The notes under the pieces are model-generated. The model was not told where the DNA came from and did no database searches. It was given only the letters and a program-made list of their open reading frames with translations. A program made the position numbers and the translations under genes. DNA of 64,000 nt from Altererythrobacter sp. KTW20L (GTDB lineage: Bacteria; Pseudomonadota; Alphaproteobacteria; Sphingomonadales; Sphingomonadaceae). Below, in pieces: positions 1 through 64,000 of this stretch (position 1 is its first letter; each line of letters opens with the position of its first letter). Where the stretch lies: the NCBI RefSeq assembly GCF_023501975.1, contig NZ_JAMFLH010000010.1, forward strand, positions 1-64,000, written 5' to 3'.

Positions 1-42
1 GCGGTTCTCTTCGGGCGGTCGCCCGCTGCTCGTCCCCGGAGA

Positions 43-923
43 GGTGTCGGTTACCTAACCGCGCGAGGGCTGCCTCAACGATCCAGGGATGGAGCTCCCC
101 AGCCCGGCGTCAGTTCAGACCATGAGGGTTTGCCACTTGACCAGTGCAGCCGAGCGGCGGGTCTTGTAGGTCTGTCTGTCGATCAGGTGGCGTTCGAGAT
201 TGACCCGAAGGGCCGCGAAGCGAACTGGTTATGGACGCTGGCGTGAACAGAGGCGAACTTCTGTAGACTCTTCATCTGCCGGAACCTGAGCATGGCCCGC
301 TCGCGTCGCCGGAATGGCAGATGGCTGTTCTCCACCCTGTTGTTGGCCCAGCGTCCCACCTCCTGCTTGTCAGTGTTGCCAAGCTCGGTCATCGCCGCCT
401 TGTATGACCGCAATCCATCGGTGGTGATCTCGGCCGGCAAGCCGTGGCGTTTCAGCGCCTTCTTCATGAACCGCAGCGCAGCCTTCTTGTCGCGGGTCTT
501 CGTAACGTAGCTTTCCAGCACCTCGCCCTCCTGGTCGACCGCTCGCCACAGGTAATGCATCTCGCCGTTGATCTTCACATAGACCTCGTCGCGGTGCCAC
601 TTCCACTGCCTGAAGCCCTTCATGCGGCTGACCCGCTGACGCCGGACATCGGCGGCGAACATCGGGCCGAACCTGTTCCACCAGTGGCGCACGGTCTCGT
701 GGCAAACGTCGATGCCGCGTTCGAACAGCAGATCCTCCACGTTCCGCAGCGACAGCGGGAAGCGGACGTTCTGCAGCACCACCAGGCGGATCGCCTTGGG
801 TGAGGAGTTGAAACGGCGAAACGGGCTTGGCGGCAGGGCTCGAGATTTGCGGGGTCGGGGAATGACAGCGCCCTACCCTCGCCGGCTTAGAATTCCAGCG
901 GTGCGATTGGTCTGACAGAGCCC
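43..923 (-). mobile_element. IS6-family insertion sequence, copy 1
   Basis: The element is bounded on the right by GGGCTCTGTCAGA, read on the minus strand at 911-923, which matches the start of copy 2. A degenerate version of the other end (GGTGTCGGTTACCTAACCGC) starts at 43 and resembles the right end of copy 3. The span of about 880 bp agrees with the roughly 860 bp of copy 2. It contains one transposase gene on the minus strand. The right boundary is well supported by sequence shared with copies 2 and 3; the left boundary is tentative because that terminus has diverged. No flanking target duplication can be tested, since the left flank is at the window edge. Confidence 0.65.
183..863 (-). 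CDS. IS6-family DDE transposase (start codon degraded)
   Basis: The protein catalyses replicative transposition of the IS. It has the DDE core seen in the IS6 family: first Asp in DEVYVKI, second in TTDGLRSYKAA, and Glu in NRVENSHLPFRRRERAM. The helix ERGIDVCHETVRHWW lies near the N terminus. It is nearly identical to copy 2 at 13797-14471. Where copy 2 has ATG, this copy has an ATT at 861-863 preceded in frame by a stop, so the normal start is lost. Translation could begin at a GTG near 782, which would remove about 27 residues of the N terminus. It is therefore either weakly active or on its way to being a pseudogene. Confidence 0.8.
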   Translation of the reverse strand: MPRPRKSRALPPSPFRRFNSSPKAIRLVVLQNVRFPLSLRNVEDLLFERGIDVCHETVRHWWNRFGPMFAADVRRQRVSRMKGFRQWKWHRDEVYVKINGEMHYLWRAVDQEGEVLESYVTKTRDKKAALRFMKKALKRHGLPAEITTDGLRSYKAAMTELGNTDKQEVGRWANNRVENSHLPFRRRERAMLRFRQMKSLQKFASVHASVHNQFASRPFGSISNAT

Positions 924-993
924 GATTGGACACTTGGCCGATGCTTGGGGGCATGCAACAACGAAGCCGCGCCCTATACAACCGGAGGATAGC

Positions 994-1545
994 ATGACGG
1001 CGAAGGTCGAACTATGCCATTACGCCAATCTCTGGCGAGACGGAGACGCAGCGGCCGGCGACAGACTGTTCGCCGAACTTGACTGCGATCTGCGGCGGAT
1101 TGCTGAAGCTCGCCTATTTGGCGAACGAAACTTTTCGCTTTCGGCTGGTGAACTTGTCAACGAAGCCGTCATCCGCTTGGCGGGACTGGATCGCATAGTA
1201 TGGAAGAGCAACGCGCACATCCTGGCACTCGCATCCACGATCATGCGTCAGGTCCTACTGGATCATGTGAGGCGCAAGAATAGCCAGAAACGATGGCACG
1301 AGGTGGTGACCCTGTGCACCGACGTGGCCCACCTTGAGCCGAATTTCGAGCTGATTGCGCTTAATATGGCAATGGAAGAATTGGCGGAAATCGATCCTCA
1401 GCGTGCCGATATCGTCGAGATGCGTTACTTCGGCGGGATGTCGCTCACCAGCATCGGCGAAGTTCTCGGCCTGTCGGAGGCGACGGTGAAGCGTCGCTGG
1501 GTCGTGACCCGCGCATGGCTACAGGACCGGCTCGAAAACTCGTGA
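994..1545 (+). CDS. ECF-type sigma factor, sigma-70 family
   Basis: A 183-residue RNA polymerase sigma factor of the extracytoplasmic-function type. Region 2 is represented by LVNEAVIRLAG and STIMRQVLLDHVRRKNSQKR. Region 4 is represented by the helix-turn-helix MSLTSIGEVLGLSEATVKRRWVVTR, which would read the -35 element. The start at 994 is chosen because GGAGGAT lies seven bases upstream; an upstream in-frame ATG has no such site. The pattern resembles the sigma subfamily often encoded beside Ser/Thr kinases. The next gene is such a kinase and overlaps it, so the pair probably forms one signalling operon whose kinase controls the sigma factor. Target promoters cannot be read from this window. 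Confidence 0.87.
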   Translation: MTAKVELCHYANLWRDGDAAAGDRLFAELDCDLRRIAEARLFGERNFSLSAGELVNEAVIRLAGLDRIVWKSNAHILALASTIMRQVLLDHVRRKNSQKRWHEVVTLCTDVAHLEPNFELIALNMAMEELAEIDPQRADIVEMRYFGGMSLTSIGEVLGLSEATVKRRWVVTRAWLQDRLENS

Positions 1546-3905
1546 GCGCCCGCCTGCCCCCGAGCGAGGAACTCGCTGCGCTGACACTGTTCGAGGAATC
1601 CCTGGAACTGCGCCCCGAAGACCCGGGCAGTTATATTGTGGCTTCGGGAGAACCAAGCGAGGCAATTCGCGAGCGGGCTTTGCGGCTGTTATCTGCGTCA
1701 GAGTTTTCCACGGCGTCGGTTCGCACTGGAGGTGCGATTCGCCACGGGCACGTCATGCCCGACGAACCGGTGCCGGCCCGGATTGGCGCCTACGATGTAG
1801 TCCGGGTCCTGGGCCGCGGGGGGATGGGCTCCGTTTATCAGGCTCACCGCGCCGACGCCGACTTCGAGCATGTCGTGGCTATCAAGGTCATCCGTCCGGG
1901 CGTCCTGTCCGACGGGATGATCGAACGCTTCCGCCGCGAGCGCCGGATTCTTGCCAGGCTGAGCCATCCCCACATTGCCCGGCTCTACGACGGCGGCGAG
2001 ACCGACGAGGGCGCGCCCTACATTGTTATGGAGATGGTCGATGGCATCTCGCTGTCGCGCTGGCTCAAAGGAGGAGCGTCGCTCGACGAGCGCCTCAACC
2101 TGATGGTGCAGGTCTGCAACGCGGTAGAGTTCGCCCACCAGAACCTGGTAATTCATCGGGATCTGTCGCCAGGGAATATTCTGGTAACCAAAGACGGCGA
2201 AGCTAAGCTTATCGATTTCGGCATTGCTCGCCCGCAACACGGTGACGAGTCCGCGCAACCGCATTCCCCGCTGAGCCGATTGAGCCTCACCCCCGGCTTC
2301 GCGGCTCCCGAACGGGTGGCGGGCGCGCAGGTCACGACTCTGATCGATATCTATTCACTAGGCTGTTTGCTGGGCGTGATGCTCGAAGGACATGACGATC
2401 CGGAACTGGACGCGATCGCGCGCAAGGCCTCGAACGATATCCCGGAACTACGCTACCCAAATGCGGCCATGATCGCGGCCGAAATATCGAGTTACCGCCA
2501 GGGCAGCCCCGTGGATGCCTTCTCGACCGCGCAATCTTATTGCGCACGCAAGTTCATCTTGCGCCACCGCATTCCTGTCTCCCTGGCGGCACTTTCCACC
2601 GTTCTTCTATTCGGCGGATTGCTGTTGCTCTCACAATCCTGGTCTGAAGCCGAAGCCTCTCGCGCCGAAGCCGAGCGCCGCTTCCAAGACGTCCGCAGCC
2701 TAGCTACCACGATGATGTTCGAGGTCTATGACGAGGTGGAAGCCGTTCCGGGCACAACGGCGGCGAGAGAGTTGCTTGCTTCCACCGCTCAGACCTACCT
2801 CGATGCCTTGGCCGCAAATCCCACCGCCCCCGCTGACGTGCGGCTCGAAGCCGGACGCGGGCTCAAACGGCTCGCAGACGTGGTCGGCGGGCCGACCGGC
2901 GGGACCCTCGGTCGCCGCAAACAGGCGCTCGCCAACTATGCCCGCGCCGACGAGATCCTGTCGGCTCTTCATGCGGACGCACCAGGGGACGAACAGGTCG
3001 CGTTGGCCTTGGCGGACCTGCGCCACATGCGAGCCGCAGTCGCAGTCCATATCGAAAGCAACACGGAGACGGGCCTCGCGTACGCTCACAGTGTTGTGGC
3101 TCTTCTCGATCGAGACTGTTCCAACCGCGATGGCTGTGCGCTTGCAAGGGCGCAGGGAAAAGTCGTCGAGGGCGAGAATCTTCAATGGAGCGAGCGGACC
3201 GAAGAAGCCGTGGAAGCATTCAACGACGGACTCGCCGAACTAGCGACGCTCAGACCAGCGACCCGGGCGACAGAAGAGGGCGTGCGTCTTGCTGCCCGGC
3301 TCCATCGCCACAAGGGAGAAGGCCTCTATTACCTCGACGACATCGAAGGCGCATTGCGTGAACTTTCGACGGCCTCGGCAATCCTTACGCGGGCCATGGA
3401 TTCCGGGATTGGCGGCCCGGGTATAGAGCGTGATCTGGCAATCGTCGAATGGAGTCGCGGCGGTTCACTCGACGACGCTGGCCGGGCCAGCGAAGGTGCC
3501 CGGGTGCTTGATGCCGCGTACCAGCTGATGGAGAACCAGGTACAACGCGACTCCGACGATCAAGGCAGTCTGCGGCTCCTCGCCGTCATCGGTGGCCAGC
3601 GGGCCCTGACGCACGCCAACGCCGGGCGGATGGACAGCGCGCTCGATGGCGCCGCCGAAGCGCTCGCAATCCGCCGCCGCCTCTCAGCCCAGCAGCCGGA
3701 AGAATCCGGGTTCGTGCGCGATGTAGCGATCCAGCTCCACGCTTTCGGCAGGATCGCCGACCTGGCCGGTGACAGGTCTCTGGCGTGCATGCGGTATAGC
3801 GAAGCCGTGAGCCAGTTCGAAGAACTGGACCGGCGCTGGACGATGACTGAGTTCGACCGGAACGACACCTATGCAAGGGCCACGGCGGCCCTGCGCGCCT
3901 GCTGA
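1515..3905 (+). CDS. Membrane-anchored Ser/Thr protein kinase with TPR-like C-terminal region
   Basis: A Hanks-type kinase of about 796 residues. Visible motifs are the glycine loop LGRGGMGSVYQA, the ATP lysine in VVAIKVI, the catalytic loop HRDLSPGNIL, the DFG motif in KLIDFGIA, and APE in GFAAPERV. A single transmembrane helix (IPVSLAALSTVLLFGGLLLLS, around residues 355-375) is followed by about 420 residues of alpha-helical, Ala/Leu/Glu-rich sequence resembling tetratricopeptide repeats. The start could be the ATG at 1515 or a GTG at 1542 that overlaps the sigma stop as GTGA; the latter is the usual form of translational coupling. It probably transmits a periplasmic or envelope signal to the sigma factor encoded immediately upstream. 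Confidence 0.87.
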   Translation: MATGPARKLVSARLPPSEELAALTLFEESLELRPEDPGSYIVASGEPSEAIRERALRLLSASEFSTASVRTGGAIRHGHVMPDEPVPARIGAYDVVRVLGRGGMGSVYQAHRADADFEHVVAIKVIRPGVLSDGMIERFRRERRILARLSHPHIARLYDGGETDEGAPYIVMEMVDGISLSRWLKGGASLDERLNLMVQVCNAVEFAHQNLVIHRDLSPGNILVTKDGEAKLIDFGIARPQHGDESAQPHSPLSRLSLTPGFAAPERVAGAQVTTLIDIYSLGCLLGVMLEGHDDPELDAIARKASNDIPELRYPNAAMIAAEISSYRQGSPVDAFSTAQSYCARKFILRHRIPVSLAALSTVLLFGGLLLLSQSWSEAEASRAEAERRFQDVRSLATTMMFEVYDEVEAVPGTTAARELLASTAQTYLDALAANPTAPADVRLEAGRGLKRLADVVGGPTGGTLGRRKQALANYARADEILSALHADAPGDEQVALALADLRHMRAAVAVHIESNTETGLAYAHSVVALLDRDCSNRDGCALARAQGKVVEGENLQWSERTEEAVEAFNDGLAELATLRPATRATEEGVRLAARLHRHKGEGLYYLDDIEGALRELSTASAILTRAMDSGIGGPGIERDLAIVEWSRGGSLDDAGRASEGARVLDAAYQLMENQVQRDSDDQGSLRLLAVIGGQRALTHANAGRMDSALDGAAEALAIRRRLSAQQPEESGFVRDVAIQLHAFGRIADLAGDRSLACMRYSEAVSQFEELDRRWTMTEFDRNDTYARATAALRAC

Positions 3906-3975
3906 GGCGACTGATCGGCATAGAATCTCAACCTCAATATAGCGTGTCCCTGTGCGTGTTGTTCTGCGCTGCCAT

Positions 3976-3994
3976 ACGTTGCTCTGACAGAGCC
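3976..3994 (-). repeat. Solo IS6-like terminal inverted repeat
   Basis: Read on the minus strand, these 19 bases (GGCTCTGTCAGAGCAACGT) are identical to the left end of IS copy 2 at 13744-13762. There is no transposase next to it: on the inner side the kinase gene ends only about 70 bp away. It is therefore a scar of a deleted element. Together with the end of copy 1 at 911-923, in the same orientation, it brackets the sigma factor and kinase. Confidence 0.75.
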
Positions 3995-4048
3995 GGCTAT
4001 GCCGCTGACATGAGCTGGGGCTGTCTCCTGCGCTGACACACCCCGCCA

Positions 4049-4083
4049 CCCCGGACCTGTTCCGGGGGTCATCTGCTTTTTTT
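4049..4083 (+). terminator. Rho-independent terminator after the kinase gene
   Basis: The arms CCCCGGA (4049-4055) and TCCGGGG (4061-4067) form a GC-rich hairpin, followed by a run of seven T residues at 4077-4083. It lies downstream of the kinase stop at 3905 and upstream of the autotransporter, so it would insulate the two units. The solo IS end lies between the kinase stop and this hairpin, so the terminator could also belong to the inserted DNA. Confidence 0.6.
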
Positions 4084-4182
4084 CAACCAGCACAGAATTA
4101 ATCTGATCGGTTTTCGGCAAATCCTGCGCCTTCCTAAGTAAGGGCGCAGGGTTTGTGCGCCCGCCAGCCAAAGGGGCCTGCC

Positions 4183-7100
4183 GTGACCAGAACCGACCTG
4201 ACCAACTGCACCTTCCTCCGCACGTCAAAGGCCCTGAGTTTCGCCAAACGTTCCGCCAGCAGGGGCGCGATCATTGCCGGGTTGATTGCAGGGGGAGCGA
4301 CGCCAGCCTTCGCCGCCAGTGACGGTAGCGCGCCTACGGTTGGCGACACGGTTACCTGCACGGTAGCTGCGCCTAATCCAGAGACCGATCCCATCATCGC
4401 GCCGGGATCTGTGAACGTTACGGTCGAGATGCAGGAAGGCGCGATCTTGCAGGCTCCGACCAGCCCGGCGATGCATCTCGGCGGCGGGGCAAAGATCGAC
4501 ATGGGCGGGGCCACAATCAGCGACGTTGATCCCGCAGCGATCCCGGCCAGCATTGCCGGTGTGATCGCGGGCGATTTCAGCAGCGTTGTCACGCGGCAGG
4601 ATTTCACGGAGCTCTTCACCGGGATCGGGGCTTTGGCCCCGCTACAGCCTGCAACGGGCGCGACTGTCGAGCTTGGCGCCACCGAGGATGCCGCGCTGCA
4701 GGCGGGCATAGAAAACATAACCGGGGTGGTGACCGTTCAGAAGGCCAAGATGGCCGACCAAGCGATGAATGCGATCACGCAATTTATCACCAGCGCGGTC
4801 GATCCCAATGCCGGGTTGCCGACAGACGGCCCGTTCCTGATGGAGCCCGGCACGAATCAGGTGATCGTTTCGGGCAGTCAAATCATTGCCGGCGGCGCAG
4901 TCGCCATTAGCTTGGCCGACAACAGCGCCACGCGGGCAGTGGTAAGCGATGGCGGCATTATCGCTTCGCTTGTCGAAGGCGCCCCGGCCATTTCCATGGG
5001 CGAGAATTCGGCGCTGCATGTGACTCTGGGCGAATATGACGAGACAACCCCATCGGGCGGCACGATCCTCACTGTCGGCGACGGTGCGGCGGGCATCGAT
5101 GCAGGTCAGGACGATTCCGCTGTGATGGTTTACATGCTGGGCGACGGGCATGTTTTTACCGCCGGTGACAATGCACCCGCCATCATTGGTCCGGGCACGT
5201 CCAGCGTGCTGGCGTTCGAGGCGCGCGGCGGGCTGTCGAGTGACGGATTGCCGATGATCGCCACCTTTGGCGACAATTCGCCCGGCCTGGTGATGCACGG
5301 CGCAGACAACTCCACTGCCACTCTGCAGATGCGCGATATGTATGCTGGCGAATTCGGCCCCGGCATGCAGACCAATGGCGCCAATTCCACACTGTTCGAT
5401 ATCGATACCGGCAGCGGCTCCAGCGTCAGCTTCTCTGTTGTGGCTTCCACTCTCGGCACTTATGGCGACAAATCCGGCGTGATCCGGATCGCGCAGGATG
5501 GCAGCAGCGATGCGCTGGTCTTCGTGCAGAGCAGCAGCCTCACCAGCACCGGCGCGGGCAGCGCTCTGATTAATCTTTCGACTACCGGGATCGGTTCATC
5601 CTTGATCACCGTCGCGATCATTAACGGCACTCTCGCCAGTGAAGGCGATGGCTCCGCCGGGATCCTGCTGGGCGGCGGCTTCGATTCTTCCTCGCAGACC
5701 TTCTTTATAGCGGACAGTACAGTCGACACGCTGGGTGACGATGCCCCTGCAATCGACCTTGGCCGCAGCGGTTCAAGCTCCGTGAGGTCGACGACCATTC
5801 TCGACACCGAAATCTCGACCGCAGGTGACCGCAGCGGCGGCATTCTGGGTGAAGAAACCGGGAATGGCAGCGCCAGTGAGCTGACAATGCGAAATGTGTC
5901 GGTTGCAACTCTTGGTGACGATGCGCCCGCCTTGGCGCTGATCGGCTCGGGGGATGGCAGCTCGGCCTTTTTACTCAGTATAGCTGAGAGCAGCTTCACC
6001 ACCGAAGGCGCCAATTCGCACGGCATCAGGATTGGCGGCGGCGGGCAGGACAGCTCGGTAATGAGCCTGGATTTTAGCGATACGCTGATCTCGACACTGG
6101 GAACCGGGGCCGACGCACTGCGTGTCGACGTTGCACTTGCCGATGATGACAGCGTCACCGTTATTGATCTCGCGACTATGGACATCAGCACGGCGGGCGA
6201 TGGAGCGCGCGGCATTGTACTGGGCGGGAGCTTGACCGGGGGGTCGGTCAACAGTTCCATCTCCATCGAGTTGACGAACAGCACAATTGAAACGCTGGGC
6301 GACAACGCGAACGGATTCGACATCGCCGGTTTCAGCGGCGATTTTGTGAACAGCGACTGGTCAGTCTTCGTCGGTGACATGGACATCGCCACCAGCGGTG
6401 CGGGTAGCATAGGCCTCAGTCTCCGCGGTATTGACGGCCTGCTCGACCGCAGCCCAGTGACCCGTATTGTCGAGGATGTCCGTATCACCACGCAGGGCGA
6501 TGATGCGGTGGGCCTGTATGTGGGCGGGATGGGGATAGGAGGAATTAACGATAGCCCCACCCAATTAGCATTGACCGCTATCGATATCGCTACGTCTGGA
6601 GCCAATGCGCACGGGCTGGTGCTGGGCGCGGGTTTGACGAATCTGGACGGCACAACAGACATTTCGATCGCTACGACTGGAGCAGGTTCAACCGGCTTTC
6701 TCTCCAGCGCTGGAGCCGGACAGGCGATCACCATCAACAATCTCAGAATGACCGTCTCTACCGAAGGTTCAGGCAGTGCTGGGATGGTCTTCGAGATGGA
6801 GGATGATTTCACGGCAATATACACGGATATGGGCGCTGAAATCTCGACTTTGGGCGACGATTCTCCTGGCATTGTGTTCGGCGAGGGCGGAACCGACAAT
6901 TTCAGCCGGATCATGTTCGATTCACATCAGGTGATCACCACGACCGGCGATCGATCGCCTGGCTATCTTTCCGGGGGCATCGGCTCCGGGGCGGGCGATG
7001 CTTTCATGGGCGTCGCAGGCCACACCGTGCAGGTCGACACATCCGGCAATGATTCACCCGGCGTCATCTTCAACGTTTTGGGCAACATGGAGAATACCCA

Positions 7101-10100
7101 AGAGGCGGTGTTAATCGACATTTCGTTTACGGTGGATACGCTTGGCGAGCGCTCGCCCGGGGTGATCTTCGGCCAGACCCGGGCGGATACGCCCAGCACG
7201 CTGATTTCTTCGTTCCAGGCCTCGGACATAGGAGCGGTCGTGACCACGGCGGGGGACGATTCCCCGGGCTTCTTTTTCGGGCCGGGGGCCACGCCATCGG
7301 GCAATGAATACACCGTTGCCGCGGTCGCCATACACAGCGACGTCGTTACAACTGGAAACAACTCGCATGGCGTGATCTTTACGGAGGGGCTGAGCAAGGC
7401 CGGTCCGGGCACGAACGTCAAGATCACAATGACGAATCTTCCGCTCAGGGCCATGACTTTCGGCAGCAATTCGCACGGCATCATTCTGGGTGACGGTTTG
7501 GGTACAACTCGTACCGATATGAACTTCAAGAGTGCGCTCCTAATCGGCGACGGAATGTCCGCTACGACTTCCGGCGCGAACTCGCATGCACTTGTAATTT
7601 CGGAGAACTCCGCTTTGACGCTGGACCTTGCCAGCGTAATTTGGGACCCGGCCACGGCGACCTATTCAGGCCCGATCGCGTCGAATGGCTTGATGGTCAC
7701 CGGCACCATCGACAGTTTTGACACCTTCGTGGCCACTGGCGCCAACAGCCGGGCAGTGATGAACCATGGCATTCTCTACGGCACCTTCACGGTCGGTGCG
7801 GGCGTTGTCGGCAATCTCGGCAGCACCGGACTGATCGAGAGCAACGCCGCTCCGGCGATCGAACTCCATGGGGACGCAATTATCGAGTTGCTGAACGGCT
7901 CGAGGCTCCTGACCTCCGGCGACGACGCTCCTGGCATCCTGATCAACAACAACACGGCCGGCGCGATGGCGACGCTGAGCGCGACCGGCTCCACCCTGCA
8001 GACCAACGGCGCGGACTCGACCCTGGTCGATGTCAATCTCGGCGATGGCTCCAGCCTGAGCTTTTCCGCCGAGAATACCAGCTTCGGCACCGTCGGCGAC
8101 GGATCCGGCGTCCTGAGCCTGAGCGTCGCTGACAACAGCGACATGCTTCTGTTCGTTTCGGATTCCACGCTGACTTCGCTAGGCAACAACGCCACACTGC
8201 TGGAGACCTCAAGCGGGGATGGCACTGTAGTCAACGTGGTCGTCATCGGAAGCACGTTCGAAACACAGGGCGTCAACTCGGCCGCGATAAGTTTGGGCGG
8301 CGTGGGCACCGGCAGCGCGATGAACGCCAGCCTGACCGGTGGCATCGTTTTGAACACGCAGGGCGACAACTCCGCCGGCCTGCTCGTTCCGGGTCTGACC
8401 GGCATCGGCGACCTCAGCGCCACTAGTTTCAACATGAGTTCAGCGTCTGTCGAAACGCTTGGGGCAGGATCGGCCGGCATCGTCATCGGCAATCCGGTCG
8501 TACAGCACAACAACAGCAGCGTCGCTTATTCCCTCAACAATATCACTGTGGACAGCGAGGGCGACCACTCGACGGGCATCGCGTTTTACGGTCCTGGAAA
8601 CGGGATGGGGAGCGATGCCACACTTTTCCTCACCCAGACTTCGATAACGACGCTAGGCGACAATGCGACCGGGCTGCTGGTGGATATGTTTGGGGCCAAC
8701 GCTACCAACAGCGTCAGCCAAGTCATCATGGATGATATTACTGTGGCTACCTCCGGCGCCAATTCGCACGGCATCGTGCTCGGCGCGGGGCTTGGCACCG
8801 ACCGACCAGATATTAACACCGAGGCCTTCCTGGCTGTAGCGATGGCCGCCACCACGAGTGGCGACAACGCCCACGCTCTGGTCCTCTCGGAGAGCACCAC
8901 GCTTTCGCTGGCCGGACAAAGCCATATCGGCGCGACGACGGCCAACGGCACTGTCGTTAACGGCATCATCGACAGCTTCGACGGATTTGAGGCTACCGGC
9001 ACGAACAGCCGCGCCGTGATGAACCGCGGCATCCTCTATGGCACCTTCACCGTGGATGATGCCGTGGTCGGTAACCTCGGCAACAACGGGTTGATCGAGA
9101 GCGCCACCGGCGCGGGCGGCGTCGCCGTGCAGTTCACCGGCACGACCGACGATATCTTCGAATTGCAGACTCAGGGCGTAGTAATCGGCACAGTCGAGGC
9201 GGGGGCGGGAAATGATCTGTTCGCGCTGGGCGGCGAAGGCAGCGCCAGCTTCGATTTCGGCCTGATCGGCACGCAGTACAACGACTTCGAAAGCTTCGAG
9301 AAAATCGGCTCATCGACCTGGACGATGACCGGCATCAGCAACGTGGAAGCCGGTTTCGCGGTGCATGCCGGCGTACTGCTGGCCAATGGTAGCCTGGGCG
9401 GGCTGGACTTTACCGTGCATAGCGGCGCGGTGCTGGGGGGTACGGGGACGTTGGGCAATGTGGTGTCGGCCGGCGGTACGTTTGCGCCTGGGAACTCGAT
9501 TGGTACGATCACGGTCAATGGCGATTTCACGCTCGATGCGGCTTCGGTGCTCGAGATCGAAGTGAGCCCAGATGGATCTAGCGATCTGGTGGTGGTCAAT
9601 GGCGCTGTCGAACTTGGCGGCGCGACGCTGAGCGTCATCGAAGGCGGCAGCTTCGGCGGGGCCGATCCGTTCAACTATCTGATCATCGACAATGACGCGG
9701 CCGATCCGGTGGGCGGCACGTTCGGCGCGGTCGAGAACGATCTCGCCTTCCTGACGCCTTCAGTCCAGTATGATGGCGGCGACGGCAACGATGTTGTCCT
9801 GACCCTGACGCCGAAGACTACGCCTACTCCGACACCGACCCCTCCGCCGCTGTTCCCGACCGCGGCGGAGACCTGGAACCAGCAGCAGGCTGCGTCCGTG
9901 CTCGACACATTTGGCGCCGCGCCCGGTTCGGATGCCGAGAATGTCTATCTCGATATCCTGTTCATGAGCGGCGCCAGCGCACGGGCAGCCTTCGATGCCG
10001 CTTCGGGCGAAATCTATGCCTCGGTGCTCGCGGATACGGCGCTGGCTGGGATGGCGCAGGCCGAGCGGATGCTTGCGCGGGCGCATTCCGGCACCGGTGA

Positions 10101-10929
10101 GGGCTGGGCGCTCTGGCTGGGCGGCACCGCGCGCAAAGGGCATCTGGCGGGTGACGGCAATGCTGCGCGGGTGGATGGCGAGAACCGAGGGGCCGAACTG
10201 GGCTTCGAATATCGCGGGGCCGGTAATGGCTGGGCGATCGGGGCGGCTGCGGGCTATCTGGACGGGGATGTGGCCGTGCCGGGTAGCAGTTCAGGGGCGG
10301 AATATGATGGCTGGACGCTGGGCGCCTATGCCCGATTCGGCACCGGCAATGCCGGGTTGAGCGCCAGTGCGGCGATCGATCATGCTTCGCTGGATCTTGG
10401 CGTATGGCGACAGGTGGTGCTGGGCGCGGTGAACCGCATGGCCTCAAGCGCGGTGGACCTGGACAGCCTCTCGCTAGCAGGCGAGCTGCGTTATGGCTTC
10501 GCGGTAGGCGGTGGCTGGGCGGCCGGACCGCTGGGCTCGGTGCGCCATGCGCGGGTCGATCTGGGCAGCTTTGCCGAGACCGGGGCGGGTAGCCTCAACC
10601 TTGCCAGCTCCGGCGGCGATGACAGCGTCACGCGCTGGGGGGGCGGCGCGTTCGTCAACTGGCAAGGCGAGCGCGGCAATCTCGACCTCTCCGCCCAATA
10701 TGTGGACGGCGAGGACATCGTGGCCCAGCTTGGGCTGAGCATGGCGGGCGCACCGGGCGAGGACTTTACAGTACGCGCCCCGCAGGCAGAGGGTCAGGCG
10801 CTTCTGCTCGCCCTTGCTGGCGGGCTGGAGCTAGGCGGAGGCTGGGGCCTAGGCGCAAACTTGCAGTGGCTCACACGCACAAAGTTGGACAACTTATCCG
10901 CCTCCCTCACCATAACCCTCGGCTTTTGA
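4183..10929 (+). CDS. Giant autotransporter (type Va secretion) with repetitive passenger
   Basis: A 2248-residue protein. The GTG at 4183 is chosen because AAGGGG lies a few bases upstream. The N terminus has an extended signal peptide ending near TPAFAAS. The passenger, about 1850 residues, is built of degenerate repeats of roughly 40-50 residues, each carrying a core like T-x-G-D-N-S-P-G-I-x-x-G, as expected for a right-handed beta-helix. A Thr/Pro linker (nt 9817-9850) precedes an autotransporter beta-barrel of about 280 residues ending in LTITLGF with a C-terminal Phe, the signal for outer-membrane insertion. Two larger duplications are visible inside the passenger. The exposed passenger is probably an adhesin or surface structure. 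It is acidic, with very few Lys and Cys, and shows no catalytic motif I recognise. Confidence 0.87.
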   Translation: MTRTDLTNCTFLRTSKALSFAKRSASRGAIIAGLIAGGATPAFAASDGSAPTVGDTVTCTVAAPNPETDPIIAPGSVNVTVEMQEGAILQAPTSPAMHLGGGAKIDMGGATISDVDPAAIPASIAGVIAGDFSSVVTRQDFTELFTGIGALAPLQPATGATVELGATEDAALQAGIENITGVVTVQKAKMADQAMNAITQFITSAVDPNAGLPTDGPFLMEPGTNQVIVSGSQIIAGGAVAISLADNSATRAVVSDGGIIASLVEGAPAISMGENSALHVTLGEYDETTPSGGTILTVGDGAAGIDAGQDDSAVMVYMLGDGHVFTAGDNAPAIIGPGTSSVLAFEARGGLSSDGLPMIATFGDNSPGLVMHGADNSTATLQMRDMYAGEFGPGMQTNGANSTLFDIDTGSGSSVSFSVVASTLGTYGDKSGVIRIAQDGSSDALVFVQSSSLTSTGAGSALINLSTTGIGSSLITVAIINGTLASEGDGSAGILLGGGFDSSSQTFFIADSTVDTLGDDAPAIDLGRSGSSSVRSTTILDTEISTAGDRSGGILGEETGNGSASELTMRNVSVATLGDDAPALALIGSGDGSSAFLLSIAESSFTTEGANSHGIRIGGGGQDSSVMSLDFSDTLISTLGTGADALRVDVALADDDSVTVIDLATMDISTAGDGARGIVLGGSLTGGSVNSSISIELTNSTIETLGDNANGFDIAGFSGDFVNSDWSVFVGDMDIATSGAGSIGLSLRGIDGLLDRSPVTRIVEDVRITTQGDDAVGLYVGGMGIGGINDSPTQLALTAIDIATSGANAHGLVLGAGLTNLDGTTDISIATTGAGSTGFLSSAGAGQAITINNLRMTVSTEGSGSAGMVFEMEDDFTAIYTDMGAEISTLGDDSPGIVFGEGGTDNFSRIMFDSHQVITTTGDRSPGYLSGGIGSGAGDAFMGVAGHTVQVDTSGNDSPGVIFNVLGNMENTQEAVLIDISFTVDTLGERSPGVIFGQTRADTPSTLISSFQASDIGAVVTTAGDDSPGFFFGPGATPSGNEYTVAAVAIHSDVVTTGNNSHGVIFTEGLSKAGPGTNVKITMTNLPLRAMTFGSNSHGIILGDGLGTTRTDMNFKSALLIGDGMSATTSGANSHALVISENSALTLDLASVIWDPATATYSGPIASNGLMVTGTIDSFDTFVATGANSRAVMNHGILYGTFTVGAGVVGNLGSTGLIESNAAPAIELHGDAIIELLNGSRLLTSGDDAPGILINNNTAGAMATLSATGSTLQTNGADSTLVDVNLGDGSSLSFSAENTSFGTVGDGSGVLSLSVADNSDMLLFVSDSTLTSLGNNATLLETSSGDGTVVNVVVIGSTFETQGVNSAAISLGGVGTGSAMNASLTGGIVLNTQGDNSAGLLVPGLTGIGDLSATSFNMSSASVETLGAGSAGIVIGNPVVQHNNSSVAYSLNNITVDSEGDHSTGIAFYGPGNGMGSDATLFLTQTSITTLGDNATGLLVDMFGANATNSVSQVIMDDITVATSGANSHGIVLGAGLGTDRPDINTEAFLAVAMAATTSGDNAHALVLSESTTLSLAGQSHIGATTANGTVVNGIIDSFDGFEATGTNSRAVMNRGILYGTFTVDDAVVGNLGNNGLIESATGAGGVAVQFTGTTDDIFELQTQGVVIGTVEAGAGNDLFALGGEGSASFDFGLIGTQYNDFESFEKIGSSTWTMTGISNVEAGFAVHAGVLLANGSLGGLDFTVHSGAVLGGTGTLGNVVSAGGTFAPGNSIGTITVNGDFTLDAASVLEIEVSPDGSSDLVVVNGAVELGGATLSVIEGGSFGGADPFNYLIIDNDAADPVGGTFGAVENDLAFLTPSVQYDGGDGNDVVLTLTPKTTPTPTPTPPPLFPTAAETWNQQQAASVLDTFGAAPGSDAENVYLDILFMSGASARAAFDAASGEIYASVLADTALAGMAQAERMLARAHSGTGEGWALWLGGTARKGHLAGDGNAARVDGENRGAELGFEYRGAGNGWAIGAAAGYLDGDVAVPGSSSGAEYDGWTLGAYARFGTGNAGLSASAAIDHASLDLGVWRQVVLGAVNRMASSAVDLDSLSLAGELRYGFAVGGGWAAGPLGSVRHARVDLGSFAETGAGSLNLASSGGDDSVTRWGGGAFVNWQGERGNLDLSAQYVDGEDIVAQLGLSMAGAPGEDFTVRAPQAEGQALLLALAGGLELGGGWGLGANLQWLTRTKLDNLSASLTITLGF

Positions 10930-11010
10930 AGAGGCTGCTCTGGCGGTTTTGCCCGGTACGCATAGCTGCCGGACAGTTGCCGACCTGAATTCAGCCGTTC
11001 ACTCTTATCG

Positions 11011-11034
11011 GTGCTGTCAGACTAACCGCACTTT
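11011..11034 (+). repeat. Solo IS6-like terminus
   Basis: The sequence beginning GGTGCTGTCAGACTAACCGC closely resembles the reverse complement of the right end of IS copy 3 (18904-18916 and the bases inside it). No transposase is attached. It lies immediately next to another IS fragment that starts at about 11078, so two IS ends are stacked behind the autotransporter gene. Confidence 0.55.
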
Positions 11035-11077
11035 GGTTCGTTGCCGTCATCCGCTCCCGCTTTCAGCCCAGCACCAC

Positions 11078-11441
11078 GGGGTGCTGTCAGTCGGAAGCTA
11101 ACTTTGTCTCCGATTGGCGGGCCAATCCCCTCCCCAGCGTTGGCCCAGTCCACAAGGCTTTGCCACTCAGCCAGTGCGACTGAGCGGCGTGCCTTGAATG
11201 TCTGTCGATCTACGAGGTGACGTTCCTGATTGAAGTGGTTTGATATCGAAGCGTGGACGGAAGCGAATTTCTGTAACGACTTCATCTGTCGGAATCGCAG
11301 CATCGCCCGCTCTCGTCGTCGGAATGGCAGGTGTGAATTCTCCAACCGGCTTTTTGAGGTGGCGACCGACCTCCTGACGCTCCAAATAGTCCAGCTCACG
11401 CATCGCCGCGGGATAGGATTTCAGCCCGTCGGTGACGTTGA
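11078..11441 (-). pseudogene. 3' fragment of an IS6-like transposase, frameshifted
   Basis: On the minus strand this is the second half of a transposase related to but distinct from copies 1-3. It reads EINVTDGLKSYPAAMRELD, continues to QEVGRHLKKP, then shifts frame, and resumes as ENSHLPFRRRERAMLRF and KSLQKFASVHAS. The outer end at 11078 carries GGTGCTGTCAGTCGGAAGCTAACT, the IS terminus. The 5' half with the first catalytic Asp is gone. The break at 11441 is exactly the centre of a 42-bp perfect palindrome. It cannot encode an active enzyme. Confidence 0.75.
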
Positions 11442-11463
11442 TTTCAACGTCACCGACGGGCTG
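11422..11463. repeat. Perfect 20+2+20 bp inverted repeat at an IS break
   Basis: Arm 1 (11422-11441) and arm 2 (11444-11463) are exact reverse complements separated by two T residues. Arm 1 is the transposase sequence encoding the NVTDGL motif; arm 2 is an inverted copy of it. The structure would form a strong cruciform or hairpin and marks where the transposase fragment was cut off. Confidence 0.9.
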
Positions 11464-11514
11464 ACGCTAAATGACCGCTTCGACCGCAGCAACCAACGTT
11501 GCGATCCCAGCTGA

Positions 11515-11688
11515 TGGCATTTGTTCGACGACGCCGTACTGAAAATGATCGGGCCAAAATATGCCTGCGGGTTTATCGATCCGTTCTGGAACGTTCAGAA
11601 ATTGGGCAACGTGCTTTCAGACTTACTTATCGTGGCGACCCAAGCATCAGATGCGCGCTGCCGTCTGCCTGCAAGTGTCAGTCATTGA
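11515..11688 (+). pseudogene. Possible remnant of an unidentified coding region
   Basis: An open frame without a good start codon reads LFDDAVLKMIGPKYACGF and continues to a TGA at 11686-11688, 57 codons in all. The composition looks protein-like, but no family was recognised and the 5' end is missing. It lies between the palindromic IS break and the TetR gene, which it meets tail to tail. It could equally be chance open sequence. Confidence 0.2.
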
Positions 11689-12344
11689 TCCGCGTTACGG
11701 GCGCGCTCGGCGGGTTCGTTCGAAACCAGTCGCAGGTAGCCGAAACAAGCACGTGGCAATTCCCGCCGCAGGCGCTCGAAGTCTTCTTCCTCCGTCACGG
11801 CCTCCATTACGACCCGGACCGACCCGCCCAGCAGCGCGGTGAGCATGAAAGCCGCAGAATTGGTATCTGCAAGTCGCGCATCAGGAACGGCTTTCAATAG
11901 TGAGCTGATCGCTTCAACGAGAGCCACCTTCGCCCGGTCCATCAGTTCCGCCAGATCGAACTCCGCAGCTATGCCGTAGATCGCCCGCGACGAGACGACA
12001 TCTGCCATCTTGGCGTCGAGCCAGGCCGTCGCCAACCCCTCAGCAACGCTCCGCAGATCGCGTCCTTTCAGCTGTTCCACGGCCGCCAGCATCGCCGTCA
12101 CGATCAGATCGAGCTGTCGCTCGACGATGGCGAACAGCAGTGCCTGCTTGTGCGGATAATACTGGTACATCGTACCGACTGACACTCCGGCCCGTTCCGC
12201 CACGCGCGTTGTCGTGAGCCGCCCCACTCCATCCGCCAGCAAAACCTGAATGGTTGCCGTGTGTATCGCCTCGACAGTGACCGTGGACCGCGCCTGAAGC
12301 GGGGTTTTCCGGGGTTTCAGGAGGTCGGGTGCGGGCCGGTTCAT
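11682..12344 (-). CDS. TetR/AcrR-family transcriptional regulator
   Basis: A 220-residue repressor. The N-terminal helix-turn-helix reads TTTRVAERAGVSVGTMYQYYPHKQALL, the usual TetR pattern. The remaining helical domain would bind a ligand and dimerise (AMLAAVEQLKGRDLRSVAEG and onward). The ATG at 12344 is preferred over an in-frame start at 12371 because the extra N-terminal residues are not typical of the family. It is transcribed divergently from the SDR gene with only 71 bp between the starts, the normal arrangement for a TetR that represses its neighbour and itself. The inducer is unknown. Confidence 0.88.
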   Translation of the reverse strand: MNRPAPDLLKPRKTPLQARSTVTVEAIHTATIQVLLADGVGRLTTTRVAERAGVSVGTMYQYYPHKQALLFAIVERQLDLIVTAMLAAVEQLKGRDLRSVAEGLATAWLDAKMADVVSSRAIYGIAAEFDLAELMDRAKVALVEAISSLLKAVPDARLADTNSAAFMLTALLGGSVRVVMEAVTEEEDFERLRRELPRACFGYLRLVSNEPAERARNADQ

Positions 12345-12415
12345 ATGCGAATTCCAAAACTGAAGGATCATTCATATCTTAGCGTTGCAAGTTCGCCCAT
12401 ACAAGGATCGACGCT
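12345..12415. promoter_or_regulatory. Divergent promoter/operator region, TetR-SDR
   Basis: This 71-bp gap between the divergent TetR and SDR starts must hold both promoters and probably the TetR operator. It is more AT-rich than its surroundings. I could not identify a convincing long palindrome. ACAAGGATC just upstream of 12416 would serve as the ribosome binding site for the SDR. Confidence 0.45.
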
Positions 12416-13171
12416 ATGAATACCGTCTTCATCACCGGCTGCTCCACCGGCTTCGGCCGCGAGACTGCCCTGTACTTCCTCGAACAGGGCTGGGCCGTTG
12501 TCGCAACGATGCGCAATCCCGCTGCCAGCACCTTGCCTGCATCAGAGCATCTTCGTGTCCTCCCTCTGGACGTCACCAGAGAGCAAAGCATCGTAGCGGC
12601 AATTTCAGAGGCCGGTGACATCGACGTGCTCGTGAACAATGCCGGCCTTGGCTGGCTGAACGCAGTTGAAGGCACGCCAATGGATGTGGCGCGGCGAATA
12701 TTCGAGACCAATCTGTTTGGTGCAATTGCGACGATGCAGGCCGTGCTGCCCGGCATGCGCGAACGCCGGTCGGGCGTGATCGTCAACGTCAGTTCCAGCT
12801 CGACCTACAAGCCCATTCCGCTGCTCTCCGTATATCGTGCCAGCAAGGCTGCCCTGACTTCGCTGACGGAGGCAGCAGCACTCGAGCTGGCTCCCTTCAA
12901 CATTCGCACGAAGGTTGTCGTCCCGGGCATGGCACCATCGACGAGCTTTGCCGACGATCTGCAGGAGCAGATTGCAAAGGGCGGCTGGTTTCCTCCGGCC
13001 TACCAGGAGTTTGCCAACCAGACGATGGCTGCACTGCACGCCGCGGGATCGGGAGATGTCACGACCGCTCGCGATGTGGCTGAAGCAGTTTTCCGCTCGG
13101 CGACCGATCCCGACTGCCCGGTTGTTCTCCCCGCCGGTGCCGACGCGATCGCCTGGGCGAATGCTGTATAA
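12416..13171 (+). CDS. Short-chain dehydrogenase/reductase (SDR family)
   Basis: A 251-residue NAD(P)-dependent oxidoreductase with a Rossmann fold. The coenzyme loop is TGCSTGFGRE (TGxxxGxG), followed by LDVTREQS, then NNAG at VLVNNAGLGWL. The catalytic Ser is in VNVSSSSTYKP and the YxxxK pair in YRASKAALTSL. The pattern at the end of strand 2 (ATMRN) suggests NADP preference. The length is normal for a classical SDR. It is divergent from a TetR regulator that probably controls it. The substrate is not evident; carbonyl or quinone detoxification is as likely as catabolism. Confidence 0.88.
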   Translation: MNTVFITGCSTGFGRETALYFLEQGWAVVATMRNPAASTLPASEHLRVLPLDVTREQSIVAAISEAGDIDVLVNNAGLGWLNAVEGTPMDVARRIFETNLFGAIATMQAVLPGMRERRSGVIVNVSSSSTYKPIPLLSVYRASKAALTSLTEAAALELAPFNIRTKVVVPGMAPSTSFADDLQEQIAKGGWFPPAYQEFANQTMAALHAAGSGDVTTARDVAEAVFRSATDPDCPVVLPAGADAIAWANAV

Positions 13172-13365
13172 TGGTGGCGTTGCCGTCGTCCGGCTTTCCA
13201 GAAATGGTCGGAGAAATCGAGCGCAAGACCTGAACATGGCGCCAGTTTTTGCCGTTTCAGTTGGCTCTCCGGCTCTCGGCAGGGTTTGCCCGGATGGCGA
13301 TGCCCGTCCGAGAGCTGGCCGAGAAACGTGGCTGGCTGCGGGCTCAACGAGCTGCGGCCGGCGGT

Positions 13366-13743
13366 TCATGCCTCGTCGGCCGCGTCCTCGATCGCGGCAG
13401 CCTCGCTGGCCTGCTGCTCGCGCACGGCCCTGGGCGATGTGGGAAGCGGGCGCCCGGCAAAATAGTCGTCGATTCGGGACAGAAGCAAGTTCGGCGTAAG
13501 AGCGGGGCTCGGCGTGGAATTCCGCGCCGAAGGGCGGCTTGGATGCAGCACATCCCACGGTGATGTTAGCTGCGTCTTGCGCCGCACTCCGGGACCGTTG
13601 TTGCCGAACCCGTCAATCGCCCGGTCCCAGACCGGCCGAAAAGTCTCGATCAGCATGTTCTCGCCAAGCGGTATCCAGATGTCGTCAACAACAAGAAATC
13701 GCACATGGAAATCGGCAAGATCAAGGTTGGTAGCCTGGTCGAC
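13366..13743 (-). pseudogene. C-terminal remnant of an Eco29kI-family restriction endonuclease
   Basis: On the minus strand the frame reads NLDLADFHVRFLVVDDIWIP, then GENMLIETFRPVWDRAIDGFGN and SPWDVLHPSRP, and ends NLLLSRIDDYFAGRP and an acidic tail. I recognise this as the C-terminal half of Eco29kI-type restriction enzymes (GIY-YIG nucleases cutting CCGCGG-like sites). The 5' half is missing: the frame enters the left end of IS copy 2 at 13744. The cognate methyltransferase is not in the window. The piece is about 125 codons and would not be functional without the N-terminal catalytic part. Confidence 0.75.
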
Positions 13744-14603
13744 GGCTCTGTCAGAGCAACGTGGCACCTCGCGCCGAGCCCTTCTAGCCAGCAGTGATGC
13801 CCCGCAAATCTCGAGCTCTGCCGCCAAGCCCGTTTCGCCATTTCAACTCGTCACCTGACATCATCCGCCTAGTGGTGATGATGTACGTCCGCTTCCCGCT
13901 GTCGTTGCGGAACGTGGAGGATCTGCTTTTCGAACGCGGCATCGACATTTGCCATGAGACGGTGCGCCACTGGTGGAACAGGTTCGGCCCCACGTTCGCT
14001 GGCGACATCCGCCGCCAGCGGGTTAGCCGAATGAAGGGCTTCCGCCAGTGGAAGTGGCACCTCGACGAGGTCTACGTGAAGATCAACGGCGAGATGCACT
14101 ACCTTTGGCGAGCGGTCGACCAGGAAGGCGAGGTTCTCGAAAGCTACGTCACCAGGACCCGCGACAAGAAGGCAGCCCTGCGGTTCATGAAGAAGGCGCT
14201 GAAGCGCCACGGCTCGCCAGCTGAGATCACCACCGACGGCCTGCGCTCGTACAAGGCAGCGATGAACGAGCTCGGCAATGCCGACAAGCAGGAGGTGGGA
14301 CGCTGGGCCAACAACCGGGTGGAGAACAGCCACCTGCCGTTCCGGCGGCGAGAGCGAGCCATGCTGCGGTTCCGACAGATGAAGTCGTTACAGAAGTTCG
14401 CCTCTGTCCACGCCAACGTCCACAACCATTTCGCTTCGCGGCCTTTCGGGTCAACCTCGAACGCCACCTGATCGACAGACAGACCTACAAGACCCGCCGC
14501 TCTGCCGCCTTGGCCGAGTGGCAGACCCTCATGGCCTGAACTGACGCTGGGAAGGTGACAACTTCGCCAAACGGAGACAAGTTGCCATCCGATTGACAGC
14601 ACC
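13744..14603 (+). mobile_element. IS6-family insertion sequence, copy 2 (complete)
   Basis: The left end is GGCTCTGTCAG at 13744, and the right end, read outward on the minus strand, is GGTGCTGTCAA ending at 14603. The 860-bp length and single transposase fit the IS6 family. It has cut the Eco29kI-like gene at its left edge. The bases just outside its right end (GCCACCCAT) are also found outside copy 3, so the two copies may share a flank or have a longer true end. Confidence 0.8.
13797..14471 (+). CDS. IS6-family DDE transposase, intact
   Basis: A 224-residue transposase, the best preserved of the copies. It begins MPRKSRALPPSPFRHFNSSP, has the helix-turn-helix ERGIDICHETVRHWWNRFGP, and carries the catalytic triad: Asp in HLDEVYVKI, Asp in ITTDGLRSYKA and Glu in NRVENSHLPFRRRERAM. 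The ATG at 13797 is preferred over a GTG three bases before it. The length is a little under the 230-240 residues common in the family. This copy could supply transposase to the damaged copies 1 and 3. Confidence 0.9.
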   Translation: MPRKSRALPPSPFRHFNSSPDIIRLVVMMYVRFPLSLRNVEDLLFERGIDICHETVRHWWNRFGPTFAGDIRRQRVSRMKGFRQWKWHLDEVYVKINGEMHYLWRAVDQEGEVLESYVTRTRDKKAALRFMKKALKRHGSPAEITTDGLRSYKAAMNELGNADKQEVGRWANNRVENSHLPFRRRERAMLRFRQMKSLQKFASVHANVHNHFASRPFGSTSNAT

Positions 14604-14874
14604 GCCACCCATATTCCCCACCATTCTCTGTAATTTGATGCCCTGAAATTGGGCCGCAATCCCGTGGGTTTGCGGCATGCAATCCGTCACTTGCCGCAAT
14701 CTTTCGACCATTCTCCGGCCGTTTCGAGCCCGATTTGCGGGGCCAGTCTCCGCACCAATGACAATCGGTTGGTTTCCCTGTTCACGGGACGTTTACAGGG
14801 AAAATCGCTGATTTTGGGTCGATTCAGGCCATTTTGAGCAATATCGCACCGTCGGCGCAATGAAATTATTGTAG
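14604..14874. other. Non-coding stretch between IS copy 2 and an IS remnant
   Basis: No gene is supported here. It contains TTTCCCTGTTCACGGGACG with a nearby ACAGGGAAAA, so a CCCTGT/ACAGGG inverted pair (roughly 14777-14802) is present. I have seen similar TTCCCTGTTC repeats near transposable elements in related bacteria, but that is memory, not a test. Confidence 0.4.
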
Positions 14875-15131
14875 TTGGGCAATTGCTTGCGGCGATCGCC
14901 GGACCGAACTTGGTCGCCCGGCTTCGAACGGTCTCGTACGTCACGTCGATCCCGCTTTCGGCGAGCAACTCCTCGTCATCGCAAGCTCGTCGTGAAGCGG
15001 AAATAGAGCCAGACTGCGAGCCAGATCGTGTCAGGCGGAAACCGGTGACGCTTGAAGGGCCGGGGGTTCATACTCGTCTCTCAACGCGACGAAAGGCCGC
15101 AAGCGGAGACAAGTTAGCGTTTGCCTGACAG
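14875..15131 (-). pseudogene. 5' remnant of a second type of IS6-like element
   Basis: On the minus strand the terminus GGTGCTGTCAGGCAAACGC (outer end near 15131) is followed by an ATG at 15071. The frame MNPRPFKRHRFPPDTIWLAV ends in a stop after FTTSLR. The sequence then continues in another frame as DEELLAESGIDVTYETVR and KFGPAIAA, and stops matching at about 14875. These are the N-terminal parts of a transposase of a different IS6 branch from copies 1-3. It is a dead fragment with a frameshift and no catalytic domain. Confidence 0.7.
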
Positions 15132-15192
15132 CACCCGCTCGAATAAACCCCCGAATTGCGCCCAGGGCTTCGTTTAGTTCTCGAAGTATAAC

Positions 15193-17856
15193 TTATCTGC
15201 TTAGCGCTATACTGGCTTGAATATCCAAGGGACGGACTGGCATGATCGGAGGCTCGGCTACTACCAGTTTGACCCAGAGCGCGTCCCTACCCTTGAAATA
15301 GGAAGTCTCGTTGGCCTGGCGCAAGGCGTCCAGGCTCCGCTGTTCCGTTCCCGAAGCCGCGTTTGCGAAGCCCGGCAGTTCGAACACAACCCACGAGCCC
15401 TGATCCATTTCGGCCAGGCTGAGGGTGACTTCCGGCCTTTCGGTCCTGACCTGGAGCTCGGTGCCGGCACGCACATTGCTTTGGCTGCCTGCGACCTGAA
15501 ATTCCGTGCCGTTGCGGAACAGCGTAATGGGCGCTTGAGGCGGGGGCGGATTGGAGAGAGCGGCCAGAATGCCGGAACCTCCACCCGGACCCCTGCCGCT
15601 CGTTCCCGGACGTCCGGGAGAAAAGCCCGAGCGCGGTGCGAAAGACAAGCGCCCGACATCACCAGCGCAGACGGAAGCGTTCCAATCCGGCTGGATCACG
15701 CAGGTGTCATCGGTGACGACGCTGTTGTTCTCGCCATCATGGAGATTGATGTGCGACATCGGGATGCCCGATGTCGTACCGTCCAGATCGAGGATCGACA
15801 GGGTTCTCCAGGAATTGCCGCCCCGGTTGTCGTTGTCGAACCTCCAGTCGATTTCCGGGAAATAGACCGGCTTGGCGTCGATGTATGTCGCGGTCCTGAT
15901 GGTGCTGGCGGTGGTCACGCCCGAACTGTTGTACATGAGCCACGACAGAGCACCTGTCTTGCGCAGATCATTGTCCTGGTAGTTTACGAAGGTCGTGTTC
16001 TCCACCTCGTTACGATAGTCGTAATATTCGTAGCCGCGGATGGGATAGTCCGGGATCAGCGGCTTTGGCAGGCTGCGGCCGTAAGCGATCTCTTCAGGCG
16101 TCCGGGGATTGCCCACATTGTCGGTCTCGCCCACGAACAGGGAATCGGTCACCAACGAGGTATAGGTCTCGGTGCCGAAAGACCCCGACGATATCGTTAC
16201 CCCGATGGCGTTGTCAGCGGACTTCAGGTTGCGGAACAGCAGAAGTTCGCCGCGGCCCCACAGGCCCTGGTTCCGGTTCTTGTAGGCGACGAGGTCGTCG
16301 AAATAGGTAACCAGCGCCTCGCTGCTCGGGTCAGAAGGGTCTTTCAACGGCAGGTATGTGTTGCCGGCCAGCGCGAAGGTGTTGTCTTCGGCGATGTTCC
16401 GGTCGAACATGAACCCGTCGTAGTTCGAATGGGCGATGTTGCCCCTGAATTCTCGCATCAGCGTCCGGCGCGGCCAGGTTTGGAGACTGATCGGCGTGCC
16501 CAGAAACTCGCCGTTGGGGTGTTCTGGCAGCGACAGCCAGAAACCGGCCTGGTCGGAACCGGCGGCCACATTGTCGATATAGCTGTTGTCCGGATTGGTG
16601 ATCCAGAAGGAGGCTACCGTATTGTCCGAAGGCAGCAGGACGTTTTCACTGTGGAAGCTCGCCTGGATGAGGGCCTGGCGATTCTCGTACTGCTTGACCT
16701 CCCCGTTGGGGGCAATGTTGAAAGGCACGCAATCCAGTGTCGGATGGCACTTGGTCTGGATCGCCAGGTTTCTGATGAATTCGTTGCCCGTCTCGATCCC
16801 GTCTTCGAGGAAGAAGCAATGGCCGACGGTGTTGTAGGTGACGTTGTTCTGGATCAGCAGGTCGTTGGTGCCGTGCACCGTCACACAGCGGTTGTAGGTG
16901 TCGTGGATCGCCGAGTTCTTGATGTACTGACCCTGTCCGTCACCGACCAGGTGCCAGTGGATTGGGTAGCGCGCCAGCGTCAGGTGCTGGCCCATGCGGC
17001 TGAGCTCGATGCCGGACACCTGGACCTTCGATCCGGGCATCGCCATGATGTGCCCGCCGAAATAGGTCTCGTCGGCATCCTCCGATGCCTGGATGCGGAT
17101 ATTGCGAGTGAGCAGGCCCACTTCGCCGCGCTGGTCCACCTCGAAGGTGATCTCACCGAAATGCATGTATTCCAGCGGTCGGTCGAGCGTAATGGCATTG
17201 CCGCTGACAGCGGTAATGGTGCGCTTTTCGGCCTGGCGGGGATCGAAGTCGGTCGAGGCCAAGACGATCTCGTCGCCCACCCGCCAGCCGCTGGCATCGA
17301 GCACTTCGATCCGCGTGGCGCCCGCTTCGGCCGTCGCGGCCAGCTTGCTCCAGGCGTGGTCGCGGTCGCCATGTAGACTGAGCGTGCCGCCCATCAGCAT
17401 GATCCCGCGATCGCCCATCGTATTGATGTCTTCGCCCGGCACGTTGTCGGTCAACGTGATCGTGGCCTTGTGGGTGTGCGGCCGGTCCTCGCTGCCGATG
17501 AGCAGTTCGCCCCGCCGCAGATAGATCCAGTCCGTCGCAAGTTCGAGATCGCTCTCGTCGGCGAAGCGCAGCCGGCCGTCCACCGTCAGGCTGCGCAGTT
17601 CAGGCGGGCTCACGTCGAGCAGCACCTCGGTCCCGCGCGGGATCGTCACCGCATCGCCAGCGGCCGGAACGCGGCCCTCGGGCCAGGCCGCCGGATCGGA
17701 CCAGCGCACCGTGCGCGTCACCGCCGACAAAGGTGCCTCCGCCGCCTCCATCGCATGGTCATGGCCCGCCTGGGCCGCAGCGCCCGACCCGTTGGCGAGC
17801 AGGAGCGTGGCCGGCAGGAGCGACGCAAACAGGAACAGGTTTGGGTGCTTGCGCAT
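15193..17856 (-). CDS. Secreted G8-domain right-handed beta-helix protein, paralogue 1
   Basis: An 887-residue exported protein. It has an N-terminal signal peptide (MRKHPNLFLFASLLPATLLL, cleavage near GAAAQA) and then a G8 domain (WSDPAAWPEGRVP, GDAVTIPRG, LLDVSPPELRSLTVDG). A long parallel beta-helix follows with YPIHWHLVGDGQGQYIKNS, TVHGTNDLLIQNNVTYNTVG and repeated N-x-T/N-x-A coils. This architecture is known from eukaryotic CEMIP/TMEM2 hyaluronan-related proteins and some bacterial secreted proteins. A glycan substrate is therefore plausible but not shown. The start at 17856 is chosen because AGGGG lies about ten bases upstream. A close paralogue is at 38968-41589. It is flanked by IS copies 2 and 3. 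Confidence 0.8.
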   Translation of the reverse strand: MRKHPNLFLFASLLPATLLLANGSGAAAQAGHDHAMEAAEAPLSAVTRTVRWSDPAAWPEGRVPAAGDAVTIPRGTEVLLDVSPPELRSLTVDGRLRFADESDLELATDWIYLRRGELLIGSEDRPHTHKATITLTDNVPGEDINTMGDRGIMLMGGTLSLHGDRDHAWSKLAATAEAGATRIEVLDASGWRVGDEIVLASTDFDPRQAEKRTITAVSGNAITLDRPLEYMHFGEITFEVDQRGEVGLLTRNIRIQASEDADETYFGGHIMAMPGSKVQVSGIELSRMGQHLTLARYPIHWHLVGDGQGQYIKNSAIHDTYNRCVTVHGTNDLLIQNNVTYNTVGHCFFLEDGIETGNEFIRNLAIQTKCHPTLDCVPFNIAPNGEVKQYENRQALIQASFHSENVLLPSDNTVASFWITNPDNSYIDNVAAGSDQAGFWLSLPEHPNGEFLGTPISLQTWPRRTLMREFRGNIAHSNYDGFMFDRNIAEDNTFALAGNTYLPLKDPSDPSSEALVTYFDDLVAYKNRNQGLWGRGELLLFRNLKSADNAIGVTISSGSFGTETYTSLVTDSLFVGETDNVGNPRTPEEIAYGRSLPKPLIPDYPIRGYEYYDYRNEVENTTFVNYQDNDLRKTGALSWLMYNSSGVTTASTIRTATYIDAKPVYFPEIDWRFDNDNRGGNSWRTLSILDLDGTTSGIPMSHINLHDGENNSVVTDDTCVIQPDWNASVCAGDVGRLSFAPRSGFSPGRPGTSGRGPGGGSGILAALSNPPPPQAPITLFRNGTEFQVAGSQSNVRAGTELQVRTERPEVTLSLAEMDQGSWVVFELPGFANAASGTEQRSLDALRQANETSYFKGRDALWVKLVVAEPPIMPVRPLDIQASIALSR

Positions 17857-18007
17857 GGCTTTCATCCCCTCTCGCGAACGGATGTCCGCATTATTGTTAT
17901 TGCGAGCAGCCTGCATTGGTGACGCCGCTTTTCCAAGGGGAAAGTGGCCGTCGCGCGTGCCGAAATTGTAATTATTTGTATGATGATGGCAGCCAAGAGA
18001 GTGCGAT

Positions 18008-18286
18008 TCATGGCCGGTCTCCGCGGACCAGGTAACGGCCGTCGATACGCATCGGCACCGGCTTGCCCGAGAATGGCGCAGCCGCGTTGGCGGGATGCTG
18101 GGCACGGCTTTGCCCCCAATAATCGCGGTGGCCGGTTGTAGCGCGCGGCAAGGTCCGCAGGTGAGAATTCAAAATTTCCCGCGAGCCGCCGTTGGCGACA
18201 TGATAGCGACGACCGGCGAGCGGATTGGCGATTGCCGCGCCCTCCCCGGGAGGCGGTGTTCTGGCACCAAGCGCATGGAAAGAAAC
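18008..18286 (-). pseudogene. C-terminal remnant of an unidentified protein, cut by IS copy 3
   Basis: On the minus strand a frame of about 92 codons is open from the left end of IS copy 3 to a TGA at 18008-18010. It reads FHALGARTPPPGEGAAIANP, later RRYHVANGGSREILNSHL, HRDYWGQSRAQHPANAAAPF and ends MRIDGRYLVRGDRP. It has no start codon. The composition and the ending look like a genuine protein tail, but I could not assign a family. The stop lies 152 bases upstream of the G8 gene on the same strand, so the two were probably neighbours in one operon before the IS removed the 5' part. Confidence 0.5.
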
Positions 18287-18916
18287 TGCCTGTCAAAGCA
18301 AACGCACCGCTGGATTTCTGAACCAGCGAGGGTAGGGCGCACCCATGCCCCGCTCCAAGAAGACCGCTAGCCCATTCCGGTACTTCAACTCATCGCCCGT
18401 GGTGATCCGCCTTGTGGTTTTGATGTATGTCCGGTTCCCGCTGTCGCTGCGGAACGTGGTGGACCTGTTGTTCGAACGAGGGATCGACGTTCGCCACGAG
18501 ACCGTCCGCCACTGGTGGAACCGCTTAGGCCCGATGTTTGCCGCCGATGTCCTGCGCCAGCCGGATGACGGGCTTTCGCCAGTGGAAATGGCACCTCGAC
18601 TAGGTCTACCTGACCCGAAGGGCGGCGAAGCCAACATCAATAGTAACCTGCCGTTCCGACGAAGAGAGCGGGCAATGCTGCGGTTTCGGCAGATGAAGTC
18701 GTTACAGAAATTCGCCTCGGCCCACGCCAACGTCCATAACCATTTCGCTTCGCGGCCCCTCGGGTCAATCTCGACGCCAGCTGATCGACAGACAGACCTA
18801 AAAGACCCTCCGCTCGGCCGCCTTGGCCGAGTGGCAGACCCTCATGGCCTGAGCCGATGCTGGGCTGGGGTCAGCTATGCCGATCGGAGACGAGTTGCGG
18901 TTAGACTGACGGCACC
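18286..18916 (+). mobile_element. IS6-family insertion sequence, copy 3 (internally deleted)
   Basis: The left end is degenerate (CTGTCAAAGCAAACGCACCGC, from about 18286) but shares CGCACCGCTGG with copy 1. The right end ends at 18916 as GACTGACGGCACC. The span of about 630 bp is some 230 bp shorter than copy 2, because the centre of the transposase gene is missing. It has the same orientation as copy 2, so the two bracket the G8 gene like the arms of an IS6 composite element. Confidence 0.7.
18345..18784 (+). pseudogene. Degenerate IS6-like transposase of copy 3
   Basis: It begins MPRSKKTASPFRYFNSSPVV and keeps the helix-turn-helix ERGIDVRHETVRHWWNR. It then loses frame at DVLRQPDD. The codon for the Glu after the first catalytic Asp is TAG (CACCTCGACTAG). 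The segment from there to just before NLPFRRRERAML is deleted, including the second catalytic Asp. It cannot be active on its own. Confidence 0.8.
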
Positions 18917-18993
18917 GCCACCCATGAACAGCAGTGGGCAACATTCCTGTTCCGGCATTTCCGCTGATCACGGCAAGGGTCTTGCGACCTTCC

Positions 18994-20598
18994 TTACCTA
19001 TCACCCCGGATCAGGTCGGCGGCCTTCTCGCCGATCATGATGCAGGCCGCATTGGTGTTGCCGCCCACGATGCGCGGCATGACCGATGCGTCGGCGATCC
19101 GCAGGCCTTCCAGCCCGCGCACCCGCAATTGCGCATCGCACACTGCCATTGCGTCGGTACCCATCGCGCAGCTTCCTACCGGATGGAGAGCGGTGTTGGT
19201 CGCCTCGCGGACCCAGGCGTCGATCTCGGCATCGGTCTGCGCTGCAGGGCCGGGCGCGATTTCGGTGGTCAGCACATCGCGCACTGGATCGGTTGCCCAG
19301 ATTTCGCGGATCTGGCGCACCACTCGGCGGAAGAACGCGCGGTCGTTTTCGGTGCCGAGGACGTTGTTGACAATGCGCGGGGGTGCAAAGGGGTCGGCGC
19401 TGGCCAACTTGACCCAGCCGCGGCTTTCCGGGCGCAGCAAGACGCAAGCCATGGCAATCACATCAGGTGCGGGCGCGCGGACTCCGGGGAACCAGGGGCG
19501 GGCAAAGATGGTGGTCGGCTGGAGCAGGTACTGCGCGTCCGGGCGTTCGAGGTCAGGGCGGGTCTTTATCCAGCCGTTTGCCGTGACCGGCATGTTGGCG
19601 ATGCGCCCCTTGCCGGTGGCGAGCCATTGCAGCACGGACAGGGTCAGCCGGTCGAACCGCAGCTCGGGATTGAGCGTGGCCTTGCGTTCGGCCCCGGAAA
19701 TCATCGCAATGCTGGGATGGTCCTGCAGGTTCTGCCCTACACCGGGCAGGTCGTGGACGACCGGTATGCCATGCTGGCGCAAATCCTCCGCCGGCCCGAT
19801 GCCCGATAGCAGCAGCAGTTGCGGCGTGTTGTATGCGCCGCCCGAAAGGATGATCTCGCGCCCGGCGTGCACAATCTTGTCCTGGCCATCCTGCCGGTAA
19901 TGCAGCGCGACCGCCCGGCCATTCTCGACTTCCACGCGGGTGGCGTGGGCACCGGTCAGCACGGTGAGGTTGGGACGCTTCATCGCCGGGTAGAGGAACC
20001 GCGCCGCCGTGCTGGCGCGCCGTCCGCGATGGATGTTGATGTCGGGCGAACCCCAGCCTTCCTGGTCGGGGCCATGATGGTCGGTCTGGCGCTTGTAGCC
20101 GAGCTTCTCCACCGCTGCCATGAACCGTGGGAACAGCTCGCCGTCGGGGATATGCTTGGTAGTGCTGAGCGGGCCGCCGCTGCCGTGGTATTCGTCGGCC
20201 TCACCCCAATGATTCTCGCTGCGCTTGAACAGCGGCAGGACATCGTCCCAGCTCCACCCTTCAAGGCCCAGTTGCCGCCATTCGTCGTAATCGCGCGGAT
20301 GGCCGCGGGCATAGAGCATCCCGTTGATCATCGATGACCCGCCCAGCGCCTTGCCGCGCGGCTGGCGGATGCAGCGGTTGTTGGCGAAAGGTTCGGGCTC
20401 GCCCATGTAGGACCAGTTGAAGCGGGTGCCGCCCATCATCACGATCGGGAAGGCGATGGGCATTTCGAGCAGGATGTTGCGCTCCCGCCGCCCCGCTTCC
20501 ACCAGGGTGACGGTGACGTTGGGATCCTCGGTCAGCCGAGCCGCCAGCACGGCGCCCGATGAGCCGGCACCGACGATGATATAGTCACTTGTGGTCAT
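18994..20598 (-). CDS. GMC-family FAD-dependent alcohol oxidoreductase 1
   Basis: A 534-residue flavoprotein of the glucose-methanol-choline family. The FAD dinucleotide motif is YIIVGAGSSGAVLAARL, with the first family signature at GKALGGSSMINGMLYARGHP and the second at GGAYNTPQLLLLSGIG. The C-terminal FAD domain carries the catalytic His in LHPVGSCAMG and the partner Asn in GGNTNAACIMIGEKAAD. No signal peptide is present, so it acts in the cytoplasm. Family members oxidise primary alcohols to aldehydes. The start overlaps the stop of GMC 2 by four bases (ATGA), so the two are translationally coupled. The gene ends 78 bp from IS copy 3 but is intact. Confidence 0.9.
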   Translation of the reverse strand: MTTSDYIIVGAGSSGAVLAARLTEDPNVTVTLVEAGRRERNILLEMPIAFPIVMMGGTRFNWSYMGEPEPFANNRCIRQPRGKALGGSSMINGMLYARGHPRDYDEWRQLGLEGWSWDDVLPLFKRSENHWGEADEYHGSGGPLSTTKHIPDGELFPRFMAAVEKLGYKRQTDHHGPDQEGWGSPDINIHRGRRASTAARFLYPAMKRPNLTVLTGAHATRVEVENGRAVALHYRQDGQDKIVHAGREIILSGGAYNTPQLLLLSGIGPAEDLRQHGIPVVHDLPGVGQNLQDHPSIAMISGAERKATLNPELRFDRLTLSVLQWLATGKGRIANMPVTANGWIKTRPDLERPDAQYLLQPTTIFARPWFPGVRAPAPDVIAMACVLLRPESRGWVKLASADPFAPPRIVNNVLGTENDRAFFRRVVRQIREIWATDPVRDVLTTEIAPGPAAQTDAEIDAWVREATNTALHPVGSCAMGTDAMAVCDAQLRVRGLEGLRIADASVMPRIVGGNTNAACIMIGEKAADLIRGDR

Positions 20599-22232
20599 GT
20601 GTGGTCCTCGAAACGCGGCAGGCTGCGGCCGCGCAGCATGTCTGCGGCCTTTTCGCCGATCATGATGGTGGGGGCGTTGGTGTTGCCTCCGGGCACATCG
20701 GGCATCACCGAGGCATCGATCACCCGCAGGCCCGCGATGCCGTGAACGCGCAGTTGCGGATCGACAACGGCGAGCGGTCCCTGGCCGATGGCACAGGTGC
20801 CGACCGGATGCTGGGTGACCTGGGCATATTGGCGGATATGTTCGTCCAGGGCCTCGTCGCTGGTCACATCGGGGCCGGGCAAGGTCTCGGACGCGACCAG
20901 GCCCGCCATCGGTTCCGTCCCGTAGAGCCGCCGCGCAATCCGGATGCCCGCGCGCGCCGTGGCAAAATCGGCCGCTGCGCTGAAGATGTTGAGGTGTATC
21001 TTCACCTTGTCCGCCGGATCGGCGCTGCGCAGCTCCACATGGCCCCGGCTTTCAGGGTGGAGCAGGATCACGTCGCTGGTCATCTCGTGCTTGGGCGGGG
21101 CCTTGATTCCGGGAAACCACAGGTGCGCGCCGACCTTGACCGGGTTGCACCACAGCTGGATGTCGGGCTGGGCCAGCCGAGGATCGGTGCGCAGGATCGG
21201 GTTGGCACTGTTGACCTGGGCGGCGAAGGCCCCGGTGCCAAACAGCTTCCATTCGATCACATGCCGCGCCGCGCGATCGAACCGAAGCTGGTTCACGAAG
21301 GTGACGGCGCCATTGGCGGCGAATTCGACCGGCACGCGGGGATGTTCTGACAGGTTCTGCCCTACGCCCGGCAGGTCGTGTGCCACTGCTATGCCATGCT
21401 GGCGCAGGTGCTCGGCCGGTCCGATGCCCGACAGCATCAGCAATTGCGGCGAATTGTAGCTACCGCCGGACAGGATCACCTCGCACCCGACCAGCGCCTG
21501 CTTCGCTTCGCCCTCGTGGGTAAAGGCCACGCCGATGGCGCGTTTGCCTTCCAGCATCACGCGTGACACCTGGGCGCCTGTCAGCACGGTGAGATTGGGC
21601 CGGGCCATCGCCGGTTTCAGATAGGCCGCAAAGGTCGAGGCACGCCGCCCGCGCTCGTCAATCGTCAGTTCGCCGCGCGCGACGCCTTCTTCGTAGACGT
21701 GGATATCCTCGGTAATGGGCAGGCCCGCAGCCTGCGCCGCTTCCATCAGCTGATCGTGCAGCAGGTGGCGCGTGGCGTTGCGTGTTACCGCCAGCGGACC
21801 CTGCGCGCCATGCTTGCCATCGTCGCCCGCCCAGTGCCGCTCCATCTTCAGGAAATAGGGCAGCACATCGGCATGGCTCCAGCCGCTGGCACCCTTTTGC
21901 GCCCAGCGATCGAAGTCTGATGAATGGCCGCGCATGTAGAACATGCCATTGATGCTGGACGATCCGCCCAGCAGCCGCCCGCGCGGCAGGAACAGGCGGC
22001 GCTGGTTCAGGTGCGGCTCCGGCTCGGACATATAGGGCCAGGTATAGCCGGGCTTGAACAGTGCCTTCAGGAAGCCCAGCGGCATGCGCAGCAGCCAGTC
22101 ATCACCCTTGCCGCCAGCTTCGAGCAGCAACACGCGGGTAGCCGCATCCTCGGTCAGCCGGGCGGCGAGAACAGCACCAGCCGATCCCGCGCCGACGATC
22201 ACATAGTCAAATTGCCCAGTTTCAAATTGCAT
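20595..22232 (-). CDS. GMC-family FAD-dependent alcohol oxidoreductase 2
   Basis: A 545-residue homologue of the downstream gene with the same landmarks: YVIVGAGSAGAVLAARLTED, GRLLGGSSSINGMFYMRGHS, GGSYNSPQLLMLSGIGPAEH, catalytic His in QHPVGTCAIG and Asn in GGNTNAPTIMIGEKAADML. It is the first gene of a two-gene operon and is divergent from an aldehyde dehydrogenase, a classic alcohol-to-acid pair. Two coupled GMC enzymes may divide stereoisomers of one substrate, as I recall for lignin-dimer catabolism in Sphingobium; polyglycol or other alcohols are alternatives. AAGGAG lies about a dozen bases before the ATG. Confidence 0.9.
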   Translation of the reverse strand: MQFETGQFDYVIVGAGSAGAVLAARLTEDAATRVLLLEAGGKGDDWLLRMPLGFLKALFKPGYTWPYMSEPEPHLNQRRLFLPRGRLLGGSSSINGMFYMRGHSSDFDRWAQKGASGWSHADVLPYFLKMERHWAGDDGKHGAQGPLAVTRNATRHLLHDQLMEAAQAAGLPITEDIHVYEEGVARGELTIDERGRRASTFAAYLKPAMARPNLTVLTGAQVSRVMLEGKRAIGVAFTHEGEAKQALVGCEVILSGGSYNSPQLLMLSGIGPAEHLRQHGIAVAHDLPGVGQNLSEHPRVPVEFAANGAVTFVNQLRFDRAARHVIEWKLFGTGAFAAQVNSANPILRTDPRLAQPDIQLWCNPVKVGAHLWFPGIKAPPKHEMTSDVILLHPESRGHVELRSADPADKVKIHLNIFSAAADFATARAGIRIARRLYGTEPMAGLVASETLPGPDVTSDEALDEHIRQYAQVTQHPVGTCAIGQGPLAVVDPQLRVHGIAGLRVIDASVMPDVPGGNTNAPTIMIGEKAADMLRGRSLPRFEDHT

Positions 22233-22280
22233 GGTTCTCGCTTCTCTCCTTCACGTTCGTTACGGTCGGCGCGGCGCTGG

Positions 22281-22300
22281 CGCAAACCATTCTGTTTGCG
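22281..22300. promoter_or_regulatory. Palindromic operator candidate between GMC 2 and aldehyde dehydrogenase
   Basis: CGCAAAC (22281-22287) and GTTTGCG (22294-22300) form a perfect 7-bp inverted repeat with a six-base spacer. It sits in the 132-bp divergent promoter region, 48 bp from the GMC 2 start and 64 bp from the aldehyde dehydrogenase start. It differs in spacing from the LacI-type sites further downstream, so a separate regulator is likely. Confidence 0.5.
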
Positions 22301-22364
22301 TGGCACCCGCTGGCTTGTATTGGACGGCCAGAGCCTGATAGCCAAATTCCAGAGGATGCCCGAT

Positions 22365-23888
22365 ATGTCCCCTCCCCCCATGCCCGTCGATACCTCGCTC
22401 TTACCAGCCTTGCGCGCCGACCTGCTGGCAAAACCGCGCCAGTTGTTCATCGGCGGCGAGTTCGTGAGCGCGGTGTCGGGTGAGACCTTCGAGGTGACCG
22501 ATCCTGCAACAGGCGCGGTAATCGGCCATGCCGCCTCTGCCGATGCCGCCGATATCGACCTTGCCGTGAAAGCTGCCAGCCGCTGCTTCGAAAGCGGCAA
22601 GTGGAGCAACATGGCACCGGCCCAGAGGGCGCGCATCATGCTGCGGCTGGCCGACCTGATCGAGGCCAATGCCAGCCGCATTGCGCTGACCGAAACGCTC
22701 GACAACGGCATGCCGCTGATGATGGCTTTCTTCGGCGGCGGCATGGGTGCTGCAGAGGCCCTGCGCTATTTCGCCGGCTGGTGCACCAAGCTGAACGGCG
22801 AGACCTTCACCCCGTCCAATCCCGGCGAATGGCATGCCTATACGGTGCGCGAGCCGGTCGGCGTGGTCGGCGCGATCGTGCCGTGGAATTTCCCCTTCGT
22901 GATGGCAGTGGCCAAGCTGGGCGCATCACTCGCGGCGGGCTGCACCGTGGTGCTGAAACCGGCCGAGCAGACCCCGCTTTCCGCCGTGATCCTGGCCGAA
23001 CTGGTGGCCGAGGCAGGCTTCCCCGAAGGCACGATCAACATCTGCACCGGCTTCGGCAAGACCGCAGGCGCGGCGCTTGTTGCCCATCCGCTGGTGGACA
23101 AGATCTCGTTCACCGGATCGACCGTGACCGGCAAGAGCATCGTCCATGCCTGCGCCGACAGTCTGAAGCGCGTTACACTGGAACTGGGCGGCAAGTCCCC
23201 GGTGATCATTTTCGCCGATGCCGACCTCGCCAAGGCTATCCCCGGCGCGGCGATGGGGATTTTCGGCAATGCCGGGCAGGTCTGCGCTGCCGGTTCGCGG
23301 CTGTTCGTGCATGAAAGTGTGCGCGACGAGGTGCTTGAAGGCATTTCGAACATGGCGCGCGGGCTGGTGGTCGGCAACGGGATGGATCCGCGCACGCAAA
23401 TGGGTCCGCTGGTGAGCGATGTGCAGTTCGCTCGCGTGACCGGCTATCTCGAAAGCGCTCTTGCCGAAGGCGCGCAGGTGCTGGTCGGCGGCGGCAAGCT
23501 GGATGTGGAAGGCGGCGAGGGCGGCAATTTCCTCGCCCCCACCGTGCTCACCGAAACCCGGGCCGGGATGAAGGCTGTGGAGGAAGAAATCTTCGGCCCC
23601 GTGCTGTGCACGATGACTTTCGGCGACGACGATCTGGAAGCGGTCGCGGCGGCGGCCAACGATACGCAGTACGGCCTGTCCTCCGCCATCTGGACCAACA
23701 ACATGTCCAACGGCCTGAAGCTGGCCAAGCGGTTGAAAGCGGGAATGGTGCGGATCAACGGCGGCATGGGCGGCCCCGATCCGGCAATGCCGCTGGGCGG
23801 CTTCAAGCAATCGGGCTGGGGCCGCGAGAACGGGCGGCAGGGTGTGGAAGCTTTCACTGAGATCAAGTCGGTCACGATCAACCTGTAG
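22365..23888 (+). CDS. NAD(P)-dependent aldehyde dehydrogenase
   Basis: A 507-residue enzyme of the ALDH superfamily that oxidises aldehydes to carboxylic acids. Motifs seen are the oxyanion Asn region GAIVPWNFPFVMAVAKLG, coenzyme loop SFTGSTVTGKSIVH, general base Glu in VTLELGGKSPVIIF, catalytic Cys in NAGQVCAAGSRLFV, and PLGGFKQSGWGREN near the end. The ATG at 22365 is chosen because AGAGG lies at good spacing; a start nine bases earlier is possible. It is divergent from two alcohol oxidoreductases, so it probably takes their aldehyde product. The closest family pattern is the phenylacetaldehyde/betaine aldehyde type, but specificity cannot be read. Confidence 0.92.
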   Translation: MSPPPMPVDTSLLPALRADLLAKPRQLFIGGEFVSAVSGETFEVTDPATGAVIGHAASADAADIDLAVKAASRCFESGKWSNMAPAQRARIMLRLADLIEANASRIALTETLDNGMPLMMAFFGGGMGAAEALRYFAGWCTKLNGETFTPSNPGEWHAYTVREPVGVVGAIVPWNFPFVMAVAKLGASLAAGCTVVLKPAEQTPLSAVILAELVAEAGFPEGTINICTGFGKTAGAALVAHPLVDKISFTGSTVTGKSIVHACADSLKRVTLELGGKSPVIIFADADLAKAIPGAAMGIFGNAGQVCAAGSRLFVHESVRDEVLEGISNMARGLVVGNGMDPRTQMGPLVSDVQFARVTGYLESALAEGAQVLVGGGKLDVEGGEGGNFLAPTVLTETRAGMKAVEEEIFGPVLCTMTFGDDDLEAVAAAANDTQYGLSSAIWTNNMSNGLKLAKRLKAGMVRINGGMGGPDPAMPLGGFKQSGWGRENGRQGVEAFTEIKSVTINL

Positions 23889-23949
23889 GGCTGAGGGTCT
23901 TTCCCGGATCAGACACAGCTGGCCGGTCGGCAGTCGTGCATGGCGTGCA

Positions 23950-23963
23950 TGAAAGCGATTGCA
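23950..23963. promoter_or_regulatory. LacI/GalR-type operator, upstream of the DUF819 gene
   Basis: TGAAAGCGATTGCA fits the LacI/GalR-family consensus TGNAANCGNTTNCA at every defined position. It lies 112 bp upstream of the DUF819 start. Three related sites occur in front of the next transcription units (25268, 26650, 31325). Confidence 0.55.
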
Positions 23964-24074
23964 TGACTTTGTGACCGTTTCTAGAACGTGCCTTCGGGTT
24001 GTCGCCCAGGCGAAGCGGCAAGACCGGGAATTGTATCGAACGCTCCAACAAGTGCCGGACAGGATCACAGCTAC

Positions 24075-25220
24075 ATGATCGAATTTCCCCTTGGCGGGCT
24101 GTTCCAAATCGTCTGGATACTGCTGACAGCCATTGCGATCTCGATCGCGCTGGAGCGCAGCCGCTTCCGGAAATTCCTGCCGGGGCCGGTGATGGTGCTG
24201 ATCATCCCGTGCACCCTGGCAAATGTGGGCGTCCTTCCAACGCAGTCTCCGACTTATGACAGCATTTCGGGGATCGCCATCCCGGTTGGAATCCTGTTGC
24301 TGCTGCTCAAGGCCGATATCGGGGAAATCCTGCGATCGTCGGGCAAGATGCTGCCGCCGTTCCTGCTGGCTGGGGTGGGAGTGGTCGTGGCAATCCTGAT
24401 TGTCGGCCAGCTCATGCATTTCGACGACGAGGGCAGCCTGTGGTCGCTGCTTTCGGCGTTGTTCATCGGCAGTGTCCTGAACATGGTCGCCACGGCCCAG
24501 GCCATCCAGGCGGACGCGACCCTGGTTGCGGCGATTCTGGCGGTCAATGCCTTGCTTGCGCCAATCTATCTCATGATCCTCATGGTGCTGATGCAGAGCA
24601 GCCTGATCGGCCGGATCATCGGCGTCCAGCCCGGAGCCAGCGCGGGGCACTTTGCCGCCAAGGATTCGGTGGCCGGTATCAAGGATGGAAGTCGTGCTCC
24701 CTCTCCGCCCCTTGGGGAACTGCTGGCGCTGATCTATGCAGTGGGCGCATTCCTTGTGGTCGATTGGTTGACGATCGCCATGGGGATCGAGAACTACTCG
24801 ATCCTGGTCGTAACCCTGGTTGCCGTGGCCGTGCCCAACCTTTTCCCGCGAATTCGCGAGATTCTTAGCGGGGCAAGGGAAATGGGCATGATTGCCATGT
24901 TCCTGTTCATCGGCGCGGTCTCGGCGCAGATCGACCTTGGGGCGCTGGGCTATTCGAGCCTGCGGGTCCTGATTTTCTCGGCGACTGCACTGGCCATCAA
25001 CCTGGTGTTCCTGCTGGTCATCGGCCGACTGCTGAAGTCCGACCCGCACGTCCTGTTCTTGGCCTCGCTCGCCGGGGTCGGAGGGCCGACTTCGACGGCG
25101 GCGGTCGCCGCAGCGCAGGGGCGCGAGGATCTGGTTACGCCCGGCATCCTGTGCGCCCTGCTGGGCGTGGTACTGAGCACTTTCATTGCCGTGCTGATGT
25201 TCCAGGTTGTGGGGGGCTGA
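24075..25220 (+). CDS. DUF819-family integral membrane protein
   Basis: A 381-residue polytopic inner-membrane protein with about ten hydrophobic helices, for example FQIVWILLTAIAISIALE, SGIAIPVGILLLLLKADI, ILAVNALLAPIYLMILMVL and the C-terminal GILCALLGVVLSTFIAVLM. The GDIG-like LKADIGEILRSSGKML and the glycine-rich GVGGPTSTAAVAAAQGRED match the DUF819 (YjcL) family, thought to be transporters of unknown substrate. The ATG at 24075 has AGGATC upstream; longer readings lack a site and are not hydrophobic. It is preceded by a LacI-type operator shared with the P450 and CapA genes, so it may carry the substrate of that pathway. Confidence 0.85.
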   Translation: MIEFPLGGLFQIVWILLTAIAISIALERSRFRKFLPGPVMVLIIPCTLANVGVLPTQSPTYDSISGIAIPVGILLLLLKADIGEILRSSGKMLPPFLLAGVGVVVAILIVGQLMHFDDEGSLWSLLSALFIGSVLNMVATAQAIQADATLVAAILAVNALLAPIYLMILMVLMQSSLIGRIIGVQPGASAGHFAAKDSVAGIKDGSRAPSPPLGELLALIYAVGAFLVVDWLTIAMGIENYSILVVTLVAVAVPNLFPRIREILSGAREMGMIAMFLFIGAVSAQIDLGALGYSSLRVLIFSATALAINLVFLLVIGRLLKSDPHVLFLASLAGVGGPTSTAAVAAAQGREDLVTPGILCALLGVVLSTFIAVLMFQVVGG

Positions 25221-25267
25221 CCGGGAGCACGGCGTGTCTCGCCCCCTTGCGCCGCCCTCAGCAAGAC

Positions 25268-25281
25268 TGTAAGCGCTTGCA
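25268..25281. promoter_or_regulatory. LacI/GalR-type operator, upstream of the P450
   Basis: TGTAAGCGCTTGCA matches TGNAANCGNTTNCA fully, with the central AAGCGCTT self-complementary. It is 46 bp before the P450 start, close enough to overlap the promoter. Confidence 0.6.
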
Positions 25282-25326
25282 GGCAGGCTGCATCTTTGCC
25301 TGCAGATTGCTTTTGAGGGGACCTGC

Positions 25327-26559
25327 GTGACCGACGAGGCGACTGTGCCAGCGACTGGGCCAGCGACTGGGCCAGCGGCTGTTGCACCGGACGATTTCGA
25401 TCCGCATGTGGAAGAGACGTTCGACAGCCCGCATGTCGAGTACGAGCGGATGCGCGCACAGTGCCCCGTGGCCCATTCCAGCGCCCACGGCGGGTTCTGG
25501 GCGCTGACCCGGCATGCCGATATCGTGGCGGCCGTGACCGACAACGAGACCTTCATCACCTCGAAGATCAATGTCATTCCCAACATGTCGCTCGGCAAGC
25601 GGCGGCCGCCGCTGGGCAAGGATCCGCCCGAGCATACCCCGTTCCGCCGTGCGCTCGACCGGACCTTGCGCAACTCGCGCATCGCTGCGCTGGAACCGCG
25701 CTTGCGCGCCCATGCGTCGCGTGAACTGGAGCGGATGATCGGTGCCGGGCGGGGCGATGTGTCGAGCGATTTTGCCACCATCTATCCGGCCTGGATCGAG
25801 GTCGAGTGGCTCAACCTGGAACCATCCAACGCGGTGCTCCTGGCCGATGTCGCCCGGCTCTACAATGTCGCCTGGCGCAACGAGAACATGGACGATGTGG
25901 CCCGGACCAGCGGCCAGCTCTATGCCGTGGCACGCGAGGTGGTGGAGGATCGCCAACGCCATCCGCGGCCTGTTGAAAGCGATCCGGCCTCGGCCCTGCT
26001 GGCGGAGGAGACCCCGTCCGGCCCGATCCCGCCGGACTATGTGATCGAGACCATCCGCCAGGTGCTGGTGGTGGGACTGATGGCTCCGCCGCCGCTGTTC
26101 GGGGCGATCGTGATCCACCTGATCCGCCATCCCGACCTGCAGCAGTACCTGCGGGAAAACCCCGCCCGGATCCCGGCGGCGGTGGAGGAGTTCATCCGGC
26201 TCTACTCGCCCTATCGCGGCTTTGCCCGCACCACCACGCGCGATGTCGAACTGCATGGCCGGACAATCCCCAAGGACGATCCGGTGACCATGGTCTATGC
26301 CTCGGCCAACCGCGACGACGAGGTGTTCGACGACCCCCACAGCTTCCGCTTCGACCGCGAGAACATCCGCCAGCACCTCGGGTTCGGGCGCGGCGCGCAC
26401 CAGTGTGCGGGCGCGGGGCTGGTCCGTCTGGAAATGCGCATCTTCCTGGAAGAACTGCTCAAGCGGACCACCGGCATGGCGCTTGACGGACCGCTGGAAA
26501 TGACCAGGCTGCCCGAACTGGGACCAACCAGCACGCCGGTCACGTTCCGGACCGACTGA
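25327..26559 (+). CDS. Cytochrome P450 with atypical I-helix
   Basis: A 410-residue soluble bacterial P450. It shows the ExxR motif in EEFIRLYSPYRGFAR and the heme-binding loop HLGFGRGAHQCAGAGLVRLE with the axial Cys. The GTG start at 25327 has GAGGGG eight bases upstream. In the I-helix, where most P450s have (A/G)Gx(D/E)T for proton delivery, this one reads VLVVGLMAPPPLFG, with neither acid nor alcohol residue. The N terminus contains PATGPATGPA, encoded by a 12-bp tandem repeat. No ferredoxin or reductase gene is next to it. Likely roles are hydroxylation or O-demethylation of an aromatic; the I-helix makes the mechanism uncertain. Confidence 0.9.
   Translation: MTDEATVPATGPATGPAAVAPDDFDPHVEETFDSPHVEYERMRAQCPVAHSSAHGGFWALTRHADIVAAVTDNETFITSKINVIPNMSLGKRRPPLGKDPPEHTPFRRALDRTLRNSRIAALEPRLRAHASRELERMIGAGRGDVSSDFATIYPAWIEVEWLNLEPSNAVLLADVARLYNVAWRNENMDDVARTSGQLYAVAREVVEDRQRHPRPVESDPASALLAEETPSGPIPPDYVIETIRQVLVVGLMAPPPLFGAIVIHLIRHPDLQQYLRENPARIPAAVEEFIRLYSPYRGFARTTTRDVELHGRTIPKDDPVTMVYASANRDDEVFDDPHSFRFDRENIRQHLGFGRGAHQCAGAGLVRLEMRIFLEELLKRTTGMALDGPLEMTRLPELGPTSTPVTFRTD
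25348..25380 (+). repeat. 12-bp tandem repeat in the P450 N-terminal coding region
   Basis: CCAGCGACTGGG occurs twice in direct succession (25348-25359, 25360-25371) and a third, partial copy CCAGCGGCT follows. It encodes PATGPATGPA, so changes in copy number keep the frame and only lengthen a flexible leader. Confidence 0.85.
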
Positions 26560-26649
26560 CGGGGGCTTCCGGCTGATTGCCCGGGACAGCGTGTAACCCC
26601 CCTCCTGAGGGCCGCCTGGATCACTTGTCCGCACACTCGCTCTATGCCA

Positions 26650-26663
26650 TGCAAACGCTTGCG
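26650..26663. promoter_or_regulatory. LacI/GalR-type operator, upstream of the CapA-like gene
   Basis: TGCAAACGCTTGCG fits TGNAANCGNTTNCA except for the last base. It lies 42 bp before the CapA-like start, almost the same spacing as the site before the P450. Confidence 0.5.
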
Positions 26664-26704
26664 CGAAGGACCGGAAAACCCTGCCGCAGTTGGGAGATTG
26701 TTTC

Positions 26705-27820
26705 GTGACCCATGTCATTCTGGCGACTGGCGACCTCGCCCCCGATCGCGCGAACTATGACGACAGCTATGTCGCCACGCGCGAGGTGCTCCAGGCGGCG
26801 GACATAGTCTTCGGGCAGCTGGAAACCAGCTTTGCCGCCAGCGGCACGCGCCTGCCGCAAGCGCGCCACGCCGTCCTGGCGCGGCCCGACGGATCGGCCG
26901 CCCTGGCCCGGGCCGGGTTCGATGTGATTTCTATGGCCGGCAACCACTGCATGGACTGGGGACGCGAGGCCTACTTCGAAACGCGCCGCAACCTCGAACG
27001 GGCCGGGATCAGTGTGGTAGGCGCAGGCAAGGACATTGCCGAGGCGCGCCAACCGGTCATCCGCACCCTGGGCGACGGCACCCGTGTGGCCTTCCTCGCC
27101 TATTCCTCGATCCTGCCCCATTCCTACTGGGCCGACGAGCGCCGTCCCGGTTGCGCGCCGATGCGGGCCCATACGGTTTACGAGCAGATCGAACACGACC
27201 AGCCCGGGACGCCCGCCCGCGTCCACACCTATCCCCACCGCGAAGACCTGGCTGCCATGCAGGCGGATATCCGGGCGGCCAAGGAGCAGGCGGACCTCGT
27301 CTTCGTATCGCAGCACTGGGGCATCCATTTCGTCCGCGCGGTAGTTGCCGATTACGAGCATGACGTGGCCCGCGCCGCGATCGAGGCAGGGGCCGATGCG
27401 ATCATCGGCGGCCATCCGCACATCATCAAGGGCTGCCAGGTGATCGACGGCAAGCCAGTGTTCCACTGCCTGTGCAATTTCGCCACCGACCTCGCCATGG
27501 ACGAGGCCCATGCCAAGTCCAAAAGCTGGAACGAGATCAGGGTCCTGGCCGAGGAATGGGAGCCGGATTTCGAAGGCCTTTACAACTTCCCGACAGCCTC
27601 GCGCCTGGCGATGGTGGCGCGGTTCGAGGTGGCGGGCGGCAAGCTGCTGAAGGCCGGTTTCTTGCCGCTCCACATCGGCCGCGACGCCGTCCCGCGTCTG
27701 CCCGCGCCGGGTAGCGACGAACATGACGCAGTGGTCGATTACCTGCGCCAGGTGACCGCCGAGGCGGGGCTGAATGCGCAATACCGGCAAGGTCCTGGGA
27801 TGGTTGAAATACACCAATAG
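26705..27820 (+). CDS. CapA-family metallophosphatase-like protein
   Basis: A 371-residue protein of the PGA_cap/CapA calcineurin-like family. Metal-site motifs are visible in order: ATGDLAPDR, FGQLETSFA, SMAGNHCMDWG, VSQHWGIHF and IIGGHPHIIKGCQ. No signal peptide is present, whereas capsule CapA proteins are membrane-bound, so this is a soluble cytosolic relative. The GTG at 26705 is chosen because GGGAG lies eight bases before it. It shares its operator type with the P450. Similar proteins are found in sphingomonad catabolic clusters, where their role is unknown; a hydrolase for a phosphorylated or other metal-assisted substrate is possible. Confidence 0.85.
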   Translation: MTHVILATGDLAPDRANYDDSYVATREVLQAADIVFGQLETSFAASGTRLPQARHAVLARPDGSAALARAGFDVISMAGNHCMDWGREAYFETRRNLERAGISVVGAGKDIAEARQPVIRTLGDGTRVAFLAYSSILPHSYWADERRPGCAPMRAHTVYEQIEHDQPGTPARVHTYPHREDLAAMQADIRAAKEQADLVFVSQHWGIHFVRAVVADYEHDVARAAIEAGADAIIGGHPHIIKGCQVIDGKPVFHCLCNFATDLAMDEAHAKSKSWNEIRVLAEEWEPDFEGLYNFPTASRLAMVARFEVAGGKLLKAGFLPLHIGRDAVPRLPAPGSDEHDAVVDYLRQVTAEAGLNAQYRQGPGMVEIHQ

Positions 27821-27886
27821 CCACCCCGGCCTGATCGACCGGTGGGAAGGTGAAGGGGGCGACGTCTTCCGCCCTTGGTGCGCCAG

Positions 27887-28081
27887 TTACCCGATATGCA
27901 CCTTCCGGTGCCTGCGGCGCGGCACAGTGGCCGCTTCCGCGCCTCGTGCAACGTAGCGCATGCCCCAGATCTCGCCGATTTCGTAAGGTTGGGCAGAGAG
28001 TGCTGCAGCGGCAGGAACGCCGACCACCGGCAGGGCTGCGATGCTGCTGCTGGCGAGGAACTGTCGCCGCGAAAAGATCAT
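27887..28081 (-). CDS. Small Tat-signal protein, unknown function
   Basis: A 64-residue product beginning MIFSRRQFLASSSIAALPVV, a clear twin-arginine signal (SRRQFLAS), with only about 35 residues after the likely cleavage site AAALSA. The mature part ends RRRHRKVHIG. Its ATG overlaps the stop of the preceding Tat protein as ATGA, so it is the last gene of the flavoprotein-cytochrome operon. A mature part this short suggests either a tiny periplasmic accessory subunit or a gene truncated at its 3' end; the operon upstream is itself decayed. I do not recognise a family. Confidence 0.55.
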   Translation of the reverse strand: MIFSRRQFLASSSIAALPVVGVPAAAALSAQPYEIGEIWGMRYVARGAEAATVPRRRHRKVHIG

Positions 28082-28491
28082 GCCAGCCACCATTGCTGCA
28101 ACATGCCGGTGCTTCCTGTTCCCGCGGATATCTCCGTCGACTGGAAAGCGACGGCGTGTTCGCGTGCGAAAATCTCGCTGATCAGGCGATCTGACCAGAG
28201 TGTCAGGCCTTCGATCCGCTGCCCCTGTTGCAGCAATGATGGGATCAGCCCCTGCCATGCGCGGCCAAGATCGGCCTCGCGCGGATCGAGCAGGATGGCA
28301 CCGGCCCGGGCATAGCTTTCGGCCAGGGCGACCGAACGATCAAAGCGAGCATCGAACACGAACAAGGCCGGGCTGGCTTGCGATGGTGCTGCCCGCAGGG
28401 ACGAGGAGAAGGCGGCAGTTCCCGCCAATGAGACTGCCGCAGCGGCAGCCGCGCTATGTTGCATCATCATGCGCCGGGTGATTGCCGTCAT
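28078..28491 (-). CDS. Tat-exported small protein of the flavoprotein operon
   Basis: A 137-residue protein starting MTAITRRMMMQHSAAAAAAV, a twin-arginine signal, followed by about 100 residues (SPALFVFDARFDRSVALAES, GAILLDPREADLGRAWQGLI, GLTLWSDRLISEIFAREHAV). I do not recognise a domain. Its start overlaps the cytochrome c stop and its stop overlaps the next start, both as ATGA. It is therefore translated with the cytochrome and probably acts in the periplasm with the flavoprotein dehydrogenase, perhaps in assembly or electron transfer. It has no CxxCH and no Cys in the mature part. Confidence 0.7.
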   Translation of the reverse strand: MTAITRRMMMQHSAAAAAAVSLAGTAAFSSSLRAAPSQASPALFVFDARFDRSVALAESYARAGAILLDPREADLGRAWQGLIPSLLQQGQRIEGLTLWSDRLISEIFAREHAVAFQSTEISAGTGSTGMLQQWWLA

Positions 28492-28823
28492 CGGCCGGTC
28501 TCCAGATAGGTGGCAATCGCCGCCAGTTCCGCATCGGCGAGTTCTGCTTCGCGCATTTGCGGCATGGATCCGATCCCTCGCCTGACTACAGCCGAAGTAT
28601 AGGCAGCAGGCAAGGACTGGCGATCCTGCAGCAGAGCCTGGCCCGCCGGCACGCGGCGTTCGAGCACGCGGGTGCCGAAGCCACCTGGCAGATGGCACAG
28701 GCCGCACTTCTCGATATAGAGCCGTTCACCTGCAACCGGAGGTTGGGCGGCATCTTCGGCCACGGCGGCGGGCGCGGCGATGGCTGCGGCTAGTGCGAAC
28801 ACGGAAATCAGCGGCCACCTCAT
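28488..28823 (-). CDS. Periplasmic c-type cytochrome, electron acceptor of the flavoprotein
   Basis: A 111-residue class I cytochrome. A signal peptide (MRWPLISVFALAAAIAAPAA, cleavage near AVAED) is followed by one heme site, EKCGLCHLP (CxxCH), and a distal Met, probably in IGSMPQMREAELAD. The size fits the small subunit of 4-cresol dehydrogenase-type complexes, in which FAD electrons pass to a tightly bound cytochrome. Its ATG overlaps the stop of the flavoprotein gene as ATGA. The gene itself is intact although its flavoprotein partner upstream is broken, so any product now lacks its normal partner unless another flavoprotein uses it. Confidence 0.88.
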   Translation of the reverse strand: MRWPLISVFALAAAIAAPAAVAEDAAQPPVAGERLYIEKCGLCHLPGGFGTRVLERRVPAGQALLQDRQSLPAAYTSAVVRRGIGSMPQMREAELADAELAAIATYLETGR

Positions 28824-30110
28824 CCCTGCACACCTCGATAGCGGCGGGGCCAGATGCCCATCTTGCCGGGCGCGATGATGCCCTGCGGGTCGATGGCGTC
28901 CTTGACCTTCTCGTTCCAGCGCAGCAGCGCGCCGTTGTTGTAGGCAAAGCTCCGGGCCACTTCGTCATAGAACAGGGTATGGGTGCGGTATTCGCCCCAC
29001 CCATTTTCCGCCCCGACCGCGATCAGGCGGGAGAACAGCGCATTGGCGCGGGCGGTCATGTCATCGTCGTTGCGGTTGAAGACGATCATGGTGATGTGGT
29101 TGAGATAGCGCTGTCCGGCGGTAAAGCCGCCATAATAGTCGAACCCCGCATCCTCGTACATGCCGCGCACGGTGGTATATTGCTTCCACGCCTCGGCCCC
29201 GGAAAAGTGCGAAACCGGCGAGAAGGTAAGGTGCCCGCCGGGTCCGCCGAGCCAGTCCACCACGCCAAGCGCGCCAAGCGACGGGACGGGGTGGCCCGAT
29301 CCCGGCAGGTCATCCCCTGCGTTCCATTCGGTTTCGGTGAATTCCGCATCCACCTTTCCGGCAAAGGCCTGGCGCACCTTGCGGGCATTGATCGCGTTGA
29401 TGTCCGGATCGCCAAACAGGCGTATGCCGAAGTTCCAGTGGCCCACGCCTGCCTGCTGCCGCGCCGATTCCAGCACGTCGGCGGGCATGGCGCCCGTTCC
29501 CTGGTAATACTGCGACCGCGTGGCGCGGGTGGCGAGGTTGCGAATGACATTGCCGAACGACGGGCTGGCCGCGACCGTCCCGTCCAGTTTCAGCGGTCGC
29601 AGGGCATCCACCGCTGCCGGCAGTTCGTCCGTCCGGTCGAGCTGCATGGCCAGGTTCAGCGTCTGGCGCGGGGCCGGCATCAGCCACAGGCCCATCTTGG
29701 TGACGATCCCGAAGTTGGATTGCATGAAGGCCGGATCCCACGACGGACCAAAGCCATAGGGGAACGCATGCCACGCATTGCTGCCTTCCAGCGCGCCCAT
29801 TCCGGTGCGCAGCAGGCTGCCATCGGCCGTGACCACTTCCATTCCGCAAACCTTGGACGCGTGCTCGCCATAGGGGTGTAGCCCACGCCGCGTTCCAGCG
29901 CATTGCCCAGCACGCTGCCCCAGGTGTGCGCGGGGGCCGACATCCACAGCGGAATGTCGTTGTCTGTCAGGTAGTGGTAGAGGTCATCAAAGCCCACGCC
30001 GGGCTCCACCACCACATAGCCCATCTCGACATTGCATTCGAGGATGCGGTTCATGCGGATCATGTCCACCATGACGACATCGGCGATATGCGGCGCTGCC
30101 CCGCCATAGC
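28820..30110 (-). pseudogene. Broken VAO/4-cresol-dehydrogenase-like flavoprotein
   Basis: The frame resembles the flavoprotein subunit of 4-cresol dehydrogenase, vanillyl-alcohol oxidase and eugenol hydroxylase. It starts abruptly inside the FAD-binding domain at YGGAAPHIADVVMVDMIRMN, so roughly 100 N-terminal residues are missing. It reads MGYVVVEPGVGF and WMSAPAHTWGSVLGNALERG and then shifts frame in a G4 run (29873-29876) where the paralogue at 31491 has one more base. The rest (GEHASKVCGMEVVTADGSLL to GIIAPGKMGIWPRRYRGVQG) is in a second frame and complete. The 5' break joins it directly to the dioxygenase-like gene. Two independent lesions make it a pseudogene. Confidence 0.85.
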
Positions 30111-31241
30111 TTCGTGCGGGTGCGCGGCGGTCAGGAAGCCGTAGCGGTAGGGATGTCCCAGGTAGCGATCATCGATCCTGGACAATGCCCCGGCCCATTC
30201 GGGGAACAGTGTCTCTTCCTGCCATCCGGCCTGCGGGCGGGCGACATCGAAGGTGTACTTGCGGATGGTGGTGCGGGCTCCGGCAGGGTTGAACGGCTTG
30301 CCGTTGACGTCCGGAAAGAACGGGAACGGATTGGAATCGCTGACTGCGGCGTGAAGCGTGATCACGCCGCCTTCGTCTGTGGCGGAAAAGGTGTGGACCA
30401 TCGCCATCTCCGGCCCGGCAATCCACACCACTTCGCTGGCATCGCCATTGCGCGGCACAATGCCGATATAGCTTGGAATCCTATCGTCCCAGCCCCAGTG
30501 GACCTTCCCCTGGTGAAGCCGTTCCATGCTGGAGACCATGCCATAGACGGGGATCAGGATGTAGTTCTGCGAAATGGCGATGTCGTGGACCATCGACATA
30601 TAGGGCGCGGCCAGCTTGCGTTCGCTGGTCACCATGCCACCGGGATCGATCGTGTAAATCCATATGGCATTGCTCGCCAGGCCTTCGGCTTCATAGCCAA
30701 AAGCGATCATCTCGCCCGTCCTCCCGTCGATCTTGGGGTGGGCGGTGAAGGTGGGCGCCTTGTAGCCGCCGCCGAAATCATACGAGCCGCCGGTTTGAAG
30801 GGTGGCCGGATCAACTTCGTAGGGCAGGGCATCTTCTTTCAGGGCCAGCATCTTGCCGTTGAACATGATGATGTTGGTGTTCGACACGGTGCCCGAAACA
30901 CCGGCTACCGACGGGTCATCGGTAAAGGGATTGCGATAATAGCCGAACAGCTGCCGCCGGGCCTGCCGGTTGGCGAGATAGCGCGGCGTTTCCACGAAGC
31001 GGGCGGTGAAATCGCATGATCCGTCGGCGATGCGGAAAGTGCTGGCGATGCCATCGGCGGCAAAGGGCGAATCGTCGGCGAACATCGGCGGATAGAGTCA
31101 TTCGGCCCCGACCCGGATGAAGGTTCCATTCAGGCCCGGGGGGATCGTGCCGATCACTTCGCAATCGAAAACTTCCGAATTGAACCGTGCTGGCTCCATC
31201 GGTCCGCGCAGTGCAGGATGGTGTGCATAGGACAATGTCAT
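30060..31241 (-). pseudogene. Broken carotenoid-oxygenase-family gene (lignostilbene dioxygenase-like)
   Basis: The frame begins MTLSYAHHPALRGPMEPARF at 31241, continues to TFIRVGAE, and meets an in-frame TGA at 31098-31100 where a Trp codon is likely in relatives. It then goes on in the same frame as LYPPMFADDSPFAADG. Three of the four iron-binding His regions are visible (FTAHPKIDGRTGEM, MSMVHDIAIS, MAMVHTFSATDE). The protein breaks off after HPYRYGFLTAAHPH, about 130 residues short of the usual 480, so the fourth His is gone. Intact relatives cleave a stilbene double bond into two aromatic aldehydes. A nonsense codon plus a 3' deletion means it is inactive. Confidence 0.85.
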
Positions 31242-31292
31242 GTCAGATGGTCCGCTCCCGTTTCGGCAAGGCCTTTCGCCCTTTCCCCCTTC

Positions 31293-31338
31293 TTGACATA
31301 TACAAACAGATTGGCAACATCTGTTGCAAGCGTTTGCA
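31293..31338 (+). promoter_or_regulatory. Promoter with LacI/GalR-type operator between divergent units
   Basis: A perfect -35 hexamer TTGACA is at 31293-31298. The operator TGCAAGCGTTTGCA (31325-31338) fits TGNAANCGNTTNCA and is embedded in the longer palindrome TTGCAAGCGTTTGCAA. It lies where the -10 region and start of transcription would be, a typical place for repression. It serves the plus-strand fusion gene and btu-like operon and perhaps the minus-strand dioxygenase-like operon. Confidence 0.6.
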
Positions 31339-31386
31339 ACTTGCCATGTAGCCGTTTGCTCAAAGGGCATTACCGGGAGGGGGCAA

Positions 31387-31491
31387 ATGAGAGTTTTGAT
31401 ACTTGCGGCCTCGTCGCCGCAACCCCTCACACCAAGGCTTAACGACACGCGCGGCTGGTCGGTTTGCGTCCCGGCGGTTATCACTTCCTGA
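31387..31491 (+). CDS. Short leader ORF coupled to the flavoprotein fusion
   Basis: A 34-codon frame begins MRVLILAASSPQPLTPRLND, with a strong ribosome binding site (GGGAGGGGG) four bases before the ATG. Its TGA at 31489-31491 overlaps the ATG of the flavoprotein fusion as TGATG, and that ATG has no good site of its own. It could be a leader peptide that drives translation of the next gene, or the stump of a deleted gene. No family was recognised. Confidence 0.4.
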   Translation: MRVLILAASSPQPLTPRLNDTRGWSVCVPAVITS

Positions 31492-33428
31492 TGGACGATC
31501 TGACCCCTCCCGGAATCGATGCCGCCGCCTTTGCGGCTGCTCTCGCCGAGTTTCGCGAGGCGGTCCGCGAGCAATGGGTCTTCACCAGCGAGCCAGACCG
31601 GGCGAGCTATCTCGATCCCTTCGCCATCGGGGACCAGCAAACCCATGCCGCTGCTGCCGCCGTTGCGCCGGCCAATACTGCTGAACTCTCCCGCGTGCTG
31701 GCCGCAGCGAACCGCCATGGCGTTCCGCTATGGCCGGTCTCGATGGGGAAGAACTTTGCCTATGGCACTGCGGCCCCGGCGCTGAAGGGGTCGGTGGTGC
31801 TCGACCTCAAGCGGATTAACCGCATTGTCGAACTGAGCGAAGACCTCGCCTATGTCGTGGTCGAGCCGGGTGTGAGCTATTTCGATTTCAAGGCCGAACT
31901 CGATCGGCGCGGATCGAAGCTGTGGATGTCCGGCGCAGCCCACAGCTGGGGCAGCGTGATGGGTAACGCGCTGGAACACGGCGTGGGCTACACCCCCTAT
32001 GGCATCCACGCCGAAACCATCTGCGGCATGGAAGTGATGCTGGCCGACGGCACCCTGGTGCGGACCGGTTTTGGCGCGATCGACGGTTCGCGCGAATGGC
32101 AGGCCTACAAGTGGCCGTTCGGCCCCAACTGGGATGGCCTGTTCACCCAGTCCAACTTTGCCATCGTGACCAAGATCGGCATCTGGCTGATGCCCGAACC
32201 CGAAGGCATGGCGGGCTTTGCCATCAGCGTGCCCGGCAAGGGAGACCTCGCACGACTGGTCGATACGCTGCGTCCCTTGCGGCTCGATGATACCATTAAT
32301 GCCACCTATACCATTGCCAACGGCTGGCGGCAGATCACCGGCGGCACCCTCCGCGAGGATGTCTGGCAGGGCGAGGGCGCCATTCCGCAGGAAGTTGTGG
32401 GCCGCCTGCTGGCAGAGCGCGGCCGCGGCTGGTGGAATGGGATCTTCAACGTGTTCGACCATACGCTCGGCGGCATCGACCTCAGGATCGACAAGATCCG
32501 CCGCCATTTCGAGCGCCATATGCCCGATGCCAAGTTGGAAAACACGCGCTGGGTGAAGGGCGAGCCGCAGCAGGCGTGGATGCGGCAGGAAGTCAGCCTT
32601 GCGCCGTTCGGCATTGTCGATTGGCATGGTTCGCCCGGCGGCCACAGCGATTTCGGGCCGGTCGTCGCCGCTGTGGGCGAACGGGTGAACGAAGTTTACG
32701 AGGTGATCGAGCGCCGCTTTATCGAACATGGCCTGGATCCGTGGACGGGCATGTTCGGCATGGGCGGCCGCGCGCTGATCTTCGTGGCCGACATGATCTA
32801 CCGGCGCGACGATCCCGAAATGACCGCTGCGTGCCAGCGCTTGTTCCGCACCCTGTGCGATGACATGCAGGCGCTCGGCGGGGGGCTCTACCGCTCGCAC
32901 ATCACTTTCATAGACGATGCAGCAGCCATGCATACCTGGGGCGATGCCGCCCTGCCACGCCTGAACGAGCGGCTGAAGCAGGCGCTGGCCGTAGCCCGGT
33001 CGTTACCTCAGTCCCTGGGCTTCAAGTTGCGGCGCATCCAGCTCGCCTACAACCGCCAGTTCCAGCAGTTTGCAAACGCCATCGGTATTCCCACCAACCA
33101 GCTTGGGGCCCTGGCAGTGATCTGTCGCAATCCGGATATTGCGCCGGGAGAACTGGCATCGGTATTGACGCTGGATGCCGCGCAATTAACGCCGATCATC
33201 AAGCAGCTGGAATCGCGCGGGCTGGTCGGACGGAGGAAATCGGCTGTGGACAGCCGTTCGCACCAGTTGCGGGCGACACCCAAGGGGGAAGACCAGTACC
33301 AGCAATTCAAAGTGATCATCGCCGATTTCGAGGCGATGTTTGTAGGCGAAGCCTTGCAAGAGCATGAAGCGCAGCATTTGCTCGACCTGCTCGTCCGGCT
33401 GGAAGCGGCAGCCAGGGCGCGCGGCTGA
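31491..33428 (+). CDS. Flavoprotein (4-cresol dehydrogenase/VAO type) fused to a MarR regulator
   Basis: A 645-residue product. Residues 1-500 are a flavoprotein of the VAO/PCMH family: FAD domain with VPLWPVSMGKNFAYGTAAPA, AYVVVEPGVSYFD and GAAHSWGSVMGNALEHGVGY, then the substrate domain to PRLNERLKQAL. There, where relatives continue DPNGILAPGKxGIW, it runs instead into a MarR-type winged helix: SLGFKLRRIQLAYNRQFQQF, APGELASVLTLDAAQLTPII and SRGLVGRRKSAVDSRSHQL, to the end. The join is at about nt 32988. The usual last 20 residues of the enzyme and the first residues of the regulator are missing, so an in-frame deletion is likely. The decayed paralogue at 28820-30110 keeps the normal C terminus. 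Activity of either half is uncertain. Confidence 0.8.
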   Translation: MDDLTPPGIDAAAFAAALAEFREAVREQWVFTSEPDRASYLDPFAIGDQQTHAAAAAVAPANTAELSRVLAAANRHGVPLWPVSMGKNFAYGTAAPALKGSVVLDLKRINRIVELSEDLAYVVVEPGVSYFDFKAELDRRGSKLWMSGAAHSWGSVMGNALEHGVGYTPYGIHAETICGMEVMLADGTLVRTGFGAIDGSREWQAYKWPFGPNWDGLFTQSNFAIVTKIGIWLMPEPEGMAGFAISVPGKGDLARLVDTLRPLRLDDTINATYTIANGWRQITGGTLREDVWQGEGAIPQEVVGRLLAERGRGWWNGIFNVFDHTLGGIDLRIDKIRRHFERHMPDAKLENTRWVKGEPQQAWMRQEVSLAPFGIVDWHGSPGGHSDFGPVVAAVGERVNEVYEVIERRFIEHGLDPWTGMFGMGGRALIFVADMIYRRDDPEMTAACQRLFRTLCDDMQALGGGLYRSHITFIDDAAAMHTWGDAALPRLNERLKQALAVARSLPQSLGFKLRRIQLAYNRQFQQFANAIGIPTNQLGALAVICRNPDIAPGELASVLTLDAAQLTPIIKQLESRGLVGRRKSAVDSRSHQLRATPKGEDQYQQFKVIIADFEAMFVGEALQEHEAQHLLDLLVRLEAAARARG

Positions 33429-33442
33429 CTGTGTAGGCAGAA

Positions 33443-35383
33443 ATGAGCGGTTTGCGTTACTTCAAGGGATCAGTGTTGGCGGGCGCGCTGATTGCGCTGC
33501 CCGGCGTCGCCAAGGCTCAGATGGTGGGGGAGCAGGCGCCCGGGAACGCAGCCGCGCCGGACGACATCATCGTGGTGACAGGCACTGCGGTTCCGGTCGA
33601 ACTATCCCGGATCGGCAGTTCGCTGACCGTAATCGACACCGCCGCCATCGAGCGGCGCAATCATGCCTATGTGCAGGATATCCTGCGTGAAGTGCCCGGC
33701 CTTGCCGTGAACCAGGGCGGCGGCTTCGGTCAGCTTGCCCAGGTCCGCATCCGCGGGGCGGAAGCCAACCACACGCTGGTGCTGATCGACGGGATCGAGG
33801 TATCCTCGGTGGGCGAAGGAGCGTTCGACTTCTCCAGCCTGCTCGGCGGCAATATCGCCCGGATCGAGGTTTTGCGCGGCCCGCAAAGCGGCCTCTACGG
33901 TTCCAACGCGCTGGCCGGGGTGATCAATATTATGACCAAGGGCGGCGATGGCCCGCTGTTCGACGGGGCGGTAGGGGCTGGCAGTTTCGACAGCTTTATG
34001 GGTCGCGCAACCGTGACTGTCGGCGACCGGAGCGACTTCCTCTCGGCTTCGGGCCAGTACCGCAAAACCGCCGGTATCAGCAGCGCAGCCTTGGGGGCCG
34101 AGCGGGACGGTGACCGCAACGCCACCGTCTACCTGCGCGGCGGGGTGGAGCTTGCGCCGGGCATCCGGTTCGACGGCAACCTGCGTTTCGTTGACAAGTT
34201 TACCGAGGCTGACGGGTTCGATTTTTCGGGCGGTCCGGACCAGGGCCTTGCCATCGATGACGACAGCTACTCCGACACCCGCGACATCTCGCTGGGCGGC
34301 GCGCTGACATTGGAGCCGGTGCAGGGGTGGGCCACGGTTCTTTCTGCGGCCTACACCGACGGGGAATCGGAAGGCGGGCAGGGCGGAACCGGCACTTTCG
34401 GCAATTCCGGCGACCGGCTGAAGCTGGCCGGACGATCCAGCTTCGCCTTCGACACCGGGGCGCAGGCGTCCCATGTGTTCACCTTCTTCACCGACTTCGA
34501 GGAAGAGCGTTACCGCAACACCTTCCCCTCGGCCCCGGACCAGGTGCCGACCCAGCGCCGGGACATCTTCGGGCTTGGTGCGGAATACCGTGTGAACCTG
34601 TTCGACCACTTGTTCCTCAGAGCAGCGCTGCGCCATGATGGCAACAAGGCATTCGGCGATGCCACCACCTACAGCCTGACAGGTGCATGGCAGATACCCG
34701 GAACCGGCACACGCCTGCACACCAGTTACGGTACCGGAGCGACCAACCCCACGTTCAGCGAACAGTTCGGATTCAGTCCCGGGACATTCGTGGGCAATCC
34801 CGATCTCACGCCCGAACAGGCGCGCGGGTTCGACGTGGGGGTGGAACATCGGATCGGCGAGAGCGTGCTGGTCGATGTCTCCTATTTCACCTCCACGCTG
34901 ACCGACGAGATCACCAGCCAGTTTCCCACCGTGGTGAACGATTCCGGCAGGAGCAGGCGCGAAGGCATCGAAGTGAGTATGCAGGCTGAACTAGGCCCGA
35001 TCGACCTAGCGGCCAGCTACACCTATCTCGATGCGACCGACCCCGATGGTACCCGCGAAGTTCGCCGACCGCGCCACCAGGCCAGCTTCAACGCCGGAGC
35101 CGATTTTGGACCCGACGGCGCGGGTAATCTGAACCTTGGCGTGATCTACAACGGACGCATGCTGGACAGCGACTTCCGCAATTTCTTCACCGTGTTTGCA
35201 GCCGAGAAGAACCCGCTGGATTCCTATGTAGTGGTGCGCCTGGCGGGGTCATATCGCCTGTCCGAGGTTTTCCAGCTGACCGCCCGGGTCGAGAACCTGT
35301 TCGACGAGCAATATCAGGAAGTCATCAGCTATGGTACGCCGGGCCTTGCAGCTTACGCGGGCTTGCGGGTGATCCTGCCATAA
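33443..35383 (+). CDS. TonB-dependent outer-membrane receptor, BtuB-like
   Basis: A 646-residue outer-membrane receptor. A signal peptide ends near GVAKAQ; the TonB box is probably DDIIVVTGTA; the plug carries DILREVPGLAVNQGGGFGQL, VRIRGAEANHTLVLIDGIEV and IEVLRGPQSGLYGSNALAGV; and the barrel ends in LRVILP. The size and plug sequence resemble vitamin B12 receptors. It is followed by a binding protein, a FecCD permease and an ATPase, the full set for importing a corrinoid or ferric chelate. It starts only 14 bp after the flavoprotein::MarR fusion, so it may be read from the promoter at 31293. No cobalamin riboswitch could fit in that gap. Confidence 0.8.
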   Translation: MSGLRYFKGSVLAGALIALPGVAKAQMVGEQAPGNAAAPDDIIVVTGTAVPVELSRIGSSLTVIDTAAIERRNHAYVQDILREVPGLAVNQGGGFGQLAQVRIRGAEANHTLVLIDGIEVSSVGEGAFDFSSLLGGNIARIEVLRGPQSGLYGSNALAGVINIMTKGGDGPLFDGAVGAGSFDSFMGRATVTVGDRSDFLSASGQYRKTAGISSAALGAERDGDRNATVYLRGGVELAPGIRFDGNLRFVDKFTEADGFDFSGGPDQGLAIDDDSYSDTRDISLGGALTLEPVQGWATVLSAAYTDGESEGGQGGTGTFGNSGDRLKLAGRSSFAFDTGAQASHVFTFFTDFEEERYRNTFPSAPDQVPTQRRDIFGLGAEYRVNLFDHLFLRAALRHDGNKAFGDATTYSLTGAWQIPGTGTRLHTSYGTGATNPTFSEQFGFSPGTFVGNPDLTPEQARGFDVGVEHRIGESVLVDVSYFTSTLTDEITSQFPTVVNDSGRSRREGIEVSMQAELGPIDLAASYTYLDATDPDGTREVRRPRHQASFNAGADFGPDGAGNLNLGVIYNGRMLDSDFRNFFTVFAAEKNPLDSYVVVRLAGSYRLSEVFQLTARVENLFDEQYQEVISYGTPGLAAYAGLRVILP

Positions 35384-35446
35384 TTGCGAGAGGCCGGGTG
35401 TCGGCGGTAACAGGTTGAACGTGCCTAGACGAGACTAACGAAGGGG

Positions 35447-36385
35447 ATGAGGATTTTGCCGGCTGAACTCTCGCCAGCGATGCGGTGGTTTGGCGGAGGC
35501 CTGGCCGCAATGTTTGTGCTCGCAACGGCGGGTGGCCTGGCCTACGACCGCAATGCCCTGGCAAAATCGTCCGCGGGCGACGGAATCCCGGCGGCGGAAC
35601 CCGCAATACCTTCACTGACGCCACGGCGTATCGTGTCGCTCAATGTTTGCACCGACCAGATGCTGATGCAGATGGTAGAACGCGATCGCATTCGCGCTAT
35701 CAGCTATCTCGCCACCAATCCGCGCTATTCTGCCATGGTGGAGCAGGCGCGTAGCCTGCCTATGACCGAAGGGCTGGCGGAAGAGGTAATCGCCATGCGG
35801 CCCGACCTGGTGCTGGCTGGTACCTTCAGCGCACGCGAGACAGTCGCCCTGCTTCAGCGGCTGGGCTACAACGTGGTCGAGTTCGAGCCGGAGGGCGATT
35901 TCCCGTCTATCATCGCCAATCTTCGCAAGATGGCGCAAGCCGTGGGCGAGCCGGAGCGGGGGGAGGCCATGGTGCGCCAGATCGAACAGGCACTCGCCGC
36001 TGTCCCGCAATACGGGGATTATCCTGCAGGGCAGCCGGTCTATGCCAATTACGATGCGAACGGGTTCACCTCGGGCGATGGGGCGCTGGTTGCGGCGGTA
36101 GCCAATGCCGCCGGTTTCGAGACTCTCGGCCAGCGGCTCGGCCTGGGCGGAACGCGGCAGGTCTCGCTCGAACAGATGCTGGTCAGCCGTCCCGACGTGA
36201 TCGATCTTGCTTCGGACTATCCTGCACCTGCCCTGGCAACAGAGATGTTCCGCCATCCTGTGCTGCAGAAGCTCGTTCGCGAACAGCGGACCATCGCCAT
36301 ACCGGCCCGCTATACGGGCTGCGGCAATATGCTCACGCTTCGCGCGCTTGAGGCCTTCGTGGCGGCGCGGCAGGAGTTCGATTGA
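35447..36385 (+). CDS. BtuF-like ABC transporter substrate-binding protein
   Basis: A 312-residue cluster A-III periplasmic binding protein. After an N-terminal hydrophobic segment (MRWFGGGLAAMFVLATAGGL) the two lobes carry RRIVSLNVCTDQMLMQMVER, MRPDLVLAGTFSARETVALL, GYNVVEFEPEGDFPSIIANL and VSRPDVIDLASDYPAPALAT. No lipobox Cys is seen, so it is either free in the periplasm or anchored by the uncleaved helix. The ATG at 35447 directly touches GAAGGGG, which is too close; a start at 35480 is also possible. It would deliver the ligand taken in by the BtuB-like receptor to the permease. Heme or a siderophore remains an alternative to a corrinoid. Confidence 0.82.
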   Translation: MRILPAELSPAMRWFGGGLAAMFVLATAGGLAYDRNALAKSSAGDGIPAAEPAIPSLTPRRIVSLNVCTDQMLMQMVERDRIRAISYLATNPRYSAMVEQARSLPMTEGLAEEVIAMRPDLVLAGTFSARETVALLQRLGYNVVEFEPEGDFPSIIANLRKMAQAVGEPERGEAMVRQIEQALAAVPQYGDYPAGQPVYANYDANGFTSGDGALVAAVANAAGFETLGQRLGLGGTRQVSLEQMLVSRPDVIDLASDYPAPALATEMFRHPVLQKLVREQRTIAIPARYTGCGNMLTLRALEAFVAARQEFD

Positions 36386-37425
36386 TGAGCGAGGCCAGTC
36401 TGCCGAGTGGTGTATCGTCTCCGCGCAACTCACGGACCAGGGCGGGCCTGACATTTGCGGTCCTGGCAGTGCTGGTCACTGCAGCCTTCGCCCTGTCGAT
36501 GGCGATCGGCCCTGCCGCCGCCAATCTCTCCGCCCTGTTCGGCCAGCTTACGGGTGGAGAGGCTGACACTGCTATCCTGATCATGCGCGAAATCCGCCTG
36601 CCGCGCGCCCTGCTGGCCTTGTTGATCGGCGCGACGCTGGGTGCATCGGGTGCCGCGCTACAGGGCTTGCTGCGCAATCCCTTGGCCGAACCCGGCGTGA
36701 TCGGCATTTCCTCGGCCGCGGCGCTGGGGGCGGTGATTGCGCTCTACACTGGCCTGTCTGTCGCCGTGCCGCTGGCCTTGCCCTTATTGGCCATTACCGG
36801 CGCGTTGCTGGCCGTGCTGGTCCTGCAATTGCTCAGCGGCGGGAGCTCGGTCCTGACATTGATCCTGGCGGGCGTGGCGATATCCAGCCTGGCCGGTGCA
36901 CTCACCTCGCTGGCGCTTAACCTGTCGCCCAACCCCTTTGCCGCGCAGGAAATCGTCTTCTGGATGATGGGATCTTTGACCGACCGCTCGCTAGTCTACG
37001 TTGGACTGGCGGCACCGTTCATCGTGGTTGGTCTCGTGCTCCTGCTGGGTTCGGCCCGGTCACTCGAGGCCCTGACCCTGGGCGAGGAGGCGGCGGTCAG
37101 CATGGGGGTCGATCTGGGGCGTCTACGCTGGATGATTGTCCTGGGGACTGCACTGAGCGTGGGTGCGGCGACAGCCGTGGCTGGGGTGATCGGCTTTGTC
37201 GGGCTGGTCGTGCCGCATCTCTTACGGCCCCTGGTGGGGCACCGCCCGGCCTATCTGCTTCCGGTCAGCGCGCTGGGCGGCGCCCTGTTGCTGCTGGTGG
37301 CCGACATCGCCGTGCGCCTGGTCACGCCGGGGGCCGAACTCAAGCTGGGCGTGTTGACCGCGCTGGTCGGCGCACCGTTCTTCATGTGGCTGGTGGTCCG
37401 GTCGCGAAGTGGCAGGGTCGGCTGA
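36385..37425 (+). CDS. BtuC/FecCD-type ABC transporter permease
   Basis: A 346-residue inner-membrane permease of the BtuC/FecCD family with about ten helices, for example LTFAVLAVLVTAAFALSMAI. Family landmarks are REIRLPRALLALLIGATLGA, SGAALQGLLRNPLAEPGVIG, VFWMMGSLTDRS and GFVGLVVPHLLRPLVGHRPA; the last contains the coupling loop to the ATPase. The ATG overlaps the preceding stop (TGATG), so it is translationally coupled to the binding protein. Length and motifs are normal and no damage is seen. Confidence 0.9.
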   Translation: MSEASLPSGVSSPRNSRTRAGLTFAVLAVLVTAAFALSMAIGPAAANLSALFGQLTGGEADTAILIMREIRLPRALLALLIGATLGASGAALQGLLRNPLAEPGVIGISSAAALGAVIALYTGLSVAVPLALPLLAITGALLAVLVLQLLSGGSSVLTLILAGVAISSLAGALTSLALNLSPNPFAAQEIVFWMMGSLTDRSLVYVGLAAPFIVVGLVLLLGSARSLEALTLGEEAAVSMGVDLGRLRWMIVLGTALSVGAATAVAGVIGFVGLVVPHLLRPLVGHRPAYLLPVSALGGALLLLVADIAVRLVTPGAELKLGVLTALVGAPFFMWLVVRSRSGRVG

Positions 37426-38189
37426 TGCTCAGCGCCCATTCGATCACTGTCAGAATCGGGCAATGCCCGATTGTCGATGTGGTGTCGCTCAATGTGGCGC
37501 CGGGCGAGTTTGTCGGCCTGCTGGGCCCCAACGGGGCGGGCAAATCGACTCTCATCCGGGCGCTTGCCGGTGTTGCGCCCCATGAAGGCGAAGTGCGACT
37601 GGGGGATGTTCCCGCCGCGCAAATGAGCCCCCGCGAGAGGGCGCGGCTGCTGTCCTATCTGCCGCAGGACCGGCAGATCGAATGGGGTATCAGTGTGCGC
37701 GAGGTTGTGGCCCTGGGCCGCCATCCGTTCCAGCGCCGGTTTGCCCGCCTCAGTGGCGAGGACGAGGCAGCCATCGACCTGGCAATGGCCGAGACCGGCA
37801 TTGCGTCCATCGCCAGCCGTTCGGCCAAGGTCTTGTCAGGCGGCGAAAAAGCCCGCGTCCTGCTCGCCCGCGCGCTCGCCACAGGTGCGCCCCTGTTGCT
37901 GGCGGACGAGCCTGTCGCCGCGCTCGACCCTTTTCACCAGCTGGCGGTTATGGACATACTGCGCCGCCGGGCAGGGACCGGCACCGGCGTACTGGCCGTG
38001 CTGCACGAGCTGACCCTCGCGGCCCGCTTCCTCGACCGGGTAATCGTCATGCACCGGGGCGGCATTTTCTGCGAAGGTCCGCCCGAGGCCGTGCTGGTGC
38101 CCGAAGTTCTGGAACAGGTCTATGGCGTGACCCCCCTGACCGGCCAGCACAACGGCGAACGCTGGCTGCTGCCGTGGAAGCGCCTGTAG
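37425..38189 (+). CDS. BtuD/FepC-type ABC transporter ATP-binding protein
   Basis: A 254-residue ATPase with Walker A at LGPNGAGKSTLIRALAG, Q-loop at YLPQDRQIEW, signature LSGGEKARVLLARALA, Walker B at LLLADEPVAALDP and switch His at VLHELTLAARF. Its ATG overlaps the permease stop by one base (TGATG). It completes the uptake operon that begins with the BtuB-like receptor. Its 3' half is overlapped on the opposite strand by the extended frame of the convergent MarR gene. Confidence 0.92.
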   Translation: MLSAHSITVRIGQCPIVDVVSLNVAPGEFVGLLGPNGAGKSTLIRALAGVAPHEGEVRLGDVPAAQMSPRERARLLSYLPQDRQIEWGISVREVVALGRHPFQRRFARLSGEDEAAIDLAMAETGIASIASRSAKVLSGGEKARVLLARALATGAPLLLADEPVAALDPFHQLAVMDILRRRAGTGTGVLAVLHELTLAARFLDRVIVMHRGGIFCEGPPEAVLVPEVLEQVYGVTPLTGQHNGERWLLPWKRL

Positions 38190-38693
38190 CGCCGGGGATA
38201 GGCGGCTGCAGGCTGACCTGCATCGCCCCCCCCTACCCATGATGCGGTGCGCCGCCTCGTTTAAACGCTCCATCACATGGACAGCATGGACGAGATCGTC
38301 GGACGGCAGGACCTTTGAGATAGCGTCTTCCCACTCCTCGCCGACCGATGCCATTTCCAGGTAGATGGCCTGGCCCTCGGGCGAAAGGCGGAGAGACTTG
38401 GCGATATTGCCGGGCGTCCGCTGGCAGACCATCAAGCCGGTATCGACCAGCGACTTCACAGTTCGGCTGACCTGGGCGATATCGCGGTCAACCAGGGCGG
38501 CCAGTTCCCCGACCGATACCGGCCCGTGCTGTTCGACATGCATCATCATGCGATATTGCAGTTCGGTCAGCTTGAACCGGTCGCGATAGGTGGCGATCCG
38601 GTAGCGCACGACCGCCTCGGCCGCGAGGATGAGTTGATCCACCATGCGATCGGGTAAATGCGGAGCGGTAATGGCGAAGTTTCCGGATTGCAT
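37836..38693 (-). CDS. MarR-family regulator with read-through tail into btuD antisense
   Basis: The first 150 residues are a normal MarR regulator: FKLTELQYRMMMHVEQHGPV, SVGELAALVDRDIAQVSRTV, LVDTGLMVCQRTP and KSLRLSPEGQAIYL, ending about at ERLNEAAHRIMGRG. GGGAG before the ATG at 38693 supports the start. No stop follows. The frame continues for about 130 more residues with no family resemblance, antisense to the end of btuD, to a stop at 37836. MarR proteins are usually 140-170 residues, so the native stop was probably lost by a deletion near 38200-38240. The domain may still be functional. It is divergent from the second G8 gene, its likely target. Confidence 0.7.
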   Translation of the reverse strand: MQSGNFAITAPHLPDRMVDQLILAAEAVVRYRIATYRDRFKLTELQYRMMMHVEQHGPVSVGELAALVDRDIAQVSRTVKSLVDTGLMVCQRTPGNIAKSLRLSPEGQAIYLEMASVGEEWEDAISKVLPSDDLVHAVHVMERLNEAAHRIMGRGGRCRSACSRLSPALQALPRQQPAFAVVLAGQGGHAIDLFQNFGHQHGLGRTFAENAAPVHDDYPVEEAGREGQLVQHGQYAGAGPCPAAQYVHNRQLVKRVERGDRLVRQQQGRTCGERAGEQDAGFFAA

Positions 38694-38773
38694 GCAAATC
38701 TCCCAGCAGCCGATCTTCGAAAGGATTGTCCCGGCTTTGGTCGGAGTTTCTGGCGGTCGATGATCGGGCGATA

Positions 38774-38784
38774 CGTAATTTACG
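38774..38784. promoter_or_regulatory. Small palindrome in the MarR-G8 intergenic region
   Basis: CGTAA-T-TTACG is a perfect inverted repeat of five bases around a central T, in the 274-bp gap between the divergent MarR and G8 genes. MarR proteins bind short palindromes of this kind, but one site of this length can arise by chance. No other gene-like content is seen in the gap. Confidence 0.3.
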
Positions 38785-38967
38785 GTTATGGTCGGGTTAC
38801 ACAGACGTTTCACCGGCCAGGTGCGTATCCGGGACTTGTCCCGCAGGCCGAACGTGCGGCGGGCCTGCCGGAACGGATAGCTGCTTGCAAATTGATCCGT
38901 CCGTTGCGAAGCTACACGCAGAAAAGAATGCGGGACTCAAAAGAGTCTGCCTGAGGGGAAAAATATC

Positions 38968-41589
38968 ATGCGAAAGCCATCTCGCCTGCACCGTCTTTGC
39001 GTGCTTCTGCCATTGCCGCTGCTGCTTGCCACAGGGCAGGTCGCCCAGGCGCAGGACGGCCACGCGCACATGGACGAAGGCACGCCCATGGCGCCGGTAG
39101 CGGCCGCGCCCAAGCTGTGGTCCGATCCGGCTACCTGGCCCGATGGCCGGGTGCCCGGTGAAGGAGCCGCGGTTACCATCAGCCGTGACATGAATGTGGT
39201 CCTCGATGTCAGCCCGCCCGTCCTGCGGAGCCTGACCATCCAGGGCAAGTTGAGTTTCTCACCCGAACGCGATATCGATCTGGCGACCGACTGGATCTAC
39301 GTGCCCGGCGGCGAGCTGGAGATCGGCACCGAAGACAGGCCCTATACCCGCCTTGCCACGATCACGCTGACCGACAATGTCCCCGGCGAGGACATCAACA
39401 CGATGGGTGATCGCGGCATCATCCTGATGCGCGGCACGCTCAACCTGCACGGCGACCGGGAACACACCTGGACCAGGCTTGCCGCGACTGCCCAGGCAGG
39501 CAGCAGCGCGATCGACGTGCAGGATGCCAGCGGCTGGCGGGTGGGGGACGAGATTGTCCTTGCTTCGACCGACTTCGATCCCCGGCAGGCGGAACGGCGG
39601 CGCATCGCGGCCATTGCGGGCAACAGGCTGACGCTGGACCGCCCTCTCGACTACATGCACTTCGGCGAGATCACCTATGGCGTGGACCAGCGCGGCGAGG
39701 TGGGCCTGCTCACGCGCAACATCCGCATCCAGGCTTCGGAGGATTCCGAGGAGAACTATTTCGGCGGGCACATCATGGCTATGGCCGGCTCAAAGATGTA
39801 TGTTAACAGCGTGGCCCTGTCGCGCATGGGACAGCATCTGACCCTGGCCCGCTACCCTATCCACTGGCACCTCATCGGCGAGGGTGAGGGGCAATATATC
39901 CGCAACGCCGCGATCCACGATACCTTCAGCCGCTGCGTTACGGTGCATGGCACCAACAACCTGCGGGTGGAAAACAACGTGACCTACAACACGGTGGGCC
40001 ACTGCTTCTTCCTGGAAGACGGGATCGAGACCGGCAACGAGTTCGTCCGCAACCTGGGCATCCAGACCAAGTGCCATCCCACCCTGCCGTGCGAGCCGAC
40101 CAACTTGGTCCTGGCTCACCAGGGCACCGCCGGCCAGCGTTCGCCGCATGTCTTGATCCCGTCGGACAACACGGCTGCCACCTTCTGGGTCACCAACCCC
40201 GACAACATCTATCGTGACAACGTTGCTGCAGGATCCGACCAGATCGGTTTCTGGCTGGCCTTTCCCACACATCCGACCGGCGAGTTCGAAGGCACCCAGA
40301 TCAGCCGCGATACCTGGCCGCGCCGTACGCAGCTGCGCGAATTCACCGGCAACACCGCCCACTCCAACTTCGACGGCCTGATGTTCGATCGCGGCCCGGC
40401 ACCCGACGGCACCTTCACCATCGGTGGCGGCGCGCACATCAGCCTGGCCGATCCGGCTGATGCGAACAGTGCGCCGGTGGTATCGGTGGTGGACAACTTC
40501 ACCGCCTACAAGAACCGCAACGGCGCGATCTGGGGCCGGGGTGAGTATCACCTGTTCACCAACCTGAAGCTGGCCGACAACGCCATCGGCTTTACCCACG
40601 CAGCCGGGGCACCGGGCCGCGCGCCCTATACCTCGCGCGTGGTGGATTCGCTGTTCGTGGGCGAGAGCGACAATGTCGGCAACCCGCGCACGCCGGAAGA
40701 ACTGGCCTATGGCCGCAGCCTGCCCCTGCCGGGAGGCTATGCCGATTACCCGATCCGCGGCTATGAGTATTACGATTACCTCCACGAGGTGCAGAACACG
40801 ACATTCGTGAACTATGTCCCCAACGACCTGCGCGATGCGGGGGCGTTGTCCTACCTGCTGTTCACCAGCTTCGGCATGAGCACAGAAAACTCGGTCGAAG
40901 GCGCCACTTTCATCAATGCCAAGCCGGTCAGCTTCCCGCCGGTCAAGCGCCGCTGGGCCTCGGACTACGGCGGGATGGCAGCCTATCGCAGCGCCGCGTT
41001 TCAGGACCGCGATGGTTCGGTCACCGGCACGCCCGGTGCCTATATCGTGATCGATAACGGCATCGCCTCGCAAGAAGACGCCTGCGAAATCCGGTCAAGC
41101 TGGGGTGCGGCTGTCTGCCAGGGCGATATGGGACGCCTCCATTTTTCCGGCAATTTCCCCGATTTCGGCAATCAGCCGATCCCGGAACCGGTTGTCCTCC
41201 AGCGCGATGGCAGGCGGTTTGAATACAACGGCGAAACCACCATCGCCAGCGGGGCGGAACTGCGGGTCGATACGTCCAAGCAGACCCTTGCAATATCGCT
41301 GCGCGAAATGGACCAGGGGTCATTCGTAATCTTCGAACTGCCCGGCTTCGCCCACAGCGCGCAAGGTGTGGAGCAAGACAGTCTTGCCGCCCTGCGGGCA
41401 GCAGACCAGACGGCCTGGTTCCGCGACGGCAACCGCCTGTGGGTCAAACTGATGGTCGAGGACCCCGCTGCCGATGGCCCCGTGCTTGTCCAGGTCGGCG
41501 CCCTGCGCGCCCAGGCGACCATCGAGGTGAGCCGCGAAGCTGCGCCAAGCACGGCCTTGCTGTCAGAAGCCGGAACCCTGCGCGAGTAG
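38968..41589 (+). CDS. Secreted G8-domain right-handed beta-helix protein, paralogue 2
   Basis: An 873-residue exported protein closely related to that at 15193-17856. A signal peptide (LCVLLPLPLLLATGQVAQAQ) and a His-rich start (DGHAHMDE) precede the G8 domain (LWSDPATWPDGRVPGEGAAV, DVSPPVLRSLTIQG). The beta-helix shares long blocks with the paralogue, such as LTDNVPGEDINTMGDRGI, DEIVLASTDFDPRQAE and CVTVHGTN. The last 150 residues (MDQGSFVIFELPGFAHSAQG) form a separate domain also present in the paralogue. AGGGG precedes the ATG. It is divergent from a MarR gene and probably extracellular or periplasmic; a role on glycans or lignin-carbohydrate material is a guess. Confidence 0.82.
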   Translation: MRKPSRLHRLCVLLPLPLLLATGQVAQAQDGHAHMDEGTPMAPVAAAPKLWSDPATWPDGRVPGEGAAVTISRDMNVVLDVSPPVLRSLTIQGKLSFSPERDIDLATDWIYVPGGELEIGTEDRPYTRLATITLTDNVPGEDINTMGDRGIILMRGTLNLHGDREHTWTRLAATAQAGSSAIDVQDASGWRVGDEIVLASTDFDPRQAERRRIAAIAGNRLTLDRPLDYMHFGEITYGVDQRGEVGLLTRNIRIQASEDSEENYFGGHIMAMAGSKMYVNSVALSRMGQHLTLARYPIHWHLIGEGEGQYIRNAAIHDTFSRCVTVHGTNNLRVENNVTYNTVGHCFFLEDGIETGNEFVRNLGIQTKCHPTLPCEPTNLVLAHQGTAGQRSPHVLIPSDNTAATFWVTNPDNIYRDNVAAGSDQIGFWLAFPTHPTGEFEGTQISRDTWPRRTQLREFTGNTAHSNFDGLMFDRGPAPDGTFTIGGGAHISLADPADANSAPVVSVVDNFTAYKNRNGAIWGRGEYHLFTNLKLADNAIGFTHAAGAPGRAPYTSRVVDSLFVGESDNVGNPRTPEELAYGRSLPLPGGYADYPIRGYEYYDYLHEVQNTTFVNYVPNDLRDAGALSYLLFTSFGMSTENSVEGATFINAKPVSFPPVKRRWASDYGGMAAYRSAAFQDRDGSVTGTPGAYIVIDNGIASQEDACEIRSSWGAAVCQGDMGRLHFSGNFPDFGNQPIPEPVVLQRDGRRFEYNGETTIASGAELRVDTSKQTLAISLREMDQGSFVIFELPGFAHSAQGVEQDSLAALRAADQTAWFRDGNRLWVKLMVEDPAADGPVLVQVGALRAQATIEVSREAAPSTALLSEAGTLRE

Positions 41590-41677
41590 GCTTCCGGCAG
41601 GGGCGGGGGCCGACTGGCTGGCCTTGAGCCAGGATCGCCGCTTGCCTCGGCCCTTGCAGCGGTGGCAGGGTGGCGGA

Positions 41678-42046
41678 ATGGATATACACACCCGCGCCTT
41701 GTTCGCCGCTGCTGCCTTTGCCGTCATCAGCGGAAAGAAGGCCGCCGGGCTGCACGATCACGCCTCTGGCATCGACCGGCGGATTGCGGCCGAGTGTCGG
41801 GGTAACCGGCTGCAGGGCTTCGACGGCGATCGTTCGGTGCGGTTCGGGGGTGTTCTGCCGGAAGTCTATGATTTCGGTGACCAGGCCTTCATCTCGTTGA
41901 AAATCGAGGAAGGCCGGGCGCACGGCTATGACCGGAGAACGGCCAGCGCCTGTGTGGCGCAAGTAAGCGGCGGCCGGGTCCAGCTGTTCGACCATGGCGA
42001 GAATGCGTGGTTTACCTACGATGTGCAGCTTGAAGGGGCGACCTGA
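41678..42046 (+). CDS. Small hypothetical protein
   Basis: A 122-residue protein beginning MDIHTRALFAAAAFAVISGK. The first 20 residues are hydrophobic but lack a clear cleavage site. The rest is polar: AAECRGNRLQGFDGDRSVRF, YDFGDQAFISLKIEEGRAHG and VQLFDHGENAWFTYDVQLEG. I do not recognise a family; the end resembles a small beta-rich fold. AGGGTGG upstream of 41678 supports this start. It lies 88 bp after the G8 gene on the same strand and is closed by a terminator that overlaps its stop codon, so it may be the last gene of the G8 unit. Confidence 0.6.
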   Translation: MDIHTRALFAAAAFAVISGKKAAGLHDHASGIDRRIAAECRGNRLQGFDGDRSVRFGGVLPEVYDFGDQAFISLKIEEGRAHGYDRRTASACVAQVSGGRVQLFDHGENAWFTYDVQLEGAT

Positions 42047-42057
42047 GCGCCCCTTTT
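42035..42057 (+). terminator. Rho-independent terminator overlapping a stop codon
   Basis: GGGGCG (42035-42040) and CGCCCC (42048-42053) form a stem around ACCTGAG, which contains the TGA of the small hypothetical gene, and TTTT follows. It lies between convergent genes and would end the G8 unit. Confidence 0.6.
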
Positions 42058-42071
42058 GGGAGCGGGCCGGA

Positions 42072-42521
42072 TCAGACCTCTATCGCCAGCGCCATCCGCT
42101 CCAGGTACTTGTCCATGTCCGCCCGCTCCTCGCGCGCCAGGCCTGACAGGACGGTGTGGAAAAAGGCGCGGCGTTCCTGCCTTACCTGACGGTGCAGGGC
42201 GAGGCCCTCGGGTGTGGGGGTGATGATCTGGCGCTTCTTGTGGGCCGGATCGGGCTGGCGCTGCATCAGGCCGGAGGCAGCAAGGCGGCGAAAGGCGCGG
42301 CTGATCTCGGCCCGGTCGATTTCTCCTGCGGTACCGATCTCGCTGGCCGAACATGGCCCCAGGGCCGTGGCGATGGCCAGCACGCGCCATTCAGCCAGGG
42401 TCAGGCCGAACTTGCTGTGGAGTTGCTTGGCGGTTTCCCGGTCGATCATCCGGGCGAGCAGCAGCAGGCGGTAGGGCAGGTGATCCTCGCCAAACAGGTT
42501 CCAGACCTTGGGTAGCTCCAT
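42072..42521 (-). CDS. MarR-family transcriptional regulator of the DUF3237 catabolic unit
   Basis: A 149-residue winged-helix regulator of normal MarR length. Key parts are FGLTLAEWRVLAIATALGPC, SASEIGTAGEIDRAEISRAF (recognition helix), RLAASGLMQRQPDPAHKKRQ (wing) and TPTPEGLALHRQVRQERRAF. GGAG at seven bases supports the ATG at 42521. It is divergent from the DUF3237-hydrolase-DUF3237 operon, and the gap holds a palindromic site that recurs before the TonB receptor and the AAHS/DAAO genes. This makes it the best candidate for the local repressor, released by an aromatic acid as in many MarR systems. Confidence 0.88.
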   Translation of the reverse strand: MELPKVWNLFGEDHLPYRLLLLARMIDRETAKQLHSKFGLTLAEWRVLAIATALGPCSASEIGTAGEIDRAEISRAFRRLAASGLMQRQPDPAHKKRQIITPTPEGLALHRQVRQERRAFFHTVLSGLAREERADMDKYLERMALAIEV

Positions 42522-42608
42522 ATCGAACTCCAGACCTTGCAAGGGATCGCAGTGCGGTTCGCTGGCCCGCTTTCAAAGCGGACCAGATGTCGTGCTAACG
42601 CAAAATGT

Positions 42609-42639
42609 GTTGACGACTCAACTCCTGACCAGCTTTAAG
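42609..42639 (+). promoter_or_regulatory. Promoter with TTGAC-type palindromic operator (site 1)
   Basis: The perfect inverted repeat GTTGA-CGAC-TCAAC is at 42609-42622. Its left arm contains the -35 box TTGACG, and TTTAAG at 42634-42639 follows at 18 bp as a -10 box. Transcription would begin close to the ATG codons at 42641 and 42647, so the mRNA may be leaderless. The same core, with CTCCTG after it, recurs at 50135-50148 read on the minus strand. Confidence 0.6.
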
Positions 42640-42640
42640 C

Positions 42641-43129
42641 ATGATCATGACCGACCAGCACCCCTTCTCGCCGCGTATGGAATACGCTTTCACCATCTCT
42701 ATCGAACTTGGCAAGCCCTACTGGATACGTCCCAGTGCGCGGGGCGACACGCGTGCGGCAATCCACGCCGTGTCTGGCAAGGTCGAAGGACCGCGGCTGA
42801 ATGGCACGGTGGTGCCGATGTCGGGCGGGGACTATCCCCTGGCGCGCGACAACGGCGTGATCGATTTCGATGCCCGCTACCTGCTGGAGGCGGATGACGG
42901 CGCGCTGATTTATCTGCAGAATGTCGGCTACCGCTGGGCCAAGAATGACGAGATTGCGGCGAAGATGCGCAACAACGAGGATGTCGGCTTCGACGATTAC
43001 TACATGCGCGTTACTCCGCGCTTCGATGCGCCCGCAGGGCCGCACGAATGGATGTCGCGTCATGTTTTCGTGGGCGTGGCGGAGAAAGTGCCGGGCGCCA
43101 ATCGCATCCACTATTTCGTGGTGTTGTAA
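42641..43129 (+). CDS. DUF3237-domain protein 1
   Basis: A 162-residue cytosolic protein of the DUF3237 family: EYAFTISIELGKPYWI, GKVEGPRLNGTVVPMSGGDY, DARYLLEADDGALIYLQNVG and RFDAPAGPHEWMSRHVFVGV. The fold is a small beta-barrel. From memory, two DUF3237 proteins of a Sphingobium strain act as decarboxylases in catabolism of a phenylcoumaran lignin dimer; if this is right, a similar role is possible here. The start may be 42641 or 42647, as neither has a ribosome binding site. The stop overlaps the hydrolase start as TAATG. A second DUF3237 gene follows the hydrolase. Confidence 0.87.
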   Translation: MIMTDQHPFSPRMEYAFTISIELGKPYWIRPSARGDTRAAIHAVSGKVEGPRLNGTVVPMSGGDYPLARDNGVIDFDARYLLEADDGALIYLQNVGYRWAKNDEIAAKMRNNEDVGFDDYYMRVTPRFDAPAGPHEWMSRHVFVGVAEKVPGANRIHYFVVL

Positions 43130-44805
43130 TGGCCGCGCCGCGCTTTGCCGGGATCACCCGCCCGGGTGTCGATCCGTTCAGCGCAAAGCACAAGCCGCCG
43201 CTGCCGCCCGCCGACTATGACCGGCGCACCGAGCAGGGCCTTACGATCGAACGCAACTGCGTGATCCCTTTGCGCGACGGAACGGAGATTTTCTGCGACC
43301 TCTACCGTCCCGAAGGCGCGACGCGGGACCTGCCGGTCCTGCTGGCCTGGGGGCCCTACGGCAAGCATTCGCATTCCAACCAGGTGTTTTGGCCGCGGTC
43401 TGGCGTGAACCCTGATTGGCTGTCCACCCTGACCCCGTTCGAAGGGCCGGACCCGGTCTGGTGGGGAGGGCATGGCTATGGCGTGGCCGTTGTCGATCCG
43501 CGCGGGGCGTGGCTGTCGGGCGGGGACTTTTATCACAACGGCATCCAGGAGGCCGAGGACTGCGCCGATGCCATTGAATGGCTGGGCAGGCTGGACTGGG
43601 GCAATGGCCGGGTGGGCATGACCGGCGTGTCCTACCTTGCCGCGATCCAGTATCTGGTTGCTCCCCTGAAGCCGGAACCGCTTGCCGCGCTGAACCCGTG
43701 GGAGGGATTTTCCGACTGGTACCGCGAATTTGCCTACCACGGAGGCATCCCGGAAACTGGCTTCCTGCCGCGCGCGTCGGACAACATCATCTATTCGCTG
43801 GGGCGGACCGAGAACACGCTGGAAAACGTCCGCGCCCACCCGCTGATCGACGAGTTCTGGCAGTCCAAGGAACTCGATCTGGAGGGCATAACCCAGCCGT
43901 CCTATTGCGTGGCAAGCTGGTCAGACGTGGGCCTTCACCTGCGCGGCACGATTGAGGCATGGCGGCGCATGGGCGCTGCGCAGAAGTGGCTCGATGTTCA
44001 CGGCCAGAAGAAATGGGCGCACTATTACCTGCAATCGAGCAGGGACCGGCAACTGGCCTTTTTCGACCATTTCCTGCGTGATCGGCCGACCGCAGTCACC
44101 GCCTGGCCGCCGGTGCGGCTTGAAGTGCGCGAACGGCACGGCGTGGCGGTAGAGCGGGCCGAAAGCGAGTTCCCACCCGCCCGCACGACTTATTGCGACC
44201 TTCACCTCGATGCTGCGACCATGCGCCTGTCGGAAAATCCGCCGGGTGCGGCAAGCCTGCGGCAGTACGCGGTTGAAGGCAGCGCCTCCTTCGACCTCAC
44301 TTTCGATGTAGCCACCGAAGTCACCGGTCATGCCGCGCTGAAGCTGTGGGTGGAGGCGGACGGCAGCGACGATATGGACCTGTTCGTGGCGCTGGAGAAG
44401 ATCGACGCGGCGGGGGAGAAGGTGGGCTTCACCTTCTATGCCTTCTACGAATATGGCCCTGTAGCATTGGGCTGGCAGCGGGTCAGCCACCGCGCGCTGG
44501 ATTCCGAGCGCTCCACGCCGGAGCGCCCGGTCCACCTGCATACCCGCGAGGACCTGCTGGAGCCTGGCCAGGTTGTGCCGGTCGAGATCGAGTTCTGGCC
44601 CTTCTCGACCCGTTTCGAGGCTGGCGAAAGCCTGCGGCTGGTTGTCGCCGGGGCCGACATCTACCGGCGCGAGGAAGGCGCCATGCTGCCGTTCCCGATG
44701 CACGAGGACACCCGCAACAAGGGCGCACATGTGTTCCACACCGGCGGCGAACATGACTCCGTGTTGCGCCTGCCCATCGTCCCCGAAAGGACCAGCGAAG
44801 GATGA
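43129..44805 (+). CDS. CocE/NonD-family alpha/beta hydrolase (X-Pro dipeptidyl-peptidase type)
   Basis: A 558-residue serine hydrolase. The N-terminal alpha/beta domain has VIPLRDGTEIFCDLYRP, DLPVLLAWGPYGKH, GVAVVDPRGAWLSGG and the nucleophile elbow VGMTGVSYLAAIQ with the active Ser. CVASWSDVGLHLRGTIEAWR probably supplies the Asp, and the His may be in KKWAHYYL. The C-terminal jelly-roll domain (SFDLTFDVATEVTGHAALKL) is typical of CocE and X-Pro peptidases. Members hydrolyse esters such as cocaine, or acyl-amides. It is overlapped at both ends by DUF3237 genes (TAATG and ATGA), so the three products are made together. It probably cleaves an ester or amide in the substrate of this unit. Confidence 0.88.
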   Translation: MAAPRFAGITRPGVDPFSAKHKPPLPPADYDRRTEQGLTIERNCVIPLRDGTEIFCDLYRPEGATRDLPVLLAWGPYGKHSHSNQVFWPRSGVNPDWLSTLTPFEGPDPVWWGGHGYGVAVVDPRGAWLSGGDFYHNGIQEAEDCADAIEWLGRLDWGNGRVGMTGVSYLAAIQYLVAPLKPEPLAALNPWEGFSDWYREFAYHGGIPETGFLPRASDNIIYSLGRTENTLENVRAHPLIDEFWQSKELDLEGITQPSYCVASWSDVGLHLRGTIEAWRRMGAAQKWLDVHGQKKWAHYYLQSSRDRQLAFFDHFLRDRPTAVTAWPPVRLEVRERHGVAVERAESEFPPARTTYCDLHLDAATMRLSENPPGAASLRQYAVEGSASFDLTFDVATEVTGHAALKLWVEADGSDDMDLFVALEKIDAAGEKVGFTFYAFYEYGPVALGWQRVSHRALDSERSTPERPVHLHTREDLLEPGQVVPVEIEFWPFSTRFEAGESLRLVVAGADIYRREEGAMLPFPMHEDTRNKGAHVFHTGGEHDSVLRLPIVPERTSEG

Positions 44806-45251
44806 GCCCAGCCGACTGCCGCCTCGAACACGTGTTCGATATCGAAGTGATGTTCGGCGCCGATCGCATGATCTTCGGCCCCCTGCCGAGCGGGTCGAGC
44901 CAGGGCTATACCCCGGCCATCGGCGGCACGATCAGCGGGCCGAAACTGTCGGGCAGCGTGGTGCCCCATTCGGGCGCGGACTATGCCACGGTGCGGATTG
45001 ACGGGGTGATCGAACTGAAAGCGCATTACCTGCTGGAAGCAGACGACGGCACGCGCATTTACATCGAGAACAAGGGTTTCCTGGTGCGGCCTGCAGCAGG
45101 GGAGGCACAGCCTGCCTACTTCCGGTTGACCCCCTATTTCCGCGTTCCGCAAGGCCCGCACGACTGGCTGGAGCGCACCGTGATCGTGGGAGGCGGCGAA
45201 CGCCGTACCGCGCCGGACCGTAGCTTGTTTCGCTATTACGCACTGCGTTGA
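44802..45251 (+). CDS. DUF3237-domain protein 2
   Basis: A 149-residue relative of the first DUF3237 protein in the same operon. It shares GGTISGPKLSGSVVPHSGAD, HYLLEADDGTRIYIENKGF and RVPQGPHDWLERTVIVGGGE but differs enough to suggest a distinct role or stereospecificity. The start overlaps the hydrolase stop as ATGA. No signal peptide. The paired conserved residues GADY/GGDY and LLEADDG mark the likely active-site face, but this is not established by the sequence alone. Confidence 0.87.
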   Translation: MSPADCRLEHVFDIEVMFGADRMIFGPLPSGSSQGYTPAIGGTISGPKLSGSVVPHSGADYATVRIDGVIELKAHYLLEADDGTRIYIENKGFLVRPAAGEAQPAYFRLTPYFRVPQGPHDWLERTVIVGGGERRTAPDRSLFRYYALR

Positions 45252-45298
45252 TCCTGTCACAGCTGCAGCCAATTCGCTTCGAAGGGGCAGGGCTCGTT

Positions 45299-45312
45299 AT
45301 TGACAAATCAAC
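45299..45312. promoter_or_regulatory. TTGAC-type palindromic operator (site 2)
   Basis: ATTGA-CAAA-TCAAC is one base short of the perfect repeat at 42609 and contains TTGACA, a consensus -35 box. It is followed by ACCTG, as site 1 is by TCCTG. It lies 105 bp before the TonB receptor start. A -10 box at the usual distance is not obvious. Confidence 0.55.
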
Positions 45313-45417
45313 ACCTGTGCGCGAATCGTAGGCACGGTTACGCGAGAGGATCGATCTCACACAGCGGACCGCATCGCCGTCAGGCGGCAACGATATTCTT
45401 GACTTGGGAGAGCAGAA

Positions 45418-48282
45418 ATGGCGCAACTAAACGGTCGTACGTTCCGTAGTGGACGGGGGCGATTTCATGGGCGGTTCGGGGTCAGCACGGCTGCCCTGGC
45501 GCTGGCGCTCGGATTTCCGGCCCTGGCCCAGGCGCAGGATACCGACGAAGGTGCCGCGCAGGGCGACACCATCGTGGTGACCGGTTCGCGTATCGCGCGC
45601 GAAGGGTTCGATTTGCCCCAGCCGGTGACCGTGGTCGGTGCCGAACAGATTGGTCGGCAGGGTGCCAGCAATGTGGCGGCCGTCCTCAACGACCTGCCCG
45701 CTTTCCGGCCGCAGAACACCGCATCCACCACGGCGATCTTCCAGAACAATATTGGCGCCAACACCGCCGACCTGCGCGGCCTCGGGGCCAACCGCACGCT
45801 GGTGCTGATCGACGGCAGGCGCGTTGTGCCCGCCACCGTGCAGGGCAGTTCCTTTGCCCCGGCGGGCGCGGTCGATCTCAACATGGTTCCGTCATCGCTG
45901 GTCGAGCGGGTTGAAGTGGTCACCGGGGGCGCTTCTGCTGCCTATGGTTCCGACGCCGTGGCCGGCGTGGTCAACCTCATCATCAACACCAACCTGCAGG
46001 GCATCCGCGCCAGCGTGCAGGGTGGGATCACCGATGAAGGCGATAACGAGGAATTCGCCGCCTCGCTGGCCATCGGCGACAGCTTCGCCGGGGGCCGCGG
46101 CCGCGTGGTTGTCGGCGCGGAATATGTCGATGTGCAGGGCACCGGCGATTGCTATTCGCGGGCCTGGTGCGCGCTCAGCTATAACACGGTCAGCAACCCG
46201 CTGATCGATCCGGCGGATCGGTCACTTGGGCGGGTGTCACCGGGCGATCCGGCCACGCTGATCCTGCCCAATGCGCGGACGGCTACAGCCACCGCCAACG
46301 GCATTGTCATCTCCGGTCCCCTGCGCGGGACCGAATTCAATCCCGATGGCACTACCTTCCAGCACGATTACGGCACGTTCTTCGGGGCGGGCATTTTCCA
46401 GAGCGGCGGCGGAGACGACCGGCTGGCGTTCTATGAGAACTTCCCCATCGCCTCGCCGAGCGAGCGGATCAACACCTTCGGCCATGTGGAATATGACCTG
46501 ACCGACGCGGTCACCTGGTTTGCCGAAGGCTCGTTCAGCCGCGTCAGTGCCGAGACCATCGGTGCCCAGCGGCGCGATCTTGGCCCGCGCCGGATCACCC
46601 GCGACAACCCCTTCATCCCGGACAGCGTTGGCGCACAGATGGACGATCTGGGACTGCCTGCCATCATGGTGGGCAGGATATGGAACGATCTCGGCCCGCA
46701 GCAGGGCCGGGTGGAGCGCGATATCTATCGTGCCGTCACCGGCTTTGAGGCCGGACTTGGGTCCGGGTGGAGCCTCGACGCCTATTACCAGTACGGCCAG
46801 ACCAACTACAGCCAGCGCGGGTTCAACACCAACATCAACCAGAACATGATCTATGCGCTGGACGTGGTTACCGATCCGAACACCGGAGATCCGATCTGCC
46901 GGGCGGTGTTGCAGGGCGTTGCTGCCGCCGCCGGCTGCCAGCCGATCAACATCTTCGGCGAAGGCAGCCCTTCTGCCGCAGCGGCGGACTATGTCAGCGG
47001 CACGGTGGAACAGGACACCACGCTGAAGCAGCACGTCGCCAGCCTGGCGGTGCAGGGCAGCCTGCTGGAACTTCCGGGCGGATCGCTGGCCCTGGCCACC
47101 GGCGTGGAATTCCGCAAGGACCAGGCCACCGGCACGGCCGACCCGATCTCGACCGCACTGGGCTTCTATACCGGCCCCGGCGCGCCGATCTCGGGCAGTG
47201 TCGATGTGTGGGAAGGCTTCGTCGAAGTCGTCGCGCCGATTGTCGACATGGTCGAACTGAACGGTGCCGTGCGCCTGACCGACTACAGCACCAGCGGCTC
47301 GGTCACGACGTGGAAGGTGGGCGCGGACTTCGCTCCGGCGGACTGGATCCGCTTCCGCGCCACCCGTTCGCGCGATATCCGTGCGCCCAACATCTTCGAA
47401 CTGTTCGGCCCGCTGCAAAGCTCGTTCCAGTCGGTAGTTGATGGCAGCACTCAAGTGCTCGCCTCGGTGCTACTCGGCGGTAATGCTACTCTACAGCCGG
47501 AGCGGGCCGATACCTGGACTGCGGGCGTGGTACTTCAGCCCGAGATAGGACCGGGCAACCTGCGATTGTCTGTCGACTATTACGACATCAAGCTTGATGG
47601 CGCTATTTCAACCCTGGGAGCCCAGGTGCTGGTCACACGTTGCAATGAGGGCAGGACAGAATTTTGCCAGTTCATTGATCGCAACGACAATGACGAGATC
47701 ACCACGATCCGCAATTTCAATCTCAACCTCAACTCCCTGATCACTCGCGGCTGGGATATCGAAGCAAGCTACCGGATGCCGCTGGGCAATGGTGACCTGT
47801 CGCTGCGGGCGCTGGCCACCATCGTAGATGACCTGATCACAGTGGATTCGGCTGGAGTGGCGATTGACCGGGCGGGAATGAATGGTTCGCCGGTATCGCA
47901 GCCGTCGGGCGTGCCGCGCTACATCATCAACTCCTACCTGTCCTATGATGCCGACCCGTTCGCCGTGCAGTTGCAGATGCGGCACATTGCGGCAGGGGCC
48001 TACAATACCGCCCTGGTCGGTCCGGGAGACGAGGGATACGATCCCTTGAAGGACAACAGCATCAACGACAACCGGATCGGTGCCTGGACCTACTTCAACC
48101 TCAACGCCAGCTATGACCTGTGGGCCGATGGCGACAGAAACCTCCAGCTGTTCGGGGTGGTCAACAACCTGTTCGACAAGGATCCGCCGGTCGATGCCCC
48201 GTCCAGCTTCGGTCCGACCAACAACGTGCTGTATGACGTGATCGGCCGCAGCTACAAGCTGGGCTTGCGCTTCCGCTACTGA
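45418..48282 (+). CDS. TonB-dependent outer-membrane receptor (954 aa)
   Basis: A large outer-membrane receptor. A long signal peptide ends near LAQAQDTDEG; GDTIVVTGSRIAREG holds the TonB box. The plug has NVAAVLNDLPAFRPQNTAST, DLRGLGANRTLVLIDGRRVV and ERVEVVTGGASAAYGSDAVA, typical of the sphingomonad catabolic receptor group. The barrel ends in YKLGLRFRY. The promoter region carries the operator shared with the DUF3237 operon and the AAHS/DAAO genes, so it probably imports the substrate of that unit, which must then be too large or too scarce for porins. A terminator follows. Confidence 0.9.
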   Translation: MAQLNGRTFRSGRGRFHGRFGVSTAALALALGFPALAQAQDTDEGAAQGDTIVVTGSRIAREGFDLPQPVTVVGAEQIGRQGASNVAAVLNDLPAFRPQNTASTTAIFQNNIGANTADLRGLGANRTLVLIDGRRVVPATVQGSSFAPAGAVDLNMVPSSLVERVEVVTGGASAAYGSDAVAGVVNLIINTNLQGIRASVQGGITDEGDNEEFAASLAIGDSFAGGRGRVVVGAEYVDVQGTGDCYSRAWCALSYNTVSNPLIDPADRSLGRVSPGDPATLILPNARTATATANGIVISGPLRGTEFNPDGTTFQHDYGTFFGAGIFQSGGGDDRLAFYENFPIASPSERINTFGHVEYDLTDAVTWFAEGSFSRVSAETIGAQRRDLGPRRITRDNPFIPDSVGAQMDDLGLPAIMVGRIWNDLGPQQGRVERDIYRAVTGFEAGLGSGWSLDAYYQYGQTNYSQRGFNTNINQNMIYALDVVTDPNTGDPICRAVLQGVAAAAGCQPINIFGEGSPSAAAADYVSGTVEQDTTLKQHVASLAVQGSLLELPGGSLALATGVEFRKDQATGTADPISTALGFYTGPGAPISGSVDVWEGFVEVVAPIVDMVELNGAVRLTDYSTSGSVTTWKVGADFAPADWIRFRATRSRDIRAPNIFELFGPLQSSFQSVVDGSTQVLASVLLGGNATLQPERADTWTAGVVLQPEIGPGNLRLSVDYYDIKLDGAISTLGAQVLVTRCNEGRTEFCQFIDRNDNDEITTIRNFNLNLNSLITRGWDIEASYRMPLGNGDLSLRALATIVDDLITVDSAGVAIDRAGMNGSPVSQPSGVPRYIINSYLSYDADPFAVQLQMRHIAAGAYNTALVGPGDEGYDPLKDNSINDNRIGAWTYFNLNASYDLWADGDRNLQLFGVVNNLFDKDPPVDAPSSFGPTNNVLYDVIGRSYKLGLRFRY

Positions 48283-48290
48283 TCGCGCAA

Positions 48291-48318
48291 CCGGGCAGGG
48301 CCATGCGGTCCTGCCCGG
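48291..48318. terminator. Bidirectional terminator between convergent genes
   Basis: CCGGGCAGG (48291-48299) and CCTGCCCGG (48310-48318) form a perfect 9-bp stem with a 10-base loop. It lies exactly between the TonB receptor stop and the stop of the minus-strand NTF2-like gene. No T run follows, so efficiency is uncertain. Confidence 0.6.
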
Positions 48319-48717
48319 CTAGCGGGCCGAGCGCCAGAAGTTGGCCGTGCGGATGCGGGTGAACAGCCCGTTTTCATCGATGTCGTAGAACGCGAAATTG
48401 CGGCTCTGGCGTCGCTCGCCTGCGGTCATCGGACCATTGGGAAAGTGCGGCCAGTCGCCCCTGGATACCAGCGTGGTGAGCAGTTCTGCTGCCACCAGCC
48501 CGGGTGATCCGACAAAGGCCAGCACTTCTACCGTTTCGTCCACCTGGGCGTGGATCCGGCCATAGAAATCCATGATAGCCTGGCCGCCGGTGAGCTTTGC
48601 CGCCTGCCCTTGGAAGTCCACTTGCGGGGCATAGTAGGCCCCGAAGCCGGCATAGTCGCGGGCGTTGAAGGCGGCGACATAGCGGTCGAACCACTCCCGA
48701 CTGCCGACCTGTGCCAC
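48319..48717 (-). CDS. NTF2-like/SnoaL-fold small protein
   Basis: A 132-residue protein with the cone-shaped NTF2-like fold: EWFDRYVAAFNARDYAGFGA, YYAPQVDFQGQAAKLTGGQA, IMDFYGRIHAQVDETVEVLA and SRNFAFYDIDENGLFTRIRT. Members include isomerases, dehydratases and ester-forming enzymes that act on small aromatic or polyketide molecules; others only bind ligands. It has no signal peptide. It starts four bases after the stop of the AAHS transporter gene and belongs to that operon. A catalytic role in the same pathway is likely, but the active residues are not certain. Confidence 0.8.
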   Translation of the reverse strand: MAQVGSREWFDRYVAAFNARDYAGFGAYYAPQVDFQGQAAKLTGGQAIMDFYGRIHAQVDETVEVLAFVGSPGLVAAELLTTLVSRGDWPHFPNGPMTAGERRQSRNFAFYDIDENGLFTRIRTANFWRSAR

Positions 48718-48721
48718 CTAG

Positions 48722-50077
48722 TCAGACCCGCCCGGCTTCCGGTGCCAGCACGGCTTTGCCGGTGCGCACCACTCTGCCCAGCACCAGGATCAGCACGACC
48801 ACGGTCAGCGGCAGCAGGGCGGCAATGCCCAGCGTCAGTTCCAGCGAATAGTGCTGGGCTACCGCATGCCCGCCATAGACCGGTGCCAGCACTCCGCCGA
48901 CCCGCCCCGCACCGCCAGCCCAGCCGAGCGCCGTACTGCGCATCCGCGGCGGGTAGATCTTGGTGATCAGCGTGTTGAGCCCGGCCTGTCCGCCGGTCTG
49001 GAGGAAGTTGAAGGCGATCAGGATGAAGACGAAGATCTGCGCCTCGAACGAAACCCAGCCCATGCCGATATAGGCCAGGAACAGGCCGAAGTAGAACAGC
49101 GGGATCATCCGCGTGGCGCGGAAGCGGTCCATCAGGTAGCCGATCAGCAGTGTGCCGGTGATCGCGCCGAGATAGCCGATCAGGGCGGACACGGCGAATT
49201 CCTGGATCGGCACACCGGCCATTTCCTGGAAGAAGGTCGGCAGCCACTGGCTGGTCAGCGCGATGCTGGTCATCGAGATCAGGCAGGCGGCCCACAGCAC
49301 GGCGGTCATCAGGCCGCGGCCTTCGGTGAAGATATCGCTAAGCTTCGCCTTGCGGGCCTCCCCATCGGACTTGCCGAAAACATAGACCGGATCTTCCGGC
49401 ACTTCCACGGTGCGGTCCAGCCGCCGCAGAATGGGGGCGATGCGCGGATCGCGTGGGTTGCGTTCGGCTCGGAACTTGATCGATTCCGGCACGAAGAACA
49501 ACAGCAGCGGGATGCAGGCGATGGGCGCGATGCCGCCGATCCAGAAGGCGCTCTGCCAGCCATAGTCGTCGATCAGCCAGGCCGCCACCGCGCCGCTTGC
49601 CGCATTGCCGGTGGAATAGCCGACCAGCGACAGTGCAACGAATGTGGCGCGCCGCCTTGCAGGGGCCGCTTCGGAAATCAGCGCCAGGGCCATGGGCAGG
49701 CCGGCTGCCATGAACACGCTGGCGAGCGCGCGCAGGACCGTCAGCTGGGTCAGCGTCTCAGCCCACACACTGACAAGTGTAAAGCCGCCGAACAAGGCGC
49801 ACGACATCGTCAACATGCGCCGCCGGCCAAAGCGGTCGGCCAGCGGGGAGACCACGAAAGCGCCCACTGCCATGGCGATCTGCTGCCAGATGAACAGGTT
49901 GGCCATGGCCTCGGGCGGCTGGCCGAAATCGGCGGCAATCGCGGGGGCGATCTTGCCGATCATGAACATGTCGAACCCGTCGATGAAGCACACCAGTCCG
50001 CAGACCAGCAGGATCAGCAATTGCGGGCGGCCGATGGCCTGCCTGTCGATGAATGCCTCGATATCGAACCGGTTCAT
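48722..50077 (-). CDS. MFS transporter, aromatic acid:H+ symporter (AAHS) type
   Basis: A 451-residue major-facilitator protein with twelve predicted helices. AAHS features are the first helix LLVCGLVCFIDGFDMFMIGK with its Asp residues, the loop PLADRFGRRRMLTMSC between helices 2 and 3, and the repeated loop GYLMDRFRATRMIPLF after helix 8. Relatives such as PcaK and VanK import protocatechuate, vanillate or similar acids. AGGG six bases upstream supports the ATG at 50077. The promoter (site 3) shares its operator with the DUF3237 unit. It probably brings an aromatic or related acid into the cytoplasm. Confidence 0.9.
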   Translation of the reverse strand: MNRFDIEAFIDRQAIGRPQLLILLVCGLVCFIDGFDMFMIGKIAPAIAADFGQPPEAMANLFIWQQIAMAVGAFVVSPLADRFGRRRMLTMSCALFGGFTLVSVWAETLTQLTVLRALASVFMAAGLPMALALISEAAPARRRATFVALSLVGYSTGNAASGAVAAWLIDDYGWQSAFWIGGIAPIACIPLLLFFVPESIKFRAERNPRDPRIAPILRRLDRTVEVPEDPVYVFGKSDGEARKAKLSDIFTEGRGLMTAVLWAACLISMTSIALTSQWLPTFFQEMAGVPIQEFAVSALIGYLGAITGTLLIGYLMDRFRATRMIPLFYFGLFLAYIGMGWVSFEAQIFVFILIAFNFLQTGGQAGLNTLITKIYPPRMRSTALGWAGGAGRVGGVLAPVYGGHAVAQHYSLELTLGIAALLPLTVVVLILVLGRVVRTGKAVLAPEAGRV

Positions 50078-50117
50078 GCGGCCCTGGACCTCTCTGTCGC
50101 GGGAATATGCCAAACCG

Positions 50118-50148
50118 GCTTAGACAGCAGCAGGAGTTGAGTGGTCAA
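50118..50148 (-). promoter_or_regulatory. Promoter with TTGAC-type palindromic operator (site 3)
   Basis: The perfect inverted repeat GTTGA-GTGG-TCAAC is at 50135-50148. Read on the minus strand it gives GTTGACCACTCAACTCCTG, one base different from site 1 over 19 bases, with TTGACC as -35 and TCTAAG as a plausible -10 about 18 bp on. It drives the AAHS gene and lies 155 bp upstream of the divergent DAAO-like gene, which it may also control. Confidence 0.62.
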
Positions 50149-50303
50149 CATAAATTTGGCGACTTGCCTGGCGGGTGTCGAGCCTGGCGCGACCGTTGCA
50201 ATACGCAATTTGCGCAATATCCGCTGTTCCCGTTTTTCCCGAAGCGGTCCGGCAGGGGGACCCGGCTTTGACACACCTGCCTTTGCGTTCGGCGACCATT
50301 GGT

Positions 50304-51521
50304 ATGCAGAACCGCCGCGGCGTGATGCGCGGTACGCTGGCCCTGGCTGGCGGGCTGGCATTGCCCGGAAGCCTGCGCGCCCAGGCCCTGCTCGGCCCAG
50401 CACCGCCGCTTGTCCCCATGCGGCTTTCGCCCGACCAGCTGATTGACCTGAAGTGCTGCATCCGCCCGCTGCGCGCTGCCGGGCCGAACCTCGGCACTGA
50501 AACGGTGCGCGACCGGCTGGTAATCCACAACTATGGCCACGGCGGCAGCGGCTGGTCGCTGTCGTGGGGTTCGGCCGAAGTGGCCGTGGGCAAGGCGCTG
50601 TCGGTCCTGCCGGACAGGATCGCGGTGGTCGGTTGCGGCATCATCGGCCTGACTTCGGCCATCGTCGCCCAGCGCGCCGGGCTGGCCGTTACCATCTATG
50701 CCCGCGACCCGATCCAGCAGACCCGCTCGTTCCGGGCGAGCGGCTCGTTCACGCCGGGATCGCGCATTGCCCTTGCAGGGCCCGCAGGTCCGCAGTTTCC
50801 CGACCAGTGGGAGCACATGGCGCGCTATTCGTGGAAGATGTTCCGCACGATGCTGGGGCTGCCGGGAGAGCCGGTGGCGTTCGGGGACAGCTACTCTCTG
50901 TCGGACAACCCGATCGAACGGCGCACCTGGCCGGCCGATCCTGCCATCGCTGCCCGTTACGAAACCACAGGCCTGCCGCAGCAGAACTCCGAATTTGCCA
51001 GGCTCGATTCCCGGATCAGGGACATTGTGCCCCAGTCGGTGCCGCTGCAACCCGGGGAGAATCCCTTCGGCACGCCCTATGCCACGCGTTCCTCGCACAT
51101 GTATTTCAACTTCCCCGCCTACAGCCACCTGCTGATGACCGAGTTTCTCGCCCGCGGCGGCCGCTATGAAATGCGCAACCTGCATAGCCCGGCCGATGTG
51201 GGCGACCTGCCCGAACGGGTCGTGATCCACGCTACCGGCTATGCCGCGCGCGACCTGTGGCAGGATCATACGGTCATCCCGGTGCGCGGACAGACCGGCT
51301 GGCTGGTACCGCAACCGGGGGTCAATTATTCCATCCGTTCGAACAACATGTCGGCCATGGCCAAGGCAGACGGGATCGTGATCATGAACAACAACCCGGA
51401 TCTTGGCGAAATGCTGGGGGTGGGCGACAGCATGGAACTACCCAACCGCGCGCCAGTGGAGGAAGCCATGGCCAGCCTCTCGCGCTTCTTCTGGCCTGCC
51501 GACCAGCGGGGGGCGGCATGA
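50304..51521 (+). CDS. Tat-exported FAD oxidoreductase, D-amino-acid-oxidase type
   Basis: A 405-residue flavoprotein. It begins MQNRRGVMRGTLALAGGLAL, a twin-arginine-like signal ending near LRAQA, then has a Rossmann FAD motif DRIAVVGCGIIGLTSAIVAQ with YARD at the end of strand 2, and HATGYAARDLWQD later, as in the DAAO family. The usual C-terminal catalytic loop is present but divergent. A GTG 129 bases upstream would bury the signal, so 50304 is preferred, although no ribosome binding site is clear. It overlaps the next gene, a cytochrome c. I infer a periplasmic dehydrogenase that passes electrons to cytochrome c, not an oxygen-using oxidase. Confidence 0.8.
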   Translation: MQNRRGVMRGTLALAGGLALPGSLRAQALLGPAPPLVPMRLSPDQLIDLKCCIRPLRAAGPNLGTETVRDRLVIHNYGHGGSGWSLSWGSAEVAVGKALSVLPDRIAVVGCGIIGLTSAIVAQRAGLAVTIYARDPIQQTRSFRASGSFTPGSRIALAGPAGPQFPDQWEHMARYSWKMFRTMLGLPGEPVAFGDSYSLSDNPIERRTWPADPAIAARYETTGLPQQNSEFARLDSRIRDIVPQSVPLQPGENPFGTPYATRSSHMYFNFPAYSHLLMTEFLARGGRYEMRNLHSPADVGDLPERVVIHATGYAARDLWQDHTVIPVRGQTGWLVPQPGVNYSIRSNNMSAMAKADGIVIMNNNPDLGEMLGVGDSMELPNRAPVEEAMASLSRFFWPADQRGAA

Positions 51522-51943
51522 ACCGGCGGGCTCTGGCGATTGCCCTGGCGGGCGGACTGGCAATGCTTGCGGCAAGCCCGGCGACCGGCCGCGGCACCCA
51601 GAGCGGGGTCTATACGACCGGGCAGGCGGACGAGGGCGCGCGGATCTATGCCGCGCGCTGTGCGATGTGCCACGGGGCGCAACTTGAAGGCACGGTGGAA
51701 ACGCCGGGCCTGGTCGGAAAGTTCGTGGCCAACTGGGCAGGGCGGCCGCTGGGCAACCTGTTCGCTTATCTGGGGCGCGCCATGCCCCAGAACGCACCCG
51801 GCACGCTGTCGCCGGAAGATACCACTGCACTGGTGGCTTTCATCCTGCGTGCCAACGGAGCGCCAGCGGGAAGCCGTCCGCTTTCGCCGGACGCAGCAGG
51901 TCTCGGGCGGATCGATTTCGAAGCCGCTTCGCTGGCCAGATGA
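51518..51943 (+). CDS. Exported c-type cytochrome paired with the DAAO-like enzyme
   Basis: A 141-residue class I cytochrome c. A signal peptide (MNRRALAIALAGGLAMLAAS) is followed by the heme motif AARCAMCHGAQLEG. The sixth ligand is probably the Met in GRAMPQNAPGTLSPED. The ATG overlaps the flavoprotein stop as ATGA. One heme only. The tight coupling suggests it takes electrons from the flavoprotein in the periplasm and passes them to the respiratory chain. Confidence 0.9.
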   Translation: MNRRALAIALAGGLAMLAASPATGRGTQSGVYTTGQADEGARIYAARCAMCHGAQLEGTVETPGLVGKFVANWAGRPLGNLFAYLGRAMPQNAPGTLSPEDTTALVAFILRANGAPAGSRPLSPDAAGLGRIDFEAASLAR

Positions 51944-52218
51944 GCCTCAGGTCCCGCTATGACGCAATGGACCATCCCGGGGCAGGCCAGACCGACCGGA
52001 CCGACTAGCCGGGAGATCGACAAAGGAGAATGGATAAACATATAAATCGCAGGCACTTGGCGTTCTTGCCCGAGTGCGATCCCGAAGGTGGTCCGGTGGG
52101 TGCGATGTTAAAATGACACAGGCGCGAACCAAACATATGCTGCCTTGCAACATATGATTTTGCGATGCACCATCTGACGCGAATAAGAAGGCATGCCCAA
52201 AGGGCGCCAAAGGGTCAC
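51944..52218. other. Intergenic region before the sensor kinase
   Basis: No gene is supported here. The stretch is more AT-rich than its surroundings. It contains two CATATG hexamers (around 52135-52160) bracketing CTGCCTTGCAA, which might be part of an operator, and AAAGGAGAATGG near 52025, which is followed by only a very short frame. Confidence 0.35.
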
Positions 52219-52305
52219 ATGAACGAACAGGCAGCATCTTCCCAACCGGGCGGTTACAACGCGCCGCAAGTCGCCTGCATCGCAGAAGCGGGGCGCCTGC
52301 ATTGA
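52219..52305 (+). CDS. 28-codon leader ORF overlapping the kinase start
   Basis: MNEQAASSQPGGYNAPQVAC and eight more residues, with AAAGGG before the ATG. Its TGA overlaps the TTG start of the kinase gene as ATTGA. It may couple translation to the kinase, or show that the annotated kinase 5' end is frameshifted. No conserved family is recognised. Confidence 0.35.
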   Translation: MNEQAASSQPGGYNAPQVACIAEAGRLH

Positions 52306-53990
52306 CCCAGGCTTCCGGCAACCCTGCATTCCCTGCCTTGTCGAAACGGACCTTGCCTGCGTTTTCCCTGCCGCGTCTGCGTGACCATGTTTCCCTGTTG
52401 CCGATGGCCTTCGGCCTGATCGTCCTGGCAACCCTGCTGGAAGCCGCCCTGCTGCTGCTGGAGATATGGTGGGGTGGCGGACATTGGGGCAACCACCGGT
52501 TCACGCTGTTCGGCCTGCTAGCGGTAGTGATCGCCGTCGTGGTGAGCTATCGCCTGCTGCGTCACCGGATAGAGCAGTTGGCCCAGCTTTCCGGGCAACT
52601 TGAAGCGGCCTTGCAGGCCCAGCAGGCGGCCGAGGCGGCAAACCACACCAAGGCGCGCTATCTCGCCAATGTCAGCCACGAGATCCGCTCGCCGCTTAAT
52701 GCCATCTACGGCTATGCCCAGCTGATCGAGCAGGAGGCCGATGTTCCGCCCAAGGATGCTGCGCGGGTGATCCGGCGCTGCGCCGAACACATGACCACCC
52801 TGGTTGAAAGCCTGCTCGACATTTCGCGGCTGGAGAACGGGCTGTTGCGGGTGCGCAGCGAGATTATCCGCCTGCCGGAATTCCTCGACCAGCTGGTGTG
52901 GATGATGCGTCCCGCTGCCGAGGCCAAGGGGCTCTCGCTCGAATTGGAACTGCCGCCGCGCATGCCCGAATTCGTGAAGACGGACCATTCCCGCCTGCGC
53001 CAAGCCCTACTCAACCTGTTTGGCAACGCGATCAAGTTCACCGAAACGGGCGGGGTAATCCTGCGCGTGGCCTATCGCGGGCAAGTGGCAACGCTGGACG
53101 TGATCGACACCGGACCCGGGATTGCGCCCGAGAACCTGGAGCGCATCTTCGACCCCTATGAGCAGGTGACTGGGGTGGAGGGGCACGAAGGCAAGGGGGT
53201 AGGCCTCGGCCTGCCCATCACCAAGGCGATTATTGAGATACTCGGCGGCAAACTGGAGGTGGAAAGCGAGCAGGGGCACGGATCCAAGTTTCGCGTCACG
53301 CTCATGCTGTCGGAACCGGCCAATGCTCTCGCACCCGAGGCGCCGCTTCGCCGGATCGTGGGCCACGAAGGGCCACAGCGTTCAATCCTGATTGTCGATG
53401 ACGATCCTGACCAGCGCGATTTCCTCCAGCGGTTCCTTGGTGCTTGCGGGTTCGAAGTGGTCTCGCTGCCCAACGGCGAAACTGCCGAGACGCTGTGCGC
53501 CGCACGGTCGTTCGACCTCGCCGTGCTCGACATCTCGCTGCCCGGCATTTCGGGATGGGAGACTGCGGCGCGGATCAGGGGCAGGCTGGGCCAGGGCATC
53601 GTTATCGTCATGGCATCAGCCAATGCCCAGGAATTCCACCGGCCCGAATACCACCAGCCGACCCACGACCACTTCCTCGTCAAACCCTACCGGCTGGACG
53701 AAATGGCCGAAGCCATCGCGGCGCTGCTCGGCCTGTCGTGGAAGTGGGAAGCATCGGGCGACGCGGCCACCGATCGCGCACCTGCGCCCGGCGGGCTGCC
53801 GCGCGCGGCCATGCCGCATGTCGAAAGCCTGCGCGAACGGATTCTTATCGGTCATGTCCGCGGCATCGAAGCGGAGATCGCCATGCTGGCCGAGACCGCG
53901 CCCGGCCACGGCCGGCTGGTCACGGCGCTCTATGCGGCGCTCGACGAATTCGACCTTGCCGGGATGGCCAAACTGCTGGAGCGAACATGA
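52302..53990 (+). CDS. Hybrid sensor histidine kinase with C-terminal receiver domain
   Basis: A 562-residue membrane kinase. Two transmembrane helices (MAFGLIVLATLLEAALLLLE and FTLFGLLAVVIAVVVSYRLL) flank a very short periplasmic loop, so sensing is probably intramembrane or cytoplasmic. A coiled coil leads to the HisKA domain with His126 in NVSHEIRSPLNAIYGYAQLI. The ATPase has RQALLNLFGNAIKFTE, DVIDTGPGIAPENLERIFDP and GVGLGLPITKAIIEILGGKL. A receiver domain follows with SILIVDDDPDQRDF and phospho-Asp in DLAVLDISLPGISGW. The last 100 residues are unassigned. The likely start is a TTG. It overlaps the response regulator gene (ATGA), its obvious partner. Confidence 0.88.
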   Translation: MTQASGNPAFPALSKRTLPAFSLPRLRDHVSLLPMAFGLIVLATLLEAALLLLEIWWGGGHWGNHRFTLFGLLAVVIAVVVSYRLLRHRIEQLAQLSGQLEAALQAQQAAEAANHTKARYLANVSHEIRSPLNAIYGYAQLIEQEADVPPKDAARVIRRCAEHMTTLVESLLDISRLENGLLRVRSEIIRLPEFLDQLVWMMRPAAEAKGLSLELELPPRMPEFVKTDHSRLRQALLNLFGNAIKFTETGGVILRVAYRGQVATLDVIDTGPGIAPENLERIFDPYEQVTGVEGHEGKGVGLGLPITKAIIEILGGKLEVESEQGHGSKFRVTLMLSEPANALAPEAPLRRIVGHEGPQRSILIVDDDPDQRDFLQRFLGACGFEVVSLPNGETAETLCAARSFDLAVLDISLPGISGWETAARIRGRLGQGIVIVMASANAQEFHRPEYHQPTHDHFLVKPYRLDEMAEAIAALLGLSWKWEASGDAATDRAPAPGGLPRAAMPHVESLRERILIGHVRGIEAEIAMLAETAPGHGRLVTALYAALDEFDLAGMAKLLERT

Positions 53991-54922
53991 GTACCCGAAC
54001 CCCCGGACATTCCGACACCGTCCTGGTGATCGATGACGAGCCAAGCACCCTGAGCCTGATTATCGACGCGCTTGAAAACGCGGACATCTCGGTGCTGGTC
54101 ACCACGTCCGGCCCGGCCGCGATCGAGCTGCTCGACCGGATCCTGCCCGATCTGATAATCGTCGATGCGGTGATGCCCGAGGTGGACGGGTTCGAAACCA
54201 CTGTCCGCATCAAGCGCAACCCGCGCCTGGCCAATATCCCGGTGATCTTCATGACCGGACTGACCGAAAGCGAACACGTGGTCGAAGCCTTCGAGGTGGG
54301 CGGCGTGGACTATGTGAAGAAGCCGGTGAACATCAACGAACTGCTCGCCAGGGTGCGGGTCCACATGAACCAGGGGCGGGCGGTCCAGGCCAGCGCGGCC
54401 AGCCTCGATGCGACCGGACGGATGATGCTGGCGACCGATGCCACAGGCAACCTGCTGTGGTGTACCCCGCGCGCCGAAGCGGCCATCCTGCGCACCGTGC
54501 CCGCCTGGACGCGGCGCGACAGCCTGCCGCCCGAATTGCGTGTGCCGGTGGAGCGCCTCCTCTCGCGCAACGAGATCGGCGGCAGCGTGCGGGTGGAGCA
54601 GGACTCGAACGAGGGCAGCGGCGAAGGCTCGCTGGAACTGGTCATGGTGAGTCACTACCGCGACAATGAAGTGCTGATCCGCCTCAACGAGCTCAGCCCG
54701 CAGAAGAATGTCCAACAACTCGGCTCCGCGCTGGGCCTGACCGCGCGCGAGGCGGAAGTCCTGCTATGGGTCAGCTATGGCAAAACCACGCGCGATATCA
54801 GCGACATGCTCAACATCAGCCGGCGCACCGTGCAGAAGCACCTGGAGAACGTGTTTGTGAAGCTGGGCGTGGAAACGCGATCCTCAGCAGCCGCGATCGC
54901 GATTCGCGTTACCGAGCAGTGA
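53987..54922 (+). CDS. Response regulator, receiver plus LuxR-type helix-turn-helix
   Basis: A 311-residue regulator. The receiver has VLVIDDEPSTLSLII, phospho-Asp60 in LIIVDAVMPEVDGFE, and the conserved Lys in DYVKKPVNINELL. A middle region of about 100 residues (MMLATDATGNLLWCTPRAEA) looks like a degenerate PAS-type domain. The C-terminal LuxR/FixJ domain reads LTAREAEVLLWVSYGKTTRD and ISRRTVQKHLENVFVKLGVE. It overlaps the kinase stop (ATGA). LuxR-type regulators bind short palindromes; TACGCCAAAYGGCGTA sites lie 0.8 and 1.6 kb downstream, near the RidA and TonB receptor genes, and are candidate targets. Confidence 0.9.
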   Translation: MSTRTPGHSDTVLVIDDEPSTLSLIIDALENADISVLVTTSGPAAIELLDRILPDLIIVDAVMPEVDGFETTVRIKRNPRLANIPVIFMTGLTESEHVVEAFEVGGVDYVKKPVNINELLARVRVHMNQGRAVQASAASLDATGRMMLATDATGNLLWCTPRAEAAILRTVPAWTRRDSLPPELRVPVERLLSRNEIGGSVRVEQDSNEGSGEGSLELVMVSHYRDNEVLIRLNELSPQKNVQQLGSALGLTAREAEVLLWVSYGKTTRDISDMLNISRRTVQKHLENVFVKLGVETRSSAAAIAIRVTEQ

Positions 54923-54928
54923 AACGAA

Positions 54929-54962
54929 ATGGCGGGCCGGACGCCATCGTCCGACCCGCCAT
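54929..54962. terminator. Bidirectional hairpin terminator
   Basis: A 15-bp stem with one mismatch (54929-54943 against 54948-54962) and a CCAT loop lies between the response regulator stop and the convergent UrcA gene. Read on the minus strand it is followed by TTTCGTTTC, so it should be better for the UrcA transcript. Confidence 0.7.
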
Positions 54963-54983
54963 GATGTTTGCCTTGAAGGGCGC

Positions 54984-55295
54984 TTAGCGGTTCGAAGCGA
55001 GCTGGCGATCCGAAGCGCGTGCGATAAGCTGGGCGACAACCGGTTCAAGGTTGGCGGCCATTTCCTGGCGGCAGCGGAAGTCCGGCTTCATGTCGGCATC
55101 GAGCCGGTCGCCCGGATTGCAGACGGCTTCGATCTGGCGGGCGATGTCGCGGCGGAACGCGGCAATGCTCTCGGGATCGGAAAAGTCCACGCTGGACGCA
55201 TCAATCCGGACGGAAACGGCTTCGCGGTCGGCAGCAGTTGCGGCCGTGGCACCGACGAGCAGGCCAGCCGCGATCAGCGGTAACATCAGTTTCAT
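54984..55295 (-). CDS. UrcA-family protein
   Basis: A 103-residue exported protein with signal peptide MKLMLPLIAAGLLVGATAAT and cleavage near AADREA. The mature part has the UrcA pattern: VSVRIDASSVDFSDPESIAA, a pair of helices AFRRDIARQIEAVC, and a second Cys in DFRCRQEMAANLEPVVAQLI; the two Cys probably form a disulfide. UrcA proteins are common in sphingomonads and of unknown function. A good ribosome site (GGAGAG) precedes the ATG. It has its own upstream region and a shared terminator. Confidence 0.8.
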   Translation of the reverse strand: MKLMLPLIAAGLLVGATAATAADREAVSVRIDASSVDFSDPESIAAFRRDIARQIEAVCNPGDRLDADMKPDFRCRQEMAANLEPVVAQLIARASDRQLASNR

Positions 55296-55895
55296 GGGTT
55301 CTCTCCTGGAACACGTATATTTGAACGTACGGTACTGTTTTATCAGGCTGGTGCGGATCGGATTGTCCGCTTGGCCTGTATGCGTCTTATGCGCTGAGGC
55401 TCAATTAGTCCTGCAGCGGCAGTCGCGCAAGGCATACTACCGAAAAAGTCTGTCCAGAATTGGATGTTTCAATGCTGCAACAGCGTAATGACCATTTTAG
55501 GACATTGCCGTATGTTCAAATAATACTTAGAGAGATTCACAATAGAATCATGACAGGAGATGTGGCTTCAATAAATATTAGAATTGTATCAAGATAGACT
55601 CAAAATGATACGAGCTTGTCAACGTATTGCGATGTGTCCCCGTGGCTGGAAACGGAAAGGCTTGGCTTCTGGAATTTTGTTTGCCGGCGTAAATACGCCA
55701 AATGGCGTATGCGGGCCGCAGGGGCGGACGCGCTCGACTTGGACTTTGGACCAGCGGCACTTATAAAACAGGCTCGCTTCCGAGACCGCGGAATGCTGCT
55801 GCATCGCAACAGGAAACGAACGAAAAAATCCACCCGCAACAGGCGATTTCACCGGCAAATGCGCAGTTGGCGGCCTCGAACGGAGCCTATGGCAG
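55296..55895. other. 600-bp gene-poor, AT-rich interval
   Basis: No gene is supported. From about 55490 to 55620 it is distinctly AT-rich for this genome. It holds one TACGCCAAATGGCGTA palindrome and, right before it, GGCGTAAATACGCC, which shares arms with it. Several short frames exist but none has a convincing start, composition or family. Confidence 0.5.
55694..55709. promoter_or_regulatory. TACGCC palindrome, site A
   Basis: TACGCC-AAAT-GGCGTA, six-base arms perfectly complementary. A further GGCGTA at 55686-55691 makes an overlapping second repeat (GGCGTA-AA-TACGCC). An almost identical palindrome lies 829 bp away at 56523. It could serve the UrcA gene 400 bp to the left, or an unseen transcript in this gap. 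Confidence 0.5.
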
Positions 55896-56420
55896 TCAAT
55901 CCTGCGGCGCGCGGGCAGCGATCGCGTCGATCTCGATCAGGAAGTGCGGCCCCACCAGTCCGGCGACCTCGAAGGTCGAACGCGCGGTCGTGAGCGGGTT
56001 TTCCTCGGTGCCGAAGAACTCCCGGAAGCCGGCGTTGACCCCGGCAAAGTCCATTACGCCGGTGGCTGGATCGGCCACGACCATCAGCTGCAGCTTGACC
56101 ACATCGCCCATGGTAAAGCCCTGGGTGGCGAGCACATCGGCGATCTTGGCCAGGGTGGAGACTGTCTGGGCCCGCGTATCGCCCATCTGTTCAAGGCTTG
56201 TCACCTCGCTCATCGGCATGGCCGGATCGAGCGGCGAGGGCAGTTGCCCCGAGACATAGATCACATCGGCCCCGGCATTCACCCGCGCCGCTTCAAGGAT
56301 GATGGCATTGGGATTGCGCTGGATGCGGATCACCTCGCCCTCTGCTGCTGCCGGGACGGTCATCAAGCCTCCCGCCAGGGCGGCAACGGCGGCGGTAGCA
56401 AGGGGAAACAGACGGGCCAT
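55896..56420 (-). CDS. Exported RidA (YjgF/UK114) family protein 1
   Basis: A 174-residue RidA-fold protein with a signal peptide (MARLFPLATAAVAALAGGLM, cleavage near PAAAEG). The fold is seen in ADVIYVSGQLPSPLDPAM, DTRAQTVSTLAKIADVLATQ, GDVVKLQLMVVADPATGVMD and ARSTFEVAGLVGPHFLIEID, with the Arg of the active site in ARSTF. Cytosolic RidA proteins hydrolyse reactive imines and enamines; this one would do so in the periplasm. It is divergent from a TonB receptor, with palindrome site B in between. A second exported RidA and a periplasmic amine oxidase are nearby, a consistent theme of imine chemistry. Confidence 0.87.
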   Translation of the reverse strand: MARLFPLATAAVAALAGGLMTVPAAAEGEVIRIQRNPNAIILEAARVNAGADVIYVSGQLPSPLDPAMPMSEVTSLEQMGDTRAQTVSTLAKIADVLATQGFTMGDVVKLQLMVVADPATGVMDFAGVNAGFREFFGTEENPLTTARSTFEVAGLVGPHFLIEIDAIAARAPQD

Positions 56421-56522
56421 GGGCAATCTCCGGTTTGGACCGGGATGGGGCGCGGGCGATGCCTCTGCCGTCACCGGAAGGAATGATGCCAAGGGCTAGC
56501 ATCGGCCCGCAGACACGCTCCC

Positions 56523-56538
56523 TACGCCAAACGGCGTA
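56523..56538. promoter_or_regulatory. TACGCC palindrome, site B
   Basis: TACGCC-AAAC-GGCGTA is 15/16 identical to site A. It lies in the divergent gap between the RidA gene (start 56420) and the TonB receptor (start 56739), 103 bp from the first and 201 bp from the second. Size and symmetry suit a LuxR/FixJ-type dimer. Confidence 0.58.
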
Positions 56539-56738
56539 TGTGCATCAGGCCACCAATGCTCTCGATTGAGGGGGTCGGAACAACGAGTCCGGTTTGGCTC
56601 CTCCCGCTGGAAGGTGCCGATAGACAACAACCGGCGGGTAGCCGCCTTCTCCGACTGCATGGGCTCGGGGAAGGCGGCTCAACCCAAAGCCGGAAAGTAC
56701 CGGGTCCAGGGGGAGGACGACAAGATAAGGGGGTTCCT

Positions 56739-59375
56739 ATGTCGCGCTTCTCGAAGACACTTGCAGTCACATTCGCCGCTTCCACCGCACTTTCCACGGC
56801 CCTGGGCGCTCCGGCCCTTGCGCAAGACGCAACGCCGAGTGCCGCCGAGACCGAAGGTGACATGATCATCGTCACCGGTACACGCGCCACCGGGACCAAT
56901 GCAGCGGAAAGCGCTGCCCCCGTGTTGCTGCTGTCCGATGATGCGCTGAGCCGGGTCGGCCAGCCCAACCTCAACCAGGCGCTGACCCAGCTGGTCCCGT
57001 CGTTCCAGGCGCAGACGCAGGGCACCGACATGGCGAGCTTCTCGCTGTCGGCCCGCCTGCGCGGCACCAGCCCGAACCACACACTGGTGCTGGTCAATGG
57101 CAAGCGCCGCCACGGTAACTCCATCCTCCAGGTCATCAACGGCGCCTTCGGCGGGTCCGCCGCACCGAGCATCGACCTGATTCTGCCGGACATCGTCCAG
57201 CGCATTGAAATCCTGCAGGATGGCGCCGCCGCGGTCTATGGCTCCGATGCCATCGCCGGAGTGATCAACATCATCCTGAAAAGCGATACCCAGGGCGGCA
57301 CCCTGCGTGCCACGGCGGGTGAATACTTCGATGGTGAAGGACGGACCTACAGCGTCAGCGGCAATTTCGGGATGGAAGTGGGCGATGCCGGCTTCCTTGA
57401 TATCGCCCTGTTCCACCGCCGCAACGAGGTGACCACGATCGGCGAAGGGCAGTTCTCGGTCTACAACCTCAACGGCACGATCAATCAATCGAGCGGTATC
57501 TCCGCGGCCTTCCGCCCGCTCTATCAGAACATCGCCGACAACGACCTGCTCAACGGCATCAACGGCGGCCAACCTGCCTCCAAGCTGACCCTGGGCTTCT
57601 ACAACTTCGGCTATGAGTTCGACACCTTCGAGGTCTATTCTTTCGGCAACGTGTCCTATCGCGCCGGTGACGCGCTGCAGGGTTACCGCGTACCCAACCG
57701 CCTGTGCCGCGACCCGCTTACGGCTACTGCCCAGACGACTGATCCGACCAACTGCTTTGGCAATACGGCTGCCACCGGCCTGGTCCCGCACATCGAAGTG
57801 ACGCAGGACGAGTTCTCGTTCACCGGTGGCCTGCGCGGGGAAACTGCCGGGGGCTGGAACTGGGACGTGTCGGGCACCTATGCCGAGGACGTGGCCAAGG
57901 TCTACACCACCGGTTCTGCCAACGCCTCGCTGTTCGTGGCGACCGGGTTCTCGCCGACCGATTTCTATGACGGCGGGTTCCAGTTCAACCAGTTCGTCGG
58001 CACCGTGGATATCGACAAGGAATTTGACATCGGCCTGGCGGGCGGCCCGCTGACTGTTGCCTTCGGTGGCGAGTTCCGCGACGAAAGCTACGAAATCTTC
58101 CAGGGCGACGCCGGTTCGCTGTTCGTCGAAGGCGGCCAGTCGTTCCCCGGCTATTCGGCCACCGATGCCGGCAAGATCAGCCGGACGGCTAAGGCAGCCT
58201 ACCTCAACTTCATCGCCAATCCGGTGGATGACTGGACGCTCGACCTTGCTGGCCGGTTCGAGGACTACAGCGATTTCGGCAGCACGCTGATCGGCAAGAT
58301 CACCACGCGCTACGATTTCTCGCCCGCCTTCGCCTTGCGCGCCACGGCCAGCACGGGCTTCCGTGCCCCGTCACTGCAGGAATCGGGCTATTCGGCCACC
58401 AACGTGGGTCCGACCAGCGCGGTCCTGCAACTTGCTCCCAGCTCGCCGGGTGCGACCAGCGCCGGGTTCGGGGCGCTTGGACCGGAAGAATCGGTCAACT
58501 TCTCGGCTGGCATGGTGCTGCGGCCCGTGCCGCGCCTGGTAGTCACGCTGGATGGCTACTACATCAAGATCAACGACCGGATCGTGTCGTCCGGCGCCAT
58601 CCAGGGCCAGCAGAACCAGCCGATCGGTACGCCGGGCGTTCCGGTGCTGACCCCGCTGATCAACGGGCTGACGCCGTTCGAACTGGTCAACAATGCCATC
58701 ATCGCCAGCGGCAAGCAGCTTGACCCGACGGTGCTGGAATCGGGCAGCCTGTCGATCCAGACCTTCACCAACGGGATCGACACCCGCACCCTGGGCTTGG
58801 AATTCTCGGCCCGCTATCCGGTGGACCTGTCCTTCGGTTCGCTCGACCTGACGGCCAGCGCCAACGTCAACGAGACCAAGGTGACGGACAGCTCGGCACT
58901 GGGTACCTTGTGGACGGTTACTGCCGAAGACGTGATCGAGAATGCCAGCCCGACATTCCGCGCCAACCTGGGTGGCTTGTTCGAAACGGGAGCGTTCAGC
59001 GCCAACCTGCGCATGAACTACTATTCGGCAACCACCCAGCTCGTCAGGCCGAACGCCTTCTCGACAACGCCGCGCCCGATCCTGGGCACATTCTACGAGG
59101 CGACAGTAGGCGCGGCGGCGATCTTCGATCTCGAGCTGGATTACGACATCACCGACAACTTCACCATCGCGATCGGTGCCAACAACCTGTTCGACAAGCG
59201 GCCGCCGGTGCCCGATTTCGTGGCCGACTACGATCCTGCCAATCCTTCCACCGGATGGCTCTCGGGTCGCTCGCCCTATATCAACAACAACGGCGCCCAC
59301 AACGCACCGCTGAACTTCGGGCCCTATGGTAGCAACGGCGGATATTACTACGCCCGCGTGACGGTGAACTTCTGA
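56739..59375 (+). CDS. TonB-dependent outer-membrane receptor (878 aa)
   Basis: An outer-membrane receptor with signal peptide ending near APALAQD and TonB box in GDMIIVTGTRATG. The plug has LNQALTQLVPSFQAQTQGTD, SARLRGTSPNHTLVLVNGKR and QRIEILQDGAAAVYGSDAIA, typical of the sphingomonad receptor group for larger organic substrates. The barrel ends in YYYARVTVNF. AAGGGGG before the ATG supports the start. It is followed 70 bp later by a RidA lipoprotein and then another receptor-like gene on the same strand, probably one operon under palindrome site B. Confidence 0.9.
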   Translation: MSRFSKTLAVTFAASTALSTALGAPALAQDATPSAAETEGDMIIVTGTRATGTNAAESAAPVLLLSDDALSRVGQPNLNQALTQLVPSFQAQTQGTDMASFSLSARLRGTSPNHTLVLVNGKRRHGNSILQVINGAFGGSAAPSIDLILPDIVQRIEILQDGAAAVYGSDAIAGVINIILKSDTQGGTLRATAGEYFDGEGRTYSVSGNFGMEVGDAGFLDIALFHRRNEVTTIGEGQFSVYNLNGTINQSSGISAAFRPLYQNIADNDLLNGINGGQPASKLTLGFYNFGYEFDTFEVYSFGNVSYRAGDALQGYRVPNRLCRDPLTATAQTTDPTNCFGNTAATGLVPHIEVTQDEFSFTGGLRGETAGGWNWDVSGTYAEDVAKVYTTGSANASLFVATGFSPTDFYDGGFQFNQFVGTVDIDKEFDIGLAGGPLTVAFGGEFRDESYEIFQGDAGSLFVEGGQSFPGYSATDAGKISRTAKAAYLNFIANPVDDWTLDLAGRFEDYSDFGSTLIGKITTRYDFSPAFALRATASTGFRAPSLQESGYSATNVGPTSAVLQLAPSSPGATSAGFGALGPEESVNFSAGMVLRPVPRLVVTLDGYYIKINDRIVSSGAIQGQQNQPIGTPGVPVLTPLINGLTPFELVNNAIIASGKQLDPTVLESGSLSIQTFTNGIDTRTLGLEFSARYPVDLSFGSLDLTASANVNETKVTDSSALGTLWTVTAEDVIENASPTFRANLGGLFETGAFSANLRMNYYSATTQLVRPNAFSTTPRPILGTFYEATVGAAAIFDLELDYDITDNFTIAIGANNLFDKRPPVPDFVADYDPANPSTGWLSGRSPYINNNGAHNAPLNFGPYGSNGGYYYARVTVNF

Positions 59376-59445
59376 CGAACCGGGGCGGGGGTGGCCACCA
59401 TCCCCGCTCCCCAAACTGCATCCAAGACCAACAGGAGCCCAGCCC

Positions 59446-59943
59446 ATGCACAAAATTCTCGCCCTTTCCGCTCTTCCGGCAGCCCTCCTGCTTTCGACCG
59501 GCTGCGCTGCAGCGCAGGAGGCACCCGAAATCGAGCGCGTTTACAGCAGCCCCACCGCGCGCATCGCCAGCCTGGCGATGGTCCCGCCGGGCAGCCAGAT
59601 CGTGTTTGTCTCGGGCACGGTGCCGGCCCCGCTCGATCCCGCCAATCCCGATGATCTGGGCGATACCCGCGCGCAGACACTTTCGGTGCTCAACCGCATC
59701 AAGGCTTCGCTAGAGTCCCAAGGGATGGGGATGGGTGATCTGGTCAAGCTGACCGTGTTCCTGGTCGGTACGCCGGAAACTGACGGGCGGATGGATTCGG
59801 CTGCCATGAACGAGGTGTTCGCCACCTTCTTCGGCACGCCGGAGCAGCCCAACCGTCCGACCCGCTCCACCATCCAGATCGCGGCGCTGGGGCGGCCGGG
59901 CATGTATGTCGAGATCGAGGGCATCGCAGCTATCGCTCCCTGA
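59446..59943 (+). CDS. RidA-family lipoprotein
   Basis: A 165-residue RidA-fold protein. The N terminus MHKILALSALPAALLLSTGC has a lipobox (LSTGC), so it is probably attached to a membrane on the periplasmic side. The fold shows in GSQIVFVSGTVPAPLDPANP, DTRAQTLSVLNRIKASLESQ, GDLVKLTVFLVGTPETDGRM and TRSTIQIAALGRPGMYVEIE, with the active-site Arg in TRSTI. It shares several exact blocks with the RidA at 55896. Two exported RidA proteins in one locus is unusual. It lies between two receptor genes on the same strand. Confidence 0.85.
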   Translation: MHKILALSALPAALLLSTGCAAAQEAPEIERVYSSPTARIASLAMVPPGSQIVFVSGTVPAPLDPANPDDLGDTRAQTLSVLNRIKASLESQGMGMGDLVKLTVFLVGTPETDGRMDSAAMNEVFATFFGTPEQPNRPTRSTIQIAALGRPGMYVEIEGIAAIAP

Positions 59944-60016
59944 CCGTTGGCAAAAGCGACGCGACGCGCAGCGGAATAGTACCGGCATCGGGGGCTTTGG
60001 CCCTGACAGGATCAGC

Positions 60017-61993
60017 ATGACATCTTCCTTCGATCCTGCCCGTCAACCGGGCGGCAATTCCCTTTGCGCTGCCACCTGTTGCCTGATGCCGCTGGTGTTG
60101 CTGCTGGCGGCACCGGCGGCGGCGCAGACGAGCCCGGCCGAAGACAACGCGGTTGTGAATGCCGACGATGCCTTCGGCCAGTCGGTCGGCAACGAGCGCG
60201 GGGGTCTGTACGACAGCAACGACGTGCGCGGCTTCTCTCCGGTCGATGCAGGCAATGGCCGGATCGAAGGGCTGTACTTCGTGCAGGCTTCCGGGCCCGG
60301 CGGGCGGGCCATTTCGGGCAACATGATCCGTGTGGGCCTGTCGGCGCAAGGGTATGCCTTCCCCGCCCCTACCGGGATCGTCGATTACAGCCTCTACAGC
60401 AATTTCGGCGTCCTCGGCGGCCGTGTCAGGCTGGAATACGGCCAGTACGGTTCGCCCATCGCGCTGATCGATGGCAGGCTGCCACTGGGGCCGGATGCCG
60501 GTGTCACCTTTTCCATCAACCTGCGCGAACAGGAACGGCACGAAGGGGGCAGGGCACAGAATACCGGATTTGGCGGCACGGTGGCCGTCCGGCCATGGGA
60601 AGGCGCGCAGATTATCGCCTTTGCCTCGGAATTCCGCTTTTGGGATGATCCCGCCGCCCCGGTAGTCTTTCCTGACGGCGATTTCCTGCCGCCCGAGTAC
60701 CGGCGGCGTGAACTGCTTTCCCAGCCCTGGGCCCTGCGTGAAAACATCAACCAGGTGTTCGGCGCGGTTGCCAAGCTTCCCTTCGGCGAATGGCAGGTGG
60801 ATGCCGGGCTGTTCCAGTCAGGCCGCGACATACCGGAAACCTATTCCGACCTGTTCACCCGCCTCCGCGCAGATGGCACCACGCCTGCCCGCATCATCGT
60901 GGCCGACGGCAACAACCACGATGATGTTACATCGGGCGAACTGCGGTTGACGCGCAGCATGGTCACCGGCCGGGTGGCACACAAGCTGATGTTGAGCGCG
61001 CGGGGACGGCAGGGTGAGCGGCAATTCGGCGGGCAGCAGCGGATCAACCTGGGCGAAAGCACGCTGCTGGCCCGCGACATTCGCGAACGGCCCGCGATCG
61101 CGCTGGGGGCGGAAAACATCGATCGCGTGCGCCAGGGCAGCATCGGCCTGGCCTGGAGCGCAACCACCCCCGGGAGCTTCTCGCTCGATGCCTCGATCAC
61201 CCAGTCCACCTATCGCAAGGAAGTGGATTTCGCCGCCATCGGGCGTGAGGACGTGGCGATCCGCGACAATCCGCTGACCGCCAGCCTCACCGGTTCGCTG
61301 TTCCTGACCCGCGACCTGGTGCTTTACGGCGGCCATGTGCGTGGGTTCGAGGATGCCGTGGTGGCACCCGACATTGCCGTAAACCAGGGCGATGCGCCGC
61401 CAGCGCTGCGGACGCGGCAGACAGATCTGGGGCTGCGCTATGCCTTCCCGAGCGGTATCCGGCTGGTGGCCGGGCTGTTCTCCATCGACAAGCCCTACTT
61501 CAACCTCGACCCGGGGCAGGTCTTCCGCGAACTGGGCTCCAACACCAATCGCGGAGTGGAACTGAGCCTGACCGGCCAGGTGGTGCCCGGGCTCAATATC
61601 GTCGCTGGAGCGGTATTGCTAGATTCGCGGATCAGCGGCTTGCTGGTGGATTCAGGGCAGATCGGCAGCCGGCCTGTCGGCTCATCCCGCCGCCGCATCA
61701 TCTTCGATGCCGACTGGCGGCTGGACGGCGGGAATAGTCCACTGTCGTTCGACATCAGCGTGAACAGCCGGGGTTCGCAAGTCGCAAATGCGCCCGGAAC
61801 CCTGCTGGCACCCGGCAGTGATATCATCGATCTGGGGATGCGCTATCGTTTCGACTTGGCGTTTGCCAATCTCCTGCTGCGGGCGCAGGTGAACAACGTG
61901 ACCAATGCCTACAGCTGGAATGTCACGTCGAGCGGGGGCTTTGTCTATCGCCCGCGCCGTCATGCCAGCATCGCGCTGATAGCGGATTTCTGA
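60017..61993 (+). CDS. TonB-dependent receptor-like protein with atypical plug
   Basis: A 658-residue outer-membrane protein with signal peptide ending near APAAAQT. The beta-barrel is clear (FSINLREQERHEGG, GFGGTVAVRPWEGAQIIAFA, LRYAFPSGIRLVAGLFSIDK, NRGVELSLTGQVVPGLNIVA and the end HASIALIADF). The plug region (DDAFGQSVGNERGGLYDSND, VRGFSPVDAGNGRIEGLYFV, RAISGNMIRVGLSAQGYAF) lacks the usual TonB box and IEVLRGP motif. Relatives of this type are often annotated as TonB-dependent receptors in sphingomonads. AGGA precedes the ATG. It may be a partner of the 878-residue receptor in the same direction. Confidence 0.75.
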   Translation: MTSSFDPARQPGGNSLCAATCCLMPLVLLLAAPAAAQTSPAEDNAVVNADDAFGQSVGNERGGLYDSNDVRGFSPVDAGNGRIEGLYFVQASGPGGRAISGNMIRVGLSAQGYAFPAPTGIVDYSLYSNFGVLGGRVRLEYGQYGSPIALIDGRLPLGPDAGVTFSINLREQERHEGGRAQNTGFGGTVAVRPWEGAQIIAFASEFRFWDDPAAPVVFPDGDFLPPEYRRRELLSQPWALRENINQVFGAVAKLPFGEWQVDAGLFQSGRDIPETYSDLFTRLRADGTTPARIIVADGNNHDDVTSGELRLTRSMVTGRVAHKLMLSARGRQGERQFGGQQRINLGESTLLARDIRERPAIALGAENIDRVRQGSIGLAWSATTPGSFSLDASITQSTYRKEVDFAAIGREDVAIRDNPLTASLTGSLFLTRDLVLYGGHVRGFEDAVVAPDIAVNQGDAPPALRTRQTDLGLRYAFPSGIRLVAGLFSIDKPYFNLDPGQVFRELGSNTNRGVELSLTGQVVPGLNIVAGAVLLDSRISGLLVDSGQIGSRPVGSSRRRIIFDADWRLDGGNSPLSFDISVNSRGSQVANAPGTLLAPGSDIIDLGMRYRFDLAFANLLLRAQVNNVTNAYSWNVTSSGGFVYRPRRHASIALIADF

Positions 61994-62035
61994 CGCGGCG
62001 CGATCCACAACCGGCTGGGCGGCAGGCAATGCGCC

Positions 62036-62470
62036 TCAACGAAGCGCGGCGATTTCCGTGGGCGAGATCGGGCCGGGATAGTCGTTGCCGAAATTGGTTC
62101 GCACATAGTTGACCACGTCGGCGATCTGCTGGTCGTCCAGCATGTCGGCCATCGGCGGCATGCCGTTCATGCCCTTGACGACGATGTAGGCAGGGTAGCG
62201 GCTGCCGAGCAGGCGGGGGTTATTGGCGAGCGCCGGGTAGAATCCCGCTCCGACGGCGCCCATGGCATCGGGCATGTGGCAGGCGGCGCAGACATTGGCA
62301 TAGACGTCCGCGCCCGTCGGGCCGCTGATCGTGGTGGAGGCGGCGGTGCTGTCGGCATCTGCGCCGACAGGAGAGGCAGGAGCCGTCTGTGCATCCGCAC
62401 CGGCAGCGAGTGCGCCGCTCAGTGCCAGGGTGACGGCTGCAAGTGCGGCGAGCGGAGTCTTGGCTGTCAT
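62036..62470 (-). CDS. Exported c-type cytochrome paired with the FAD amine oxidase
   Basis: A 144-residue class I cytochrome c with signal peptide MTAKTPLAALAAVTLALSGA and cleavage near ADAQT. A Ser/Thr/Ala-rich linker is followed by the heme site NVCAACHMPDAMG. The distal Met is probably in GMNGMPPMADMLDDQQ, and the helix QQIADVVNYVRTNFGNDYPG closes the fold. It starts five bases after the stop of the amine oxidase gene, so the two are co-transcribed. In the well-studied nicotine oxidoreductase system a cytochrome c is the true electron acceptor of a similar flavoprotein; the same is likely here. Confidence 0.9.
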   Translation of the reverse strand: MTAKTPLAALAAVTLALSGALAAGADAQTAPASPVGADADSTAASTTISGPTGADVYANVCAACHMPDAMGAVGAGFYPALANNPRLLGSRYPAYIVVKGMNGMPPMADMLDDQQIADVVNYVRTNFGNDYPGPISPTEIAALR

Positions 62471-62475
62471 AGCGG

Positions 62476-64000
62476 TTATCCTGCCTGGACGCGTTGATGG
62501 AGCCGCTCGATCACATCGAGCGAGGAGGTAATCGCACCTTCGATCCAGCCGCCGATGTACGAGGCGTGCTCGCCCGCCACCATGAAGCGGCCATCGATCT
62601 CGCACAGGTTGCGATAGTGGGTGGCGCGGCTTTCCTCGCTCCACATGCCGAAGCAGCCCAGAGTCCACGGCACGCGGTGCCAGCCGACGGAAATGCCGTT
62701 CATGAACTCTTCCCGATATTGCGGGTGGATCTGCGCCCCCCAGTCCACCGCACGCTGCACCCGCTGGGCGGGTGACTGGCCGGTCAGTTCATAGGACATG
62801 GCCCCGCCGGTATAGGCCCCCAGCAAGACGCCCGGCCCGCGCGAACCATAGCCATAGCTGGGATAGGAAATCTGGCTGATCGGCAGGTTGGTGCTGGTGA
62901 TGCCGCCAAAGATCTGTTCGTCCTGCTCCCAGAAGCGGCGCTTGAATTCCAGCCCGATCTTGACGCTGGGACGATAGGGCACGGCCTTGATGGCGGCGGC
63001 CAGCGGAGCGTTCACGTTGAGCGGGATCTGCGCCAGGACAGAAAGCGGAATGGTGCAGATGCAATAGTCTGCCCGCGCGCTCAGCCGCTCCTCGGTGCGG
63101 GTATCCATATAGTCCACCGTCACACCGCTATCGTCCTGGCTGATGGCGGTGACCTTGGAATTGAGCCTGATGAGGTGGCCTACCGCCCGGTCGAACCCGG
63201 CAGCGATCTGGCCCATGCCGCCGACCGGCTGGAAGATTGCGTGCTGGTGTTCGTTGCTGAGATGGGTGCCGATGTTGCGCCACATGCCCGATTTCAACAC
63301 GGTGGAGATGTCGAGCGGATCGGACGGGATCGGTTCCGCAGTCAGGCCGCCGCCGGGGCCCTTGCTCCACCCGCGCCGCCGGGCAGATTCCGCGCTTCTG
63401 ACATAGCGCATATTGCTGTCGAGCGCGCCCCACGAACGCAGAGATTCCAGCAGGATTTCGGCATCCTCTGCCGTAACCGCATCGTTCAGCGCGTTCTGGT
63501 TGACCGCCTTTGCCAGCAGTTCGGAGACATGGCCGTAATAGTCGGCCTGGATGGTCTTGTAGCGCTGTGGTTGCCCGCCGAAGGCGGAGGTGGAGTGGAG
63601 ATAGGCGTTGTAATTGTTCTGCTGGAAGGGTTCCAGCGCCACGCCCAGTTCCTGGCAATAGTGGATCAGCCCGCCATGCTCTGTCGGGATGCGCCAGGGG
63701 CCGGGGTTGATGTAGTTGCCTTCCGCAAACTCGCAGGTCTGCGTGGCACCGCCCAGTTCGGTAAAGGTGTCGCCGCCCTTGATGGTCCAGGCGCGCCCGC
63801 CGACGCGGGGGTTGTATTCGAGGACTTTCACCTCGTAGCCCGCACGGCTCAGTTCCAGCGCCGCGACCATCCCGGCCACACCCGCGCCCAGCACCAGAAC
63901 CGACTTGCCCTTGGCCCCGCCGTCCAGCTTGATCGGTCCGGTGAAGGTGGATGCGTGGGCCTGGTTGAGGGGGGCCATGGCCATCAGCATGGCGCCGGCC
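62476..64000 (-). CDS. FAD-dependent amine oxidase family protein (5' end beyond the window)
   Basis: At least 505 residues of a flavin monoamine-oxidase-type protein. The FAD motif is SVLVLGAGVAGMVAALELSR with the Glu at LEYNP and the GG loop in RVGGRAWTIKGGDTFTELGG. The substrate domain has GMWRNIGTHLSNEHQHAIFQ and YCICTIPLSVLAQIPL, and the C-terminal FAD contact is FMVAGEHASYIGGWIEGAIT. The first visible residues MLMAMAPLNQAHAS look like the end of a signal peptide whose beginning, perhaps a Tat motif, lies past 64000; the frame is open to the edge. With cytochrome c next door it is probably a periplasmic amine dehydrogenase making imines. Confidence 0.85.
   Translation of the reverse strand, partial: AGAMLMAMAPLNQAHASTFTGPIKLDGGAKGKSVLVLGAGVAGMVAALELSRAGYEVKVLEYNPRVGGRAWTIKGGDTFTELGGATQTCEFAEGNYINPGPWRIPTEHGGLIHYCQELGVALEPFQQNNYNAYLHSTSAFGGQPQRYKTIQADYYGHVSELLAKAVNQNALNDAVTAEDAEILLESLRSWGALDSNMRYVRSAESARRRGWSKGPGGGLTAEPIPSDPLDISTVLKSGMWRNIGTHLSNEHQHAIFQPVGGMGQIAAGFDRAVGHLIRLNSKVTAISQDDSGVTVDYMDTRTEERLSARADYCICTIPLSVLAQIPLNVNAPLAAAIKAVPYRPSVKIGLEFKRRFWEQDEQIFGGITSTNLPISQISYPSYGYGSRGPGVLLGAYTGGAMSYELTGQSPAQRVQRAVDWGAQIHPQYREEFMNGISVGWHRVPWTLGCFGMWSEESRATHYRNLCEIDGRFMVAGEHASYIGGWIEGAITSSLDVIERLHQRVQAG

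Follow-up and report, generated by a model that had tools for sequence, protein, structure and literature searches.

A conserved palindromic operator at a probable phenylcoumaran (phc) locus of Altererythrobacter sp. KTW20L, with an adjacent MarR-type protein as candidate repressor

The window analyzed here, 64,000 nucleotides of Altererythrobacter sp. KTW20L (contig NZ_JAMFLH010000010.1), probably carries a sphingomonad phc locus for the catabolism of phenylcoumarans (beta-5 lignin dimers) under a local MarR-type repressor; the probability of this reading is put at roughly three in four. A pattern scan of the whole 3.09-Mb genome gave three occurrences, and no more, of a palindrome, RTTGA-N4-TCAAY (RTTGANNNNTCAAY); each precedes genes, and together they fall inside one 7.5-kb stretch. 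The features are listed below (window coordinates; percentages are identities).

18994..20598, minus strand, GMC oxidoreductase, PhcC-like (67%; Pfam GMC)
20595..22232, minus strand, GMC oxidoreductase, PhcD-like (71%; Pfam GMC)
22347..23888, start approximate, plus strand, aldehyde dehydrogenase (59% to the SYK-6 gene adjoining phcD)
42072..42521, minus strand, MarR-family regulator of 149 aa, the proposed repressor (Pfam MarR, 2.4e-10)
42609..42622, plus strand, operator 1, GTTGACGACTCAAC, preceding the phcG-like/hydrolase/phcF-like operon, with marR divergent
42641..43129, plus strand, DUF3237 protein, PhcG-like (63% to the SYK-6 protein at 997.5 kb)
43129..44805, plus strand, CocE/NonD-family serine hydrolase with a GVSYL nucleophile motif (61% to a SYK-6 gene)
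44802..45251, plus strand, DUF3237 protein, PhcF-like (60% to the SYK-6 protein at 996.9 kb)
45299..45312, plus strand, operator 2, ATTGACAAATCAAC, preceding the TonB receptor gene
45418..48282, plus strand, TonB-dependent outer-membrane receptor (62% to the SYK-6 receptor at 991.3 kb)
48319..48717, minus strand, SnoaL/NTF2-like protein (62% to the SYK-6 gene at 1005.5 kb)
48722..50077, minus strand, MFS transporter of the aromatic acid/H+ symporter (AAHS) type (62% to the SYK-6 gene at 1006.0 kb); the start codon is a chosen one, and a longer frame starts at 50113
50136..50149, minus strand, operator 3, minus-strand letters GTTGACCACTCAAC, preceding the MFS gene
50304..51521, plus strand, DAO-family FAD oxidase (DAAO), a neighbor and probably no conserved member
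51518..51943, plus strand, cytochrome c, a neighbor and probably no conserved member

The gene content given by the initial annotation (MarR, two DUF3237 proteins, CocE/NonD hydrolase, TonB receptor, AAHS-type MFS transporter, DAO-family oxidase and cytochrome c) was upheld. The 149-aa protein contains a MarR winged-helix domain (PF01047, 40.6 bits; cut-off 24.6), and the hydrolase matches its family profile (TIGR00976, 207.9 bits; cut-off 66.3). GVSYL, a GxSYL-type nucleophile motif, is present in 11 of the 11 hydrolase orthologues listed, and no signal peptide was seen by eye in the hydrolase. The SnoaL-like gene at 48319–48717, behind the MFS gene, had been overlooked.

The enzymes of phenylcoumaran breakdown are already known. 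According to the parts of the literature used as background here (PMC12607616, PMC11323797, PMC12997858, PMC8191317, PMC6874591, PMC8599685, PMC6888825, PMC13273656, PMC12642758), the phc genes of Sphingobium sp. SYK-6 (PhcC, PhcD, PhcF, PhcG) serve the catabolism of DCA, their locus degrades beta-5 lignin dimers, and the DUF3237 proteins include the decarboxylases PhcF, PhcG and PinX. The SYK-6 chromosome (NC_015976.1) holds homologues of the whole set at 991–1014 kb, with identities of 59–71% (39% for MarR): PhcC, PhcD, PhcF and PhcG together with the neighboring TonB, hydrolase, SnoaL, MFS, aldehyde dehydrogenase and MarR genes. Gene order in SYK-6 fits the tags published for phcF, phcG, lsd7, phcC and phcD, and the identity of phcF and phcG in that DNA rests on this order and these tags. 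The two loci differ in that the order is rearranged and the phcC/phcD-like pair of the window lies 20 kb upstream without a site; an operator at the promoter of that pair was rejected, since nothing with fewer than three mismatches occurs in 22200–22500. The pathway had been described as one not known from the literature. This does not hold, because the DUF3237 pair is homologous to PhcG/PhcF and the GMC pair to PhcC/PhcD.

That three promoters share one palindrome, as the initial annotation had claimed, is confirmed by the three exact places; two of its positions (42609 and 45299) were right, and the third, given as 50135, was off by one and is corrected to 50136. The genome-wide scan that it had proposed returned these three places and not hundreds of unrelated matches. 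Over the whole window, RTTGAYNANTCAAY with at most one mismatch gives four matches at three places, one of them being read on both strands, compared with a mean of 1.03 in shuffled sequence, and four were reached in 1 of 100 shuffles. It is the clustering of the operators and not their number that is improbable, because a model of independent bases at the GC content of the window expects about 2.9 RTTGA-N4-TCAAY places per genome and 0.0095 per 10 kb. The 19-bp form with up to three mismatches retrieves genome-wide the three operators (no mismatches) and one other place (three mismatches). With relaxed flanks (TTGANNNNTCAAC), six places are found in the host genome, three at the locus and one each on C12, C23 and C32; a simple ORF call puts the two inspected, on C12 and C32, at a frame start or within a frame.

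Conservation of the locus sites across orthologous loci is supported by two sets of relatives. The core TTGA-N4-TCAA is present in 12 of 14 orthologous loci from genomes of the family, and a second set, of loci from named relatives, contains 173 sites in 64 of 80; conservation in related genomes was a check that had been proposed. No site among the 173 falls inside a matched pathway gene, the median for 216 arm/spacer forms in the same 80 loci being 3. A site lies at most 140 bases upstream of a PhcG-type match in 36 of the 80 loci; the nearest matched downstream gene is that of the TonB receptor at 18 and of the MFS transporter at 10 of the 173 sites. One relative (G102) has a second copy of the cluster, with MarR (50%), TonB receptor (71%), the DUF3237 pair (62% and 60%), MFS and SnoaL; in this copy, sites stand between marR and tonB as well as ahead of both the DUF3237 pair and mfs. 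Across 11 genomes, TTGANNNNTCAAC occurs at 77 places, 28 within the hydrolase locus and 49 outside it, and a control with the reversed pattern gave 31 rows vs 97. Inspection covered nine of the 49 off-locus places (four in SYK-6, G102 1247451 and 1258780, two in the host genome and one in G066); the place in G066 (C10:97196) lies inside a predicted frame.

All three sites contain TTGAC on one strand, so the palindromes could be read as ordinary -35 elements with chance symmetry and no operator function. This is highly improbable: all three of the genome-wide RTTGANNNNTCAAY places are at the locus, and both arms are kept in 64 of the 80 loci. As to the idea that a -35 box TTGAC lies inside the palindrome, a strict scan found no sigma-70 promoter (TTGACA/TATAAT, 16–18 nt apart) at the three sites, but TTGAC is favored on the gene strand of phcG-type promoters, its C being present in 75% of 37 sequences that include the window. 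The CCTG that follows the sites, which had been counted as part of the element, was discarded: it is next to 1 of the 173 sites in the named relatives at the spacing of the window, and the form that includes it, TTGACNNNTCAACNCCTG, is present in 3 of 397 family genomes, the host counted among them.

In SYK-6 the site also occurs away from the locus, at four places: at lsdG, at a ring-hydroxylating oxygenase gene, at a SnoaL gene pair (whose SnoaL protein is 52% identical to that of the window) and inside a predicted frame of 1743 aa. At lsdG, far from the phc locus, 14 bases separate a perfect site from the start codon downstream of it, and the divergent gene, taken at its longest frame, overlaps the site. 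In the parts of the literature used, LsdG (LSD2) cleaves the PhcFG product with a preference for DCA-S and is reported to be upregulated on DCA, as are LSD4, LSD6 and LSD7; LSD4 is the main DCA-S enzyme, and DCA-S cleavage is kept in an LSD2 mutant. Only LSD2 among these four has a site of its own, and none was found at the LSD4 and LSD6 genes of SYK-6, although both are reported as DCA-upregulated.

The adjacent MarR protein is the best candidate for the regulator of the operators. In 7 of the 14 orthologous loci, MarR proteins with 37–51% identity to it are encoded near the cluster, and by eye an EISRA-type stretch around the recognition helix of these relatives is nearly invariant. Loci with a MarR or tandem-MarR match have the site in 53 of 59 cases vs 11 of 21 loci without a match (80 loci, not corrected for kinship), and in five of the six matched loci without a perfect site, the stretch from marR to phcG contains two versions with one mismatch. 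It is quite unlikely that the operator belongs to another regulator (a tandem MarR–MarR, an IclR or another MarR-type protein of the window) while the protein of 42072–42521 acts elsewhere. Tandem MarR genes do stand beside the sites in SYK-6 and relatives, an IclR gene with nearby sites is found in many loci, and the window encodes two more MarR-type proteins (37836–38813 and the tail of 31464–33428). However, the 149-aa MarR is the only one adjoining the sites, queries with the tandem MarR and IclR proteins gave no match in the window at 1e-5, and in the 80 loci the single MarR has 51 matches against 19 for IclR and 12 for the tandem. Neither of the two further MarR-type proteins is close to the cluster MarR (tblastn, 1e-5).

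The DAAO–cytochrome pair was rejected as a conserved member of the unit. No DAAO or cytochrome gene was found within the compared stretches of the 80 loci (tblastn, E 1e-10), and the pair is absent from the 14 orthologous loci. The closest relative of the DAAO protein (65%), in G076, is encoded about 200 kb away from the phc-like cluster of that genome, and the flanks of about 1.5 kb around four other DAAO loci scanned are free of operator sites. The single unit first proposed thus retains outer- and inner-membrane uptake, hydrolysis and DUF3237 chemistry, which the conserved sites join, and loses periplasmic oxidation by DAAO–cytochrome (0/80 loci).

In the mechanism proposed from these data, a MarR dimer would bind GTTGA-N4-TCAAC over the likely -35 of the phcG–hydrolase–phcF, tonB and mfs–snoaL promoters and block transcription, and could also reach its own divergent promoter. 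The ligand that releases the repressor would come from the pathway itself and is probably a phenylcoumaran acid or its stilbene. The TonB receptor may then import the dimer into the periplasm and the AAHS-type MFS carrier bring it into the cytoplasm, and the CocE-type esterase, predicted to be cytoplasmic, would convert esterified dimers to carboxylates. The PhcC/PhcD-like GMC oxidases and the aldehyde dehydrogenase would oxidize alcohols to the acid, and the DUF3237 proteins, as a putative enantiomer-specific pair, would decarboxylate this acid and open its furan ring, yielding a stilbene that is presumably cleaved by a lignostilbene dioxygenase. The genome has six RPE65-family matches as candidates for this dioxygenase; one, in the window, has an internal stop.

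A pathway for another dimer in place of beta-5 phenylcoumarans, for instance a beta-beta lignan (the PinX case) or an aromatic ester not derived from lignin, is unlikely. It would fit the inclusion of PinX in DUF3237, an esterase for which the available text on the DCA pathway describes no step, a TPP enzyme in the cluster of one clade (24 of 80 loci) and the rarity of GMC genes in the compared stretches. Conversely, the best homology and the gene content are shared with phcC, phcD, phcF and phcG of SYK-6, the locus used for the direct comparison, and a site stands before lsdG too, which encodes an enzyme with a preference for the PhcFG product.

Parts of the phc arrangement resemble other systems. 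In the ddv system of SYK-6, the MarR repressor DdvR stands over a TonB receptor (DdvT), and there is an inner-membrane carrier (DdvK) along with lignin-dimer enzymes (ligXa, ligZ, ligY), but the substrate is a 5,5-dimer and the enzymes are others; TTGANNNNTCAAC has no place in the first 991 kb of the SYK-6 chromosome, the expected home of the ddv tags SLG_07xxx as estimated from tag numbers. DesR of SYK-6, also a MarR repressor, has an inverted repeat that recurs at several promoters and overlaps a -35 region at one of them, whereas its repeat is of the GTTTGTGTCACATAC type and its genes are those for vanillate/syringate. PinX of Novosphingobium rhizosphaerae LY is a DUF3237 decarboxylase that opens a furan ring, though of a beta-beta lignan; the terms MarR, TonB, MFS and hydrolase are absent from the text of the PinX paper. 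In the open-licence literature, no description was found of a phc regulator, operator, outer-membrane receptor or inner-membrane carrier, nor of MarR, operator, TonB receptor, MFS carrier and CocE-type esterase as a single unit, and the TonB receptor genes for each lignin-derived compound are given as still to be identified in the part of PMC8599685 consulted.

The probable phc locus described here offers one concrete candidate each for the regulator, operator, receptor and carrier of phenylcoumaran breakdown, and its operator can serve as a search motif for further members in related genomes. The unexplained esterase points towards the natural substrate. Tentatively, and with the odds somewhat against it, the regulon may serve the uptake and de-esterification of 8-5-coupled diferulate esters from grass cell walls (or of acylated phenylcoumarans), an unrecognised entry route. 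Free 8-5-diferulate is identical in structure to DCA-CC and would therefore enter directly at the PhcF/PhcG decarboxylation. If this is true, a lignostilbene dioxygenase would be drawn in from elsewhere in the genome, and one MarR operator would join the consumption of cell-wall cross-links and lignin-dimer catabolism across many Sphingomonadales.

The three operators of the window mark a regulon that is real, conserved in relatives, and part of a known pathway; the genes around them are listed below. The initial annotation had taken the pathway to be unknown, but its gene set matches the phc pathway of Sphingobium sp. SYK-6 for catabolism of DCA (a phenylcoumaran, beta-5 lignin dimer) at 59–71% identity (39% for MarR). 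The PhcF-, PhcG-, PhcC-, and PhcD-type proteins of the window are 60, 63, 67, and 71% identical to those of SYK-6, the hydrolase, TonB receptor, MFS, and SnoaL proteins 61–62%, and the ALDH 59%.

Genes and operators of the window (strand where recorded)
18994-22232, PhcC/PhcD-like genes, outside the interval first proposed (42072..51943)
42072-42521, minus strand, MarR
42609-42622, plus strand, operator 1
42641-43129, DUF3237
43129-44805, CocE/NonD hydrolase
44802-45251, DUF3237
45299-45312, plus strand, operator 2
45418-48282, TonB receptor
48319-48717, minus strand, SnoaL-like
48722-50077, minus strand, AAHS-type MFS
50136-50149, minus strand, operator 3
50304-51521, DAO-family oxidase
51518-51943, cytochrome c

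The SYK-6 locus (991–1014 kb) carries, in order, a TonB receptor, hydrolase, DUF3237 pair, SnoaL, tandem MarR, and ALDH, and then a dioxygenase (1003.7 kb), SnoaL, MFS, GMC, SnoaL, GMC, ALDH, and MarR. Reported members of the DUF3237 family are PinX and two SYK-6 enzymes, PhcF and PhcG, which decarboxylate DCA-CC enantiospecifically (PMC12607616; PMC12997858). Published tags are SLG_09360 and 09370 for phcF and phcG and 09480 and 09500 for phcC and phcD (PMC12997858); lsd7, with published tag 09440, is about 5 kb or less from both pairs. Because gene order agrees with these tags, the SYK-6 DUF3237 pair was assigned to phcF (996.9 kb) and phcG (997.5 kb), and the GMC pair to phcC and phcD. At phcD of SYK-6 the site is present only with one mismatch, and the PhcC/PhcD-like genes of the window have none. 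A tandem MarR-MarR protein (two domains in one chain) also stands beside an aldehyde dehydrogenase in the SYK-6-type clusters L045:13439-14437, L046:13789-14757, and L050:12949-14556.

A scan of the full genome with RTTGANNNNTCAAY, the operator pattern with its flanks, finds exactly three places in 3,088,045 bases, all inside the proposed interval; the first two sites lie where they had been placed, and the third one base further on. About three places per genome are expected under a simple model of base composition, so the finding is their clustering and not their number (0.0095 expected per 10 kb under this model, 3 seen). The looser-flank form TTGANNNNTCAAC occurs at six places, three of them in this stretch, and the 19-bp form only at the three sites and once with three mismatches. 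Eighteen bases separate the end of operator 1 from the first DUF3237 start codon; operator 2 lies 105 bases upstream of the TonB start, and operator 3 lies 58 bases upstream of the MFS start as chosen in this analysis. A strict sigma-70 scan at the three sites found nothing. By eye, if TTGAC is a –35 box, the predicted phcG-type transcription start falls at or beside the start codon in the window (42609-42647) and some relatives, and thus this mRNA may be leaderless.

Among 249 family genomes, 84 gave any match to the hydrolase, and 14 loci with at least 58% identity were taken as orthologous (the window's own excluded; in G193 the gene is truncated at a contig end); six further loci were fetched alongside. 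Across these 14, the gene set returns in rearranged order, with a single MarR in 7 and TonB at at least 57% in 8. The DAO-family oxidase–cytochrome pair, originally counted in the unit, drops out, as neither gene occurs in any of the 14. The sites, expected to be kept in orthologous loci, are: TTGA-N4-TCAA is present in 12 of 14 (L047 and L054 are without). An alignment scan of named genomes for the PhcG-type DUF3237 protein confirmed 91 relatives, of which 80 were kept. These 80 loci (1.54 Mb) hold 173 sites, compared with a median of 3 when the same bases are arranged in 216 arm/spacer forms and 79 for the next-best, an overlapping form. No site among them reaches further than 20 bases into a gene that the pathway queries matched. 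Assigned to the nearest matched downstream gene within 400 bases, the sites precede genes for PhcG-type (34), ALDH (8), PhcF-type (8), GMC (3), TPP (3), and hydrolase (1) enzymes, and for MarR (20), TonB (18), SnoaL (13), MFS (10), and IclR (10); 45 have no matched gene. At least one site is present in 64 of 80 loci: 51/57 with a strong hydrolase match and 13/23 without, or 53/59 with a MarR or tandem-MarR match versus 11/21 without (Fisher p 0.0007, relatedness ignored). In five of the six regulator loci lacking a perfect site, the stretch from marR to phcG holds two versions with one mismatch. The symmetric consensus of the named loci is G-TTGA-N4-TCAA-C. PhcG-type promoters of the window and of 36 of the 80 loci, 37 in all, have C after TTGA on the gene's strand in 75%, which suits a –35 box, and A at the mirror position in 83%. 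One clade, represented by L043:5990-11154 and many of L137-L174, has an extended cluster in which an IclR gene and one for a TPP-dependent enzyme follow, again close to sites; a TPP enzyme is not known to act in any phc step.

In SYK-6, TTGANNNNTCAAC also occurs at four places away from the phc locus. At the first of these, only 14 bases separate the site from the start codon of a dioxygenase gene at 3944.1 kb, by order the lignostilbene dioxygenase gene LSD2/lsdG (SLG_36640). LSD2 reportedly prefers DCA-S, the PhcFG product (PMC8191317), and is upregulated on DCA (Kamimura et al., as cited in PMC8191317); the site came from the window's pattern alone, without prior use of these reports. Two points count against this test: LSD4, LSD6, and LSD7, likewise cited as upregulated on DCA (PMC8191317), are siteless (LSD4 and LSD6 have no TTGANNNNTCAAC site, and LSD7, within the cluster, none of its own), and an LSD2 mutant is reported to retain cleavage activity (PMC8191317). 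Of the remaining three places, one is upstream of a SnoaL gene (52% identical to that of the window), one upstream of a ring-hydroxylating oxygenase gene, and one inside a predicted frame. In G102, the relative that carries L044, an off-locus place leads to a second cluster (MarR 50%, TonB 71%, DUF3237 pair 62 and 60%, SnoaL, and MFS), where sites stand in the marR–tonB interval and upstream of both the DUF3237 pair and mfs. This second regulon copy is L255 (G102:C1:1240001-1260000); its MFS match is in two overlapping pieces, perhaps through a frameshift. Across 11 genomes, TTGANNNNTCAAC gave 97 rows versus 31 for the reversed pattern. The core by itself is without genome-wide specificity, because only 28 of 77 TTGANNNNTCAAC places in these genomes are in the hydrolase locus and 49 are elsewhere (hand tally; 9 of the 49 inspected).

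Relatives have two regulator types alongside the cluster, and the window has two MarR-type proteins besides the cluster MarR. In the best reading, a putative MarR repressor would act at the –35 region and a pathway compound would release it. DesR of SYK-6, for which repression and release by a pathway compound are reported, is a model for both steps, and DdvR, with reported repression, for repression alone. Three kb from the cluster, 37836-38813 (minus strand) encodes another regulator of this type (Pfam MarR 31 bits, cut-off 24.6), which is not close to the cluster MarR. The single open frame at 31464-33428 (plus strand) joins an FAD_binding_4 (VAO-type) oxidase to a terminal MarR domain; this could be a fused protein, or two genes between which a stop is missing. 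At 30060-31718 (minus strand), a gene like those for lignostilbene dioxygenases (RPE65 family) is split between two open frames, and a stop falls within the region that matches the profile; it may have become a pseudogene recently, or the sequence may contain an error. Elsewhere in this genome, more DUF3237 genes lie less than 5 kb from lignostilbene-dioxygenase genes (G000:C5:51529-55065 and G000:C30:31955-37933), perhaps marking other lignan pathways.

The window hydrolase is a clear relative of a known structure (3ib3, E 5e-113), has the GVSYL nucleophile motif, and shows no evident signal peptide; from these features, it would act on imported esters. Published syntheses reportedly make both DC-A and DC-S-C from 8-5-coupled diferulate, and from names and syntheses we read DCA-CC and 8-5-diferulic acid as one structure. 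Esters of 8-5-diferulic acid are therefore a natural candidate substrate. The core chemistry of the regulon is already known, and its operator, regulator, uptake parts, and esterase are, as far as literature searches show, new.
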